DNA of 64,000 nt from an uncultured Pelagibacteraceae bacterium (GTDB lineage: Bacteria > Pseudomonadota > Alphaproteobacteria > Pelagibacterales > Pelagibacteraceae). A program made the position numbers and the translations under genes. The stretch spans positions 62,001-126,000 of the forward strand of contig CACOSU010000001.1 of assembly GCA_902629935.1 (NCBI GenBank). The letters run 5' to 3'. Shown here piece after piece: positions 1 through 64,000 of this stretch; the first letter of the stretch is position 1; every line of letters begins with the position of its first letter. The notes under the pieces were generated by a model that worked only from the letters and a program-made list of their open reading frames with translations, made no database searches and was not told the origin of the DNA.

Positions 1-991
1 GAGTTTCTCCGTAAGATTGCGTAATTCTATCAAGCACTATTGCCAAAAGTACAATAGCAATTCCTGCTTCAGCAGCTCTTCCAACATTTAATTGTTGAAG
101 GCCAAGTAAAACTTCATCTCCCAAACCTCTTGTACCTATCATTGATGCAATTACTACCATTGCTAATGCCATCATAGTGCATTGGTTAATTCCCTGCATT
201 ATATTAGGCAAAGCTAAAGGCATTTGCACACCCCATAGTTTTTGTTTTTTACTTGCGCCAAATGCATCTGCAGCTTCAATAACTTCAGTATCAACCAATC
301 TTATCCCTAAATCTGTAAGCCTAACTAAAGGTGGAACTGCGTAAATAAATGTGGCTATAATTGCAGGAACAGCTCCTAATCCAAATAACATAATACCTGG
401 AATCAAATAACAAAAACTTGGAATAGTTTGCATCAAGTCTAAAACTGGCAGAATAACATTTCTAGTTCTGGCACTTCTTGCCATTGCGATACCTAGTGGA
501 ATACCCGCAACAACACAAAGAAATATTCCAATTAACATTATAGCAGTTGTTTCAATCGCTTTTTGCCAAAATATTGGGTGAAGAAAACCTATAAAAAATG
601 TACAAAAACCAACGAATACTGTTGTTCCTATTTTTCTTCCACTTGCAAAGTACGTTAATACTATAACACCAAGTATTACTAATGGCCATGGAGCTTGAAT
701 TAAAAAATTTTTTACAAGCATTAGCATATAAAGAAGAACATTATTTATAGCCTCAAATATATATCCATATTTTTCGTTAAGTGTTTTAAAACCAGAATTT
801 ATCCAATTCATTAATGGTAGGTCTAACCACTTAGGCCATTTACCTCCTAACCATGAAAAATCATTTAATAATTCTCCTATATTGTCAGGTTTTCTTTTTG
901 ATTGACTGTAACTAGTTATTAACAACCAAACAAAAATAGCTAATAAACCAATATTAAAAAATATTTTTTTATTTTTCTTTAATGCTTCCAT
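1..991 (-). CDS. Glycine betaine/proline-type ABC transporter permease (partial, runs off left edge)
   Basis: Not in the ORF track because it is truncated. Minus-strand ATG at 991 reads MEALKKNKKIFFNIGLLAIFVWLLITSYSQSKRKPDNIGELL..., hydrophobic, open to base 1. Follows an OpuAC-type binding protein on the same strand. Confidence 0.85.
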   Translation of the reverse strand, partial: MEALKKNKKIFFNIGLLAIFVWLLITSYSQSKRKPDNIGELLNDFSWLGGKWPKWLDLPLMNWINSGFKTLNEKYGYIFEAINNVLLYMLMLVKNFLIQAPWPLVILGVIVLTYFASGRKIGTTVFVGFCTFFIGFLHPIFWQKAIETTAIMLIGIFLCVVAGIPLGIAMARSARTRNVILPVLDLMQTIPSFCYLIPGIMLFGLGAVPAIIATFIYAVPPLVRLTDLGIRLVDTEVIEAADAFGASKKQKLWGVQMPLALPNIMQGINQCTMMALAMVVIASMIGTRGLGDEVLLGLQQLNVGRAAEAGIAIVLLAIVLDRITQSYGET

Positions 992-1012
992 AGTTTTACT
1001 TTATTTAAAGAA

Positions 1013-1033
1013 AGAGCCCCATAAAGGGGCTCT
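1013..1033 (-). terminator. Hairpin between binding-protein and permease genes
   Basis: AGAGCCCC-ATAAA-GGGGCTCT perfect 8-bp inverted repeat; minus-strand downstream is T-rich (TTTCTTTAAAT). Confidence 0.6.
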
Positions 1034-1055
1034 ATCAATAAATTTTTCTTAGTGA

Positions 1056-2072
1056 TTATAATGCTGCTGAAACTTTTTTAGCAACATCAGCTGGTACCCA
1101 GTCTTTCCACATAGTTTCTGATTTTAAGAACTCTATTGCAGTAGCTTCCATATCACCACCTGACTCATCTTCATAGAATGCTAACATTTTGTTAACTGTA
1201 GCTGTTGGAATAGTATATTTCCCAATAAACTCATTTTCTTTTGGATGAGCTTTTGCCCAAGTAGCAAGAACAGATTTAGTTAATGCCATATCTCTGTACT
1301 CACTTGCGCAAGAAGGTTTATAAGCATCTGGACCATTTGCTTTAATGTCTTCTACAACTGCAGACATTGCATCCCAGCACGCTTGATCAAATTTAGGTTC
1401 CTTTAATCTTACAAGATCAACTTTACCCATTAAACCAGTTGGTGCCCAGTAATAAGTAAAGATTGGTTTTTTCTTAGCAAATGCACCTGCTATAGCAGCA
1501 TCCAATGCACCTCCTGAACCTGGATCAAAGTTCGTGTAGTATTTATCTAAACCATACTCTTTTTGTTTAACCAAGTTAACAGTGTAGCATGTCCAACCAG
1601 ATATACAGCTTGTCATTCTACCTTTTGAAGGATCTTCTGGATCTTTAAATAGCGCAGCTATTTTTGGATCTTTCATATCTTCAACTGATTTTAAATTGTA
1701 TTTATCAGCAGTAGCTTTATCAACATAGAATGCTTGCTGAGAGTCTGGTGTGTTTGTTCCCATATGTATAATTGTACCTGCCTCTTCGTGAGGTTTGTAA
1801 TTACCAATGATGTTGTCATACCAAACTTCAGTAATAACGTCTAATTGACCGTCATAATGAGCAGCCATAATCGGAGTTGTACTTCCTTTAGTTACAGAAA
1901 CTTCACAACCGTATCCTTTTTCAAGAATAAAAGTAGTAATAGCTGTATGAATATTAGCACTACTCCAGTCAAAATCTCCCAATCTAGCCTTACAGTCACC
2001 TGCGTTTGCGTTGGACACAACCAAAGATGATAAAAGGAAAATCGAGATAGTTAATCTTTTTAAAAACTTCAT
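1056..2072 (-). CDS. Glycine betaine/proline-type ABC transporter substrate-binding protein (OpuAC family)
   Basis: Signal peptide; OpuAC-type sequence (DWSSANIHTAITTFILEKGYG..., ITEVWYDN); adjacent permease. Confidence 0.85.
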   Translation of the reverse strand: MKFLKRLTISIFLLSSLVVSNANAGDCKARLGDFDWSSANIHTAITTFILEKGYGCEVSVTKGSTTPIMAAHYDGQLDVITEVWYDNIIGNYKPHEEAGTIIHMGTNTPDSQQAFYVDKATADKYNLKSVEDMKDPKIAALFKDPEDPSKGRMTSCISGWTCYTVNLVKQKEYGLDKYYTNFDPGSGGALDAAIAGAFAKKKPIFTYYWAPTGLMGKVDLVRLKEPKFDQACWDAMSAVVEDIKANGPDAYKPSCASEYRDMALTKSVLATWAKAHPKENEFIGKYTIPTATVNKMLAFYEDESGGDMEATAIEFLKSETMWKDWVPADVAKKVSAAL

Positions 2073-2209
2073 TAAATTATCTCCTTAAGGTTAAGTTTTA
2101 ATAAGAAGATTTAATAATGAATAAAGATAAAAAACAAGCTTTGAATTCAAAATACAACCATTAATTGAGTTGATTTGAATACTCAATTATATAAATATTA
2201 ATACTGACA

Positions 2210-3334
2210 ATGATTTCGAAATTAGAAAAAAATTCTACATATCTAAAAATTGTATGGAATGATGGTGAAGAGAGTAAATTTAACTATCTTTGGCTAAGAG
2301 ATAATTGTCCATCTGCGCACGATAAAGATTCGAGACACAGAATGTTTAATATTTTAAAAGTGTCTCAAAGCATTAATCCCAAAACATATTCAATGAGTTC
2401 AGATGGAAAATTAGAAATTGAATGGAGCGAGGGAGATCATAAAAGTTATTATGATCCTAAATGGTTACGAGAAAATTGTTATACTTTAAAACATAAACGC
2501 AAATATATTTCACCATACAAGCTTTGGGACAACTCTTTAGAAAAAGATTTAAAATCTATTCAAATTGATCATGATGAAATAATAAATTCTGAATCTGGAT
2601 TAATTAAATGGTTAGAACTTTTACACCATACTGGTATTGCAATTGTAAAAAATTCACCAATTGAAAAAAATTCTGCATTAAATGTTTTAAATCGTATAAG
2701 TCATACTCGTGAAACATTTTTTAAAACCCCTTTTGAGGTAATAAATATTCCTAAACCGAATAATTCTGCTTATACAGCTCATGCATTAAATAATCATATG
2801 GATTTACCGTGGTTTGAAAATCCTCCAGGCTATCAATTCCTGCATTGTTTAGTAAATTCAGCAAAAGGAGGAGATTCCTCAGCTGTGGACGCTTTTGCAG
2901 TTGCTGATTTTTTGAGAAAAAATGAAAAAGATACTTTTGATATTTTAGTAAACACACCATTAAAATTTAGAGATAAAGATTATACACAAGAAGCAATAAG
3001 AAGCGTCCATGGTACAGCTATTTCACTAACTAAAGATGGGGACTATAATGATGTTAGATACAGTATTGCAACTTTAGATGCATTGGATTGTCATCCAGAC
3101 ATAATGGACTCTGTTTATAAAGCACACCACCGTTTTGGAAATCTTTTACATGATTCCAAATTCCAAATTAATTTTAGGTTAGAACCAGGAGATATTTTTT
3201 CATTTAATAATAGAAGACTGCTTCATGGCAGAACTGAGTTTGATCCTAATTCAGGTAATAGACATCTCCAAGGTTATTATATGGATAGAGATGAAATAAT
3301 TGGAAGATTAAATTATCTTAAGCAGAAATTATAA
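2210..3334 (+). CDS. Gamma-butyrobetaine hydroxylase-like 2-oxoglutarate/Fe(II) dioxygenase (DUF971 + TauD)
   Basis: N-terminal DUF971-like (FNYLWLRDNCPSAHD), HxD in NNHMDLPW and distal H in NNRRLLHGRTEF. Confidence 0.8.
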   Translation: MISKLEKNSTYLKIVWNDGEESKFNYLWLRDNCPSAHDKDSRHRMFNILKVSQSINPKTYSMSSDGKLEIEWSEGDHKSYYDPKWLRENCYTLKHKRKYISPYKLWDNSLEKDLKSIQIDHDEIINSESGLIKWLELLHHTGIAIVKNSPIEKNSALNVLNRISHTRETFFKTPFEVINIPKPNNSAYTAHALNNHMDLPWFENPPGYQFLHCLVNSAKGGDSSAVDAFAVADFLRKNEKDTFDILVNTPLKFRDKDYTQEAIRSVHGTAISLTKDGDYNDVRYSIATLDALDCHPDIMDSVYKAHHRFGNLLHDSKFQINFRLEPGDIFSFNNRRLLHGRTEFDPNSGNRHLQGYYMDRDEIIGRLNYLKQKL

Positions 3335-3970
3335 ATTTTCAAATATTAAGTTATTTTTTTTATTATATTTTATGAATTCGGTTTTGTTTTTAATTGTATA
3401 AAAATATTTTTTAATTTTTAAGCCCTGAATTTTTTTGTTTTTTATGTAAGATTTATCAAGAATGAAGTAATCTATATTTTTTATTTTAGATTTCTTTGTT
3501 ATTGATCTTATGGTTGTAGGTGGTGAAAAAGATAAACCTACCTTTGTTTTTTTATTTAATTTTAAAAGGTTATAAATATTTTGATGTTTAAAGGAGATAA
3601 ATACACATTTTGAATATTTAGATGTTTCTTTAATTAGTTTTTTAAGCAATTTTGTTGAAAATTTAGGTTTAATCTCAATAAATAAGAAAAATTTATTTTT
3701 TGATATCTTAAGCAAATCTTGGAGCAGAGGTATTGGCTTTTGATACTTAACACTGATTTCTTTTATTTTTCGATAATTTAGGTTTTTAATACTCTCTTTT
3801 TTTTTAAAAATTCTTTTTAAAGTAAAGTCATGATAACAGATAAATTTATGATCTTTAGTTGCGTGTATATCGGTTTCTATTCCAAATCCTTTTTTAAATG
3901 ATTGTTTAAATGAATTTAAAAGGTTTTCTTTATATTTTTTGCTTACAATCCCACGATGGATTAAATGCAT
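3329..3970 (-). CDS. Glycerophosphodiester phosphodiesterase family protein
   Basis: HRGIVSKKYKENLLNSF..., IETDIHATKDHKFICYHDFTLKRI: GDPD motif pattern. Confidence 0.8.
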   Translation of the reverse strand: MHLIHRGIVSKKYKENLLNSFKQSFKKGFGIETDIHATKDHKFICYHDFTLKRIFKKKESIKNLNYRKIKEISVKYQKPIPLLQDLLKISKNKFFLFIEIKPKFSTKLLKKLIKETSKYSKCVFISFKHQNIYNLLKLNKKTKVGLSFSPPTTIRSITKKSKIKNIDYFILDKSYIKNKKIQGLKIKKYFYTIKNKTEFIKYNKKNNLIFENL

Positions 3971-3976
3971 AAATTT

Positions 3977-5407
3977 TTATTTCCATCCGGTAACAGTTTT
4001 AACTTCTAGATACTCATCAAGACCCCAAACTCCACCTTCTCTACCATTTCCTGATTGTCTGTAACCTCCAAAAGGAGTTCCAGCATCAGCTGCATTACCA
4101 TTAATGTAAACACACCCTGAGCGTAATTTTTTAGCAACTCTATGTGCTTTTTCTCTATCTTCTGTCTGTAAATAATTCCCCAAACCATAAGAAGTATCAT
4201 TAACAATATTTACTGCTTCATCTTCAGTTTCAAACGGAATAATAGAAAGGACAGGACCAAAGATTTCTTCTTTTGCTATTCTCATGTCGTTTGTAACATT
4301 TGTAAAAATCGTTGGTTTTATAAAATAGCCTTTATTTAATCCGTTAGGTAACTCTGGACCACCGGCTGCTAATGTTGCACCTTCAGAAATTCCGCTTTCA
4401 ATTAAATTGATGATCTTATTATATTGAGTTTTAGAAATTACAGGTCCTATGTGATCACCTTTCTTTGAGGCTTGATCTACATTTATTTTATTTGCTTCAT
4501 CAACTGCTTCCTCAACTGCTCTTTTATAAATAGATTTTTCAACTAGCATTCTTGTAGGAGCATCACAAGATTGGCCAGAGTTACTCATTACGTTTCTTAT
4601 GCCATCTCGAACAGCATTTTTGTAACTATCTGAAAAAACTATATTTCCGCCTTTTCCTCCAAGCTCTAAACAAACTCTTTTAATTGTATCTGCTGCATTT
4701 TTTGAAATAAGTCTTCCAGCACGAGTTGATCCTGTAAAAGAAACCATATCAATATCAGGATGACTTGATATTTGTGTTCCAACACCGGCGCCATCACCAT
4801 TTACTAGATTAAATACACCATCAGGAAATCCAACTTCATCAATCATTTCAGCAAATAACATTCCGGAGATAGGAGCTATTTCAGATGGTTTAAGTATCAT
4901 CGTACACCCAGTTGCAAATGCGGGGACGACTTTAAGAGCTATTTGGTTTATTGGCCAGTTCCATGGAGTAATTAATCCACATACTCCAATTGGTTCATAG
5001 CAAATGTGATTATTAGATTTTTGATCAAAGTGTTCATCGAAGTTAAATTCTTTCAATCTTAAAATAAAATCTTCTAAATGTGCTTGTCCTGATCCAGTTT
5101 GAACATCAGAAGCCCAATCTATTGGCGCTCCCATCTCTAAGGAAATAGCCTCAGCCATTTCACTAAATCTTTTTTTATAAACTGCTAATAATTTCTCAAG
5201 TAAATCCAACCTTTCTTTTTTTTCAGTTTCTTTCCAAGTTTCAAAAGCATATTTTGCAGCTTTAACTGCATCATCCGTGTCTTTTTTTGATCCTAACGAA
5301 ATAATTGCAAAAGGATCTTCATTACAAGGATTGATTACCTCAAAATCGTTTTTTTCGATTGGGTCAACCCATTTTCCATTTATGTAAAATTTTCTTTTAT
5401 CTATCAT
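3977..5407 (-). CDS. Aldehyde dehydrogenase (NAD)
   Basis: ITPWNWPINQIALK, FTGSTRAGR, LELGGKGGNI, SGQSCDAPTR catalytic Cys, EEIFGPVLS. Confidence 0.9.
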   Translation of the reverse strand: MIDKRKFYINGKWVDPIEKNDFEVINPCNEDPFAIISLGSKKDTDDAVKAAKYAFETWKETEKKERLDLLEKLLAVYKKRFSEMAEAISLEMGAPIDWASDVQTGSGQAHLEDFILRLKEFNFDEHFDQKSNNHICYEPIGVCGLITPWNWPINQIALKVVPAFATGCTMILKPSEIAPISGMLFAEMIDEVGFPDGVFNLVNGDGAGVGTQISSHPDIDMVSFTGSTRAGRLISKNAADTIKRVCLELGGKGGNIVFSDSYKNAVRDGIRNVMSNSGQSCDAPTRMLVEKSIYKRAVEEAVDEANKINVDQASKKGDHIGPVISKTQYNKIINLIESGISEGATLAAGGPELPNGLNKGYFIKPTIFTNVTNDMRIAKEEIFGPVLSIIPFETEDEAVNIVNDTSYGLGNYLQTEDREKAHRVAKKLRSGCVYINGNAADAGTPFGGYRQSGNGREGGVWGLDEYLEVKTVTGWK

Positions 5408-5428
5408 TTTTTAATCTTAACATATCAA

Positions 5429-6370
5429 TTAAATTTCATAACCTTTTTCCTCTGGTTCATTATCTATAAGCTCATCTGGAAAACCTTTAGCTCTAAAATC
5501 AATTTTATTTAAATCTTCCATTCTTTTTACAATCATTGATGACCATGCTCTTGAACCATATTTTTTTTGTCCATCTTTAAATATCTCAACTATTTTTGGA
5601 GAAATTTCCAAAGGAGCATTTAATTTCTTAGCCAGATTATCGAATAAACTAGTATCTTTCAAAACAAGATCCATTGTAAAATTAATATTATAAGAACCAT
5701 TCAAAATCACCTGACTTTCTGTTTCATGAACAAACGAATTTCCAGATGAAACTTCTATACCTTTAAATGTTTTATTTAGATCTAAATTTGATTTTTTCGC
5801 AATAGTCCACGCCTCACCTAAAGCTACCAAATGAACTGATGCTAAATAATTTGTTATGACTTTAAGAACTGAAGCACTACCTAACTCCCCGGTATGTAAA
5901 ACTTTTCTACCCATTACAGTTAAGGCAGGTAATATTTTTTCAAAAGCTTTTCTATCTCCTCCTACAAATATAGCAATATTACCTGTGGCTGCTCTATGAC
6001 ATCCTCCACTAACTGGACCATCTAGTGGGATAGCTTTTTTTGATAGCACCTTATTTCCAAGTCTTTTAACTTCATCTTCATCTGTTGTGCTCATTTCTAA
6101 CCAAATCTTATTTTCTGATAAACCATTTAGAATTCCATCTTCACTTTCCATAACATCTGCAGAAACTTCAGGTGAAGGAAGTGAAGTAATAATTAGATCA
6201 GTTTGTTCTGCCAATTCTTTAGGAGACTTTGCAACTTTAGCACCTAGCTTTTTAAATTCATTTGTTAAATTTTCATCTATTTCTCTAACAGTAACATCAA
6301 AATTATTTCTTATTAAGCTTCCAGCTAGTTTACCGCCTACATTTCCTAAACCGATAAAACCTATTTTCAT
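5429..6370 (-). CDS. 3-hydroxyisobutyrate dehydrogenase-like beta-hydroxyacid dehydrogenase
   Basis: GFIGLGNVGGKLA Rossmann, DGPVSGG substrate motif, KVITNYLAS with catalytic K. Confidence 0.85.
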   Translation of the reverse strand: MKIGFIGLGNVGGKLAGSLIRNNFDVTVREIDENLTNEFKKLGAKVAKSPKELAEQTDLIITSLPSPEVSADVMESEDGILNGLSENKIWLEMSTTDEDEVKRLGNKVLSKKAIPLDGPVSGGCHRAATGNIAIFVGGDRKAFEKILPALTVMGRKVLHTGELGSASVLKVITNYLASVHLVALGEAWTIAKKSNLDLNKTFKGIEVSSGNSFVHETESQVILNGSYNINFTMDLVLKDTSLFDNLAKKLNAPLEISPKIVEIFKDGQKKYGSRAWSSMIVKRMEDLNKIDFRAKGFPDELIDNEPEEKGYEI

Positions 6371-7239
6371 TTTATTTCCTCTTCTTTTTTATTTTTTGTA
6401 AATACAATTAAAACCACACCTACTATTATTATTGCACCACCTATAAATAATTCTTGTGTTGGTTTTTCACCTAATAGAAAAATTGCAGCCAATAATCCTG
6501 TTGGGGGTATACCCATGGTAACGATAGGAAGCACTTTATAAAGCGGATTGTTTTTTAAAACATAATAGAAACAACCGTAAGTAATTGGTTGCATGATGAA
6601 ACCAATATAAATTGCAATAATCCAATGATCAAATTTTGCATTTGTTAAATAATTAATTGTATTTCCATCAATTATTGATGAAAGCATTATTAAAATTGGC
6701 CCAGAGAAAAATGCTAACCATGCAACTAGAGCCAAGGGATTTATCTCCTTGCTCAAAGGTTTAACCATAACTTGTCCAAGAGCCCATATAGCAGAACCTA
6801 AAATTGTAAGGCCAATTCCAATAAACTTTCCATCTAAGTTAGGAGATCCAGTTAAAATATAAACACCAACAAAAGCGATAGTTATACCAATCAAGGCTCT
6901 AATAGTTGGTTTTTCTTTAAGAAGGAAGTAAGCAAAAATAACTCCAAACGGAACTTCCATCTGAACCAAAAGAACAGCTGAAGATGCATCAATTAAATCT
7001 AAACCGGTATATGTAATACTATATTGTAACGTGTTAGCCACTAATGATGCAGCAAATATTTTTTTCAAATATCCTTTTGGTATTGGAAACCACCAAATTA
7101 ATATTGATGCAGCAAATGAAAATCTTATACCCATTAAAAGTATAGGGGGGAAAGATTCAAAAGCAGGTTTTGCGATTACAAAACCGAAGCCTAAAAAAAT
7201 AGGCACCAAGGAGGCTACAAAAGTATCTTTTATATTCAT
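6367..7239 (-). CDS. DMT superfamily (EamA) transporter
   Basis: Ten hydrophobic segments, two EamA-like repeats; 4-bp overlap with upstream gene. Confidence 0.85.
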   Translation of the reverse strand: MNIKDTFVASLVPIFLGFGFVIAKPAFESFPPILLMGIRFSFAASILIWWFPIPKGYLKKIFAASLVANTLQYSITYTGLDLIDASSAVLLVQMEVPFGVIFAYFLLKEKPTIRALIGITIAFVGVYILTGSPNLDGKFIGIGLTILGSAIWALGQVMVKPLSKEINPLALVAWLAFFSGPILIMLSSIIDGNTINYLTNAKFDHWIIAIYIGFIMQPITYGCFYYVLKNNPLYKVLPIVTMGIPPTGLLAAIFLLGEKPTQELFIGGAIIIVGVVLIVFTKNKKEEEIK

Positions 7240-7296
7240 GCCTATTTTAATATTAATGATTATTAAAGAACTTGTGATATATTCACCTTTTAAAAT

Positions 7297-8043
7297 ATGA
7301 ATTCAACAAAAATAGATCCAAAGTTTATAAGCCAAGCTAATCCTAGAGTTGGCTTAATTGCTCTTGCAAGTGATTTTATGATTGAAAAAGATTTTATTAA
7401 TGTGATTAAAAATAGGAAAATCGATTTTTTTGTTAATCGTATTGAATGCTACAACCCTCTCACGAAAGAGAACCTGATCAAAATGTCTAATAAAGTGACG
7501 GAAGTAACCAAAGATATTTTGCCTGATCAAGATTTGGATTGCGTAGTTTATGGATGTACATCAGGGACTATTGCGGCTGGACATGACTCAATAGAACAAA
7601 AAGTTAAAGTTGCCAAACCAATGGCAGAAGTCTCAACACCAAGCACTGCAGCAATCAAAGCGTTAAAGAAATTAAATATTAAAAAAGTATCAATTTTTAC
7701 ACCCTACAGTAAAAAATTAAATGATGACGTTTTAGATTATTTTACAAGTGAAGGTTTTGAGGTTACTTCGAATTCATACTTTGATATTCAAGATGATTAT
7801 GACATTGGAAAAGTTGACCAAGATTATCTATATGATGTTCTTTCAAAAATTAATTTGAATGGTGCAGATGCCTTGTTTGTTTCATGCACTGCTTTACCGG
7901 TTTTAGAAATTATTGATAAATTAGAAAAAAAATTAAATACAATTGTCTTGTCGAGTAATCAGGCATTAATTTGGGATACCCTAGTTAAAATAAAAAAAAA
8001 TAATTCAGTAGAAGGGTTTGGAAAATTATTCCAAGTAAACTAA
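7297..8043 (+). CDS. Asp/Glu racemase superfamily protein (maleate isomerase / EutA-like)
   Basis: Paired Cys motifs VVYGCTSGT and FVSCTALPV; co-directional with a DoeA-like gene. Confidence 0.75.
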   Translation: MNSTKIDPKFISQANPRVGLIALASDFMIEKDFINVIKNRKIDFFVNRIECYNPLTKENLIKMSNKVTEVTKDILPDQDLDCVVYGCTSGTIAAGHDSIEQKVKVAKPMAEVSTPSTAAIKALKKLNIKKVSIFTPYSKKLNDDVLDYFTSEGFEVTSNSYFDIQDDYDIGKVDQDYLYDVLSKINLNGADALFVSCTALPVLEIIDKLEKKLNTIVLSSNQALIWDTLVKIKKNNSVEGFGKLFQVN

Positions 8044-9209
8044 TGCTTTTCAGTAAAGAAGAATACAAACAAAGATTAAAAAAAGTTCAAAAAATGATGC
8101 AGAAAAAAGGCATCGAACTTTTAATTTCACATGATACAAACAATATGAATTATTTAACAGGTTATGATGCTTGGTCTTTTTATTACGCTCAATGCGCTAT
8201 AGTTCATGTCAATGCTGAAGAACCATTATGTTTTGTAAGAGCTCAAGATGCTGGTGGAGCATACATTAAAACATATTTAAAGGATGAGAATATTTTAGTT
8301 TATGATGAAGAATACATTCATACATGGCCAAAACATCCTTATGATAACCTAGTTGAAATTATTAAGGAGAGGATGTGGGATAAATTAACTATTGGTTTAG
8401 AAATGGACGCTCATTATTTTACTGCATTTTGTTATGAGAAAATTAAACAAGGATTACCAAATGCCCAGATTAAAGATAGTGATCGTTTAGTTAATTGGGC
8501 AAGATTAGTAAAATCGGATGCTGAAATAGGGTTTATGAAATCTGCAGCAAAAATTTCAGAGAGAGGAATGAAAACTGCAATAGATGTTATTAAACCAGGT
8601 GTCAGGCAATGCGATGCAGTAGGAGAGATTCAAAAAACATTATTTTATGGAACAGAGGAATTTGGAGGAGAATATTCAAGTATTGCTACACTTCTTCCTA
8701 CTGGCAAAGGTACTTCAGCTTCTCATTTAACTGCAACTCAAGATAAATTTGTTGAGGGAGAAGCTACAATAATAGAACTTTCTGGAGTTTATAAAAGATA
8801 TCATGCTCCTATGGCAAGAACAGTGCTTCTTGGTAAACCAAATCAATTAAAAATTGATACCATGAACAAAACAATCGAAGCTTTAAATGCAGGTATAAGT
8901 GCTATCAAACCAGGAAATACAGCGAATGATGTTGCTCAAGCATTTTGGAAAATATTAGATAAATATGGAATAGAAAAAAGATCTAGAACAGGCTACTCAA
9001 TTGGAATTGGCTATCCACCTGATTGGGGGGAACATACACTTAATATATACAAAGGAGACATGACAGTTTTAGAGCCTAATGTTTGTTTTCATATGATTGC
9101 AGTTATGCAGTTCGGCGATTGGGGTGTAGAGGCTTCTGAGGCAATAAGAGTAACTGAAAATGGTAGCGAATTATTTTGTGATATGAGTAAAGAATTATAC
9201 ATAAAATAA
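8043..9209 (+). CDS. M24 creatinase/ectoine hydrolase (DoeA)-like protein
   Basis: N-terminal creatinase domain (LISHDTNNMNYLTGYDAWSFYYAQ), C-terminal pita-bread fold (RTGYSIGIGYPPDWGEHTLNI, VCFHMI). Confidence 0.75.
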   Translation: MLFSKEEYKQRLKKVQKMMQKKGIELLISHDTNNMNYLTGYDAWSFYYAQCAIVHVNAEEPLCFVRAQDAGGAYIKTYLKDENILVYDEEYIHTWPKHPYDNLVEIIKERMWDKLTIGLEMDAHYFTAFCYEKIKQGLPNAQIKDSDRLVNWARLVKSDAEIGFMKSAAKISERGMKTAIDVIKPGVRQCDAVGEIQKTLFYGTEEFGGEYSSIATLLPTGKGTSASHLTATQDKFVEGEATIIELSGVYKRYHAPMARTVLLGKPNQLKIDTMNKTIEALNAGISAIKPGNTANDVAQAFWKILDKYGIEKRSRTGYSIGIGYPPDWGEHTLNIYKGDMTVLEPNVCFHMIAVMQFGDWGVEASEAIRVTENGSELFCDMSKELYIK

Positions 9210-9248
9210 ATTGCTTGATTATCAATCTAACAAATGTTTTAAAGTCAT

Positions 9249-10334
9249 ATGTCTAGCGATCATTTTGTAAGATTTGAAAATGTTGATAAGAGTTATGATG
9301 GCAAGCAGCTTGTTGTCAAAGGACTAAATTTAGATATTGAAGAAGGTGAATTCGTTACAATGCTTGGACCATCTGGTTCTGGTAAAACGACTTGCTTGAT
9401 GATGTTGGCAGGTTTTGAAACACCAACAAACGGACAAATATATTTAGACAACAAAGTTATTTCAGACATACCTCCTCATAAAAGAGGAATAGGAATGGTT
9501 TTTCAGAACTATGCATTGTTTCCTCATATGACAGTTTATGAAAATTTAGCTTTTCCATTAAGAGTACGAAAAATTCCAAAAGATGAGGCTGATAAAAAAG
9601 TTGATAAAGCTTTGTCGATGGTTTCATTACAAGGTTTTGAGGCTAGAATGCCGATGCAACTATCAGGTGGACAGCAACAAAGGGTAGCTGTTGCAAGATC
9701 GCTTGTCTTTGATCCAAAACTTGTACTGATGGATGAGCCTTTAGGAGCTTTAGATAAAAATTTAAGAGAAAGTATGCAATATGAAATTAAACATATTCAT
9801 GAAAATATTGGAGTTACTGTAGTTTATGTGACTCATGATCAAACTGAAGCCTTAACAATGTCAAATAGAATTGCGGTGTTCAATGATGGTAAAGTTCAAC
9901 AACTTTCAAGTCCTGATGAGTTATATGAAAGACCTGTTAATTCATTTGTCGCTGAGTTTATTGGAGAAAATAATACATTTGTTGGAGAGGTAATAGATGT
10001 CTCAGGAAACAAATGTAAAGTAAAATTAAATACTGGTACAGAAATCATGGCAAATCCCATTGTTGCAAAATCTAAAGGAGACAAAACTACAGTATCTCTT
10101 AGACCAGAGAGAGCAATTATTGATCCAGAAAAAGATATGGACAACAATCACAAGGGAAAAATTGAAGAAGTAATATACCACGGTGATCATACTAGATTAA
10201 GAGTAGATTTATTAGGTAATAACGATTTTATTCTTAAAATCCCAAATAGTTCAAACAGAATGGATATTAAAGAGGGAAAAGAAATTAAAATCGGCTGGAA
10301 TAGCGTAGACTGTCGAGCTTTAGATCCAAAATAG
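9249..10334 (+). CDS. potA: Spermidine/putrescine-type ABC transporter ATPase
   Basis: Walker A GPSGSGKTT, LSGGQQQRVAVAR, Walker B VLMDEPLGALD, C-terminal TOBE-like region. Confidence 0.9.
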   Translation: MSSDHFVRFENVDKSYDGKQLVVKGLNLDIEEGEFVTMLGPSGSGKTTCLMMLAGFETPTNGQIYLDNKVISDIPPHKRGIGMVFQNYALFPHMTVYENLAFPLRVRKIPKDEADKKVDKALSMVSLQGFEARMPMQLSGGQQQRVAVARSLVFDPKLVLMDEPLGALDKNLRESMQYEIKHIHENIGVTVVYVTHDQTEALTMSNRIAVFNDGKVQQLSSPDELYERPVNSFVAEFIGENNTFVGEVIDVSGNKCKVKLNTGTEIMANPIVAKSKGDKTTVSLRPERAIIDPEKDMDNNHKGKIEEVIYHGDHTRLRVDLLGNNDFILKIPNSSNRMDIKEGKEIKIGWNSVDCRALDPK

Positions 10335-10365
10335 TAATCAATAATTTTAATAAAAAAACTGAATA

Positions 10366-10398
10366 AACAGCAGGATAATTCGTCCAGAATCAGCTGTT
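10366..10398. repeat. Inverted repeat upstream of potD (AACAGC...GCTGTT with nested GGAT/GTCC)
   Basis: AACAGC 10366-10371 and GCTGTT 10393-10398 are reverse complements; inner GGAT-AATTC-GTCC can pair. Confidence 0.4.
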
Positions 10399-10425
10399 GA
10401 CTAAGCTTTGCTATCTTGTTTTACT
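10397..10425 (+). promoter_or_regulatory. Candidate sigma70-type promoter for potD
   Basis: TTGACT, 17-nt spacer, TTTACT. By eye only. Confidence 0.35.
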
Positions 10426-10442
10426 TTAATTTTATAAAATAA

Positions 10443-10456
10443 AAACGTTAACGTTT
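10443..10456. promoter_or_regulatory. Perfect 14-bp palindrome AAACGTTAACGTTT, operator-like
   Basis: Exact dyad symmetry, 14-27 nt upstream of the potD start, just before AGGAG. Confidence 0.5.
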
Positions 10457-10469
10457 AAAAGGAGAATAA

Positions 10470-11597
10470 ATGAAAAAATTAAGTAAATTATTACTTGCTC
10501 TTTCTTTTGTACTTTCTGTAACAACCTCAGCATTTGCAGTAACTGTAGTGTCTTGGGGTGGAGCTTACACAGAGTCACAAAAATTGGGTTATGGTGATCC
10601 TACTGCTAAAAAGTTAGGTATACCTGTTAATTGGGTAGACTACACTGGTGGATTATCAGAAATTAAAGCTCAAAAAGAAGCTGGAAAAATTACTTGGGAC
10701 ATCATGGACGTGTATGCAAAAGATACAATCATTGGATGTGACGAGGGTATTTTCCATGAATTTGATTTTGATAAAGACTTCTTGCCGGCTCCAGATGGAA
10801 CACCTGCAAGTCAAGACTTCTTTACAGGCATGCCTTCAAAATGTGCAGTTGGAAATATTCTGTACTCTTGGAACTTTGCTTATAATGATGCAACGATTGG
10901 TGATTCAAAACCAAAAACAATTAAAGACTTCTTTAATACTAAAAGATTTCCAGGAAAAAGAGCAATCTACAAAGGTGCAATGTCTAACTTAGAGATCGCA
11001 TTGGTTGCTGATGGAGTAAAAGCTAGCGGAGCACAAGCTGGTGGAGACTTACTTTACAGAAAAATGGAAGGTGCTGGTATAGACAGAGCTTTAGCAAAAA
11101 TTAAAAAACTTTGTACAGATCCACAAGGTGGATGTGTATTTTGGAATGCAGGAGCTCAACCACCAGAACTATTAGCTAATGGAGAAGTAGTAATGGCTAC
11201 TGGTTGGAATGGTAGATTCTTTAACGCGCAAATGGAAGGAACTCCACTTGTTCAAGTTTGGGATGCACAAATCTTAGACTATGAATATTTTGCTTTAGTT
11301 AAAGATGGTCCAAACTACGCAAGTGGTGATGCAATGAAAGTACTTGCAGAAATGACAAGCACAGAAGGTTTAGCAGGAAGTGCTAAATATATTGCTTACG
11401 CACCTTGGAGAAAATCTTCAATTGCAATTATGGAAGCAGGAGAGCCTTGGTTTAAAGATGGTAAAACTAACATGGTACCACATATGCCAACAGCACCAGC
11501 TAACTTAAAAAGCCACATTCTTATGAACCCTGATTACTGGGCAGACAACCAGGATGAGATTAATGAGAAGTGGGAAGCAATGAAAGCTAGTCTATAA
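10470..11597 (+). CDS. potD: Spermidine/putrescine-type ABC transporter substrate-binding protein
   Basis: Signal peptide, VTVVSWGGAYTESQ start typical of the family; flanked by ATPase and two permeases. Confidence 0.85.
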   Translation: MKKLSKLLLALSFVLSVTTSAFAVTVVSWGGAYTESQKLGYGDPTAKKLGIPVNWVDYTGGLSEIKAQKEAGKITWDIMDVYAKDTIIGCDEGIFHEFDFDKDFLPAPDGTPASQDFFTGMPSKCAVGNILYSWNFAYNDATIGDSKPKTIKDFFNTKRFPGKRAIYKGAMSNLEIALVADGVKASGAQAGGDLLYRKMEGAGIDRALAKIKKLCTDPQGGCVFWNAGAQPPELLANGEVVMATGWNGRFFNAQMEGTPLVQVWDAQILDYEYFALVKDGPNYASGDAMKVLAEMTSTEGLAGSAKYIAYAPWRKSSIAIMEAGEPWFKDGKTNMVPHMPTAPANLKSHILMNPDYWADNQDEINEKWEAMKASL

Positions 11598-11631
11598 TTT
11601 AGTTTTATAGAATAGTATTTTATAATATATT

Positions 11632-11663
11632 AAAAGGGCAGTTATTTTTAACTGCCCTTTTTT
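11632..11663 (+). terminator. Rho-independent terminator/attenuator between potD and potB
   Basis: AAAAGGGCAGTTA-TTTT-TAACTGCCCTTTT, 13-bp perfect stem followed by T residues. Confidence 0.9.
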
Positions 11664-11666
11664 ATT

Positions 11667-12914
11667 ATGAGCCAAGAACAAATTTTATCATCAGACGGAA
11701 TACCCTTAGAGGAAAGTCTTAAAAAAGCTGAACGTAAAAATAAATTAAAAGCAGTTTTGCTTGTTGCTCCATTATTTTTATTTATTTTAATTATCTACAT
11801 ATTTCCAATTGGTGACATGTTGTTTAGAAGTGTTGATGATCGAATGATCACTAAAATGCTGCCTAAAACATTCGTTGCAATGGAAAAATGGGATGGAAAA
11901 GACTTGCCTGATGAGCCTGTATATGAAGGACTTTATGAGGATTTGAGTTTATTAAAAAAAAATAAAACTTTTGGAAAAATCATAGCAAGATTAAATTATG
12001 AAAAATCAGGTTTCAGTAGCTTAATAAAAAAGACAATAAGAAAAATTGATAAACTTGAAGAGGGAAATTATAAAGAGCAGTTTATTAAAATCCACAAAAG
12101 ATGGGGCCAAGCTGAATATTTGGTTGCTTTAAAAAATACTGCTCCAAATTGGTCTTATGCCAAATATTTAAAAGGGGTAGATTTAAAATATGATGAAAAT
12201 AGAAATATTATTCAGCAAGATGAAGATAGACGAATTTATAAAACACTTTGGCTGAGAACAATAAATGTAGCTTTTTGGGTTACAATTTTCTGTTTTATTC
12301 TTGCTTATCCAATTGCACACTTGTTAGCAACTTTACCAATGAAATATAGTAATTTACTAATGATTTGTGTTCTGCTTCCTTTTTGGACTTCACTATTGGT
12401 TAGAACATCAAGTTGGATGGTATTGCTACAACAACAAGGACCAATTAATGATTTAATTGTTTGGTTGGGTTGGGCTGCAGATGATAACAGGCCAGAATTA
12501 ATGTATAATGTGATTGGCACATTTGTTGCAATGACACAAATTTTACTCCCATTTATGATTCTACCACTTTACAGTGTAATGAAAACAATCTCTCCAAGTT
12601 TAATGAGAGCTGGAAAATCATTAGGAGGAACACCATTGGTCTCATTTGTGAAAATTTATTTTCCTTTAACAATTCCAGGTATTGGGGCAGGAAGTTTACT
12701 AGTATTTATCTTAGCAATTGGTTACTACATCACCCCAGCTTTAGTTGGTGGAGCAAGCGGATCTTTGATTAGTAATAATATTGCTTATCATATGAAAAGC
12801 TCACTAGACTGGGCTTTTGCATCTGCTCTTGGAACAATGCTATTGGTAGGAGTGTTAGCTATATACTGGGTTTATAATAAATTGGTTGGGATAGATAATA
12901 TTAAATTAGGATAA
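11667..12914 (+). CDS. potB: Spermidine/putrescine-type ABC transporter permease
   Basis: Membrane protein with EAA-type loop (MRAGKSLGGTPLVSFVKIYFPLTIPGI). Confidence 0.85.
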   Translation: MSQEQILSSDGIPLEESLKKAERKNKLKAVLLVAPLFLFILIIYIFPIGDMLFRSVDDRMITKMLPKTFVAMEKWDGKDLPDEPVYEGLYEDLSLLKKNKTFGKIIARLNYEKSGFSSLIKKTIRKIDKLEEGNYKEQFIKIHKRWGQAEYLVALKNTAPNWSYAKYLKGVDLKYDENRNIIQQDEDRRIYKTLWLRTINVAFWVTIFCFILAYPIAHLLATLPMKYSNLLMICVLLPFWTSLLVRTSSWMVLLQQQGPINDLIVWLGWAADDNRPELMYNVIGTFVAMTQILLPFMILPLYSVMKTISPSLMRAGKSLGGTPLVSFVKIYFPLTIPGIGAGSLLVFILAIGYYITPALVGGASGSLISNNIAYHMKSSLDWAFASALGTMLLVGVLAIYWVYNKLVGIDNIKLG

Positions 12915-12916
12915 TT

Positions 12917-13771
12917 ATGGCATTACCAAATCACACCCCATTAAATTATAGAATATGGCATTACACATATTTAACTTTTTGTTCTTTAGTGTTCTTCTTT
13001 TTGATTGCTCCATTATTTGTAATATTGCCGCTTTCATTTAATGCAGAGCAATATATTCACTTTTCATCTAAGATGCTTGCACTAGATCCGGAAGGTTTCT
13101 CTTTAAGATGGTATGAAGATATGATCTATGGCACAAAAAATCCATGGGGGTTGGCGACTAAAAATAGTTTAATCATTGCATTCTTTGCAACAATTGGTTC
13201 TACAATTCTTGGAACAGTGGCAGCTCTAGGTTTAAGTAGCAGGCACATGCCATATAAAGCGGCTTTTATGGCGTTATTAATTTCGCCAATGATTGTGCCT
13301 CTAATTATATCTGGTACGGCAATTTTCTTTTTTATGGCAAAAGTTGGATTGGCAGCTACTCATACAGGAATCGTTTTATCTCATATAATCTTAGGAACTC
13401 CATTTGTAGTAATCACTGTTACGGCAACATTGTCAGGCTTTGATCACAGTGTAACTAGAGCGGCTGCAAGTCTGGGTAGCAATCCAGTAAATACATTTAT
13501 GAAAATCACATTACCATTAATTATGCCTGGCGTAATCTCTGGAGCTTTATTTGCATTTGTAACATCATTTGATGAAGTAGTTGTAGTACTATTCTTAGCT
13601 GGATTAGAAAATACTACTATTCCAATTCAAATGTGGGTTGGATTAAGGGAACAGTTAAGCCCAACTATTATGGCTGTGGCAACATGTTTGATTGTTATGT
13701 CTACTCTGATTTTAGTAACTGCAGAATTATTAAGAAGAAGATCTGAGAGACTAAGAGGGATTAATAGATAA
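12917..13771 (+). CDS. potC: Spermidine/putrescine-type ABC transporter permease
   Basis: EAA loop (TRAAASLGSNPVNTFMKITLPLIMPGV); 2-nt gap from potB. Confidence 0.85.
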   Translation: MALPNHTPLNYRIWHYTYLTFCSLVFFFLIAPLFVILPLSFNAEQYIHFSSKMLALDPEGFSLRWYEDMIYGTKNPWGLATKNSLIIAFFATIGSTILGTVAALGLSSRHMPYKAAFMALLISPMIVPLIISGTAIFFFMAKVGLAATHTGIVLSHIILGTPFVVITVTATLSGFDHSVTRAAASLGSNPVNTFMKITLPLIMPGVISGALFAFVTSFDEVVVVLFLAGLENTTIPIQMWVGLREQLSPTIMAVATCLIVMSTLILVTAELLRRRSERLRGINR

Positions 13772-13795
13772 TTAATTTACTAAATTAATTTTTTT
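13770..13795 (+). terminator. Weak AT-only hairpin after potC
   Basis: AATTAATTTACTAAATTAATT followed by TTTTT; no GC pairs in stem. Confidence 0.35.
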
Positions 13796-13816
13796 CAATA
13801 TAGAATATTTATAACT

Positions 13817-16039
13817 ATGGATATTAAAAAAGTTGTTGTTATTGGATCAGGAACTATGGGAAGTGGGATAGCAGCACACCTATGTAATGCAAAAATTCCA
13901 GTAACTTTATTAGATTTAACAACTGAGATTTCTACAAAAGCTAGAGACAGAATATTTAAGTCAAAACCACCGTTATTGCTGGATAAATCAAAAATAGACA
14001 ATATTGAAGTTGGCAATATCAATGACAACTTTGATGTTGTTAAAGATGCTGATTGGGTTGTTGAGGCAGTAGTAGAGAGAATTGATATTAAACATAATAT
14101 ATATGAAAAAATATTCAAAAATAGAAAAGATGGAGCAATTGTTTCGTCAAATACATCTTCTATTCCTATAAAAGTTTTATCTGAAAATTTAACTTTAGAA
14201 GAAAAAAAAGATTTTTGTATTACTCATTTTTTTAATCCTGTTCGATATATGGGTTTATTGGAAATAGTAAAAAACGAAAACAATGATTTAGATAAAATTA
14301 ATTCTCTTAAAAAGTTTTGTGAGATAGAATTGGGTAAGGGAGCGATTGTTTGTAATGATACTCCAGGATTTCTAGGAAATAGAATAGGAGTTTTTGCGAT
14401 GCAAGTTGCAATGACAGAAGCTTTTAAAATGAAACTTAGTATTGAAGAAGCTGATGCAATATTTGGAAGGCCAATGGGTATTCCAAAAACGGGAGTTTTT
14501 GGCCTCTATGATTTAATCGGTATTGATTTAATGGCTGATGTTTTAAAAAGTTTTATTAAAGAGTTATCTGAAAATGACTCTTTTCAAGAAGTTGCTCAAG
14601 AAATTCCTCTTGTAAAAAAATTAATTGAAACAGGTTACACTGGTCGAAAAGGTAAGGGTGGATTTTACCGAATGAATAAAACTGGCGCAACTAAAGTTAT
14701 GGAGGCAATTAATCTAGAAACAGGCGAGTATTCTGTTAGTCAAAAAATTAATATCGGTAGTGATAAAGTTGATTTAAAATCTTTAATCTCAAGAGAAGAT
14801 AAATTTGGTGAGTATGCTTGGTCTGTTATTTCAAAGATTATAAAATATTCATCATCTTTAGTGCCAGGAATTACAAAAGAATTTAATGATATAGATGAAG
14901 CAATGAGATTAGGTTTCAATTGGGCAAAAGGCCCGTTTGAAATGTTAGAAGAAATAGGTGTTGAAAACTTTTTTAATAAAGTTGATGAATTTAAAGGAAA
15001 TAAGTTTTTAGAAAAATTATCCAAAAGTAAAGATCAAAATTTTTATGGTTCTAGACAAAAATATACTGAGATTGAAACACTTGGAAAAGTTAAGAAAAAA
15101 GCTATGAGCATTGATGGAAACAATTCTGCTCAAGTTTATCGTTTTCAAGACTATAATATTGTTGAGTTTACTACAAAGGCTAATGCACTTGATTATGACT
15201 CAATGGATGCACTTAAAAAAGCAACCGACAAACCTTTAATTATAATTAATGAGAGTATGCAATTTTCTGCTGGAGTGAATTTAACATACACTATGGATTT
15301 TGCTAATAAGGGTGATTTTAAATCTATTGAAAAATTTATTAAATATTTTCAAGAAACATGTAAGCACTTAAAGTACTCTGAACATCCCGTAATTTCAGCT
15401 CCTTCTGGTTTAACTCTTGGTGGAGGATTTGAAGTGATGGTTCAAAGTAATTTTGTAGCGTCTCACACTAATATTGTTGTTGGTTTGGTAGAAACTATTG
15501 TTGGTTTAATTCCAGCAGGAGGCGGTTGTAAGGAAATGCTCGCAAGATGGCTTGATACAGAAGAGGCTAAAAAAGACCCCAATTACGCACCTCTTAAAGT
15601 ATTTGATATAATCGGTTATGGTAAAACTGCTACTTCACCAGTTGAGGCAGAACCTATGAAATATCTTAAACCTCAGGATAAAAAAATTATGAATAGAAAT
15701 AGTTTATTAGAAGTCTCAAAGGAAATTTTGAATAACAATAAAGACTTCAAAGCTCCATCTGAGATAAAATTTAATCTTCCAGGAAAAACAGTTCTTCCTG
15801 AAATGAATAAAATTTTACATAAATTATATAACGATAAAGTTATACTAGATCATGGTTTAAAAGTAGCACAAGAGCTAGCTCATGTATTGAGTGGTGGTGA
15901 CACTTCAATTGAAAAAACATTATCAGAAGATGATTTATATAAATTGGAATTGGATGCTTTTATGAGATTAATCGAAACCAAAGAAACTCAAGATAGAATT
16001 AGACACACACTCGCAACTGGTAAGCCACTAGTTAATTAA
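13817..16039 (+). CDS. 3-hydroxyacyl-CoA dehydrogenase / enoyl-CoA hydratase multifunctional protein (FadN-like order)
   Basis: N-terminal GSGTMGSGIAAHLCNA and ITHFFNPVRYMGLLEIV; C-terminal crotonase-like HPVISAPSGLTLGGGFEV. Confidence 0.85.
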   Translation: MDIKKVVVIGSGTMGSGIAAHLCNAKIPVTLLDLTTEISTKARDRIFKSKPPLLLDKSKIDNIEVGNINDNFDVVKDADWVVEAVVERIDIKHNIYEKIFKNRKDGAIVSSNTSSIPIKVLSENLTLEEKKDFCITHFFNPVRYMGLLEIVKNENNDLDKINSLKKFCEIELGKGAIVCNDTPGFLGNRIGVFAMQVAMTEAFKMKLSIEEADAIFGRPMGIPKTGVFGLYDLIGIDLMADVLKSFIKELSENDSFQEVAQEIPLVKKLIETGYTGRKGKGGFYRMNKTGATKVMEAINLETGEYSVSQKINIGSDKVDLKSLISREDKFGEYAWSVISKIIKYSSSLVPGITKEFNDIDEAMRLGFNWAKGPFEMLEEIGVENFFNKVDEFKGNKFLEKLSKSKDQNFYGSRQKYTEIETLGKVKKKAMSIDGNNSAQVYRFQDYNIVEFTTKANALDYDSMDALKKATDKPLIIINESMQFSAGVNLTYTMDFANKGDFKSIEKFIKYFQETCKHLKYSEHPVISAPSGLTLGGGFEVMVQSNFVASHTNIVVGLVETIVGLIPAGGGCKEMLARWLDTEEAKKDPNYAPLKVFDIIGYGKTATSPVEAEPMKYLKPQDKKIMNRNSLLEVSKEILNNNKDFKAPSEIKFNLPGKTVLPEMNKILHKLYNDKVILDHGLKVAQELAHVLSGGDTSIEKTLSEDDLYKLELDAFMRLIETKETQDRIRHTLATGKPLVN

Positions 16040-16043
16040 TTTT

Positions 16044-16688
16044 TTACTCAAACATTTTTACTGTATTTATAAAATCAGGTCTAAGAACATATTCAGATCT
16101 ATGAGAATATCGAATTTTTTCCAACACTTTAATACCGTAAATCACTTTTCCTATAGGAGTATATTCTCCTTCAAATAGAGGCTCATCATCAAGAATAATA
16201 AAAAACTGACTATCTTCAGTATCATATGTTAAAGTTCTCGCTAAACCAACTGAACCTCTCTCAAAATTAAACTCAGCATCAACCTCTGACTTTATAGTGC
16301 CTAGACCAGATTTACCAGTTCCAATTTTTCCATAATCTAATTGATCTTTCTTACCAAACTCAAGATCACCTGCCTGAACCATTTTATCCTTAATAACTCT
16401 GTGAAAAGCAACATTGTCATATGCTTTTAAGTTGATTAATTTTTTAAATCTCTCGACTCCATTTGGAGATATCTCGGGATAGAGTTCAATTATGACATTT
16501 CCACATTCAGCATTAAGCACAACAATATTATTTGGTTTTTTAAAATTAATTTTTTGTGGATCAAAATTTTTTACAAACAAACACTTATTTTTTACAACTA
16601 TAGTAAAACACAAAGCAAAAACTCCAAGTACTATTAAAAAAATAAAAATTAATTTCTCATGTAGGGAAGCTTTAACTTTTTTTATCAT
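16044..16688 (-). CDS. Cyclophilin-type peptidyl-prolyl cis-trans isomerase, membrane-anchored
   Basis: N-terminal TM; IELYPEISPNGVERFKKL, YDNVAFHRVIKDKMVQAGD, SQFFI. Confidence 0.9.
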   Translation of the reverse strand: MIKKVKASLHEKLIFIFLIVLGVFALCFTIVVKNKCLFVKNFDPQKINFKKPNNIVVLNAECGNVIIELYPEISPNGVERFKKLINLKAYDNVAFHRVIKDKMVQAGDLEFGKKDQLDYGKIGTGKSGLGTIKSEVDAEFNFERGSVGLARTLTYDTEDSQFFIILDDEPLFEGEYTPIGKVIYGIKVLEKIRYSHRSEYVLRPDFINTVKMFE

Positions 16689-16690
16689 AT

Positions 16691-17419
16691 CTAAAATACA
16701 AAAGTATTATCAATTTCTTTTATTTTATCTTTTATAAATTCAATTTTTTTATTGAGAATTTCATCATCTGAAATTTTATAATTTCCTGTTATTAAATGAG
16801 AATATACCTCTGCCATATCCTCGGATGGTATTGTCATTGAGTATTCTGAAAAAAAACCATTAGTATTTGTGTAAGTATCTAATCCTAATTTTTTTGAGCA
16901 AGTAGAACAATCAGCATATCTAAAACCTGGCTTATTAAATGTTTTCCATTCATTTTCGTCAAATAAATCTCTAAAACCATCATTTATAATATGAAATAAT
17001 TCGTGGTGAATCACTCTCTCAAAATATTTTTCATTAAATTTTAAATCTATAATTAATGTTTTCATCACGTGATCAGGAATTCCAGCTGTATTTATTCCTG
17101 AAATAGATAGGTTTTCACACATTACAATATATTTAAGATTAATTATTCTTAAAAATTCTTTTGAATATCGGTTCAAATTTTTAGATATAATTTTGTATTT
17201 TTCATCATAAGTTTTTTTGTTTGAATTTATACAAGAAATATTTTTCTGGACCCCAAGTCTAAATGGCTTAGTTGCATAAAAATATTTCAGTTTATTGGGA
17301 GTTTTTAATTCATAAATTTCTAAATTTGGTATTTTTATAATATTATAAATAGAATTTGAATTTGCTGACGTTATTAAAAAAAATGATATTAAAATCAGCT
17401 TAAAAATCTTCATAAACAT
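16691..17419 (-). CDS. Putative secreted zinc metallopeptidase, uncharacterised
   Basis: Signal-like N-terminus; HExxH motif in VIHHELFHIIND and downstream SEDMAEVYSHL possible third ligand. Confidence 0.55.
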   Translation of the reverse strand: MFMKIFKLILISFFLITSANSNSIYNIIKIPNLEIYELKTPNKLKYFYATKPFRLGVQKNISCINSNKKTYDEKYKIISKNLNRYSKEFLRIINLKYIVMCENLSISGINTAGIPDHVMKTLIIDLKFNEKYFERVIHHELFHIINDGFRDLFDENEWKTFNKPGFRYADCSTCSKKLGLDTYTNTNGFFSEYSMTIPSEDMAEVYSHLITGNYKISDDEILNKKIEFIKDKIKEIDNTFVF

Positions 17420-17469
17420 AATTTAGATGATATTCGATTTAAAAAGAATGTGGTACATTTTGTTCACAA

Positions 17470-18429
17470 ATGAAAAAAGAACGAAACAAAAATCCAATCC
17501 AACCTGTAAGTGGAACAAAAGTTCCAAGATTTGCTGGTCCTTCAACATTTGCAAGATTACCAGAGTTAAGAGATGTTGAAAGTTGTGATGTTGCAATTGT
17601 AGGAGTGCCATTTGATGCTGGTACAAGTTACAGACCAGGTGCAAGATTTGGCCCACAAAGCATTCGCCAAGCTTCTAGACATTTGAGAACCAATTATCAT
17701 CCTAGTTATGATGTAGAACCATTTAAAGTTCAGCAAGTGGCTGATGCTGGAGACATTACTTGTAATCCATTTAGTATAGATGAATCAATAAAACAAATCG
17801 AATCTGGAGCAACAGATTTGTTAAATAAAGTAGGTGGTATAATCAGTTTAGGTGGTGACCACACCATCGCTGTACCACTTCTTAGAGCAATTAATAAAAA
17901 ATGTAATGGACCAGTTTCATTAGTTCATTTTGATGCTCATCTTGACACTTGGGATACTTATTTTGGAGCACCTTATACACATGGCACTCCATTTAGAAGA
18001 GCAAGAGAGGAAGGATTATTTTTAGATGACGCTTCGATGCATGTTGGAATTAGAGGGCCTCTTTATAGTAGAGATGATATTAAAAATGATGAAAGTTTTG
18101 GTTTTAAAATAATTCACTGTGATGAATTTCAAACAGAAGGAACAGATAAAATTGCCGAAAGGATTAGAAAAAGAGTAGGAGACAATCCACTTTATCTATC
18201 TATAGATATTGATGTGTTGGACCCAGCATTTGCACCTGGCACAGGTACACCAGAAATTGCAGGTATGACTACGCGAGAAATGGTAAATGTTTTAAGAGGT
18301 TTGTCTGGATTAAATTTAGTTTCTGCTGATGTGGTTGAAGTTTCACCTGCATATGATCATGCAGAAGTTACATCACTTGCTGCCGCAACAATAGTTTACG
18401 AATTAACAAATTTATTTGCAAAATCATAA
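17470..18429 (+). CDS. speB: Agmatinase / ureohydrolase family protein
   Basis: GGDHT, HFDAHLDT, SIDIDVLDPAFAPGTGTPE metal-binding motifs. Confidence 0.85.
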   Translation: MKKERNKNPIQPVSGTKVPRFAGPSTFARLPELRDVESCDVAIVGVPFDAGTSYRPGARFGPQSIRQASRHLRTNYHPSYDVEPFKVQQVADAGDITCNPFSIDESIKQIESGATDLLNKVGGIISLGGDHTIAVPLLRAINKKCNGPVSLVHFDAHLDTWDTYFGAPYTHGTPFRRAREEGLFLDDASMHVGIRGPLYSRDDIKNDESFGFKIIHCDEFQTEGTDKIAERIRKRVGDNPLYLSIDIDVLDPAFAPGTGTPEIAGMTTREMVNVLRGLSGLNLVSADVVEVSPAYDHAEVTSLAAATIVYELTNLFAKS

Positions 18430-18449
18430 AGAAAGGATAGTTTCGAAAA

Positions 18450-19883
18450 ATGTTAGATAAAAAAAAATTTTATATTAATGGAGTATGGGTCAAGCCAAAA
18501 AGTTCTGAGGAAATTAAAGTAATTGATCCAGCAACAGAGCAAAATTGTGCTGTAATTACTTTAGGAAACAAAGCAGATGTTGATTTAGCAGTTAGAGCAG
18601 CAAAAGAAGCTTACGAGTCTTGGGCTTTCTCATCTAAAGAAGAAAGAATTGGATTACTAGAAAAACTATATGAAAATTATAAGAAAAGATGGGCAGATAT
18701 TGCAGAAGCTATTACCTTGGAAATGGGTGCTCCTAAAGATTTTTCAACAAAATTACAGGCAGGTACTGGAGCAAGTCATATTAAATCATTCATTAGATAT
18801 TTAAAAAATTTTCAATTTGAAAAACCATTAGGAGAACACGCTCCTAACCAAAGATTACTTTATGAACCAAAAGGTGTTTGTGCACTAATAACACCATGGA
18901 ATTGGCCAATGAATCAAGTTTGTCTAAAAGTAATGCCTGCAATCGCCTCAGGATGTACGATGGTCTTAAAACCATCAGAGTTAGCACCGTTATCTTCAAT
19001 GATACTTGCTGAAATTATTGATGAAGTAAAATTTCCAAAAGGAGTATTTAATTTAGTTAATGGAGATGGAGCAACAACAGGAGATGCTCTTACAAGTCAT
19101 CCAGATATTAATATGATTTCTTTCACAGGATCAACAAGAGCTGGAGCTTTGATTTCTCAAAATGCTGCCAAAGATTTTAAAAGAGTAAGCTTAGAATTAG
19201 GTGGCAAAGGAGCTAATATAATTTTTAAAGATGCTGATCCAGAAGCTATTGAAAGAGGTGCTTTGAGATGTTTTAGAAATTCTGGACAATCTTGTAATGC
19301 GCCAACAAGAATGTTAGTTGAAAAATCAATGTATGATGAAGCAATTGATAGATTAAAAAAATATACTGAAAACTTTGAGGTTGGTGATCCTAAAAAAGAA
19401 GGAGAGCACATAGGCCCAGTTATTTCAGAAACTCAATACAACAAAATTCAAAATCTGATCCAAAAAGGTATTGATGAAGGAGCAAAATTGGTTGCCGGAG
19501 GAACAGGTAAACCGGATGGTCTAGATAAAGGTTACTTTGTTAAGCCAACTGTATTTGCAGATGTAAATAATGACATGGATGTTGCAAGAACTGAAATTTT
19601 TGGACCTGTCTTATCTGTTATCCCATTTGAAACAGAGGAAGAGGCAATAAAAATTGCAAATGACACTGCTTATGGATTAACGAACTACATCCAAACGCAA
19701 GACTCTAAAAAAGTACAAAGAGTTGCAAGAAAATTAAGATCTGGAATGGTTGATGTTAATGGAGCTGGTATTGCAGTTGATGCACCATTTGGAGGATTTA
19801 AACATTCAGGTATAGGACGTGAAGCAGGTGAACATGGTCTGGAAGAATTCTTGGAAGTAAAAGCAGTTGGTGGTTGGAGTTAA
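18450..19883 (+). CDS. Aldehyde dehydrogenase (NAD), paralogue of the gene at 3977-5407
   Basis: ITPWNWPMNQVCLK, LELGGKGANI, SGQSCNAPTR, TEIFGPVLSVIPFETE. Confidence 0.9.
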   Translation: MLDKKKFYINGVWVKPKSSEEIKVIDPATEQNCAVITLGNKADVDLAVRAAKEAYESWAFSSKEERIGLLEKLYENYKKRWADIAEAITLEMGAPKDFSTKLQAGTGASHIKSFIRYLKNFQFEKPLGEHAPNQRLLYEPKGVCALITPWNWPMNQVCLKVMPAIASGCTMVLKPSELAPLSSMILAEIIDEVKFPKGVFNLVNGDGATTGDALTSHPDINMISFTGSTRAGALISQNAAKDFKRVSLELGGKGANIIFKDADPEAIERGALRCFRNSGQSCNAPTRMLVEKSMYDEAIDRLKKYTENFEVGDPKKEGEHIGPVISETQYNKIQNLIQKGIDEGAKLVAGGTGKPDGLDKGYFVKPTVFADVNNDMDVARTEIFGPVLSVIPFETEEEAIKIANDTAYGLTNYIQTQDSKKVQRVARKLRSGMVDVNGAGIAVDAPFGGFKHSGIGREAGEHGLEEFLEVKAVGGWS

Positions 19884-21079
19884 TTTATAGTAGATTTTTC
19901 TTTAATTCCTTTAAGTAGTTTTAAGCATTTTTTTAACTCATCTAAAACTATAAATTCATCAATTTTATGAGCTTGTTCAATTGAACCAGGGCCACACACA
20001 ACTGTACTAATACCTATTTCCTGAAATAAACCTGCTTCAGTTCCGAAAGAAACGACTTGCCTTGAATTATCACCTGTTAAACTTGAAATTAATTCACATG
20101 CATCTGATTTGCTCATTCTATCAAATCCAATTATTTCCCCTATAATATTTTTTTCAATTGAAGCGTTAGGAAAAACTTTTTTCATATCTGGAAGCAAAAC
20201 TTCATTTGCATATTTATCTATTTCCTGATTTAAAAATACACCATCCTCTTTTACAACAGGTCTTGTTTCCCAGTTAACATGACATTTGTCTGCGATTACA
20301 TTATGAGCTATTCCTCCAAATATTCCTCCTATAGATAATGTAGAATACGGTGGATCAAATATAGAGTCTTTAGGTTCTCTCTCTTTAAGTCTTTTTCTTA
20401 ATTCGATTAATTTATTTACATATCTTGATGCGTACTCAACAGCGCTTACACCTTTATGAGGTGCTGAACTATGTCCTGCTAGACCTCTAAAATGTGTTGT
20501 GTATTCATAACATCCTTTGTGCGCATCAATTATTTGCATGTTGGTAGGTTCGCCAACAATACAAATACCATCTTTAATATCTCTTCTTTTTAACTCCTCA
20601 ATTAATATTGGTGCACCTACACATGCTGTTTCTTCGTCAAACGTAAAAGAAAAATGAATATCCCTATCTAAATTAGATTTTGAGTAAATAGGAGCGTATG
20701 CCAGAGTACATGCAATAAACCCCTTCATATCACATGAACCCCTACCATATAATTTATCATCTTTAATTGTTGCTGTAAAAGGGTCTGAGCTCCAACCTTT
20801 TGAAACGGGAACAACATCTGTATGGCCTGATAAAATTATTGGTTTTTTATTATTAGAATTTTTAGCTTTAAGAGTTGCGAATAAATTTACTCTTTTTTTT
20901 TCATCATCATAAGTTCTAAAAGAAGTAGCACCTAATTTTTTTAAGATATTATCGCAATAATCAATTAAAGCCGTATTATCCTCTCCCGATATAGTTTTAA
21001 AACTAATTAGATCTGTTAAAATTTTAACAGAATTTTTAAATAAAAGATCTGAATTATTTTCTGTACTCATATTTTCCAT
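19880..21079 (-). CDS. argE: Acetylornithine deacetylase / M20 peptidase
   Basis: ILSGHTDVVPV, GRGSCDMKGF, DEETACVGA, GTEAGLFQ. Confidence 0.8.
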   Translation of the reverse strand: MENMSTENNSDLLFKNSVKILTDLISFKTISGEDNTALIDYCDNILKKLGATSFRTYDDEKKRVNLFATLKAKNSNNKKPIILSGHTDVVPVSKGWSSDPFTATIKDDKLYGRGSCDMKGFIACTLAYAPIYSKSNLDRDIHFSFTFDEETACVGAPILIEELKRRDIKDGICIVGEPTNMQIIDAHKGCYEYTTHFRGLAGHSSAPHKGVSAVEYASRYVNKLIELRKRLKEREPKDSIFDPPYSTLSIGGIFGGIAHNVIADKCHVNWETRPVVKEDGVFLNQEIDKYANEVLLPDMKKVFPNASIEKNIIGEIIGFDRMSKSDACELISSLTGDNSRQVVSFGTEAGLFQEIGISTVVCGPGSIEQAHKIDEFIVLDELKKCLKLLKGIKEKSTIN

Positions 21080-21097
21080 CCATTATATATTAAATAT

Positions 21098-21439
21098 ATG
21101 AAAGAACAAATTACGTATGATATATTTGATAAGGTTGATATTAGAGTCGGAACAGTTATTTCAGTTAAAAAAAATGAAAAAGCTAGAAAACCTTCTTTGG
21201 TTGTTGAAGTAGATTTTGGAAAAGAAATTGGAATTAGACAATCTTCTGCCCAAATTACTCATTATTATAATGAGGAAAATCTTAAAGGAAAACAAGTAAT
21301 AGGTGTTTGTAATTTTCCAGAAAAAAACATAGCTGGTGTAGTTTCTCAGGTACTTATTCTTGGTTCAATAGACAAGGAGGGTAAAGTAATTTTGGTTCAT
21401 CCATCTCAAAAATCTGAGAATGGTTTACCTATTGCTTAA
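21098..21439 (+). CDS. csaA: tRNA-binding domain protein CsaA-like
   Basis: FDKVDIRVGTVISV, KQVIGVCNFPEKNIAGVVSQVLILG. Confidence 0.85.
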   Translation: MKEQITYDIFDKVDIRVGTVISVKKNEKARKPSLVVEVDFGKEIGIRQSSAQITHYYNEENLKGKQVIGVCNFPEKNIAGVVSQVLILGSIDKEGKVILVHPSQKSENGLPIA

Positions 21440-21441
21440 AA

Positions 21442-22035
21442 ATGCACCCTGAAATTTTATCAATTACTTTATTTGGAATAGTTGCAGCATTCACTCCTGG
21501 ACCAAATAACTTTGTTGCTTTTTACTCTGGCTTCAACTTTGGTATTATCAGAACATTACCACATATAATTGGTGTTACCTTGGGTTTTCCATTTTTGTTA
21601 CTTTGCTTAGCTTTAGGGCTGATAAATATTTTTAAGCTTTATCCAATTATCCAAGAGGTATTAAAATATTTAGGAACTCTATTTTTAATTTATTTAGCAT
21701 ACAAAATTTCTTTCTCAGCACCTTCTGATCAAGAAAGTAAAAATAAAAATCTAATTAAATTTCATGAAACTTTTATTTTTCAGTTTTTAAATCCTAAAGG
21801 AGTTATTGCCTCGATTATTCTCGTTTCTACATACATTAATCCAGGTAAAACCTTTGTAAGTTATACGACTCAAATTATTATATTAGCTTTGTTAGTTTCA
21901 GTAACCAGTATTACATTATGGACATTTTTAGGTAAATTCTTTAGGAAATTCGCGACAAATCAGAAATTTATTAATTATTTTAATTATGTTATGTCACTGC
22001 TTCTTTTATTAAGCATACTAACTTTTTATTTATAA
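21442..22035 (+). CDS. LysE family translocator
   Basis: GIVAAFTPGPNNF motif and six hydrophobic segments. Confidence 0.85.
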   Translation: MHPEILSITLFGIVAAFTPGPNNFVAFYSGFNFGIIRTLPHIIGVTLGFPFLLLCLALGLINIFKLYPIIQEVLKYLGTLFLIYLAYKISFSAPSDQESKNKNLIKFHETFIFQFLNPKGVIASIILVSTYINPGKTFVSYTTQIIILALLVSVTSITLWTFLGKFFRKFATNQKFINYFNYVMSLLLLLSILTFYL

Positions 22036-22036
22036 C

Positions 22037-24706
22037 ATGAAGCCAGGAAACAAAAATTCTTATAATTCACTTAAAAAAATATCAATAGATAGTAAAGATT
22101 TTAAATATTACTCTTTATCTGAAGCAGAAAAGAATGGCCTAGTTGGTATAAGTAAACTTCCTAAATCCCTTAAGGTTTTGCTGGAAAATTTATTAAGATA
22201 TGAAGATGACTTGAGTGTTACTAAATCTCAAATAGAAGCTATTAAGAATTGGCTTAAAACAAAAAAATCTAAAACTGAAATTGCTTATAGACCTGCAAGA
22301 GTACTTCTTCAGGATTATACAGGTATACCAGCAGTAGCAGACCTTGCTGCAATGCGAGAAGCGGTAAAAGATAAAAATAAGGATCCAAATACTATTAACC
22401 CATTATCTGCTGTTGATCTTGTTATCGATCATTCAGTACAGGTAGATCAGTCTGCTAATGCAGATTCGTTTGAAAAAAATGTTGATATAGAATTTGAGAG
22501 AAATGGAGAAAGGTACTCGTTTTTAAAATGGGGTCAGCAAGCATTTAATAATTTTAGAATAGTGCCACCTGGAACAGGAATTTGTCATCAAGTGAATTTA
22601 GAGTATTTATCAAAAGTTGTTTGGTCAGAAGAGTTCGATGGAGATAAATACTTATTCCCAGATACTTTGGTTGGAACAGATAGTCATACAACAATGGTCA
22701 ATGGTTTGTCAGTTTTAGGATGGGGTGTTGGTGGAATTGAGGCTGAAGCAGGAATGTTAGGTCAGCCAATATCAATGTTAATACCTGAAGTTGTTGGTTT
22801 TGAGATGAAAAATAAAATGCCTGAGGGAACTACTGCAACTGATTTAGTTTTAACAGTAGTTAAAATGTTAAGAGATAAAGGGGTGGTTGGGAAATTTGTT
22901 GAGTTTTATGGAGAAGGTTTAAAAAATTTGACACTTGCTGATAGAGCAACCATTGCAAACATGGCACCAGAATATGGAGCAACATGTGGTTTTTTCCCTA
23001 TAGATGAAGAAACATTAAAGTATTTAAAATTTTCAGGGAGAGACCAGCATACAGTTAATATTGTTGAAAATTATGCTAAAGAGCAAGGCTTGTGGGCAAG
23101 TAATGATATAGAATTTACAGATATCATATCATTAGATATGTCAACTGTAGTTCCAACTATTTCAGGACCAAAAAGACCTCAAGACAAAGTACCCTTAACT
23201 GATGCACCTAGTTCTTTTAAAAAAGTATTACAGGAATCTACAAATATAAATAAAAAATCGATCTCCAAAGTGGCTAACACCGATTTCGATATCAAAGATG
23301 GTTCAATATTAATCGCAGCTATAACTTCTTGCACCAACACTTCTAATCCAAATGTTTTAATTGGAGCAGGACTTTTGGCTAAAAAAGCAATTGAAAAAGG
23401 TTTGCAAGTAAAACCTTGGGTAAAAACCTCTTTAGCACCCGGATCTCAAGTTGTAACAGATTATTTATCAAAAGCTGGACTAAATACTTACTTAGATCAA
23501 TTGGGATTTAATTTAGTTGGTTATGGATGTACTACTTGTATTGGAAATTCAGGTCCTCTTCCAGAAAATATTGTTGAAGCTATTCAAAAAGAAAATATTT
23601 ACGCCGTTTCAGTTTTATCAGGTAATAGAAATTTTGAGGGAAGAATTTCGCCACATATTAAGGCAAACTATCTTGCTTCACCTCCGCTTGTAGTAGCATA
23701 CGCAATAGCTGGACACATGGAGGTTGATTTATATAAAGATGCATTAGGATTAGATAAAGATGGTAAAAAAGTATTTTTAAAAGATATTTGGCCTTCAAAT
23801 AAAGAGATAGAAGACACTTTAAAACAGTCGCTAAATGCAGAGATGTTTATACAGAGATATTCAAATGTTTCTGAAGGGCCAGCTCAATGGCAAAAAATTA
23901 AAACTGATAAAAGTAGCATCTATAAATGGGATGAAGGTTCAACTTATGTAAAAAGACCTCCATTCTTTGACTCTTTACCAGATGAACCAGAAGGATTTAA
24001 AGAAATTAAGGATGCAAGACCATTATTAATTTTAGGTGATATGGTTACTACAGACCATATATCGCCAGCCGGAAGTATTCAAAAAGATAGTCCAACAGGT
24101 GAATATTTTATGGAACATCAAATTTTGCCAAAAGACTATAACTCTTATGGATCAAGAAGAGGAAATCATGAAGTTATGATGCGGGGTACTTTTGCAAATA
24201 TAAGGATCAGAAACGAAATGGCACCTGGAACAGAAGGTGGTTTTACAACGTTATACCCAGAGGAAAAAGTTTTACCCATTTATGATGCAGTAGTTGAATA
24301 TAAAAAAAGAGGAACGGATTTAGTTGTAATTGGAGGAAAAGAATATGGAACAGGATCATCAAGAGATTGGGCAGCTAAGGGAACAAAATTATTAGGGATT
24401 AAAGCAGTTATAGCTGAGAGTTTTGAGAGAATTCATAGATCAAACTTAATTGGAATGGGAATATTGCCATTACAATTTACTAATGATGTTAATAGAAAAA
24501 ATCTTAAATTAATTGGTTCTGAATTAATTAGTATTATGGATATAGAGAAGGGCGTTAATCCTTCAGATGAAGTAAGTGTTGAAATTAAATATGCGTCAGG
24601 TGAAATAAAGAAAATTAAAACTTTATGCAGAATTGATACAAAAAATGAATTAGAGTATTATAAAAATGGAGGAATTCTTCAATATGTTTTGCGGAATATG
24701 ATTTAA
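22037..24706 (+). CDS. acnA: Aconitate hydratase
   Basis: DSHTTMVNGLSVLGWGVGGIEAEA, ITSCTNTSNP, GCTTCIGNSGPL, GKEYGTGSSRDWAAKG. Confidence 0.97.
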   Translation: MKPGNKNSYNSLKKISIDSKDFKYYSLSEAEKNGLVGISKLPKSLKVLLENLLRYEDDLSVTKSQIEAIKNWLKTKKSKTEIAYRPARVLLQDYTGIPAVADLAAMREAVKDKNKDPNTINPLSAVDLVIDHSVQVDQSANADSFEKNVDIEFERNGERYSFLKWGQQAFNNFRIVPPGTGICHQVNLEYLSKVVWSEEFDGDKYLFPDTLVGTDSHTTMVNGLSVLGWGVGGIEAEAGMLGQPISMLIPEVVGFEMKNKMPEGTTATDLVLTVVKMLRDKGVVGKFVEFYGEGLKNLTLADRATIANMAPEYGATCGFFPIDEETLKYLKFSGRDQHTVNIVENYAKEQGLWASNDIEFTDIISLDMSTVVPTISGPKRPQDKVPLTDAPSSFKKVLQESTNINKKSISKVANTDFDIKDGSILIAAITSCTNTSNPNVLIGAGLLAKKAIEKGLQVKPWVKTSLAPGSQVVTDYLSKAGLNTYLDQLGFNLVGYGCTTCIGNSGPLPENIVEAIQKENIYAVSVLSGNRNFEGRISPHIKANYLASPPLVVAYAIAGHMEVDLYKDALGLDKDGKKVFLKDIWPSNKEIEDTLKQSLNAEMFIQRYSNVSEGPAQWQKIKTDKSSIYKWDEGSTYVKRPPFFDSLPDEPEGFKEIKDARPLLILGDMVTTDHISPAGSIQKDSPTGEYFMEHQILPKDYNSYGSRRGNHEVMMRGTFANIRIRNEMAPGTEGGFTTLYPEEKVLPIYDAVVEYKKRGTDLVVIGGKEYGTGSSRDWAAKGTKLLGIKAVIAESFERIHRSNLIGMGILPLQFTNDVNRKNLKLIGSELISIMDIEKGVNPSDEVSVEIKYASGEIKKIKTLCRIDTKNELEYYKNGGILQYVLRNMI

Positions 24707-24708
24707 TT

Positions 24709-25350
24709 ATGGACGAAGATTTATCAATTATAAATACCAGCACTAGAAATGAAAAAATTAAAAATTTTTTAGTAAATTATAAAAAAATTATAATTATTTT
24801 AAGTATATTCATAATTTTTGTTATTGTTGGCGTTTTTAGTTTCGATAAATACAATTCAAGTAAAAAAAAAGAAATATCAGATAATTTTAATTCAGTAATA
24901 ATTGATTTTTCAGAAGCCTCAAAAAATAAAACGAAAGAAAAATTAATTAAGATAATAAATACTAAAGACCCAACTTATTCTATATTGTCTCTAAATTTTA
25001 TTATCGATAACAACCTTATAGAGGATCAAAACGAGGTTAATTCATTATTTGATATAGTTTTAAATATATCACTTGATAAAGAGATTAAAAATTTACTAAT
25101 ATATAAAAAGGCTCTATTTAATGCAGACAATTTAAGTGAAAATGATCTTTTAAATATTTTAAAACCTTTAATTAATTCAGAAAGTATCTGGCAATCCCAA
25201 GCGCTTTATTTAATGGCTGAATATTTGTATTCAAATAATCAAAAAGAAAAATCTAAAGAATTTTTCAATAAAATTATTGAGTTAGAAAACAGTAATCAAG
25301 ATATAAGAGTCCAGGCGCAAAAAAGATTAAGTCGAGATTTAAGTGAATAA
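24709..25350 (+). CDS. YfgM-like TPR/ancillary membrane protein
   Basis: Single N-terminal TM, TPR-like C-terminus, directly upstream of BamB-like gene. Confidence 0.6.
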   Translation: MDEDLSIINTSTRNEKIKNFLVNYKKIIIILSIFIIFVIVGVFSFDKYNSSKKKEISDNFNSVIIDFSEASKNKTKEKLIKIINTKDPTYSILSLNFIIDNNLIEDQNEVNSLFDIVLNISLDKEIKNLLIYKKALFNADNLSENDLLNILKPLINSESIWQSQALYLMAEYLYSNNQKEKSKEFFNKIIELENSNQDIRVQAQKRLSRDLSE

Positions 25351-26656
25351 GTTTATATTAATTCTTTTTTTTATTTTTTTTTCAAATTGCTCATTAAACT
25401 CAAGCTCTAAATTTTGGTCCACATCTGAAAAAATTTACACAGATGAAAAATTAAATGATGAGTTAAATGTAAAAGAAATTAAAAATGAGGAAAAAATTTT
25501 AGAAAATGAATTTAATAAAGATCTAAAAATAAATATTTCAGAAAAATTTTCATTAAATAGTAGCGCAAGTAATTATACAAATAATTCTGGAAGGATAAAT
25601 TTTGATGGAAGCTTAAAAAGTTTAAGTAAATATAAATACTCTAAAATAAAAAATTTTTATCAGTATGAGCCCGAAGTAATTTTAAATGAGGAAAATTTAA
25701 TTTTTTTTGATAATAAAGGAACAATTTTAAATTTTAATAAAAATTCTAAACTTAAATGGAAAAAAAATTTTTATTCAAAATCAGAAAAAAAACAAAATCC
25801 AATTTTACAATTTTCAAGTAATAATAAATATCTAGTTGTAGCTGACAATATTGCAAAATATTATGTTATTGATATCAATACTGGAGATTTAGTTTGGTCA
25901 AAGAATGGTTTGGCTCCATTTAATTCTCAAATTAAAATTTTAAATGATAAATTTTTTATTATTGATTTTTCTAATACTTTACGTTGTTTTTCGTTAAAAA
26001 ATGGAGATGAAATATGGAATGTAAAAACACAAAGTTCATTAATTAGATCGCAAAAAAAACTTTCAATGGTTATTATAAAAGACACTATTTATTTTAATAA
26101 TTCTATTGGAGACATTAGTGCAGTAGGTATAGAAAATGGTGAATTATTATGGCAGTTGCCAACACAAAACAATTTAACTTATGAGTCATCTTTCTCGTTA
26201 GAAACTTCTGATATTGTAACAGATAAAAATGCTTTATATTTTTCAAATAATAAAAATCAATTTTTCTCAATAGATACAACTTCTGGAAATTTTAATTGGA
26301 AAAATAAAATTAATTCTAGTTTAAGACCAACTATTATAGAAAACTTTATTTTTACAATTTCATTAGAAGGCTATCTATTTTTAATTGACAAAAAAAACGG
26401 AAATATTTTGAGGATTACAGATGTTTTTAGTAATTTTAAGGACAAAAATCGAGACAAAATAAAACCTACAGGTTTCATAATAGGTAAAAATAAAATTTAC
26501 TTATCAACAAATAACGGAAGATTATTAATTGTTGAAATATCATCAGGAAAGACTATCTCCAGTTTAAAAATTGATAGTGAAAAAATATTAAGACCATCAG
26601 TATTAAACGAAAATCTTTTTATAGTTAAAGATAATGCAATAATAAAACTTAATTAA
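25343..26656 (+). CDS. bamB: BamB-like PQQ beta-propeller lipoprotein
   Basis: Lipoprotein signal (FFIFFSNCSL), repeated WxxxGxx PQQ-like blades (DLVWSKNGLAPF, EIWNVKTQ, ELLWQLPTQ). Confidence 0.75.
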   Translation: MNKFILILFFIFFSNCSLNSSSKFWSTSEKIYTDEKLNDELNVKEIKNEEKILENEFNKDLKINISEKFSLNSSASNYTNNSGRINFDGSLKSLSKYKYSKIKNFYQYEPEVILNEENLIFFDNKGTILNFNKNSKLKWKKNFYSKSEKKQNPILQFSSNNKYLVVADNIAKYYVIDINTGDLVWSKNGLAPFNSQIKILNDKFFIIDFSNTLRCFSLKNGDEIWNVKTQSSLIRSQKKLSMVIIKDTIYFNNSIGDISAVGIENGELLWQLPTQNNLTYESSFSLETSDIVTDKNALYFSNNKNQFFSIDTTSGNFNWKNKINSSLRPTIIENFIFTISLEGYLFLIDKKNGNILRITDVFSNFKDKNRDKIKPTGFIIGKNKIYLSTNNGRLLIVEISSGKTISSLKIDSEKILRPSVLNENLFIVKDNAIIKLN

Positions 26657-27087
26657 TGTTTTTAAAATTACTGGAAAAGTTAGGTAGAAAAAAAATAGTT
26701 TTAGATCGTGGCCCTTCACACCCAAAATTTAATGAGGCTAAACCATGGATGAATAGATATTATGTTTTGTTTAGAAACAGACCTAAATGGTTTCCATTCA
26801 ATATACTAATACATGAAATGTTAGATGATGACCATGGCGACGGTGTTCATAATCACTTATGCCCTTATATCACAATTATTCTAAGAGGAGGATATTGGGA
26901 GACTACAAAAATTGGAAAGTTTTGGAGAAAACCAGGATATATAGGGTTTAGATCAGCAAATGATTTTCACAGAGTAGATCTCAAAAAAGGAACAAATCCA
27001 ATAACTATATTTATCCCTGGTCCATTTGGATTAAGAAAAGGGCCTCGATCAGAGTATGGCACGGATTTTAAAACAAAAAGAAATTAA
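26656..27087 (+). CDS. Uncharacterised cupin-like protein
   Basis: DDHGDGVHNHLCPYITIILRGGYWE ... GYIGFRSANDFHRV: cupin-like His pattern. Confidence 0.5.
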   Translation: MFLKLLEKLGRKKIVLDRGPSHPKFNEAKPWMNRYYVLFRNRPKWFPFNILIHEMLDDDHGDGVHNHLCPYITIILRGGYWETTKIGKFWRKPGYIGFRSANDFHRVDLKKGTNPITIFIPGPFGLRKGPRSEYGTDFKTKRN

Positions 27088-28145
27088 TGTTAAAATCATT
27101 TGAAAAGGAATTTATATCATACTGTGAAAGTCAAGATTTAGAAGTAAATATAAATCAAATCAATGTTATTAAAAAATTAGATCATTATTATCATATTAAT
27201 TTTAAATCTTTTTTTTCACAGTTATTTTCAAAGAGGATGTCTCAAAAGGGGTTTTATTTACATGGAGATGTTGGAGTCGGAAAAACCATGATTCTAAATT
27301 TTTTTTATGCAAGAATAAACAAAAGAAAGCTAAGAAAACATTTTAATGAGTTTATGTTGGATTTTCATAATTTTGCTCATGAAAGAAAAGGCAAAAATGA
27401 GGAAAATACAATCAATGAATTTGTAAAAGATTTGAAATATAAGGTTTCTTTAATTTATTTTGATGAATTTCAAGTAACTAATATTGTCGATGCAATGATT
27501 TTAGGAAAATTATTTGATCAAATATTTAAAGAGGATATCAAAATTATCGTAACTTCAAATACTAAAATTTCTGAACTTTATAAAGATGGTCTCCAAAGAG
27601 ATCAGTTTAAACCTTTTATAAAAATAATGCAGGATCAATCGTTTGAGTATGAACTTAAAATTGAGGATGATTACAGAAAATCAAATGAAAATAAAAAACA
27701 AAGATATTTTTATCCTCTTAATCAAGAAACAAACTTTAAAATCAATAAATTTTTTAGGACAATTACTAAAAATAAAAAAATATCTAAAATTTCACTGAAA
27801 GTAAAAGGCAGAGATTTTAAAATAGAAAATTTTTATGATGGTATAGCAAGATTTAACTTTAATGATTTGTGTAATCAAAATTTAGGTGCTGAAGACTATT
27901 TAGAAATAATTAAAAATTGTAAATTTCTAGTTATAGATCAAGTTCCACAATTCAATGATATTAATTCAAATCAACAAAAACGCTTCATAACATTACTAGA
28001 TGTAATTTATGATAAAGGAATACCACTTGCTGTTTCTGCTGATCAAAAATTAGATGAATTTACTTCGTCAAGATTATTGGAGAATTCATTTAAACGTACC
28101 ATTAGTCGTTTGTATGAATTAACGTCTGTTGAATATAATTTATGA
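27087..28145 (+). CDS. zapE: AFG1/ZapE family ATPase
   Basis: Walker A LHGDVGVGKTM, Walker B LIYFDEFQVTNIVDAMIL. Confidence 0.9.
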   Translation: MLKSFEKEFISYCESQDLEVNINQINVIKKLDHYYHINFKSFFSQLFSKRMSQKGFYLHGDVGVGKTMILNFFYARINKRKLRKHFNEFMLDFHNFAHERKGKNEENTINEFVKDLKYKVSLIYFDEFQVTNIVDAMILGKLFDQIFKEDIKIIVTSNTKISELYKDGLQRDQFKPFIKIMQDQSFEYELKIEDDYRKSNENKKQRYFYPLNQETNFKINKFFRTITKNKKISKISLKVKGRDFKIENFYDGIARFNFNDLCNQNLGAEDYLEIIKNCKFLVIDQVPQFNDINSNQQKRFITLLDVIYDKGIPLAVSADQKLDEFTSSRLLENSFKRTISRLYELTSVEYNL

Positions 28146-28561
28146 TACAGAAATTTTATAATTTACAAATAAATACTAATGGACAAAAGTTGTATGAATT
28201 TACTGATCAAACTATTCAATGGATAAGTAAAAATAATTTCAAAAATGGTGTACTTAATCTAAGTATACTACACACAAGTGCCTCATTAATTGTTCAAGAA
28301 AATGCTGATCCTGATGTTCAAACCGACTTAATAAATTATTTTGATAAATTAGTTCCCATGGACAATAAATTATATGTTCATACTGCTGAAGGAAAAGATG
28401 ATATGCCAGCACATATAAAGTCTGCTTTGACAAATAATCAAATCTCTCTAAGTGTAAAAAATAAAGAATTATTGCTTGGAACCTGGCAAGGCTTATATTT
28501 ATTTGAGCATAGATTAGAATTTCAAAGCAGGACTATAATTCATCATTTTATAGGGGAATAA
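28142..28561 (+). CDS. YjbQ family (secondary thiamine-phosphate synthase-like)
   Basis: LSILHTSASLIVQENADPDVQTD, TYLFEHR-type C-terminus. Confidence 0.85.
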   Translation: MIQKFYNLQINTNGQKLYEFTDQTIQWISKNNFKNGVLNLSILHTSASLIVQENADPDVQTDLINYFDKLVPMDNKLYVHTAEGKDDMPAHIKSALTNNQISLSVKNKELLLGTWQGLYLFEHRLEFQSRTIIHHFIGE

Positions 28562-28569
28562 AATCAAAT

Positions 28570-29991
28570 TTATTTTTTCTTTAAAGATTGAAATGCCTCA
28601 AGTGCTGCAGTTCTAGCCTTTTCATGAACTACAATTGGATTTGGATAATCTTTTCCAATAATTGTTTTAATTACTTCTTGATACTTAAATTCCATTTCCC
28701 ATGGCTTATGTATAAATTTATTTGGAACATTTTTAAGTTCAGGAACCCATTTTTTTACATAAGTTCCTTCTTTATCAAATTTTTCGCCCTGAAGTATTGG
28801 ATTAAATATTCTAAAGTATGGCGCTGCATCAGCACCACAACCTGCAACCCATTGCCATTGAGCAACATTATTTGCTTTATTAAAATCTAGTAGACAATTT
28901 CTAAAATGTTTCTCACCTTCAACCCAATTAATTCGTAAATGTTTGACCAGAAAAGAACCAACTACCATTCTTATTCTATTATGCATCCAGCCTGTTTCAT
29001 ATAATTCTCTCATACCTGCATCTACAATTGGATAACCTGTCATTCCTTTTTTCCAAGCTTTAAGATATTTTTCATTTTTAGCCCAAGGAAATTTATCAAA
29101 CTCTTTTCTAAAATTACCTTTTAAAAATTCTGGGAAATAATTAATTAAACTATGAGAAAATTCACGCCATCCAAGTTCATTGATATACTTTCTATAGCCT
29201 ATACCTTTTGATTTAATTTCAGAACATTTTTTCCAAATACTTCCAACATGAATTTGACCATGTTTGATATAAGGAGACAATTTTGAGGTTCCTTCGATAG
29301 AAGGTATATCTCTGTTGGTTCCATAATCCTTAATTTTATTTTCAATTAGGTTTTTAAGTATTTTTTTTGATTCATTTTCTGAAACTTTCCAATATTTTTC
29401 AAATTTTTCATACCAATTATTTTTTGGTAATATATTTTTTGATTCAATACATTTCTTAAAATATGAAATTTTTTTTACTTTTTTTTTGATAATATAATTT
29501 TTACTTGGTAGTTGATTTAAATATATTTGTTCTGCATTTCTCCAAAAAGGTGAAAATACCTTAAAAGGAGTTCCATCATTTTTGGTTACTTCTTGATATT
29601 CATTTAAAATATTCCCTTTAAAATATTTGTGATTAATTTCATTTTTAATAAATAAGTCACGAATTTTTTTCCCTTTCGCAATAACATCTGGTTCATAAAT
29701 TTTGTTCCAATAAATTGAAATTTTATCTTTTTTATTTAATTTAGAGAAGATCTCTAATTCATCACCTTTTACTATTTCAAGATTAATTCTATAATCCGAT
29801 AAATCTTTTTTTAATGTTTCCAGAGATTTGAATACCCACCATTTTTGAGCTTCTCTTTTGTTATCAAAATCATTATTATTATAAATATATAATGCAATTA
29901 CACGGTCATGACTTTGTGTTGCAAAAGATAGTGCAGGATTATTTTCAATTCTAAAATCTTCTCTTATCCAAACAATACCTGTACTACTCAT
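28570..29991 (-). CDS. phrB: Deoxyribodipyrimidine photolyase
   Basis: VWIREDFRIENNPAL, ELGWREFSH, WMHNRIRMVVGSFLVKHL, NNVAQWQWVAGCGADAAPYFRIFNP. Confidence 0.95.
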   Translation of the reverse strand: MSSTGIVWIREDFRIENNPALSFATQSHDRVIALYIYNNNDFDNKREAQKWWVFKSLETLKKDLSDYRINLEIVKGDELEIFSKLNKKDKISIYWNKIYEPDVIAKGKKIRDLFIKNEINHKYFKGNILNEYQEVTKNDGTPFKVFSPFWRNAEQIYLNQLPSKNYIIKKKVKKISYFKKCIESKNILPKNNWYEKFEKYWKVSENESKKILKNLIENKIKDYGTNRDIPSIEGTSKLSPYIKHGQIHVGSIWKKCSEIKSKGIGYRKYINELGWREFSHSLINYFPEFLKGNFRKEFDKFPWAKNEKYLKAWKKGMTGYPIVDAGMRELYETGWMHNRIRMVVGSFLVKHLRINWVEGEKHFRNCLLDFNKANNVAQWQWVAGCGADAAPYFRIFNPILQGEKFDKEGTYVKKWVPELKNVPNKFIHKPWEMEFKYQEVIKTIIGKDYPNPIVVHEKARTAALEAFQSLKKK

Positions 29992-29995
29992 TGGT

Positions 29996-31126
29996 CTAAT
30001 TTTGGTTAATTAACTTTTGATACATTGCTTGATCGGTATCTCCTTCACAACCAAAAACTAAAACATTTGATTTTTCATTGAAGTCTAATTTTTCTTTAAT
30101 TGCTTGATCCTCACAACTTGTAATCAAACTGATTACGCCAGGCGCTGAATTTTCTCCAGCTATAATTTTAGCATCACTAAAGCTTGAATTTCCAAGTAAT
30201 TTCATAGTTTTTGCAATATCATCATCTGGTAAACTTATGCAATGTTTTACTGAATTTTTGAGTATTTCCCATGGGACTAATGATACCTCTCCACAAGACA
30301 TACCTCCCATTAAACTCTCTCTTTTAATATCTATTTTTTTTATTTTACCAGTTTTAATACTTTCCATTACACACGCAGCACTATCTGGTTCAACAACTAT
30401 AATTGTTGGAACATATTTTAAATATCTTGCAATACCAGCAACCATTGCAGCAGCCATGCCACCAACACCAGCCTGTAAAATGATGTGTGTTATTTTCTCT
30501 TCTTGGATTTGATCAGTTATCTCTTTCATCATCACTGTATAACCTGCCATTGTATACTTGGGGACAACCATATAGTCTTTCCATGCAACATCCTGAACTA
30601 TTTGCCAATTATTTTCAGTAGAACGCTTTATACATTCCATCAAAGATTTTTCATAATTACCTTTTACTTTAACTACGTCTGCTCCAAGATCAGACATAGC
30701 CTTACCTCTTGCATCACTTACAAATTCACTAATAAATATTTTACAGTTTAAACCTAATCTTTTAGCTCCCCAAGCAACTGATCTACCGTGATTACCAGCA
30801 GTTGCTGTTGCCACAACTATATCCTTGTTTCCTTTAGTGACTTTTTCAACCGCATAAGCTCCACCTAGCGCTTTAAAAGATTTTAAATCAAATCTTTTGT
30901 GCTCATCTTTATAAAAAATTTTATTTAAATTTAGTTCTTTAGAGAGTTTGTTTAAAGATAAAAGGGGAGTAGGGGAATAACCTTTCCACTTAGAAATACT
31001 ATTATAAGCATCATCTATTTCTGTTGTAGTTAAAGAATTTAAAATCTTTTTTTTATTAAATGAATAATTTTTATTATCGATAAATTCACTATATTTCCAT
31101 TGATGACCATTGGATAATATCGTCAT
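29996..31126 (-). CDS. Diaminopropionate ammonia-lyase-like PLP enzyme
   Basis: SFKALGGAYAV PLP Lys region, TATAGNHGRSVAWGAKRLG, GGMSCGEVS; 3-nt gap to the upstream gmaS stop. Confidence 0.8.
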   Translation of the reverse strand: MTILSNGHQWKYSEFIDNKNYSFNKKKILNSLTTTEIDDAYNSISKWKGYSPTPLLSLNKLSKELNLNKIFYKDEHKRFDLKSFKALGGAYAVEKVTKGNKDIVVATATAGNHGRSVAWGAKRLGLNCKIFISEFVSDARGKAMSDLGADVVKVKGNYEKSLMECIKRSTENNWQIVQDVAWKDYMVVPKYTMAGYTVMMKEITDQIQEEKITHIILQAGVGGMAAAMVAGIARYLKYVPTIIVVEPDSAACVMESIKTGKIKKIDIKRESLMGGMSCGEVSLVPWEILKNSVKHCISLPDDDIAKTMKLLGNSSFSDAKIIAGENSAPGVISLITSCEDQAIKEKLDFNEKSNVLVFGCEGDTDQAMYQKLINQN

Positions 31127-31129
31127 AGA

Positions 31130-32455
31130 CTAGCAATCTAAAGTATTATCTTTTTCCCATTGTGACACTGGTTTTCTCTTATTAAAATTATTTTTCGATT
31201 TAAAATTTTTAATTTCTAAATTTTTTAACTTTATATAGCTTTTAATGACATCTGCACCAAAAGCTTTTGATAGCGCTTTACTATTTTGAAGCATATTAAT
31301 AGCTTGATTTATATCATTTGGTAATTTTTTTAATTTAGGATATTTTTTATAATCCTCATACATATTACAATGGAGAGGTTTTCCTGGATTTAATTTTTTA
31401 TTAATTCCCTCTAGTCCTGCAGCAATAATACCTGCTTGAAGTAGGTATGGATTAGCTGAACCATCCATTAATCTTAGCTCAAATCTACCTTTGTCAGGGA
31501 TTCTAATCATATGAGTTCTATTATTACCTGTGTAAGAAATACTACTTGGAGACCATGTTGCGCCAGATTTTGTTGGTGGAGCATTTATTCTTCTATAACT
31601 GTTGATTGTTGGATTAAAAAAAGCAGAAAGCGCCTGAGTGTTGTTCATAATTCCACCTAAAAAATTATAAGCTAGCTTACTTAATCCTAATTGATTTTTA
31701 TTGTCTAAAAATTTATTTGTTTTTCCATTCCATACTGAAACATGAGCATGACAACCATTACCAGTTAAATTACTAAACGGTTTTGGCATAAAAGTTGCTC
31801 TTAAACCATGTTTCTCTGCTAGACTTTTTACCATAAATTTAAAGAAGACATGTCTATCCGCAGTGATTAGAGAGTCTGAATAATCCCAGTTCATCTCGAA
31901 TTGACCATTAGCATCTTCATGGTCATTTTGGTAAGGTTTCCAACCCATTTCTAACATGCAATCACAAATTTCTTTTATTAAATCATACCTTCTCATAAGA
32001 GCTGATTGGTCATAACAAGGTTTAGATTGAATATCTCTTTTATCCGCCAAAGAATGTCCGTCTTCAGAAATTAAAAAATATTCACACTCAACACCCGATT
32101 TCATTTGAAGTTTCTTTTGTGACATTTTTTTTATCTGCTCTTTAAGCATTACTCTTGGAGAAGCTTTAACAGGTTTACCATCCATGTATAAATCAGAAGC
32201 CAGCCAACCAATTTCTTTATTCCACGGTAGTTGAATTAGACTATCTGGATCTGGGACACCAAACATATCACTGTCAGCAGGGGTCATATCTAGCCATGTA
32301 GCGAAACCTGCGAAACCTGCTCCATCTTTCTGCATATCACCAATTGCTTGAGTTGGAACTAATTTAGATCTTAAAACTCCAAACAGATCTACGAAACTTA
32401 TTAAAAAATATTTAATTTTTTTAGCTTTTGCTATCTTAGATAAATTTTTTGGCAT
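31130..32455 (-). CDS. gmaS: Gamma-glutamylmethylamide synthetase (type III glutamine synthetase-like)
   Basis: KYFLISFVDLFGVLRSKLVPTQAIGDMQKDGAGFAGFATWLDMTPADSDMFGVPDPDSLIQLPW, characteristic of GmaS; followed upstream by the mgs-type triad. Confidence 0.85.
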   Translation of the reverse strand: MPKNLSKIAKAKKIKYFLISFVDLFGVLRSKLVPTQAIGDMQKDGAGFAGFATWLDMTPADSDMFGVPDPDSLIQLPWNKEIGWLASDLYMDGKPVKASPRVMLKEQIKKMSQKKLQMKSGVECEYFLISEDGHSLADKRDIQSKPCYDQSALMRRYDLIKEICDCMLEMGWKPYQNDHEDANGQFEMNWDYSDSLITADRHVFFKFMVKSLAEKHGLRATFMPKPFSNLTGNGCHAHVSVWNGKTNKFLDNKNQLGLSKLAYNFLGGIMNNTQALSAFFNPTINSYRRINAPPTKSGATWSPSSISYTGNNRTHMIRIPDKGRFELRLMDGSANPYLLQAGIIAAGLEGINKKLNPGKPLHCNMYEDYKKYPKLKKLPNDINQAINMLQNSKALSKAFGADVIKSYIKLKNLEIKNFKSKNNFNKRKPVSQWEKDNTLDC

Positions 32456-32489
32456 ATTTGATCTTATGAATAATAAAGATTTGTATCAA

Positions 32490-33818
32490 TCACTTTTTTT
32501 CTTTTATTCCTGGTATCCAATTACTTCCTGCCAGAGGAACTCTAGCCATTGCAGCAGCTTCAACAGTTAGTGCACATAAATCTTCAGGCTCTAAATTATG
32601 TAAACTATTTTTTCCACAAGCTCTTGCAAGTGTTTGCGCTTCTAGTGTCATCACTTTTAGATAATTGGTTAATTTTTTACCAGCTTTAACTGGATCTAAT
32701 CTTTTCATTAAAGTTGGATTTTGAGTTGATATTCCAGCTGGATCATTTCCCTCGTGCCAATCATCATAAGCACCCGCTGTAGAACCTAACTTGTTGTATT
32801 CTTTTTCCCACTTAGGATCATTATCACCTATAGCTATCATCGCTGCACTACCTATTGACACTGCATCTGCTCCTAGCGCTAAAGCTTTTGCAACATCCGC
32901 ACCATTTCTAATTCCACCTGATATTACCAATTGTACTTCTCTATGTGCGTTTAAATCTTGTAGGGCATCTACTGCAGGTCTAATACAAGCTAAAGTAGGT
33001 TGACCAACATTTTCTATAAAAACTTCTTGGGTAGCAGCCGTTCCTCCTTGCATCCCATCTAGCACAACTACATCAGCTCCCGCTTTTACAGCTAAAGCAG
33101 TATCGTAATATGGTCTTGCACCAGCAATTTTTATAAAGATAGGAACTTTCCATTTTGTAATTTCACGTAATTCTAAAATTTTTATTTTTAAATCGTCTGG
33201 TCCAGTCCAGTCAGGATGTCTACATGCAGATCTTTGATCAACTCCTTTAGGTAAAGTTCTCATTTTTGCAACTCTATCATTTATTTTTTGACCTAATAAC
33301 ATTCCACCGCCACCAGGTTTCGCACCTTGACCTATAACAACTTCAATTGCATCTGCTTTTCTTAAATCGTCTGGGTTCATTCCATATCTAGATGGTAATA
33401 ATTGGTAAACTAAATATTTTGATTGCCCTCTTTCTTCTGGAGTCATTCCTCCATCACCCGTAGTAGTAGAAGTACCAGCAGCACTTGCGCCTCTTCCCAA
33501 AGCTTCCTTTGCTGGGCCTGATAATGCACCAAAGCTCATTCCTGCAATTGTAATTGGTATATCTAATTCAAGTGGTTTTTTTGCATATTTAGTCCCAAGA
33601 GTTACATTTGTGGTACATTTTTCTCTATAACCCTCTAAAGGATATCTGGACATTGAGGCTCCTAAAAACAGTAAATCATCAAAGTGGGGAAGTTTTCTTT
33701 TAGATCCTCCACCTCTAATATCATAAATACCTGTCGCCGCAGCTCTTCTTATTTCTGAATTTGTATATTCATCAAAAGTCCATGATTGACGAGGATGAGT
33801 TTTATTATTTTTTTTCAT
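32490..33818 (-). CDS. mgsC: N-methylglutamate synthase FMN-binding subunit (glutamate-synthase-like, GlxD-type)
   Basis: PITIAGMSFGALSGPAKEALGRGA, GQGAKPGGGGMLLG, VVLDGMQGGTAAT, GADAVSIGSAAMIA. Confidence 0.85.
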   Translation of the reverse strand: MKKNNKTHPRQSWTFDEYTNSEIRRAAATGIYDIRGGGSKRKLPHFDDLLFLGASMSRYPLEGYREKCTTNVTLGTKYAKKPLELDIPITIAGMSFGALSGPAKEALGRGASAAGTSTTTGDGGMTPEERGQSKYLVYQLLPSRYGMNPDDLRKADAIEVVIGQGAKPGGGGMLLGQKINDRVAKMRTLPKGVDQRSACRHPDWTGPDDLKIKILELREITKWKVPIFIKIAGARPYYDTALAVKAGADVVVLDGMQGGTAATQEVFIENVGQPTLACIRPAVDALQDLNAHREVQLVISGGIRNGADVAKALALGADAVSIGSAAMIAIGDNDPKWEKEYNKLGSTAGAYDDWHEGNDPAGISTQNPTLMKRLDPVKAGKKLTNYLKVMTLEAQTLARACGKNSLHNLEPEDLCALTVEAAAMARVPLAGSNWIPGIKEKK

Positions 33819-33820
33819 AT

Positions 33821-34516
33821 TTAATAGTTAGAAATATTATCTATTTTAAAATTGTATAATTTTTTTGCTGACCCATATCTTTTAAAGTTTTCAGCTTTTT
33901 CATTTTTAATATTTGCTTCCTGCAAAAGTAAATTTAATTTTTTTATATGTTTTTTATCCATTTTTTTTTCAACACAATCTGCGCCAAGTGATTTCACCTT
34001 ACCTTTTATATATATGTTTGTTTCATACAAACTATCACCTAATGCCTCACCAGCATCACCACATACTACCAAGTTGCCTGCTTGAGACATAAAACCTGAC
34101 ATATGGCCAACTGAACCTTTAACAACTATATCCACACCTTTCATAGATATTCCACATCTTGAACTAGCATCACCATCAATAATTAAAAGCCCACCGTGAG
34201 CAGTTGCACCCGCAGATTGTGACGCATTACCCTTTACATGAACTTTACCAGACATCATATTTTCGGCTACACCAGTCCCCACATTACCCTCAATTGTAAT
34301 ATTTGCTTTTTGATTCATTCCGGCGCAATAATATCCAACATGACCTTTAATATTTATATTTAATTCTTCAGTAAGCCCAGCACATACAGCGTGATTACCC
34401 TCAGGATTTATTATAGTAAAATCTCTATCGTTTACTTTTCGATCTAAACTTTGCAATTGTTCGTTTACTTTTCTTAACTTTAACTTTTTTAAATCTAATT
34501 TCATTAATTTCCCCAA
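33821..34516 (-). CDS. mgsB: N-methylglutamate synthase GXGXG-domain subunit (GlxC-type)
   Basis: Repeated GXXG beta-helix pattern (IKGHVGYYCAGMNQKANITIEGNVGTGVAENMMSGKVHVKG). Confidence 0.85.
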   Translation of the reverse strand: MGKLMKLDLKKLKLRKVNEQLQSLDRKVNDRDFTIINPEGNHAVCAGLTEELNINIKGHVGYYCAGMNQKANITIEGNVGTGVAENMMSGKVHVKGNASQSAGATAHGGLLIIDGDASSRCGISMKGVDIVVKGSVGHMSGFMSQAGNLVVCGDAGEALGDSLYETNIYIKGKVKSLGADCVEKKMDKKHIKKLNLLLQEANIKNEKAENFKRYGSAKKLYNFKIDNISNY

Positions 34517-35388
34517 GAATATACAATACCAGGTTCTGGCTCAAAAATTTTTGCATTGTTAACATCTGGAAGATGTGCCATCGCTTGAAATTCAGACGCT
34601 ATTGCAACATAATTTTTTGTTTCTGCTATAACTGCAGGCTTACATGCAATTTCATCTCTTACTACCGCAAATCCTTTTCTCGTCCCGGCTATAAATGTAT
34701 AAAAGCCATCTAAGTCTTTTAGACCTGAAACAAGTGTATTTTTTAAGGAATTATTATTTGAGAGACTATTAGAAACATAGCCAGCAGCAACTTCAGTATC
34801 ATTTTCAGAAGTAAAAGTATTTCCTTTCTTCTTAAGTTCTCTTCTCAAGTTATTATGATTAGATAAAGAACCATTATGGACTAAACATTCATCTTCTCCT
34901 GTTGAATAAGGATGAGAGCCATCAGTAGTTATCGCACTCTCCGTCGCCATCCTAGTATGCCCAATACCGTGAGTACCACTAAAACTTTCTAAATTAAATT
35001 TTTTAACCACATCTTTTGGATTTCCAACTTGTTTAAAAATTTCAATAGAATGTCCATATCCCACAATAGAAACTTCAGGGAATTCTTCATTAATAAGCTT
35101 AATAAATTTTTTTGGTATTTCTGTAGTTTTAACTATTACATGATCTGAGTATTGATTTAGTTTTAGTTTGTTAATTTTATTTGAAATATTTTTTTTAAAT
35201 TTACTAAAATCTAAATTATTTATGCACAATGAGTATTTATATTCTTTTTTTTCTGAATTTTTATAGATAGCAAATCCTGCACTATCTGGTCCTCTAGACT
35301 CCATGTTGTTAAGCATACCTGATAACATTTTACCTAAATTTTTTTCAAATTTTTTTGTTTTCAAATATATTCCAACAATTCCACACAT
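34504..35388 (-). CDS. mgsA: N-methylglutamate synthase class II glutamine amidotransferase subunit (GlxB-type)
   Basis: N-terminal MCGIVGIY nucleophile Cys, RGPDSAGFA, GTHGIGHTRMATES, HPYSTGEDECLVHNGSLSNH. Confidence 0.85.
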   Translation of the reverse strand: MCGIVGIYLKTKKFEKNLGKMLSGMLNNMESRGPDSAGFAIYKNSEKKEYKYSLCINNLDFSKFKKNISNKINKLKLNQYSDHVIVKTTEIPKKFIKLINEEFPEVSIVGYGHSIEIFKQVGNPKDVVKKFNLESFSGTHGIGHTRMATESAITTDGSHPYSTGEDECLVHNGSLSNHNNLRRELKKKGNTFTSENDTEVAAGYVSNSLSNNNSLKNTLVSGLKDLDGFYTFIAGTRKGFAVVRDEIACKPAVIAETKNYVAIASEFQAMAHLPDVNNAKIFEPEPGIVYSWGN

Positions 35389-35401
35389 AGATCTTAGAGT
35401 T

Positions 35402-35554
35402 TTAATTAATTAACGATAAAAAGAATTCTTTATAATAGATAAGGTTTACAACTACAATGATGATAATAGCCGCTATCACTCCGTACTTAGCTTTTGGAAA
35501 AGCTACCCCTCTCATTTTAGAAGGCCTTAGTTCTTCGTTATCTTTGTCATCCAT
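35402..35554 (-). CDS. Small single-TM membrane protein, 50 aa, absent from ORF track
   Basis: Translated by hand: MDDKDNEELRPSKMRGVAFPKAKYGVIAAIIIIVVVNLIYYKEFFLSLIN*; fits between a terminator and mgsA on the same strand. Confidence 0.55.
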   Translation of the reverse strand: MDDKDNEELRPSKMRGVAFPKAKYGVIAAIIIIVVVNLIYYKEFFLSLIN

Positions 35555-35563
35555 ATTTTTTTT

Positions 35564-35596
35564 AAAAAAAAAGGGCGCCACAATTAAGTAGCGCCC
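35564..35596 (-). terminator. Rho-independent terminator after amt and the 76-aa gene
   Basis: Minus strand GGGCGCTAC-TTAATT-GTGGCGCCC (one G-U pair) followed by a run of nine T. Confidence 0.9.
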
Positions 35597-35611
35597 AAAT
35601 TTATTTTTTAA

Positions 35612-35842
35612 TTACCAATCGGTAATATTGCTTTTATGGTCGTTAGCACCATGTCTTTTTCTAGCTAGTCTATCAAGTTCTTCACTTTCAGATTTAGCTG
35701 TTAAAACATGCCAACCTACCCATAAAATTATAGCCAGTATAACAAGTATACCTTCACTAGATCCAGCACCAGGATAAACAGCACCAGCGACTTCTTCAGC
35801 TGGTTTGTTAAGGTGATCTATCCAGTTTGTAACTGTAGCCAT
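35612..35842 (-). CDS. Small membrane protein co-transcribed with amt, unknown
   Basis: 76 aa, one TM (GILVILAIILWVGWHVLTA), charged C-terminus; 13 nt downstream of amt. Confidence 0.65.
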   Translation of the reverse strand: MATVTNWIDHLNKPAEEVAGAVYPGAGSSEGILVILAIILWVGWHVLTAKSESEELDRLARKRHGANDHKSNITDW

Positions 35843-35855
35843 ATATTACTCTCCT

Positions 35856-37256
35856 TTACCTGGTTGAGGACGCAACTGCTTTTTCGTCTTCTTTAGCAGT
35901 CTCCATTATTTCATAATCTAGTCCAGCTATCTCAACTTCACGAGGGATTCTTAATTTACCCATACCATGAAGAACTCTAGCTATGACATAGCCCGGTATT
36001 AGTCCAAGAACAACGAACATTATTAATGCACCGATGAATTGACCTAATGGGTTTATTGATGCGTAAGTAGTTCCGTCCCACATAGCGCCAACACTGTAAC
36101 CAGAAGCTGGGTAACCATTTAAGACAAATCCACAAATCACAAGACCAATAAATCCAGCATAACCGTGTACTGCAACCGCACCAACTGCATCATCAATTTT
36201 GAACTTACGCTCAACCCAGTAATGTAGTTTATATGAAATTACAACACCGATCATACCAATGATCATTGCTTGAATTGGATGATATAAATCATTTCCAGCT
36301 GAAGCACATATGATACCTGCTAGTCCACTAGAGTATGTCCAGAAAGGATCACCTTTAGCAATCCAATAACCAGCTAATAATCCTCCAGATAATGACATCA
36401 AGAAGTTAAAAGTTATACCACTAAGTGTAGTAGGGGTTACGTATATGTTTGTAGCTGTCCAATAACTTATGCCTTCCATCCCATATTCGGGTCCAAGGTC
36501 AAAGATTGGTATATTACATGCTGCGTAAAAACCCCAGAAGCCAGTATAAATTAGAAATAATCCAATTGTTACTAGCCAAGGATTTCTTGGCCCAATGTTT
36601 CTTGGTTCACCACTCGATGAAAATTTTCCAATTCGTGGTCCTAAAACCATAAGAACACCTAGCGCAAATCCACCTGCAATTGCATGAATTACACCTGATG
36701 CATACGCATCATGATATCCTAAAAGTTTTAACATCCAGCCATCAAAGTGCCATCCCCAGGCTGCATCTATTACCCAGAATACAGATCCAATTGCAATTGC
36801 TAAAATCCCAAATGCAAAAGTTGTTATTCTTTCAATAATTGCTCCTGACACGATAGAAGCAGCAGTCCATGAGAATAATAAGAATGCAGCCCAGAAGACA
36901 CCAGAAATATGGTCTCCTAGATTTACAGCCATTAAATCACTTGTTGCCGTATACCATGTTGCACTAAATGCGGACTCATCTGTAATGAGAGCAGTGCTTT
37001 CATTCATTATTGATGGTGCTAAACCCGGTCCTGTAGGAAAAGCCCAATATATCCACCAACCAAATAAAAACCACGTCACTGTTACCAATGGTATTAGCAT
37101 AGTGTTTTTCATAAGAGTATGTTGATGGTGTTTGTATCGAGAAGCCCCAACTTCATACATACAGAAACCGACGTGAATTAAAAACATCAGTACTACCGTT
37201 ACCCAGTAGTAAAATTCTGTAAATATGGTCGTAAGAGCAGCCAACTGATCAGTCAT
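35856..37256 (-). CDS. amt: Ammonium transporter family protein (divergent Amt)
   Basis: Multi-TM; DAYASGVIHAIAGG and DAVGAVAVHGYAGFIG align with the twin-His regions of Amt. Confidence 0.85.
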   Translation of the reverse strand: MTDQLAALTTIFTEFYYWVTVVLMFLIHVGFCMYEVGASRYKHHQHTLMKNTMLIPLVTVTWFLFGWWIYWAFPTGPGLAPSIMNESTALITDESAFSATWYTATSDLMAVNLGDHISGVFWAAFLLFSWTAASIVSGAIIERITTFAFGILAIAIGSVFWVIDAAWGWHFDGWMLKLLGYHDAYASGVIHAIAGGFALGVLMVLGPRIGKFSSSGEPRNIGPRNPWLVTIGLFLIYTGFWGFYAACNIPIFDLGPEYGMEGISYWTATNIYVTPTTLSGITFNFLMSLSGGLLAGYWIAKGDPFWTYSSGLAGIICASAGNDLYHPIQAMIIGMIGVVISYKLHYWVERKFKIDDAVGAVAVHGYAGFIGLVICGFVLNGYPASGYSVGAMWDGTTYASINPLGQFIGALIMFVVLGLIPGYVIARVLHGMGKLRIPREVEIAGLDYEIMETAKEDEKAVASSTR

Positions 37257-37326
37257 AGTTCTCTCTCCATATTAGTTTATAGAAACCCTATTAAATTTTG
37301 TGATTCGTTACAAATATAAAAATGAA

Positions 37327-37358
37327 TTAAAAACCTATTATGAACAATAGGTTTTTAA
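37327..37358 (-). terminator. Hairpin between the 138-aa gene and amt
   Basis: TTAAAAACCTATT-ATGAAC-AATAGGTTTTTAA, 13-bp perfect stem. Confidence 0.65.
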
Positions 37359-37383
37359 AAATTATCAACTATTGATTGTAAAT

Positions 37384-37800
37384 TTAAAATTTTAAGTAAG
37401 CTTTTTTCAAATCAACAAGTGGATGCTTTGGTGACATTTGGAACTTAACCAGCAACTCTCTTGCAATCATATCTCTATCTTGTTGATTGTTTGGAAGTTT
37501 AATTGATTTTGGAATAGTAACCCATCCATTTGCATTTCTGCAGAATACTGCAGGTCTATCTTCCTCATATCCCATATGAACATCTTCAAGCCAATTTAAA
37601 TCATCCCATCCCATAGCTTCTATATATTTTTTTAGAAATGGGGTAATTTTACTATAATCAGGTAAAAGATTTACATCATATCGGTAACCAATAGATTGAC
37701 CGATCATTTTTTCTCTAGCTGTTTCTGCTTTTTTTCCTAATTGACCTTTAATCTCTTTTTCTTTTGCTTTAACTAACTTTTTACCCTTTTTTTTAGCCAT
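37384..37800 (-). CDS. Uncharacterised 138-aa protein, last gene of a GS/Glx-like operon
   Basis: Lys-rich N-terminus then a globular region (YEEDRPAVFCRNANGWVTIPKSIKLP); 11 nt downstream of a GlxD-like gene. Confidence 0.7.
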   Translation of the reverse strand: MAKKKGKKLVKAKEKEIKGQLGKKAETAREKMIGQSIGYRYDVNLLPDYSKITPFLKKYIEAMGWDDLNWLEDVHMGYEEDRPAVFCRNANGWVTIPKSIKLPNNQQDRDMIARELLVKFQMSPKHPLVDLKKAYLKF

Positions 37801-37811
37801 AGTTATTACTC

Positions 37812-39224
37812 TTATATTTTATGATAGTTATCAACTCCAACTGTATAGTTAGTCCCTGCAAGTGGAACTTTTGCTAATGCTGAAGCTTCAGATGTCAGTG
37901 CAGCTAAATCTTCAGGCTCTAACGAGTGGATATTTGTTTTTCCACAAGCTCTAGCTAAAAGTTGAGCTTCTAGAGTCATTGAATGAAGATAATTATAAAC
38001 TCTCAGTGCAGCATCATCTGGATTTAACCTTGCTCTCAATTTTGGATCTTGAGTTGCAACACCCACTGGACATCTTCCAGTGTGGCAGTGATAACACTCA
38101 CCTGCTTTTACTCCCATTTCTTTTTCAAAGTTTGCTTCAGGAATATCTTTATTACAATTTAATGCGATCATTGAGCCAGTACCAATCGCAATTGCATCAG
38201 CTCCCAGAGCTAAGGCTTTTGCCATATCCGCACCGTCTCTAACACCACCTGCATAAATTAATGTTACTTTTCCAGTTTTACCAACATCGTCGATTGCTCT
38301 TCTTGCCTCTCTAATTGCTGCTATACCAGGAATACCAGTGTTAGCAGCGGCTATGTGGGGACCTGCACCAGTAGAACCTTCCATTCCATCAAGATAAATA
38401 GAGTCAGGATCACATTTAGCAGCCATACGCACATCATCATAAACTTTTGATGCTCCAAGTTTTAATTGAATTGGTACTTTATTTTTAGTCAATTGTCTTA
38501 GCTCTTCTACTTTTAAAGCTAAATCATCTGGTCCCAGCCAATCAGGGTGTCTTGCGGGAGATCGTTGATCAATACCTGATGGTAAAGATCTCATTTCAGC
38601 AACTTGGTCAGTTACTTTTTGGCCCATTAAGTGACCACCCATTCCAACTTTTTGTCCCTGTCCAATAAAAACTTCAATACCATCAGCTAATTGTGCGTGA
38701 TGAGGATTAAAACCATATCTTGATTGAATACATTGATAATACCACTTCTCAGAATATCTTCTTTCGTCTGGTATCATTCCACCTTCTCCAGAACATGTTG
38801 CACTACCAGCCATTGTTGCTCCTCTTGCTAAAGCAGTTTTTGCTTCGTATGAAAGAGCTCCAAAACTCATCCCAGTTATGTAAACAGGAATTTCTAGTTC
38901 AATTGGATTTTCACATCTTGGACCAATTACAGTTTTAGTTTCACATTTTTCTCTGTAACCTTCGATTACAAATCTTGTTAATGTTCCTGGTAAAAAAACT
39001 AAATCATCGAATGTAGGAATTTTTTTCATCAGCGCCATACCACGCATTCTGTATCTTCCTAATTGAGATTTAATATGAATATCGTCAATTACTTCTGGAG
39101 TAAAAATAGCATTATGCCCTAATAAACTTTTATTCCTTTTACCCTCTTCATGAACATGAACGTCAGCTTTTCCACCAACGCCTTTTCCATTTTTTTTAAT
39201 TTTTTTTGACTTTTTCTTAGGCAT
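37812..39224 (-). CDS. Glutamate-synthase-like FMN/FeS subunit (GlxD-type), paralogue of mgsC
   Basis: PVYITGMSFGALSYEAKTALARGA, YLDGMEGSTGAGP, ECYHCHTGRCPVGVATQDP cysteine cluster. Confidence 0.85.
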   Translation of the reverse strand: MPKKKSKKIKKNGKGVGGKADVHVHEEGKRNKSLLGHNAIFTPEVIDDIHIKSQLGRYRMRGMALMKKIPTFDDLVFLPGTLTRFVIEGYREKCETKTVIGPRCENPIELEIPVYITGMSFGALSYEAKTALARGATMAGSATCSGEGGMIPDERRYSEKWYYQCIQSRYGFNPHHAQLADGIEVFIGQGQKVGMGGHLMGQKVTDQVAEMRSLPSGIDQRSPARHPDWLGPDDLALKVEELRQLTKNKVPIQLKLGASKVYDDVRMAAKCDPDSIYLDGMEGSTGAGPHIAAANTGIPGIAAIREARRAIDDVGKTGKVTLIYAGGVRDGADMAKALALGADAIAIGTGSMIALNCNKDIPEANFEKEMGVKAGECYHCHTGRCPVGVATQDPKLRARLNPDDAALRVYNYLHSMTLEAQLLARACGKTNIHSLEPEDLAALTSEASALAKVPLAGTNYTVGVDNYHKI

Positions 39225-40078
39225 TAAATTGCTCCCTTCTTCTCTGTAGGTTCCAAGTTATCATAATTCCAAAGTTTTTTACCCGCTACAATTTTTTTCA
39301 TTTTACTTACATCAAAATTTTCACCAATTTCAGCAACTTTTAATTTTCTTTTTAACCAATCTTGGTCGCTAGAAGTTAATTCTGAATCTACTGCATCACT
39401 ACCATAAGATCCTATTTCGCCACCTACGAAAATTGTCCCATCATACATTGAGTCACCTAGGTTAATTCCTACATCTCCAAGAATAATTATTCTTCCTCTT
39501 TGCATCATAAAACCTGTAAATGCACCAGCATCTCCACCAATTATAATGGTACCACCTTTCATATCGATACCAGTTCTCGCTCCAACACTACCTTTGCAAA
39601 TTAGGTCTCCACCCCTTATAGCAGCTCCAAAGCATGATCCTGCATTCTTTTCAATCACAACTTTTCCTGCCATTAAGTTCTCCGCGCATGACCATCCAAC
39701 TCTACCATTAATTCTTACTATTGGACCATCACATGATCCCATTCCAAAATAACCTAAGCTTCCTTCAAAAATTAGGTTCAATTTATTTAGGATACCAACA
39801 CCAAGACTATGCTTTCCTTGGGGATTTTTTATTACAATAGTCCCATATCCTTGGCTCATTAAATTATCTATTTCTTTATTTGCTTCAGGAGCAGTCATAT
39901 CTTTTACGTCTAAATCTGTTCTTTTATTAAAATCAACATCATAAGTTCCAAAATAATAAAAGTTCTCAGCTTCATCTGGATTAAAAAATTTCTGCTGGGT
40001 TCTACCTGTAAGCACCTCAGTGTGCATACCCATCTCTTGGGCTTTTGTTTTTTTAGTAACGTTTTTTAAATTCGCCAT
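39224..40078 (-). CDS. GXGXG-domain protein (GlxC-type), paralogue of mgsB
   Basis: GXXG beta-helix repeats (GRVGWSCAENLMAGKVVIEKNAGSCFGAAIRGGDLICKGSVGARTG) with an N-terminal extension. Confidence 0.85.
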   Translation of the reverse strand: MANLKNVTKKTKAQEMGMHTEVLTGRTQQKFFNPDEAENFYYFGTYDVDFNKRTDLDVKDMTAPEANKEIDNLMSQGYGTIVIKNPQGKHSLGVGILNKLNLIFEGSLGYFGMGSCDGPIVRINGRVGWSCAENLMAGKVVIEKNAGSCFGAAIRGGDLICKGSVGARTGIDMKGGTIIIGGDAGAFTGFMMQRGRIIILGDVGINLGDSMYDGTIFVGGEIGSYGSDAVDSELTSSDQDWLKRKLKVAEIGENFDVSKMKKIVAGKKLWNYDNLEPTEKKGAI

Positions 40079-41010
40079 ACTTTAACCTCCCCATCAAATG
40101 GATCGTAAGTATCAATTTCTTGTGGTAGCACTGATCTTATTGCAATTTCTTCTGATCCCATTGCTACTAAATCATCTGACTCATACAAAACTAAAGGTTT
40201 TGCTGCCATTGTGTCTTTTGCCATTCCCAAAGAATCTTTAGTTGCAACAAAATAAGTAAATACACCATCAAGACCAGTTAAAGAATCTTTCATTCCCTCT
40301 TCAAGCGAAGCTCCTTCTCTCATTTTTTGTGCAATGTAAACTGCTATAAGTTCTGAGTCACACTCAGACATAAATCTCATTCCTTTATTTTCCAATGCTC
40401 TTCTATTATTCCAATAATTTGTTAATTGCCCATTATGAACCACTGAAACATCACTAAAAGGGTATCCCCAGAATGGGTGAGCAGATTTTATATCAACACC
40501 AGACTCAGTTGCCATTCTAGCATGACCTATCGCATGGGTTCCTATAAGTTTATCTAAAGAGTACCTATCACAAACCGCTTTTGCATTTCCAAGATCCTTA
40601 ATGACCTCTAATGATTTACCCATAGATAGAATTTCAACACCTGGAATACTTTCAATAGTTTGAGAAAAATTAAGAAGGTCTTTTACATCATAATCTATTT
40701 CATATCTTAAAGAGTAGGGTAAAGTTCTTTCTTCTTTAATCACTTTAGCCCCTAATTCAGCTAAAGTTTGATCTACTATTTTTTTTCTTTCATCATAAAC
40801 AGAAACATCCTCCATAACAGAAGATGAACCTTCACCGACGTTTTCACCAACTTTAAAACGCATTATAAAATGCTTGCCATCCGTATCACCGTATAAGGCA
40901 TATCCTGTTGAGTCTTCACCTCTATGTTTTAATGCTTGGAGCATTCCTTGTAATTCACTACCAACATTAGAAGATTTACCTCTATGAATTAAACCTGCTA
41001 TTCCACACAT
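40066..41010 (-). CDS. Class II glutamine amidotransferase-like protein (GlxB-type), paralogue of mgsA
   Basis: MCGIAGLIHRG, LKHRGEDSTGYALYG, GTHAIGHARMATES, VVHNGQLTNYWN. Confidence 0.85.
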   Translation of the reverse strand: MCGIAGLIHRGKSSNVGSELQGMLQALKHRGEDSTGYALYGDTDGKHFIMRFKVGENVGEGSSSVMEDVSVYDERKKIVDQTLAELGAKVIKEERTLPYSLRYEIDYDVKDLLNFSQTIESIPGVEILSMGKSLEVIKDLGNAKAVCDRYSLDKLIGTHAIGHARMATESGVDIKSAHPFWGYPFSDVSVVHNGQLTNYWNNRRALENKGMRFMSECDSELIAVYIAQKMREGASLEEGMKDSLTGLDGVFTYFVATKDSLGMAKDTMAAKPLVLYESDDLVAMGSEEIAIRSVLPQEIDTYDPFDGEVKVWRI

Positions 41011-41040
41011 ATTATATTTATACCCTTTCTATTTAACGAC

Positions 41041-42510
41041 CTACGGTAGACAATCAAGATAAGTATCCAGATCCCACTGTGTTGTTGCACCTAAAAATCT
41101 TTCCCACTCATCATTTTTATACCAGTGAAAAACTTTGTACATTTCATCTGGCATTGCAGATTTGATTACTTCATCCTCTGCAAGTCTATCTAAAGCTTCA
41201 CCGAGACTTAATGGAAGTTTTTTAACATCTTTTCCAGCTTTTTGAGCCTCATAAATATTTCTAGACTCTGGAGCTGCTGGTTTCATTTTTTTACTAATAC
41301 CTTCATCGCATGCTTTTAATAAAGCAGCACCTAACAAGTAAGGATTATGCATAGAGTCCACCGATCTATATTCAAATCTTCCGGGAGCAGAAACTCTTAA
41401 TCCACAAGTTCTATTTTGATATCCCCAGTCAGCATAAACAGGTGCCCAAAATCCTTGGTCCCATAATCTTCTGTATGAGTTTACAGTTGAAGATCCAAGA
41501 GCAGTTAATGCCGGCAAATGTTTCATAATACCTGCTATTGATTGTAATCCAATTTTTCCAGGTAATTGTGGATCTTTAGTATCTGGCATGAAAGTATTCT
41601 TTCCACCTGAAACATAACTAAATACCTCATCAACACCTGGCAAAGATTTGTGACCTAACTTGTTGACTGAAACTTTTCCACCCTTCCATAACGACATATT
41701 TGTATGACAACCACTTGCAGATACACCCATGAATGGTTTTGTCATAAAGCAAGCTATTAAACCATGTTCTCTAGCTACTTGAGCACAAATTTGCCTATAG
41801 GTAGATAGTCTATCTGCATTTCTTAAGACATTGTCGAAAGTCCAGTTTAATTCTAATTGTCCTGGAGCATCTTCATGATCACCTTGTATCATATCTAAGC
41901 CCATAGCATTAGAATATTCAATCACCTTCATAAAAACAGGTCTTAATGACTCAAATTGGTCAATATGATAACAGAATGGTTTTGAAAAACCTTTACCAGT
42001 CGGTGTTCCATCGTCATTTTTTGTTAACCACATCATTTCTGGTTCAGTTCCAACTCTTAACTCTAGTCCATGTTTTTTTTGAAATTCATCCATGAAAATT
42101 CTTAAATTTCCTCTGCAATCAGATGTAAGGTGACCTCCTGGATTTTCTCTTTCTTCTCTGTTTCTAAAACATGTACAAAATACTCTTCCAACTCTTTTGT
42201 CCCATGGTAACTGAACGAAAGTTTCTGGATCTGGAATTCCAACCAGCTCCATTGCTTCTGGTCCATAGCCAATGTAATTATTATGACGATCTAAAAATAA
42301 GTTTGCAGTTGATCCGTAAACTAATTGAAAACCTTTTTCTGCAGTTCTTTCCCAATGATCTGCTGGTATTCCTTTACCTACAACTCTTCCTGTAACAGAT
42401 ATAAATTGAAAATAAATGTAAGTAATTCCTAATTCTTTGATTTTTTCTCTAACTTTTTTGACCAGCTTTGCTCTACCTGGTTGATTTACATGTTTTTCTA
42501 AATCAGTCAT
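41041..42510 (-). CDS. Type III glutamine synthetase-like enzyme, substrate unknown (GlnT-like)
   Basis: GS catalytic region (EPEMMWLTKN..., GDHEDAPGQLELNW, GASGCHTNMSLW-type); distinct from the 441-aa GmaS paralogue. Confidence 0.8.
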   Translation of the reverse strand: MTDLEKHVNQPGRAKLVKKVREKIKELGITYIYFQFISVTGRVVGKGIPADHWERTAEKGFQLVYGSTANLFLDRHNNYIGYGPEAMELVGIPDPETFVQLPWDKRVGRVFCTCFRNREERENPGGHLTSDCRGNLRIFMDEFQKKHGLELRVGTEPEMMWLTKNDDGTPTGKGFSKPFCYHIDQFESLRPVFMKVIEYSNAMGLDMIQGDHEDAPGQLELNWTFDNVLRNADRLSTYRQICAQVAREHGLIACFMTKPFMGVSASGCHTNMSLWKGGKVSVNKLGHKSLPGVDEVFSYVSGGKNTFMPDTKDPQLPGKIGLQSIAGIMKHLPALTALGSSTVNSYRRLWDQGFWAPVYADWGYQNRTCGLRVSAPGRFEYRSVDSMHNPYLLGAALLKACDEGISKKMKPAAPESRNIYEAQKAGKDVKKLPLSLGEALDRLAEDEVIKSAMPDEMYKVFHWYKNDEWERFLGATTQWDLDTYLDCLP

Positions 42511-42577
42511 TTTCCCCCTTTTGAATTTCTAGATCAAAAAGGTAACTGAAAAAAAAACGTTTGTCTACTTAGATAAA

Positions 42578-43906
42578 TTAACTCCAAGGAAACGGACTGT
42601 TCGAAGTGGGGTGAAGTTCCCCCTTAGCGTAACGATCGTATCTAAACGGTTTTAATAAGTCACTTTCTTGACCTAAAATCTCTTGCGCAACCAAATGCCC
42701 AACACCAATCATTTTATACCCATGGTTAGCGTCAGCAATCATATAAACATTTTCAAAAAATCTATCAAAAATTGGGAAAGAGTCTGGGGTTAAACAACCA
42801 AGACCACCAGATGGACCTTTTCTGTACAAATCAGATTTTCCCTCAAATCTTTTTTGAATATGTGCAAGTGCCGATGTCCACATGTCAGCAAATTTGTCAG
42901 TCGTTTGATATTCAGGAGATTCAATTCCATATGGATCAACATTTACTTTATCAAAATGTTTTTGAACAATATATGGAGAAGTTCCTCCTTGAACTCCTAA
43001 ACCTTCTATATCAGGTTTATAATAAATACCCCAAAGCTCGTCTGTTATTAATTTTTTATCTTTATCTGAATATAAAGGTGCATCTGTATCTACGTGTATT
43101 ACTGGAGGCTGTTTACCATCATTAGTTTTTAAATAATCTGCATCAACACCTAGAACACCCTCTTGTAAAAACCAATATTTCCACATTTCAACTTCATGCA
43201 TTTTTCCATCTTTGCCTTTAATCTCTGTAGATTTAGGTAACTCAAGCATATTCCAAAAATCTCTTACCCATGGACCAGCTCCAACAACTACCTGATCACA
43301 TTCTATAGTCCCTAAATTTGTTACTACTCCAGTTACCGCATTACTATTACTGCCTCTTTTGAAACCTGTTACGGTAACACCTTTGTGAACATTTACGCCA
43401 TTTGAATTTGCTTTACTCTCAAGAGCTTTAATTGAATCTTTATTGAAGGCGTAACCACCTTTTTTTTCATGCAGAACTGAAGTTATCCCTTTAGCTTGCC
43501 AGTCATCAAAAATACCTCTCATGTAGTTTGAACAATCTTTTTCTCCTTCTATAAAGACTGATTCATATCCAATTGCTTTTTGTTGATTATAAATACTGGC
43601 CACATCTTCATGCATTACTTCTGGTGATATTTGCATGTATCCAACAGGATTATACTTAAATGCTTTAGGATCACTTTCCCAAACTGAAACTGAATGAGCC
43701 ATAAGCTCTCTCATAGCTGGTTGAAAATAATTATTTCTAACAACCCCACAAGCAATTCCACTTGCTCCTGCAGCTGTATCTTTTTTTTCTAAAACGATTA
43801 CATCACCAGGATTTTTATATGTTTCAGAAAGTTTCCATGCAGTGCTTAAACCGTGTATTCCACCACCAATAATAACTACTTTGGCTTTTGAAGGTAATGT
43901 CGTCAT
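42578..43906 (-). CDS. DAO-family FAD-dependent oxidoreductase (SoxB/DMGDH-like)
   Basis: VVIIGGGIHGLSTAWKL dinucleotide fold, GPSGGLGCLTPDSFPIFDR, DANHGYKMIGVGHLVAQEI. Confidence 0.85.
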   Translation of the reverse strand: MTTLPSKAKVVIIGGGIHGLSTAWKLSETYKNPGDVIVLEKKDTAAGASGIACGVVRNNYFQPAMRELMAHSVSVWESDPKAFKYNPVGYMQISPEVMHEDVASIYNQQKAIGYESVFIEGEKDCSNYMRGIFDDWQAKGITSVLHEKKGGYAFNKDSIKALESKANSNGVNVHKGVTVTGFKRGSNSNAVTGVVTNLGTIECDQVVVGAGPWVRDFWNMLELPKSTEIKGKDGKMHEVEMWKYWFLQEGVLGVDADYLKTNDGKQPPVIHVDTDAPLYSDKDKKLITDELWGIYYKPDIEGLGVQGGTSPYIVQKHFDKVNVDPYGIESPEYQTTDKFADMWTSALAHIQKRFEGKSDLYRKGPSGGLGCLTPDSFPIFDRFFENVYMIADANHGYKMIGVGHLVAQEILGQESDLLKPFRYDRYAKGELHPTSNSPFPWS

Positions 43907-44007
43907 AGCAAAACATTATTTTTTGGTATTAGTAATTAATATAATTTTTTATAGAACTAAAATTTATATATATTATTTAGATATTTTGATTTTAATTAAA
44001 TTAACCG

Positions 44008-44358
44008 CTAATAACTTATGTTTTTAAGAGTGTTTAAATACTCGTTAAACTCTTCAATAAAAGACTCGCTTGGAATTATATTTTTTATCCGCTGATCTGT
44101 TGATGTTTTTTCTAGACGAAAGAATCCTTTCTCACAAGCCTCTGTAATTATTAAAGCAGATTTTGGTCTAGAAGTTTTAAATAATTTTGTTTTAAGTTCC
44201 TCAACAGATAATTTTTTATTTTCTTTATGAGCAGACATAACAAGTAGCATCATATGATAATGAGAAGGGGACTTTCGAAAAAAATAATTACTTGCAGTAT
44301 GGGATTGTCTCATTTGTTCCTCCCAAAAATCTAAAAGTGTTTTCTTCTCTTTTGGCAT
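44008..44358 (-). CDS. Putative winged-helix (MarR-like) small protein downstream of tdm
   Basis: 116 aa; helical pattern with SVEELKTKLFKTSRPKSALIITEACEKGFFRLEKTSTDQRIKNIIPSE resembling MarR HTH-wing. Confidence 0.5.
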   Translation of the reverse strand: MPKEKKTLLDFWEEQMRQSHTASNYFFRKSPSHYHMMLLVMSAHKENKKLSVEELKTKLFKTSRPKSALIITEACEKGFFRLEKTSTDQRIKNIIPSESFIEEFNEYLNTLKNISY

Positions 44359-44363
44359 TTTCT

Positions 44364-46703
44364 TTAAGCTCTGACTCTAGATTTGGTAGGATCGTAAAAA
44401 GGAAAACCAACCACTTTTGCACCTATTCTTTTTTGATGTCCATCAATTTTACCAATCTCAACTTCTGTACCAATTTCTGAGTACTGTGAGTCTATTCTAC
44501 AAAGAGCAACATTTTTATTTAAAGTAGAAGATAGACATCCACTTGTAACCACACCAATTTGAGATCTTCCAATATGAACACAATCACCATGTCCAGCTAT
44601 TTCTTTGCCAACAAGCTCTAGACCTACTAATTTCTTTTGGGGATTGGCTTTTCTTTTAATTAATTCCTCTTTTCCAATAAAATCTTCCTCTTTTGTTTTT
44701 AATGGAACTGCAAAACCTATACCTGCTTCAAAAGGATCTTGTTCCCCATCAAATTCAGCACCAAAGAGAATTAAACCCGCTTCTATTCTAAGTTTATCTA
44801 ATGCAGCAAACCCAGCTGGTATTAAACCATCATCTTTACCTGCTTCCATTAGTTTATCCCAAACTTCGGGTGCATGTTTTGGATGACACCAAATCTCATA
44901 ACCTAACTCCCCGGTATAACCTGTTCTTGAAACAATTAACGGAATGCCTTGAAGCTCTTCAATTCTACAAATTGTGAACCTAAACCAACCTAGTTCATCT
45001 ATTGAAGGCTGTGTTGGCGGTGTAAAAATAATTTTTTTTAATATTTCTCTACTTTTAGGACCTTGTAAAGAGACATTACTTATTTGATCTGTTGAGTTTT
45101 TAATAAAAGCATTAAATTTTTTTTTCTTTGCAACTTCTTTTAACCATTCTCCTCCATACTCATCTCCACATATCCATCTAAAACCTGTCTCACTTAATCT
45201 TAAAAGAGTTCCATCATCAAACATCATTCCATTTTCATAACACATTGCTGAATAAACAACTTGTCCAACAGAAAGTTTTTTAATATTTCTTGTAAGAGTA
45301 TAATTTAAAAGTTCCTCTGCATCTGGGCCAATAATTTCGAATTTTCTTAATGATGATAAATCAATAAGTACAGCATCATTTCTACAAGCATTATATTCAT
45401 TTACTAAACCGTGTTTAGTATAGTCATTTGGAAGCCAAAAACCTCTAGCATCAATAAAATTTCGAGTTAATTTAGAAGTCCTTTCATAAAAACCAGAGTT
45501 TCTTGTAAGTTTTTTTTCTGAGTCTGCTTTCATTCTAAATGCAAATGATTTGCTAAATTCTTTATTTTTGTCATACGTTCTAACAAAAATATCAGTTGGA
45601 TTCCATGAATTACATGGATCAATATCGCTCGGACATGCAGTTGTTCCAATAGTTAAATCTTTTAAAGCTCTAAACATTACATAATCTCCTGGTCGAGAAT
45701 AAGATTCATCTGAAATGACAGAATTTAAACCTGCTGCAGAGGTGTTAAAAAATAAATTGATTGCATGCCAACCTTTCTGTTTTTGCACTCCAAATTTAGA
45801 CATACTTTCAGTTAAGTTGTCTGAGCAATTTGGATGTCCAAAATAACCCGCATCCTCATAATATTTTGAGGTACATGCAAGGTTGAAAGTGTCATGCTTT
45901 CCAACTGTGTCTCTTACAACCTCTACTAGTGGCTCATGATCAGTATCATAAAATTTTGAAAATAGGCCTGGCCCAGGAAACGTATTACCCATAAAAGTTC
46001 GTGTGGTTTGCCAGTCCAATCCTTTTTCAATTCCTTTTTCTAATTTTCTTGTATCAAATGCTACAAAGTCAGAGCACTGTCTTCCGGTAGGACTTATGAT
46101 TTGAATGTAGTCACCTTCTTTAACTTCATAAGATGTACAGGATTGTCTTAAAATATTTTCTTCGTGTGCAGGTTCAAAAACAGGATCTGGAATTACATTT
46201 AACTCTTTATCATTAGTAATTTTTGATCTTTTTATAAATATTGTTAATTCACCAGGAGGATTTTGATTTGTAACATCCATATCATCCCCAGGTGAGGCAA
46301 ATATTGCATAGCACTTATCATTTGATTTTAATTTAATAACTTCACCTGGATTTGTGTCTGGATCAAAGATTATAGCAGCATGTGAGTCTGAAATTTTTAA
46401 GTTTCTTTTTTTTAATTGATAGTTTGTTGCAAGTATAGACTCTTCTTTTCCAAGCAAAATATTTTTAATGTAATTTTTTTTACTATTTTCTTTAAGATTA
46501 AAAATTCCAAGTTCTGATTTTCCATTTTTGTTAAAACAAATAATTTCACAAATTTGATTACCTTCATTGTTAACAATTTCAATTTCATCATCTGGAAAAA
46601 CTTGAAAACCAGTTAATCCACCACCATTAACAACATGTCTTTCAACTCCAGGTGGTAAAATATTCAAACCAGGATATTTGATATCTTTACTTGTACCTAA
46701 CAT
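44364..46703 (-). CDS. tdm: Trimethylamine N-oxide demethylase (DUF1989 + GcvT/THF-binding fusion)
   Basis: N-terminal DUF1989-type region (RQCSDFVAFDTRKLEKG..., HPNCSDNLT, CPSDIDPCNSWNPTDI) fused to aminomethyltransferase (SRTGYTGELGYEIWCHP, IPAGFAALDKLRIEAG); beside tmo transporter and tmm. Confidence 0.85.
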   Translation of the reverse strand: MLGTSKDIKYPGLNILPPGVERHVVNGGGLTGFQVFPDDEIEIVNNEGNQICEIICFNKNGKSELGIFNLKENSKKNYIKNILLGKEESILATNYQLKKRNLKISDSHAAIIFDPDTNPGEVIKLKSNDKCYAIFASPGDDMDVTNQNPPGELTIFIKRSKITNDKELNVIPDPVFEPAHEENILRQSCTSYEVKEGDYIQIISPTGRQCSDFVAFDTRKLEKGIEKGLDWQTTRTFMGNTFPGPGLFSKFYDTDHEPLVEVVRDTVGKHDTFNLACTSKYYEDAGYFGHPNCSDNLTESMSKFGVQKQKGWHAINLFFNTSAAGLNSVISDESYSRPGDYVMFRALKDLTIGTTACPSDIDPCNSWNPTDIFVRTYDKNKEFSKSFAFRMKADSEKKLTRNSGFYERTSKLTRNFIDARGFWLPNDYTKHGLVNEYNACRNDAVLIDLSSLRKFEIIGPDAEELLNYTLTRNIKKLSVGQVVYSAMCYENGMMFDDGTLLRLSETGFRWICGDEYGGEWLKEVAKKKKFNAFIKNSTDQISNVSLQGPKSREILKKIIFTPPTQPSIDELGWFRFTICRIEELQGIPLIVSRTGYTGELGYEIWCHPKHAPEVWDKLMEAGKDDGLIPAGFAALDKLRIEAGLILFGAEFDGEQDPFEAGIGFAVPLKTKEEDFIGKEELIKRKANPQKKLVGLELVGKEIAGHGDCVHIGRSQIGVVTSGCLSSTLNKNVALCRIDSQYSEIGTEVEIGKIDGHQKRIGAKVVGFPFYDPTKSRVRA

Positions 46704-46807
46704 TTTTTAATTTTTTTGTGACTTTAATATAATCAAAACGAGTTGACTATAACTTTAAATAAGCACATACTTAATCATTAATATATTAATAATATAGAGG
46801 GGTATAT

Positions 46808-47752
46808 ATGAAAAAAATAATATCATTACTATCTGCTCTAGTTATTTCTGTTGTTAGTTTTGCAGGAATTTCTAACGCTGATAGCAAAAAGCCCATCGTG
46901 ATACCAACTCACAACTGGTCAAGCCAAATTGTAATGGCCTATGTAATTGGTGGTATTTTCGAAAGTATGGGAAATAATGTAAAATACGTTAATGCTGACT
47001 CACAAGCAGTATACGAGTCAATTAGAATTGGAGATGTAACTATATCTCACGAAGTGTGGGAGTCTGCTTTTGGAAAATCGTTTACAACAGCACTTGATAA
47101 AGGTGGTTTGTTAGATTACGGAGATCATGAAGCAAGAACTCTAGAGGATATGGGATATCCAAACTGGGTTACTGAAAAAGGATTATGCCCAGGTCTACCA
47201 GACTGGACAGCTTTAAAAAATCCAGCTTGTGCAAAAAACTTTACAACACCTGACTCTCCAGATGGAAAAGGAAGAATGTTGGAAGGTCCACAAACTTGGC
47301 ATGGTGACTTAATTCCACAAAGAGTTGACGCTTTAGGTTTAGGTGATCTTTGGTGGGTTAAATTTGCTGGGAGTGCGGATGCACTTTGGGCAGAGCTAGC
47401 AGCAGCTGAAAAAGAGGGAAGAGGAACAATTATATTCAACTGGACACCTAACTTTACAGATGGTGCTGGTTTTACATTTATTGACTTTCCTCCATACACA
47501 GCTGGTTGCAGACCAGAAGATGGTGGAGATGGTAAATGTGGTTCTCCTGATGGATACTTGAAAAAAGCAGTTCACGAGGATTTCCCAAAAACTCATCCTG
47601 ATGCAGCGGCTATGTTTAAAAAATTGTCATTCTCTACAAGTCAAATTGGTGCAATGGCAGCTTTAGTTGATGTTGACAAAATGACTCACGAAGATGCAGC
47701 TAAAAAATGGTTAGCTGACAATAAGTCAGTTTGGCAAGCTTTTACTAAATAA
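46808..47752 (+). CDS. tmoX: TMAO-type ABC transporter substrate-binding protein (OpuAC family)
   Basis: Signal peptide; IPTHNWSSQIVMAYVIGGIFESMG; adjacent to divergent tdm and downstream ATPase/permease. Confidence 0.8.
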   Translation: MKKIISLLSALVISVVSFAGISNADSKKPIVIPTHNWSSQIVMAYVIGGIFESMGNNVKYVNADSQAVYESIRIGDVTISHEVWESAFGKSFTTALDKGGLLDYGDHEARTLEDMGYPNWVTEKGLCPGLPDWTALKNPACAKNFTTPDSPDGKGRMLEGPQTWHGDLIPQRVDALGLGDLWWVKFAGSADALWAELAAAEKEGRGTIIFNWTPNFTDGAGFTFIDFPPYTAGCRPEDGGDGKCGSPDGYLKKAVHEDFPKTHPDAAAMFKKLSFSTSQIGAMAALVDVDKMTHEDAAKKWLADNKSVWQAFTK

Positions 47753-47771
47753 GGATAAAAGTTAAAATTTT

Positions 47772-47808
47772 AAATCTCCCCCAACATTGTTGGGGGGGAT
47801 TTTTTTTT
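47772..47808 (+). terminator. Rho-independent terminator after tmoX
   Basis: AAATCTCCCCCAAC-ATT-GTTGGGGGGGATTT then T-run; 14-bp stem with one G-U pair. Confidence 0.92.
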
Positions 47809-47833
47809 AAGTAATTTTGTGTAAAATATATTT

Positions 47834-48211
47834 ATGAAAAAATCTATTCTTGTTTTTCTTTTAAGTTTTCTAATTTGCTCATCAGTATTTGCAAGAAGTA
47901 CAGGTTGCAAAGAAGGTAATTGTGACAATGGTTATGGTAAGTGGGTTTATACGGATAAAACAACTTATGAAGGAGAATGGGTTTCAACAAAAAAACATGG
48001 GCAGGGTATAGAGACTTGGCCCAATGGATATATTTATCAAGGAGAATTTAAAAATAGTGTCTGGAGTGGAATAGGAACATTAACTTTTCCTGATGGCTCT
48101 ACTTATGAAGGAGAGTGGGCGAACGGTTTTATGAATGGTCAGGGAACATTTACCTGGGCTGATGGAAAACAAAAAGTGGGTATTTGGAAAAACGGTCAGT
48201 TGCAAGAATAA
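47834..48211 (+). CDS. MORN-repeat protein, secreted
   Basis: Signal peptide; repeats TYEGEWVSTKKHGQG, IYQGEFKNSVWSGIG, TYEGEWANGFMNGQG. Confidence 0.85.
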   Translation: MKKSILVFLLSFLICSSVFARSTGCKEGNCDNGYGKWVYTDKTTYEGEWVSTKKHGQGIETWPNGYIYQGEFKNSVWSGIGTLTFPDGSTYEGEWANGFMNGQGTFTWADGKQKVGIWKNGQLQE

Positions 48212-48762
48212 TGTCTAAAGAAAATTACATTAATAAAATAAAAGATTTACCTGACTCTTTAAGACAATTTATTGGTCTTATATTTATTACTCTAATCGTA
48301 ATTATATCGTTTAGTATTTTAAATGGAATTTTTGGACAAGGTGATGACTTAGTAAAAAGAATGAAGCTAGAGGAAGAGAGAATTGCTGAAGAAAAAAAAC
48401 TTAGTGAGTTAATATCTAAATTACCTTCAGGTATACTAGTAGCATTTGATGGAACTGATCAATACAAATTAACAGATGAAATATATGAGCAGGTATGTAA
48501 AGCGACAAAATTAATTCCTCAAAGAGCAATAATGGGTGCTAATTTTTTAAATTTTAGAGCACATGAGCTTTATACAATTAATGGAAACAAAATTGATGAA
48601 ACTTTTGTAAAGTGGGATCAAGAAAAAGGTAAATGTTTTGCAGGTTTTACAGTGAGTGGAAATAATGTAGGAGTGAATGAAAGCATCACTATAAGTGGAG
48701 AGGCCTTAAGTTTTTTAAGCACAGGAATTGATACAAGAGTTTATTTTATTAAAAATTTTTAA
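48211..48762 (+). CDS. Uncharacterised single-TM protein (track start 48184 trimmed to the TAATG start at 48211)
   Basis: MORN stop TAA at 48209-48211 overlaps ATG at 48211 (MSKENYINKIKDLPD...); TM IGLIFITLIVIISFSIL. Confidence 0.65.
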   Translation: MSKENYINKIKDLPDSLRQFIGLIFITLIVIISFSILNGIFGQGDDLVKRMKLEEERIAEEKKLSELISKLPSGILVAFDGTDQYKLTDEIYEQVCKATKLIPQRAIMGANFLNFRAHELYTINGNKIDETFVKWDQEKGKCFAGFTVSGNNVGVNESITISGEALSFLSTGIDTRVYFIKNF

Positions 48763-48824
48763 CAATGAAATGGAGTAATTATTAACATTTTAATTTTATT
48801 AAATTTAATATAACTTTAAAAATT

Positions 48825-49856
48825 ATGTCTGAAACAGTTATCAAATGTGAATCAGTTTATAAAATTTTTGGGCAAAATGCCAAAAAGATGCTTGAAGAAG
48901 CTAACGGCAATGTAGACGCAAAAACTTTTCAAGAAAAGGGGTGTATTGTAGGAGTTAACAATGCTTCCTTTGAGGTTGCGAAAGGTGAAATGTTGGTAGT
49001 GATGGGCTTATCTGGTTCAGGTAAATCAACATTGCTTAGGTGTATATCAAGATTAACGGATGCTACAGGTGGTAAAATTTTTATTGAGGGTCAAGATTTA
49101 TTAGAATTAAACAATAAAGAACTTATAGAACTTAGGAGAAGCAAAATGGGAATGGTGTTTCAAAGTTTTGCTTTACTACCGCATAAAACCGTTGTTGAAA
49201 ATATTGCATTTCCATTACAGATCAAAGGAACTAACACTGAGGATAGTATTAATAGAGCAATGGAAATGGTAAAATTAGTTGGACTTGATGGAAGAGAAAA
49301 CTATTTTCCAAGAGAGCTCTCAGGTGGGCAACAACAAAGAGTAGGTATTGCAAGATCACTAGCAGTAGAACCTGATATATGGTTTTTGGACGAACCTTTT
49401 TCTGCACTAGATCCATTAATCAGAAAAGAAATGCAAGATGAATTTTTAAGACTTCAAGAAAAATTACAAAAAACTATTATGTTCATTACTCATGATTTTG
49501 ATGAGGCATTAAAGTTAGCTGATCGAATAGCAATTATGAAAGATGGTATAATTGAGCAATTAGATACACCAGCAAATATAGTATTAAATCCAGCGACTGA
49601 ATATGTACGAAAATTTACTGAAGAAGTACCGAGAGAGAAGGTTTTAATTATTGAGGATGTCATGGATGCCTTAAGCAAAGATAACTTAGGAGATTTAAAA
49701 GTATCAAAAGATGAAATTATAGAAAATGTTGCCGAAAAAATACTTACTCAAGAAAAATTAGTAGGAGTAGTTGACTCAAATAACAACATTGTAGGATCAA
49801 TTAAACCTTCAAAAATAATAGACACAGTTTTTGGAGGAAGAAAAAATGGTAGTTAA
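48825..49856 (+). CDS. tmoV: TMAO-type ABC transporter ATPase
   Basis: GLSGSGKSTLLRCI, LSGGQQQRVGIARSLAVEPDIWFLDEPFSALDP; CBS-like C-terminus. Confidence 0.85.
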   Translation: MSETVIKCESVYKIFGQNAKKMLEEANGNVDAKTFQEKGCIVGVNNASFEVAKGEMLVVMGLSGSGKSTLLRCISRLTDATGGKIFIEGQDLLELNNKELIELRRSKMGMVFQSFALLPHKTVVENIAFPLQIKGTNTEDSINRAMEMVKLVGLDGRENYFPRELSGGQQQRVGIARSLAVEPDIWFLDEPFSALDPLIRKEMQDEFLRLQEKLQKTIMFITHDFDEALKLADRIAIMKDGIIEQLDTPANIVLNPATEYVRKFTEEVPREKVLIIEDVMDALSKDNLGDLKVSKDEIIENVAEKILTQEKLVGVVDSNNNIVGSIKPSKIIDTVFGGRKNGS

Positions 49857-49859
49857 AAT

Positions 49860-52013
49860 ATGCAGTATTTAAAAAAATACCCTAAATTATTTCAATGGCT
49901 ATTTTTGTTAATTGTATTTTTTGCTTTGTGTTTTGCGATTGAAGTTCCTGAAACTTACAAATTTATAAGAGGTCAGGCAGAATTTGTTAAAGATCCTAAT
50001 CAAAGTGTTTACTTTTTTCTAGGTAAAGAAGTTAGGTATTACGCCTTTGATGTATTTTGGAGATTACCTCCTCTACTTGGTTGGTTGCCTATTTGGATAA
50101 ATGACTCTTTATTTTTCTTAATGAATGAGTGGATGCCAATGGAGTTTTGGAATGAAGACACTCAAGAATTTAAAACTCGACCACTACTTTTGCAGATAAG
50201 CAGAAATTTAACTGCATTCATGACCTTTTTAATTGAATTAATTAGGGAGATTTTATTAGGAGGCTTAGAAACAATTGTTGCTTTCACAAGTTGGGATTTT
50301 ATAGATGCCTACCCCTGGTTAGAGTTACCAGGTTTACCCTGGACTATTGTTGCAGCTGGAGCCGCTATACTATCTTATAAATTAAGCGGGAAAGGACTAG
50401 CATTGTTTGCTGGTTTAACAATGATTTATATTTCTATATTTGGTCAATGGAAACCTTCAATGCAGACACTTTCTTTTATATTAGTTGCTGCACCTCTATC
50501 ATTTATTTTTGGTTTAGGTTTAGGTATTGCCGCATATAAAAGTAAACGTGTTGAAAAAGCTTTGTATCCAATTCTCTTAGTAATGCAAACTATGCCGCAA
50601 TATGCTGTATTAGTTCCTGCATTAGTTCTTTTTGGTGTTGGTGATCATGCGGCTGTGATCATTACTATGGTCGTTGCTGTTCCTCCAATGATATTATTAA
50701 CAATATTGGGTTTAAGAGCTATACCACCAGAAGTTATTGAGGCAGGTAGAATGAGTGGATGTACTAATTGGCAATTGATGTTAAAAGTATTAATTCCTAC
50801 CGCTAGAAGAGATATTTTAATTGGTGTTAACCAAGTTATCATGGTCTGTTTTTCAATGGCAGTAATATCCGCATTTATTGGTGCAAAAGGTTTAGGATTT
50901 AATTTATTGTTAGCATTGAACCAACTTAATATTGGATTAGCATTAGAAGCAGGGCTGTGTATTAGTTTAATTGCAATACTTTTAGATAAAATGTCCTTGG
51001 CTTGGGCAAATAAACAAACTGATTATTTTGGTAATCTCACATTCTTTCAAAGAAATAAAAATACAATATTTTTTGCCGCATCAGTATTAATCGGAATTGT
51101 TTTAGCCTATATTGGCACTTTTATTTTTAAAGGAAGCTTTAATTACTTGTTTGAAGTTCCACATAATAAGGGGATATCAACAGCAGATTTTTGGAACAAG
51201 GGAGTAGATTGGATTTTTGATACTTTCTTCGTTTATATAAAAGCATTCAATACGTGGTTAATCGTAGATGTACTTCAGCCAATGAGAGCCCTATATTTAA
51301 GAATGCCAGCAGTAGCCACATTAGTATTAGCTGTTGGAGCTGGATATTTAATTGGAGGAATTCGCTCTGCGCTAGTTGTTGCTGCTTTGACTTTATTTAT
51401 TGCATTGAGTCCATGGTGGGATAGAGCGTTGGTAACTTTGTATATGGCAACTTTTGGAGTCATAGTTTCATGTTTGATAGGATTTACAGTTGGAACATTA
51501 TGTTTTCAAAATAAAAAATCTGCAGCATTTATGCTGGGTGTTTGTGATATATTTCAAACATTCCCATCATTTGTATATTTAATTCCTGTAATGATGCTTT
51601 TTGGAATTACAGATACTTCTGTGCTAATTGCAGTAATTGTTTATGCTACAATTCCTGCAACAAGATACACTATTGAGGGTCTAAGAAGTGTTCCTGTGGG
51701 CTTACATGAAGCCGCAACAATGTCTGGTGTAAATAAATTTCAAAGATTAACAAAAATTGAGTTTCCATTAGCATTTCCACATATGATGCTTGGTCTAAAT
51801 CAAACAATCGTTTTTGCTTTATTCATGGTGATAATAGGAGCATTTATTGGAACAGAGGATCTGGGTCAGTATATCTTAAAAGCACTTTCAGATAAAAATG
51901 GAGCAGGAATCGGTTTAACTTTAGGTATCTGTGTTGCATTTATAGGTTTAATTTTTGATAACTTAATAAGAACTTGGGTTGGAAAAAGAAAAAAACATCT
52001 TGGCATAGATTAG
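49860..52013 (+). CDS. tmoW: TMAO-type ABC transporter permease, two fused permease domains
   Basis: Two BPD_transp-type modules each with an EAA loop (EAGRMSGCTNWQLMLKVLIP; EAATMSGVNKFQRLTKIEFPLAFP). Confidence 0.85.
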   Translation: MQYLKKYPKLFQWLFLLIVFFALCFAIEVPETYKFIRGQAEFVKDPNQSVYFFLGKEVRYYAFDVFWRLPPLLGWLPIWINDSLFFLMNEWMPMEFWNEDTQEFKTRPLLLQISRNLTAFMTFLIELIREILLGGLETIVAFTSWDFIDAYPWLELPGLPWTIVAAGAAILSYKLSGKGLALFAGLTMIYISIFGQWKPSMQTLSFILVAAPLSFIFGLGLGIAAYKSKRVEKALYPILLVMQTMPQYAVLVPALVLFGVGDHAAVIITMVVAVPPMILLTILGLRAIPPEVIEAGRMSGCTNWQLMLKVLIPTARRDILIGVNQVIMVCFSMAVISAFIGAKGLGFNLLLALNQLNIGLALEAGLCISLIAILLDKMSLAWANKQTDYFGNLTFFQRNKNTIFFAASVLIGIVLAYIGTFIFKGSFNYLFEVPHNKGISTADFWNKGVDWIFDTFFVYIKAFNTWLIVDVLQPMRALYLRMPAVATLVLAVGAGYLIGGIRSALVVAALTLFIALSPWWDRALVTLYMATFGVIVSCLIGFTVGTLCFQNKKSAAFMLGVCDIFQTFPSFVYLIPVMMLFGITDTSVLIAVIVYATIPATRYTIEGLRSVPVGLHEAATMSGVNKFQRLTKIEFPLAFPHMMLGLNQTIVFALFMVIIGAFIGTEDLGQYILKALSDKNGAGIGLTLGICVAFIGLIFDNLIRTWVGKRKKHLGID

Positions 52014-52017
52014 TAAT

Positions 52018-53496
52018 TTGAAAAAATTTATTATCTCGATAGACCAGGGTACAACTTCCTCGAGGGTAGTGCTTTTTGATATCAAAGGCAATATTCAATT
52101 TATATCTCAATACGAATTTAAACAATACTTTCCAAGAAATGGTTGGGTAGAACACAATCCAGATGAAATTTGGTCGACAACATTTAAAGCGTTAAAACAG
52201 GTAATCAAAAAAGCTAAAAGTTTAAAAGGTCATATACTTACAATTGGAATTACAAATCAACGAGAAACTACAATTTTGTGGAATAAAAAAACTGGAAAAC
52301 CTATTTATAATGCAATTGTTTGGCAAGATAGAAGAACCCAGGAATATTGTAAATCTCTAAAGAATAAAAATTATGAAAATATTTTTAGAAAAAAAACTGG
52401 GTTATTTATAGATCCTTATTTTTCTGCTACTAAAATAAAATGGATTTTAGATAATGTAAAAGTTTCAAAAAAGTTATTAAAAACAAATAATTTATTGTTT
52501 GGTACAGTAGACACCTTTTTAATCTGGAAACTAACTAAAGGTAAACAGCATTTAACCGATGCCACTAACGCAAGCAGAACCATGTTATTTAATATTAATA
52601 ATAATAAATGGGATAATGAAATTTTACAGAAATTAAAAATTCCAAATAATATTTTGCCAGAGGTAAAAAATTCGGCAGATAATTTTGGCAAAACAGATAA
52701 GAGAGTTACAGGAAAAGAAATAACCATTTCTGCTGTGTTAGGAGATCAACAAGCTGCAGCTGTAGGACAAGCTTGTTTTGAAAAAGGATCAACTAAAAGC
52801 ACTTATGGTACAGGCGCTTTTATAATAATGAATACTGGATCAAAAAAAATTAATTCAAAAAATAAGTTATTAACCACAATTTGTTATCGATTGAATAATA
52901 AGACCACGTATGCTCTTGAAGGATCTATTTTCATAGCTGGAGCAGGTGTGCAATGGTTAAGAGATAAAATTAAACTAATAAACAATGCTTTCGAAACTGA
53001 AAAAATAGCTAAATCAACAAAAAGTAATGATGAAGTTTATGTTGTCCCAGCTTTTAGTGGAATAGGGGCTCCTTACTGGAGACCTGATGCAAGAGGGTTG
53101 ATAACAGGGCTTACAAGAGATAGTGATTGGAAAACCTTAGTTAGAGCAACACTAGAGTCAGTTGCTTATCAAAGTAATGACTTATTTTATTCAATGAATA
53201 AAGACGGTTTAAAACCTAGAATAGTTAAAATTGATGGTGGTATGATAACTAATAATTGGTTTTCGCAATTTTTGGCAAATATAATTAATTTAAAAGTACT
53301 TCGACCTAAAATTTTAGAAACAACTGCTTTTGGAGCCGCTCTGTTAGCAGGTTACCAAATAGGAGAATTTAAATCATTAAATCATATAAAAAATACATGG
53401 AGAAAAGATAAGGAATTTGTGCCAAAAATTGATAAAAAATTAAGAAATCACTTATTGCAAGGTTGGCAGCAAGCAATTAAAAAAACTTTAGCATAA
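52018..53496 (+). CDS. glpK: Glycerol kinase (TTG start)
   Basis: IISIDQGTTSSRVVLFD, NQRETTILW, WQDRRTQEYC, DGGMITNNWFSQFLANI. First codon is TTG at 52018. Confidence 0.95.
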   Translation: MKKFIISIDQGTTSSRVVLFDIKGNIQFISQYEFKQYFPRNGWVEHNPDEIWSTTFKALKQVIKKAKSLKGHILTIGITNQRETTILWNKKTGKPIYNAIVWQDRRTQEYCKSLKNKNYENIFRKKTGLFIDPYFSATKIKWILDNVKVSKKLLKTNNLLFGTVDTFLIWKLTKGKQHLTDATNASRTMLFNINNNKWDNEILQKLKIPNNILPEVKNSADNFGKTDKRVTGKEITISAVLGDQQAAAVGQACFEKGSTKSTYGTGAFIIMNTGSKKINSKNKLLTTICYRLNNKTTYALEGSIFIAGAGVQWLRDKIKLINNAFETEKIAKSTKSNDEVYVVPAFSGIGAPYWRPDARGLITGLTRDSDWKTLVRATLESVAYQSNDLFYSMNKDGLKPRIVKIDGGMITNNWFSQFLANIINLKVLRPKILETTAFGAALLAGYQIGEFKSLNHIKNTWRKDKEFVPKIDKKLRNHLLQGWQQAIKKTLA

Positions 53497-53501
53497 TATT
53501 T

Positions 53502-54464
53502 ATGAAAAAAGTTTTAATAATTGGAGCAGGGTCAATGGGTGCAGCTTTCTCTGTTCCTTTAATAGACAATAATCAAAAAGTAACTTTGACTGAACCATAT
53601 AACTCAAATTTACTAAGAAAATTAAAAAATAAAAAAAAATTTCATCCAGCCCTAAAAATTAACTTATCAAATAAACTTAATATTAAGAAATTTAATCCTG
53701 AACTTCTTAGTGAAAAATGGGACTTAATAGTAGTTGCTGTAAGCTCAGTAGGTATAGATATGATAAAAAATTATCTAAAAGATCTTAAACAAAAAACTTT
53801 AATACTTGTTTTAACAAAAGGTTTGAAATTTCAAAAAAAAAGTAAAAAATTAATTAGTATGTCTGAGCAATTAAATTTAAACAAAAATAATTTAAATATT
53901 TCAATATTGAAAGGACCTTGTTTAGCAAAAGAATTAGCCAGGAAGGTAAAAAGTTATACTGTAATAGCAAATAAAAATATAACTATTGCTAAAAAAATTG
54001 GAAAAATGATTTCAACTAATTATTACAAAACAGAATATTCTTCAGATGTAAAAGGTGTTGAATTTTCCTCTGCTATCAAGAATATTTATTCAATGATAAT
54101 TGGATCAGGTCAAGGAAATAACACATCTTCTGCTTTATTCAGAAAGTCTATAGATGAAATGAAATATTTAATTAAATTTTTTGGAGGAAAAGAAGAAACT
54201 GTTAACGGTTTAGCTGGTATTGGAGACCTTTATGTGAGCGCTGTAGGAGGCAGAAACAGTAAAATGGGAGAATACTTAGGTAAGGGAATCCCTTTTAAAA
54301 GTGCTAAAAAGAAATTTATGAAAAATGACACCATTGAGGGTGCTGATTTAGCCAATGAAATTGCACCCTATGTTTTAAGAAAAATTAATAAAAAAAAAAT
54401 TCCATTAATGATTGCATTATTAAGTGCAATTACTAAAAATAAGAAATTAAAAATAAATTATTAA
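53502..54464 (+). CDS. gpsA: Glycerol-3-phosphate dehydrogenase (NAD(P)+)
   Basis: IIGAGSMGAAFSVPL, LKGPCLAKELA, EFSSAIKNIYSMIIG, NGLAGIGDLYVS. Confidence 0.9.
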   Translation: MKKVLIIGAGSMGAAFSVPLIDNNQKVTLTEPYNSNLLRKLKNKKKFHPALKINLSNKLNIKKFNPELLSEKWDLIVVAVSSVGIDMIKNYLKDLKQKTLILVLTKGLKFQKKSKKLISMSEQLNLNKNNLNISILKGPCLAKELARKVKSYTVIANKNITIAKKIGKMISTNYYKTEYSSDVKGVEFSSAIKNIYSMIIGSGQGNNTSSALFRKSIDEMKYLIKFFGGKEETVNGLAGIGDLYVSAVGGRNSKMGEYLGKGIPFKSAKKKFMKNDTIEGADLANEIAPYVLRKINKKKIPLMIALLSAITKNKKLKINY

Positions 54465-54468
54465 TTTT

Positions 54469-55800
54469 TTATTTATTTAAAAAAGTTTTCATTGAGTCAT
54501 CCATTGCTTTTTCCCAAGGTGTGTGATGGATTGGTGCAACAGATCCAGTTACAGGAGACGAAAACGATTTATTTCTATAAGTTAGAATGTCTTCTACTTT
54601 ATGATGTTCCCATTCTTTAAAATGTTTTCTAATTAATTCAAAATCTATTTTAGGATAATCAGACATTTCATGAAGCTCTTTGGTATATTCTGTTTGAAAA
54701 TCAATCATTTGATCAGGATTTTCTAATTTTTCTTCCATTGAAACCCATTTATTTATGTCTTCATCTATTTCTTCATCAGTAGGCATTTTGATTTTTCCCA
54801 TGATCACATCTCTTGCATACCATCCTTGACAATCAAACATATTAAATGTGTGAAACTGATCCTGCATGCCTAAATATAGAAGTTTATGATTATCTTGCCA
54901 CACAACACCTTTGTAAAGTTTTGGCGGATATAATCTATTATGTGTTTTTAATTTTAAACTTTCATCTAAAAATGGGAAATGATGAAGATAGCCTGTACAC
55001 AAAATAATTACATCAGCATCTTGCTCTGTTCCATCTTTAAATATAGCTTTTTTTCCTTCTAACTTATCTAAGTAATGAACCTCTTTCATTCCTTTTGGCC
55101 ATTTAAATCCCATTGGGTTATGCCTGTATCCAATAGTTACACTTTTAGCACCATACTTATTGCATTGTAGAGCCACATCTTCAGCTGAATAACTGCTTCC
55201 GAGAACAATAACATTTTTACCTCTGAATTCTTCAGCATCTCTAAAATCATGTGAGTGCATTATTCTTCCTGGGAAAGAATTCATACCTTCATATTCAGGT
55301 ATAAAAGGAACAGAAAAATGACCCGTAGAAACCACAAGATAATCAAATGTATCAGTTAAAATTTTATTATTAACTTTATCCTGATAGCTAATTTCAAACT
55401 TATCATTTTTATAAATAGTGTTAGTAACTCGAGTATTAAATTTAATCTTACTTTTTATATTTCCTTTACTTACTCTTCCTAAAATATAATCTTGCAAGAC
55501 TTCACGTGGAGGAAAAGAAGGAATTGGTTTTCCAAAATGTTCATCAAAAGAGTAATCAGCAAATTCTAAACACTCTTTTGGTCCATTAGACCACAAGTAT
55601 CTATACATACTATTAGGAACAGGATCTCCATATTGATCAGAGCCAGTTCTCCAGTTGTAGTTCCATAGTCCACCCCAACTTTCTTGTTTTTCAAAACAAA
55701 CTATTTCAGGAATTTTTTCTCCTTTTTTTTCTAAATGTTCAAATGCTCTTAAAATTGAAAGTCCACAAGGACCAGCACCTATGATTGCTACTTTTGACAT
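54469..55800 (-). CDS. tmm: Trimethylamine monooxygenase (flavin-containing monooxygenase)
   Basis: GAGPCGLSILRAFEHLE, FMO-type motif FPGRIMHSHDF, NADPH motif GSSYSAEDVALQC; context with tdm and tmo. Confidence 0.88.
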   Translation of the reverse strand: MSKVAIIGAGPCGLSILRAFEHLEKKGEKIPEIVCFEKQESWGGLWNYNWRTGSDQYGDPVPNSMYRYLWSNGPKECLEFADYSFDEHFGKPIPSFPPREVLQDYILGRVSKGNIKSKIKFNTRVTNTIYKNDKFEISYQDKVNNKILTDTFDYLVVSTGHFSVPFIPEYEGMNSFPGRIMHSHDFRDAEEFRGKNVIVLGSSYSAEDVALQCNKYGAKSVTIGYRHNPMGFKWPKGMKEVHYLDKLEGKKAIFKDGTEQDADVIILCTGYLHHFPFLDESLKLKTHNRLYPPKLYKGVVWQDNHKLLYLGMQDQFHTFNMFDCQGWYARDVIMGKIKMPTDEEIDEDINKWVSMEEKLENPDQMIDFQTEYTKELHEMSDYPKIDFELIRKHFKEWEHHKVEDILTYRNKSFSSPVTGSVAPIHHTPWEKAMDDSMKTFLNK

Positions 55801-55877
55801 AGAATTTTTCCTATCATTAATAAATTTATAAATATATCTTACTAAGAATTTTAAAAAAAATAAAATTATATTTTTTA

Positions 55878-57038
55878 ATGGACATTAATTGGAATTATCC
55901 CACCACGATGTGGATAGGTGAGAATAGAATAGAGGATTTATTCTTAGCTTGTAAAGAGCTAAACATTTCAAACCCACTATTTGTAACCGATAAAGATTTA
56001 ATAAATTTAGAAATTATAAAAAATATAATAATAAGTTTAAAAAAAAATTTTAGAAATCTTTCTACTTTTTCTAATTTTACGGGAAATCCAATTGGCGAAA
56101 ATGTTGAAGAAGGAGTTAAAGTTTACAATACTCTGGGTTGCGATGGTGTAATAGCTTTAGGAGGTGGAAGTGGTTTAGATGTTGGAAAAGCAATAGCATT
56201 TATGTGCAATCAATCAAGACCTTTATGGGACTTTGAAGATATTGGTGATCAATGGAAAAGAGCTGATGGTTCTAAAATATCAAAAATAATTGCAGTTCCA
56301 ACTACAGCTGGCACAGGATCTGAAACAGGACGAGCGTCTTTAATAATTAATAAAGATACTGGTGCAAAAAAAATTATTTTTCACCCAAAAATGTTACCTT
56401 CAATCGTAATTTTAGATCCTTTGCTCACTATAGATTTGTCTCCGAGATTAACCGCTGCAACCGGAATGGATGCATTAGCTCATAATTTAGAGGCCTTCTG
56501 TGCACGTGGATATCATCCAATGGCTGACGGTATAGCAATAGAGGGAATGAAACTAATAAAAAATTCTTTACTAAAAGCTTTTAAAAATGGAAATGACGTT
56601 AATGCTAGAATGGATTTACTTGCTGCTGCATCAATGGGTTCAGCTGCATTTCAGAAAGGACTTGGAGCAATTCACTCATTGAGCCACCCGGTAAATGGTA
56701 AATTTAATGTACATCACGGATTGTCTAATGCAATATTTATGCCCTATGTGTTAACATTTAATAAATCTTCAATTGAAAATAAGATAATTTCTATTTGTGA
56801 TTATCTTAACTTAGATAAAAGTTTTGATAGTTTTTTAGATTGGATTTTAAAATTAAGAAATAATTTGAATATTCCACATAAATTATCAGAAGTTATGGAT
56901 TGTAGTAATATTGATTTAGAAGAACTATCCTTGATGGCATACGAAGACCCATCAACAGGAGGTAACCCAAAAGAAATAAGTAAGCAAGATTTAAAAGAAA
57001 TGTATAAAAAAAGTATTACTGGAGAATTATTTAAATGA
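55878..57038 (+). CDS. Iron-containing alcohol dehydrogenase
   Basis: GVIALGGGSGLDVGKAIA, VPTTAGTGSETGRAS, MDALAHNLEAF, GAIHSLSHPVNGKFNVHHG. Confidence 0.9.
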   Translation: MDINWNYPTTMWIGENRIEDLFLACKELNISNPLFVTDKDLINLEIIKNIIISLKKNFRNLSTFSNFTGNPIGENVEEGVKVYNTLGCDGVIALGGGSGLDVGKAIAFMCNQSRPLWDFEDIGDQWKRADGSKISKIIAVPTTAGTGSETGRASLIINKDTGAKKIIFHPKMLPSIVILDPLLTIDLSPRLTAATGMDALAHNLEAFCARGYHPMADGIAIEGMKLIKNSLLKAFKNGNDVNARMDLLAAASMGSAAFQKGLGAIHSLSHPVNGKFNVHHGLSNAIFMPYVLTFNKSSIENKIISICDYLNLDKSFDSFLDWILKLRNNLNIPHKLSEVMDCSNIDLEELSLMAYEDPSTGGNPKEISKQDLKEMYKKSITGELFK

Positions 57039-57823
57039 AAAAAATTTTAATTGTTGAAGGTAATCCAACCGAGGAAAATAAACAGTTCACTGTTGCAGGT
57101 ATTCAAACACATACAGAAAGTTTAAAACACAGTCTTAGCTATTTTACAGATAATTTAATAATTGATGTTGCAAATCCCTCATCAGACAAAAATATTCAGA
57201 AAATAGTCAATAATCTTGACAGTTATGATGGCCTAATATGGGGTGGAAGTAGTTTAAATATTTACAACGCAACTCCAGAGATAAAAAGGCAAATTAAATT
57301 TATGAAGGAGTGTCAAAAAAAAATTAAAAAAATTTTAGCAATCTGTTGGGGAATGCAAGTAGCTGTGACTGCTGCAGGAGGTGAAGTAAAAAAATGTACA
57401 AATGGTTCCCAGAAAGGAATTGCGTTTGATATAGAAATTAATGAAAATGGTTTAAAACATCCGTTATACATAAACAAAAGTTTAAGATTTAATACACCTG
57501 CTTTTAATTTTGATGAAGTTGTAACAATGCCTAAAAATTCAATTTTATTAGCTTCAAATTCAATTAACAAAGTGCAAGCACTCAATTTTAAAGTAGGTGA
57601 TTGTGATATTTGGGGTCTCCAATATCATCCTGAAATAACTTATAATAAAATGATAAATTTAATTATCTTCAGAAAAAAAAGACTTTTAGATAAAGGTGCA
57701 TTTACAGACGAGGATGAAATAAATATTCATATTAAAAAAATAGAGGAAGAAAATAAAAAGTTAGATAAAAAGTCTAGAATGAGAGAGTTAGAGAATTGGT
57801 TAAATTATCTTAATTTAGAATAG
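57035..57823 (+). CDS. Class I glutamine amidotransferase (GMP synthase-like)
   Basis: [17 protein letters not shown] nucleophile elbow, QYHPEITYN. Confidence 0.85.
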
Positions 57824-59500
57824 TCCTTCAATTTCACCTTTATCATTTAATTTAATAGAGTCAGCTGCGGGAACTCGTGGTAATCCAGGCATTGTCATTA
57901 TAGCTCCACAAACGACTACAATAAATTCAGCACCAGAAGAAAGTCTTATTTCTCTAATTGGTAAAGCGTGACCAGTTGGTGCTCCTTTTAGATTAGGATC
58001 TGTTGAAAAACTATATTGTGTTTTTGCAACACAAATAGGTAATTCACCGTAACCAGCATCCTCAAAAGTTTTCAGTTGATCTCTTATTTTTGTATCAGCA
58101 ATTACCTCATCTGCTCTATAAATTTCTTTTGCAATAGTCTCTATTTTTTTAAATAAAGGAGTATTACTCTCATATAAAAAATTAAATTTAGCCTGATTTT
58201 TTTCACATAGATCTACAACGTGTGCTGCTAGTTCTTTTGTTCCCTCACCACCATTTGACCAGTGAGTACAAAGACTTGCTTTCACATCTAAGCTGTCACA
58301 AAATTCAATTAAAGCTTCTACTTCATTATCAGTATCTTTAACAAAATGATTAACAGCAACTGCTACTGGTAAACCAAATTTTTTAACATTTTCAATATGT
58401 CTCTCTAAATTAACCAACCCTTTTTTAAGAGCATCTACATTTTCATTTTTTAGATCATCTTTTGCAACACCACCATGCATTTTTAATGCTCTAATTGTTG
58501 CAACTATTACAACACAACTTGGTTTTAAATTTGATTTTCTACATTTTATATCTAAGAATTTTTCAGCTCCTAAATCAGCACCAAAGCCAGCTTCAGTGAC
58601 AACATAATCAGCAAGTTTTAGACCAGTTTTTGTTGCAATTACCGAATTACATCCATGTGCAATGTTTGCAAATGGACCTCCATGTATTATTGCAGGATTA
58701 TTTTCTAACGTTTGGGTTACATTAGGTCTTATTGCGTCTTTCAACAACACAGTCATAGGTCCTTGGGCTTTTAAATCTTTTGCGTAAATTGGTTTCTTAG
58801 ATCTATTGTAAGCAATTGTAATATTACCTATTCTTTTTTCTAAATCTTGTAAATCATTTGATAAACAAAAAATAGCCATGATTTCTGAAGCGACAGTAAT
58901 ATCAAAACCATCTTCTCTTGGGAAACCATTAGCTACACCACCTAAATTAATATTTATTGATCTTAACGATCGATCGTTCATATCCATAACTCTTTTCCAA
59001 ACAACTCTTCTGACATCGATGTCTAATTTATTCCCCCAATAAATATGGTTATCAATGAGTGCTGATAATAAATTATGAGCAGATGTTATTGCGTGGAAGT
59101 CTCCTGTAAAATGAAGATTAATTTGTTCCATTGGAACTACCTGAGCATATCCTCCTCCAGCAGCCCCACCTTTCATTCCAAAAGAGGGACCTAAACTTGG
59201 CTCTCTTAAACAAACAATTGATTTTTTTCCTATTTTATTCAATCCATCATGAAGTCCAACAGAGGTTGTTGTTTTTCCCTCGCCAGCAGGTGTTGGTGTA
59301 ATAGCTGTAACTAAAATCAATTTACCATCAGGCTTATTTTTAAGTGTATCTAGATATTCTAAATTTATCTTAGCAATATGTCGCCCCATCGGACTAAACG
59401 CTGCACTTTCATCTGGCACATTTATTTTTGCTAAAACATCATTTATTGGTTGCATTTTAGCCTCTCTAGCTATTTGAATATCTGATTTGACATCACTCAT
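57815..59500 (-). CDS. fhs: Formate-tetrahydrofolate ligase
   Basis: [55 protein letters not shown]. Confidence 0.97.
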
Positions 59501-59628
59501 TTAAAATCCTTTAAATTAAAACGTTTACTTGCAGACTTCATATCCTTTTTTAAGTTCTTTGGAAACTTCTAAAAAATATATATAAAAAAAATAAGAACTA
59601 TTTAGATTCTTTACTATAAAATTAACTA

Positions 59629-60885
59629 ATGCAGAAATATTCTATATTTAATTTAGTCAAAAATGCTTTTTCTAATCATCAAAATTGGGATTTAGCATGG
59701 AAGGACCCAGAACCAAAAGAGGAATATGATGTAGTAATTATTGGAGGTGGTGGCCATGGTCTTGCTACAGCTTATTATCTTGCCAAAGAACATAATATTA
59801 CAAAAGTTGCAATCATTGAAAAAGGATGGATTGGAGGTGGAAACGTAGGACGAAACACTACAATCATTAGATCTAATTACATGCATGATGAAAACGGATT
59901 ATTCAGTGAATTTGGAATGGATTTATGGAGAAAGATGAGTCAGGACCTAAATTACAATGTAATGTTTTCTCCTCGAGGAATTATTAATCTAGCTCACTCA
60001 GATGCGCAAATGAATGCTTATGCGAGAAGAGGAAATTCAATGAGGTTAAATGGAATAGATGCTGTTCTTTTGAATAGAGAACAGGTCAAAGAAATTATTC
60101 CAATGGCTGATTTTTCTGAAAATGTTAGATTTCCAATTTTTGGTGGCTTGATGCAACCAAGTGCAGGAACTGCAAGACATGATGCGGTTGCATGGGGTTA
60201 TGCTCGTCAAGCAGATGACATGGGAGTTGATATTATTCAAAATTGTGAGGTAATTGGTTTCGATGTTTCTGCTGGAAAAATAAATGGTATTCGAACATCT
60301 CGTGGAAATATTAAAGCTAAAAAAGTTGGTTTATGTGTTGCAGGAAGCACAAATATTTTAGCTGAAAAATTAAATATGACTTTACCAATAGAAACTCATC
60401 TTCTTCAAGCATGTGTTTCAGAACCAGTTAAACCTGTTTTAGATAGCGTAGTAACTTTTGGTGCTGGACATTTTTATATTAGTCAATCTGATAAAGGCGA
60501 AATGGTTATGGGTGGAGATCTCGATGGATATAACAGTTACGCACAAAGAGGAAATCTACCAACTTTACAACATGTTTTAACAGAAGGTATAGCGATGATG
60601 CCTTTTTTAAGTAAGTTAAAAATGCTTAGAACCTGGGGCGGTATAATGGATATGTCAATGGATGGATCTCCCATAATTGATAAAACTCATATAGATGGTT
60701 TGTATTTAAATTGTGGTTGGTGTTATGGAGGTTTTAAAGCAACTCCTGCATCTGGCTGGACGTTTGCCCATACAATTGCTCAAGATAGAGTTCATGAATT
60801 AAATGCAGGATATAGTTTGAACAGATTTAATACTGGTCATTTAATTGACGAAAAGGGACTTGGAACTAAAACCTGGATATCATAA
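59629..60885 (+). CDS. soxB: Sarcosine oxidase beta subunit family / N-methylglutamate dehydrogenase-type subunit
   Basis: DVVIIGGGGHGLATAYYLA, GWIGGGNVGRNTTIIRSNY; followed by SoxD and SoxA homologues. Confidence 0.9.
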   Translation: MQKYSIFNLVKNAFSNHQNWDLAWKDPEPKEEYDVVIIGGGGHGLATAYYLAKEHNITKVAIIEKGWIGGGNVGRNTTIIRSNYMHDENGLFSEFGMDLWRKMSQDLNYNVMFSPRGIINLAHSDAQMNAYARRGNSMRLNGIDAVLLNREQVKEIIPMADFSENVRFPIFGGLMQPSAGTARHDAVAWGYARQADDMGVDIIQNCEVIGFDVSAGKINGIRTSRGNIKAKKVGLCVAGSTNILAEKLNMTLPIETHLLQACVSEPVKPVLDSVVTFGAGHFYISQSDKGEMVMGGDLDGYNSYAQRGNLPTLQHVLTEGIAMMPFLSKLKMLRTWGGIMDMSMDGSPIIDKTHIDGLYLNCGWCYGGFKATPASGWTFAHTIAQDRVHELNAGYSLNRFNTGHLIDEKGLGTKTWIS

Positions 60886-61155
60886 ATGCTCTATATTAAA
60901 TGCCCACATTGTGGAATGAGACCACAAATTGAATTTTCTTATGGTGGAGATGCAAGTGTAAAAAGGCCAGAACTGAACAAAGAAATTTCTGATCAAGAGT
61001 GGAATGACTTTGTTTACAATAGAAAAAGCTTAAGAGGAAAACATTTAGAGTTATGGCAACATATATCAGGATGTAGACAATGGATAAAAGTAGAGAGAGA
61101 CACTGCAACTCATGAAATATTTAAAACTTTTAAAGCTGATGAGGAAGTTGCTTAA
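60886..61155 (+). CDS. soxD: Sarcosine oxidase delta subunit family
   Basis: LYIKCPHCGMRPQIEFSYGGDA, RGKHLELWQHISGCRQW. Confidence 0.9.
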   Translation: MLYIKCPHCGMRPQIEFSYGGDASVKRPELNKEISDQEWNDFVYNRKSLRGKHLELWQHISGCRQWIKVERDTATHEIFKTFKADEEVA

Positions 61156-64000
61156 TGTCTCAAGATTTCAGGTTAGATAGTGTTGGATTAATTAATAGAG
61201 ATAAAAAATTATCATTTAAATTCAATGGAAAACAATATTTTGGATATGAGGGTGATACTTTAGCATCCGCTTTGCTTGCAAACGGTGTTCATTTAGTTGG
61301 TAGAAGTTTCAAATATCACAGGCCAAGAGGTTTCTTTGGAGCAGGAGTTGACGAACCTTATGCAATAGTTCAGCTTTATAGGAATAATGAAACTGAGCCA
61401 AATATTAAAGCAACTGAGCAAGAACTTTTTGAGGGTTTAGAGGCAAGAAGTGTAAATTGTTGGCCAAGTGTTAATTTTGATATTGGCGCAATCAATAATT
61501 TTTTAAAGATTTTTTTACCTGCTGGATTTTATTACAAAACATTTATGTGGCCAAAAAGCTTTTGGTATAGAATTTATGAGCCATTTATCAGAAAAGCAGC
61601 TGGATTAGGTGTAGCATCTACTAAACACGATAAAGAGAGATATGAGCATAAATATGAATATTGTGATTTATTGATAGCTGGATCAGGACCATCAGGTTTG
61701 TCTAGCGCATATGCAGCCGCAAAAAATGGTGCAAAAGTTATTTTAGCAGAAGACAAGCCAAGATTTGGCGGGTCTTTATTAACAGATGATGTGAATATTG
61801 GAAACCAATCAGGAAAAAATTGGGCAGAAGGAATAATTGCTGAACTCAAAACAATGCCAAATGTTGTGGTAAAAAATAGGTCTCAAATCTTTGGCTATTA
61901 TGATCACAACATGCTTGTAATGTCGGAAAAGGTAAGTGATCATTTACCAAAAACTAAAAAATATCACCCAAATAAAAGATTATGGTACATCCGAGCAAAA
62001 GAGGTTTTAATTTCATCAGGATCTATTGAAAGACCAATAGTTTTTGGAAATAATGATACGCCAGGTGTAATGCTTTCTTCTGCTGCTAAAGAATACTTAA
62101 AAGTTTATGGAGTTTTAGTTGGAAAAAATCCATTGATATTTACAAATAACGACAGTGGATACGAAACAGCTATTGAATTTCAAAAACATGGAGTGCAACC
62201 AACAGTATTAGATTCAAGAAAAAATCCTGAATCAGAAATTATTGATGAGGCGAAAAGTTTAGGAATAAATATTAAAAATTCTTATGTAGTTGTTGCAGCA
62301 CAAGGATATAAAAAAGTAAAATCTGCAGATATAGCGAGTATTTCTGATGATAAAAAACAACTTGGAAAAATAGAAAATATTATATGTGATTGTATATGCG
62401 TTTCAGGTTTTTGGACACCGTCTATTCATTTAGCATCTCAATCAGGAAATAAAACTAAGTTTAAAGAAGAAATTGATGCATTTGTTCCAGGGACCTCAAA
62501 ACAACAAGAGACCACTTTAGGAGCTGCTAACGGAGTATTCTCTTTAGAAGAAACTCTAAAAACTTCATTTGAAAAAGGAAGAGAGTTATCAAAAAAAATT
62601 ACTGATAATGATAACGAAGTAAGCATTCCAAACGTAGTTGAAAAAAAATCTTCTAAACACGATAAGTTTTGGTGTGTTCCATTACCAGCAGGAAAAAATT
62701 ATAAAAGATTTTTAGATTTTCAAAACGACGTAGCTGTATCGGATATCGAAATAGCTCTGAGAGAAGGTTATAGATCAATCGAGCATGTTAAAAGATATAC
62801 TACGCTTGGAATGGCAACAGACCAAGGTAAAACAAGTAATTTGAATGGTTTACAGCTAGTTTCAGAAATTGAAAATAAAGTTGTTCCAGCAGTAGGTCAT
62901 ACTACTTTTAGACCTCCATATACACCTATATCAATTGGTGCGATTGTAGGAAGAGAAGTTGGCAAAAATTCAAAACCAACAAGGAAATCTCCAATGCATG
63001 ATTGGCATGAGAAAAATAATGCAGTTTTTGTTGATGCGGGTGTTTGGTTGAGACCTAGATATTACAAAAGAGGTAACGAAAATTTATTTGAAGGATCTAA
63101 GAGAGAAGCAAAAAATGTGAGAACAAATGTTGGTGTTTGTGATGTGACTACACTTGGTAAAATTGATATCAAAGGACCAGATTCGGCTGAGTTGTTAAAT
63201 AGAGTCTATACTAATGCTTGGTTAAAATTACCAGTAGGTAAAGCTAGGTATGGTGTTATGTTAAGAGAAGACGGTATTGTTATGGATGATGGAACAACTA
63301 CAAGAATTTCAGAAAATCACTATCATATGACTACGACAACAGCACAGGCTGCAAATGTTCTTTCACATTTAGAATATTATTTACAACTAGTATGGCCTGA
63401 ATTAAATGTTAATGTTGTTTCAACAACAGAACAATGGGCAGGAGCGGCTATTGCAGGACCAAAATCTAGAGATGTCTTACAAAAATTATTTCCAAATTTA
63501 GATGTATCTAATGAGGGACTTCCTTTTATGGGTTATATGGAAGGAAATTTATTTGGAGTAAAAGCTAGAATATTTCGAATATCTTTTTCAGGTGAGCTTG
63601 CATATGAAGTCAACGTCGAGTCTGATAATGGAAACTTTATGTGGCAAAAAATTATGGAAGTTGGTGAGGAGTTTAAAATCCAACCATATGGTACAGAAGC
63701 ACTATCAACTTTGAGAATTGAAATGGGACATGTTGCTGGCTCAGAACTTGATGGGAGAACAATACCTTATGACAATGCTTTAGATGGCCTTGTTAGCAAA
63801 AAGAAAGATTTTATTGGAAAAAGATCACTTCAAAGAGCAGCTTTTACAGCAGGGGACAGACAAAGAGTAGTAGGGGTAGTTCCCCTAGATAAAAAAACAA
63901 GTATTCCAGAAGGATCTCATTTAGTTAAAGATGCTAATGCACCTTTACCAAATCCAAAGTTAGGGCATATCTCAGCATCGTGTTGGAGTGTTGAATATGA
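61155..64000 (+). CDS. soxA: Sarcosine oxidase alpha subunit family / N-methylglutamate dehydrogenase-type (partial, runs off right edge)
   Basis: ATG overlaps soxD stop; MSQDFRLDSVGLINRDKKLSFKFNGKQYFGYEGDTLASALLANGVHLVGRSFKYHRPRGFFGAGVDEP; AGSGPSGLSSAYAAA; C-terminal GcvT-like part present. Confidence 0.92.
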   Translation, partial: MSQDFRLDSVGLINRDKKLSFKFNGKQYFGYEGDTLASALLANGVHLVGRSFKYHRPRGFFGAGVDEPYAIVQLYRNNETEPNIKATEQELFEGLEARSVNCWPSVNFDIGAINNFLKIFLPAGFYYKTFMWPKSFWYRIYEPFIRKAAGLGVASTKHDKERYEHKYEYCDLLIAGSGPSGLSSAYAAAKNGAKVILAEDKPRFGGSLLTDDVNIGNQSGKNWAEGIIAELKTMPNVVVKNRSQIFGYYDHNMLVMSEKVSDHLPKTKKYHPNKRLWYIRAKEVLISSGSIERPIVFGNNDTPGVMLSSAAKEYLKVYGVLVGKNPLIFTNNDSGYETAIEFQKHGVQPTVLDSRKNPESEIIDEAKSLGINIKNSYVVVAAQGYKKVKSADIASISDDKKQLGKIENIICDCICVSGFWTPSIHLASQSGNKTKFKEEIDAFVPGTSKQQETTLGAANGVFSLEETLKTSFEKGRELSKKITDNDNEVSIPNVVEKKSSKHDKFWCVPLPAGKNYKRFLDFQNDVAVSDIEIALREGYRSIEHVKRYTTLGMATDQGKTSNLNGLQLVSEIENKVVPAVGHTTFRPPYTPISIGAIVGREVGKNSKPTRKSPMHDWHEKNNAVFVDAGVWLRPRYYKRGNENLFEGSKREAKNVRTNVGVCDVTTLGKIDIKGPDSAELLNRVYTNAWLKLPVGKARYGVMLREDGIVMDDGTTTRISENHYHMTTTTAQAANVLSHLEYYLQLVWPELNVNVVSTTEQWAGAAIAGPKSRDVLQKLFPNLDVSNEGLPFMGYMEGNLFGVKARIFRISFSGELAYEVNVESDNGNFMWQKIMEVGEEFKIQPYGTEALSTLRIEMGHVAGSELDGRTIPYDNALDGLVSKKKDFIGKRSLQRAAFTAGDRQRVVGVVPLDKKTSIPEGSHLVKDANAPLPNPKLGHISASCWSVEY

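Follow-up and report, generated by a model that had tools for sequence, protein, structure and literature searches.

The genes described here form a conserved module that is tied to dimethylamine (DMA) metabolism, an association that is well supported. The 64,000-nucleotide window (the whole stretch of DNA analysed) belongs to a SAR11 (Pelagibacteraceae) genome. We propose, with a probability of about 55%, that the module handles the DMA made by the TMAO demethylase Tdm in bacteria that have no DMA monooxygenase. GS489, a proposed gamma-glutamyl-dimethylamide synthetase, would join glutamate and DMA at the expense of ATP. Within a GlxBCD2-P138 complex, GlxB2 would free the DMA, and GlxC2 and GlxD2 would condense it with 2-oxoglutarate and reduce the iminium on FMN to N,N-dimethylglutamate, a reaction modelled on that of MgsABC, the N-methylglutamate synthase. 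The sarcosine-oxidase-type flavoprotein FAD442 would then take off one methyl group to yield N-methylglutamate and a C1 unit, and an N-methylglutamate dehydrogenase of the SoxBDAG/MgdABCD type would pass the last methyl group to tetrahydrofolate and regenerate glutamate. By this route, DMA would join the N-methylglutamate pathway without free monomethylamine. We infer the substrates and products of every step, together with the electron donor and the part played by P138. It is about an even bet that SAR11 and many other Alphaproteobacteria hold such an undescribed DMA pathway, running through gamma-glutamyl-dimethylamide, N,N-dimethylglutamate made by a four-subunit GlxBCD2-P138 synthase, and demethylation by a DAO flavoprotein, with no monooxygenation of DMA.

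The genes of the module (set 2 and its upstream partners) and their neighbours in the window are as follows.

31130-35388, minus strand: set 1 (GmaS and MgsC/B/A), the monomethylamine branch
31130-32455, minus strand: set-1 GmaS, a 441 aa GS
32490-33818, minus strand: set-1 GltS-like subunit
33821-34516, minus strand: set-1 GXGXG subunit
34504-35388, minus strand: set-1 GATase subunit
35856-37256, minus strand: Amt/AmtB-family transporter, 466 aa, downstream neighbour
37384-37800, minus strand: P138, an extra 138 aa protein, proposed GlxBCD2 accessory subunit
37812-39224, minus strand: GlxD2, 470 aa, FMN/GltS-like synthase subunit (Pfam Glu_synthase)
39224-40078, minus strand: GlxC2, 284 aa, GXGXG subunit with an N-terminal extension (Pfam GXGXG)
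40066-41010, minus strand: GlxB2, 314 aa, class II glutamine amidotransferase subunit (Pfam GATase_6/7)
41041-42510, minus strand: GS489, 489 aa, GS-like (Pfam Gln-synt_C)
42578-43906, minus strand: FAD442, DAO-family flavoprotein, proposed N,N-dimethylglutamate demethylase (Pfam DAO)
44008-44358, minus strand: P116, 116 aa, no family match
44364-46703, minus strand: Tdm, TMAO demethylase, 779 aa, DUF1989 and GcvT; products DMA and a C1 unit
46808-47752, plus strand: TmoX, TMAO ABC transporter
48825-49856, plus strand: TmoW, TMAO ABC transporter
49860-52013, plus strand: TmoV, TMAO ABC transporter
54469-55800, minus strand: Tmm-like, FMO-like flavin monooxygenase (TMA to TMAO)

All five set-2 reading frames (GS489 to P138) lie on the minus strand, exactly as the earlier note described them. 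The unit is larger than first described; FAD442, P116 and Tdm lie upstream on the same strand, separated by gaps of 5–101 bp. Contrary to the earlier claim, the gene order does not repeat that of set 1, since the GS gene comes first in set 2 and last in set 1. The presence of a DAO flavoprotein and Tdm in the unit suggests its substrate. Tdm scores 1082.7 bits against NF053776 over residues 17–779, just below the curated cut-off of 1100, and contains both Pfam domains, GCV_T and DUF1989. The Amt gene is 127 bp downstream of set 2 and is a conserved neighbour of the module; its product scores 176.7 bits against TIGR00836, below the cut-off of 343. The TmoXWV region encodes OpuAC, ABC_tran and two BPD_transp domains, and its genes were named by correspondence with HTCC1062 (PMC8918994). 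Orthologues of the Tmm-like gene adjoin tdm in other genomes. Rfam searches returned no match over positions 27000–64000 of the window.

This arrangement is widely conserved. Tdm and FAD442 adjoin GS489 in all 68 SAR11 loci with room for them, and the six genes FAD442-GS489-GlxB2-GlxC2-GlxD2-P138 recur across many alphaproteobacterial families. In many families outside SAR11, Tdm is encoded on the same contig as P138, ∼6–22 kb away. One operon (G244, locus L131) runs on into SoxB-SoxD-SoxA and Fhs. In 39 of 59 SAR11 loci, no MgsABC separates Amt from GmaS, and GlxBCD2 is the only GlxBCD set beside GmaS. Set 2 is therefore not a local duplicate; in most SAR11 loci it is the core, and the MgsABC set is optional.

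Comparison of GS489 with characterised relatives separates it from the enzyme of set 1. The window's GmaS scores 626.4 bits against TIGR03105 and 566 bits against the solved GmaS 7cql, whereas GS489 reaches 297.2 bits against TIGR03105, below the curated cut-off of 469.6, and at that threshold the label GS-III is not borne out. In our tree, the GmaS clade, including RhGmaS (7cql), is monophyletic with a support of 1.0, and GS489 falls outside it. We also checked the amine-pocket and catalytic residues of RhGmaS, whose roles come from the crystal-structure paper (PMC7948447). All eight (Lys30′, Tyr147, Gln175, Asp177, Glu179, Glu186, Asn188 and Arg312) are kept in 33 of 33 GS489-family sequences. 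In the same 33 members, the ammonium-site Asp of the Asp50 loop is replaced by Val64 and the Glu of the Glu flap by Trp355, as in the non-ammonia GmaS. Fixed differences from GmaS are Tyr174→Ile, Gly231→Ala, His237→Asn and Ala48→Val. Judged by sequence, GS489 belongs neither with GmaS nor with the ammonia GS enzymes, and forms its own clade. Its counterpart in HTCC1062 is locus SAR11_1305. The separate clade, the kept amine pocket and the lost ammonium site support the earlier suggestion that set 2 probably acts on a different amine, and genomic association points to DMA; the proposed link to ammonium assimilation finds no support, since both ammonium-binding residues, Asp and Glu, have been substituted.

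GlxBCD2 has the three-subunit make-up of MgsABC (class II GATase, GXGXG and FMN/GltS-like). GlxB2 conserves the N-terminal MCG and the RG-DS, RMATES and VHNG motifs. Throughout the family, the GXGXG subunit carries the N-terminal extension; GlxC2 proteins measure 276–299 aa, as compared with 224–257 aa for MgsB. All 35 set-2 GltS-like subunits retain, without variation, the Cys motif that had been described as intact (C357, C377, C380 and C385), and the window's set-1 copy lacks it. GlxD2 orthologues share 50–54% identity with the window's MgsC, whereas MgsC orthologues share at least 68% among themselves, and GlxD2 lies outside the MgsC orthologous group. Against the GOGAT model NF008730, GlxD2 scores 133.5 bits (cut-off 1047); the subunits are short and separate, and the module contains no fused GOGAT large subunit and no GltD. 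GlxBCD2 probably also serves GmaS where MgsABC is absent; genomes that carry GmaS and GlxBCD2 while lacking MgsABC suggest that GlxBCD2 may form N-methylglutamate there.

P138 comes immediately after GlxD2 in almost every mapped locus, and we propose that it may be an accessory subunit of GlxBCD2. It has no family match in Pfam or NCBIfam. It occurs in 36 of 386 Alphaproteobacteria, with 64–90% identity outside its own genome, and in 2 of 398 genomes of a phylum-wide sample, both Alphaproteobacteria. Structure predictions for P138 and FAD442 from SAR11-only alignments had a pLDDT of 42, too low for fold comparison.

The nearest solved structures to FAD442 are the beta subunits of heterotetrameric sarcosine oxidase. 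Its orthologues are found in most module genomes (54–69% identity outside SAR11), usually immediately before GS489; none was found in G127, G131 and G407, which carry GS489 and Tdm. FAD442 also occurs without the module, in G341, in G210 and, beside tdm, in G045, and is therefore not dedicated to it. In G210, which has no GS489, FAD442 adjoins a Rieske oxygenase resembling GbcA and a reductase resembling GbcB, in keeping with an N,N-dimethyl amino acid as its substrate. Among the loci examined, P116 occurs only in SAR11; it is kept beside FAD442 in G341, which has neither Tdm nor GS489. P116 matches no NCBIfam family and, above the cut-off, no Pfam family.

The distribution of the module follows that of Tdm and excludes DmmA. 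Among 386 alphaproteobacterial genomes, with module presence scored by P138, 26 encode the module and Tdm, 10 the module only, 8 Tdm only and 342 neither (p = 2e-25); the module is thus present in 26 of 34 Tdm genomes. A strong DmmA match is found in five of the eight Tdm-only genomes and together with the module in none of the 386. Likewise, 13 tdm-positive families have the module and four have DmmA, with no overlap between the two (p = 0.0016). DmmA (PF11927) is absent from 61 Pelagibacterales genomes, namely this one and 60 relatives. Genus g34 (G089, G303 and G378) has weak PF11927 matches of 51–59 bits; as these fall well short of the remaining hits, we judged them not to be DmmA. G045 and G376 encode Tdm and neither module nor DmmA. 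These two genomes count against the DMA route, as do the ten module genomes without Tdm, the pairing of GlxBCD2-P138 with GmaS in G275, the occurrence of FAD442 apart from the module and the failure to find it in G127, G131 and G407.

Several of these observations also bear on a second monomethylamine system, an unlikely reading in which GS489 would be a further gamma-glutamylmethylamide synthetase, GlxBCD2 would be a further N-methylglutamate synthase and FAD442 would act as a monomeric N-methylglutamate dehydrogenase, with Tdm linked only through methylamine-gene clustering. The identity of the amine pocket to that of GmaS at the eight checked positions fits this reading, as do the SAR11 loci that pair GmaS with GlxBCD2 only and G275, where GlxBCD2-P138 is coupled with GmaS in place of GS489 and FAD442 is absent. 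GmaS is also absent from four genomes with tdm and the module, which the DMA route likewise allows if DMA bypasses free methylamine. However, most module genomes retain a true GmaS, which would make a second ligase superfluous in streamlined genomes. GS489 moreover forms a clade apart from GmaS and differs from it at fixed positions, and the avoidance of DmmA among Tdm genomes, and DMA consumption there, would be left unexplained.

Somewhat less probable still is a mixed role, with GlxBCD2-P138 a general N-alkylglutamate synthase for monomethylamine and a second amine (ethylamine, isopropylamine or a cyclic secondary amine), GS489 either broad or specific for that second amine, and dimethylglycine or sarcosine as the substrate of FAD442. 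The occurrence of FAD442 without the module and the ten module genomes without Tdm are in keeping with it. It is also favoured by more remote GS489 relatives on plasmids, which adjoin P450, aldehyde dehydrogenase or gamma-glutamyl hydrolase genes, but these are ∼54% identical or less and lack GlxBCD, and the exclusion of DmmA and the strong tie to Tdm single out the product of Tdm. We reject a GS-GOGAT pair assimilating ammonium from the adjacent Amt as highly improbable: its GS, GATase, GXGXG and GltS-like domains, conserved cysteines and nearby Amt agree with it, but the GS489 active site carries Val64 and Trp355, other GS-like genes lie elsewhere in the genome, and linkage to Tdm is not predicted. 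Polyamine gamma-glutamylation was set aside; a SAR11 polyamine paper favours transamination and makes no mention of glnT or SAR11_13xx.

The DMA route would probably fill a step reported missing in SAR11, beside the gene for TMAO to DMA. From the absence of dmmDABC, Lidbury et al. 2017 (PMC5520151) concluded that no known DMA-degradation genes exist in SAR11 and other abundant marine bacteria, and explained DMA in marine aerosol by that bottleneck. HTCC1062, published as lacking dmmDABC, grows with TMAO as sole nitrogen source, and an unknown DmmDABC isoenzyme has been suggested (PMC8918994, 2022). If the module performs the DMA step, that estimate of the bottleneck is wrong, complete demethylation of methylated amines is open to the most abundant marine heterotrophs, and GS489 or P138 would serve as a marker gene for it. 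The route would add N,N-dimethylglutamate as a new intermediate and, in GlxBCD2-P138, a synthase that has gained a new subunit. In the literature we found no biochemical or genetic test of the module proteins, no paper on gamma-glutamyl-dimethylamide or dimethylglutamate in such a context, and no precedent for tertiary-amide hydrolysis or secondary-amine reductive amination by this enzyme family; looking for morpholine and RDX gene clusters likewise turned up nothing usable.

The module resembles several known systems. In alkylamine and putrescine gamma-glutamylation (PuuA/B, IpuC), a GS-like ligase makes a gamma-glutamyl amide and a DAO flavoprotein is encoded nearby. The module shares both features, but it has no glutamyl hydrolase, and its GlxBCD synthase has no counterpart there. 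Rhizobial GlnT-GlxBCD has the same four domain types, with GlnT 30–33% identical to GS489 and GlxD ∼50% identical to GlxD2; in contrast, no plasmid record matches P138. DmmDABC (Ruegeria pomeroyi, Methylocella silvestris) shares the TMAO gene neighbourhood and, as we read it, the same metabolic step. However, the module has no PF11927 protein and, where DmmDABC monooxygenates, would use ATP-dependent conjugation and flavin demethylation, bypassing free monomethylamine. The N-methylglutamate pathway (GmaS, MgsABC and MgdABCD) shares with the module a GS-fold gamma-glutamyl ligase of the same amine-pocket residues, a three-subunit GlxB/C/D synthase and a SoxBDAG-type dehydrogenase nearby. The module differs in its 489 aa GS from another clade, below the TIGR03105 cut-off, in the addition of P138, a longer GlxC and a DAO flavoprotein, and in its linkage to Tdm and exclusion of DmmA. 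We propose that it represents a hitherto undescribed form of the N-methylglutamate pathway.

The gene set dmmDABC, for dimethylamine monooxygenase, is absent from SAR11 (PMC5520151). SAR11 strain HTCC1062 uses TMAO as its sole nitrogen source for growth, which has been read as implying an unknown replacement for DmmDABC (PMC8918994). In the window, a six-gene module lies directly behind tdm, whose product, TMAO demethylase (Tdm), makes dimethylamine (DMA). The module encodes FAD442, a DAO-type flavoprotein; GS489, a 489-aa GS-like protein; GlxB2, GlxC2 and GlxD2 (class II GATase, GXGXG and FMN/GltS-like subunits); and P138, a 138-aa protein. The genome, whose nearest database records belong to Pelagibacteraceae (SAR11), is 1.2 Mb, and the window covers bases 62001–126000 of its contig 1. 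All five ORFs proposed in the earlier note were recovered where it had placed them. They belong to a minus-strand series, Tdm, P116 (a 116-aa protein), FAD442, GS489, GlxB2, GlxC2, GlxD2, P138 and Amt, with intergenic distances of −13 to +127 bp and these outer genes:

46703–44364, minus strand, Tdm
37256–35856, minus strand, Amt

The TMAO transporter genes TmoXWV are divergent from tdm, and beyond them lie a Tmm-like monooxygenase, formate-THF ligase and SoxB. TmoV (49860–52013) is a 717-aa protein with a tandem pair of permease domains. A diaminopropionate ammonia-lyase-like PLP enzyme (29996–31126), downstream of GmaS here, adjoins GmaS in many SAR11 loci.

In HTCC1062, SAR11_1302 is annotated as opuAC/TmoX, 1303 as an aminomethyltransferase, 1304 as monomeric sarcosine oxidase and 1305 as glnT (PMC3160333; PMC5069961). 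We here match 1303 to Tdm, 1304 to FAD442 and 1305 to GS489 by position and annotation alone. The genes have thus already been annotated one by one; the open-access literature searched gave no role for the set as a whole, and an answer may be published elsewhere. In sulfur-limited stationary HTCC1062, the ratios of SAR11_1302 and SAR11_1305 were 0.22 and 0.19 (PMC5069961), a joint fall that hints weakly at co-regulation.

Among 386 evenly drawn alphaproteobacterial genomes, P138, by which module presence was scored, occurs in 36 (64–90% identity, excluding its own genome). Gene maps of the P138 loci show the six genes in identical order in many families. GS489 orthologues (at least 67%) occur in every module genome except G387, with a fragment at a contig end, and G275, where GmaS occupies its place. 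FAD442 orthologues are present in most module genomes, were not found in G127, G131, G275 and G407, and in some sit elsewhere, adjoining GmaS, Amt or SoxB-SoxA; a GntR-FCD regulator adjoins FAD442 in 5/6 tested loci. In G244, the module operon continues with SoxB, SoxD, SoxA and formate-THF ligase, the expected rest of a route from methylated glutamate to C1-THF. Locus L195 (G127) carries two GS489-type stretches on one contig with a 441-aa ORF between them, and an in-frame stop within the tblastn match to GS489.

The module co-occurs with Tdm. Tdm (E ≤ 1e-100) occurs in 34 of the 386 genomes, the module in 36 and both in 26 (Fisher p = 2e-25). DmmA, the monooxygenase subunit scored by PF11927, occurs in 52; no genome of the 386 combines the module with a strong DmmA, and no PF11927 protein was found in 61 Pelagibacterales genomes. 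Genomes from the same lineage do not count as independent observations, which makes a count of families the fairer test: among families with Tdm, the module is present in 13, DmmA in four and both in none (p = 0.0016). Eight Tdm genomes lack P138. Five have a strong DmmA; G223 has GS489, FAD442 and GlxBCD2, with P138 lost to a contig end; in G303 Tdm itself lies at a contig end; and G376, with neither module nor DmmA, may use a third DMA route. The G376 locus (L159) carries Tdm and TmoXWV-like genes, in a genome with a completeness rating of 100%. Inside the SAR11 genus, the cases where module and Tdm disagree are mostly contig ends; the true exception, G045, from a different family of the same order, has Tdm and FAD442 and no GS489.

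Judged by its sequence, GS489 is an amine ligase in a clade of its own. It scores 297 bits against TIGR03105 (cut-off 469.6), whereas the window's other GS scores 626 bits, and 566 bits against 7cql, a solved GmaS structure. The residues lining the RhGmaS methylamine pocket (defined in PMC7948447) are conserved in 33/33 GS489 sequences, and the ammonium-site Asp and Glu of true GS are replaced by Val and Trp. Relative to GmaS, the GS489 sequences carry the fixed substitutions Tyr174Ile, Gly231Ala, His237Asn and Ala48′Val. In the tree, GS489 is monophyletic (support 0.78), joins plasmid relatives (0.99) and is separate from GmaS (1.0). The earlier note made it a check whether GS489 groups with characterised GMAS or with ammonia-specific GS; tree and residues place it with neither. 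GS489-like ligases without GlxBCD occur on plasmids of Paracoccus, Ruegeria, Rhodococcus and Gordonia:

L088:15884–17470, GS489-like plasmid ligase
L089:12462–13946, GS489-like plasmid ligase
L090:11980–13395, GS489-like plasmid ligase
L092:12001–13161, GS489-like plasmid ligase

Genes next to them encode a second GS-like protein, a P450, an aldehyde dehydrogenase or a gamma-glutamyl hydrolase, and the ligases are possibly part of a wider amine-ligase family.

MgsABC, the window's monomethylamine set, is absent from 39/59 SAR11 loci spanning Amt and GmaS. GlxBCD2 is the sole such set nearby in those 39, where it probably works for GmaS and GS489 alike. The content of G275, which has GmaS with GlxBCD2-P138 and lacks GS489, FAD442 and Tdm, fits this shared role. 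A shared role weakens a one-enzyme-one-amine reading of GlxBCD2, and DMA specificity moves to GS489 and FAD442. The SAR11 genome G341 (L175:9352–11123) keeps FAD442 and P116, with tdm, GmaS, GS489 and P138 absent; the pair thus has an additional role, perhaps in dimethylglycine oxidation.

GmaS and MgsABC convert methylamine to gamma-glutamylmethylamide and then N-methylglutamate. By analogy, GS489 with GlxBCD2-P138 would convert DMA to N,N-dimethylglutamate. The nearest solved relatives of FAD442, a DAO-family protein, are sarcosine oxidase beta subunits. Because sarcosine oxidases use N-methylated amino acids as substrates, DMA would become accessible to such an enzyme once carried on a glutamate skeleton. 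G210 has FAD442 outside any module; there it adjoins a GbcA-like Rieske oxygenase and GbcB-like reductase, a setting that would yield an N,N-dimethyl amino acid. Every functional assignment made here is inferred from sequence, position and distribution. Four GlxD2 cysteines, missing in the window's MgsC, are conserved in 35/35 sequences, so GlxD2 may receive its electrons via an Fe-S cluster. The proposed route would skip free methylamine. GmaS is missing from four genomes with module and tdm (G105, G127 and G313, 81–86% complete, and G131, 95%); in contrast, GmaS and MgsC are present in 4/5 genomes that pair DmmA with tdm.
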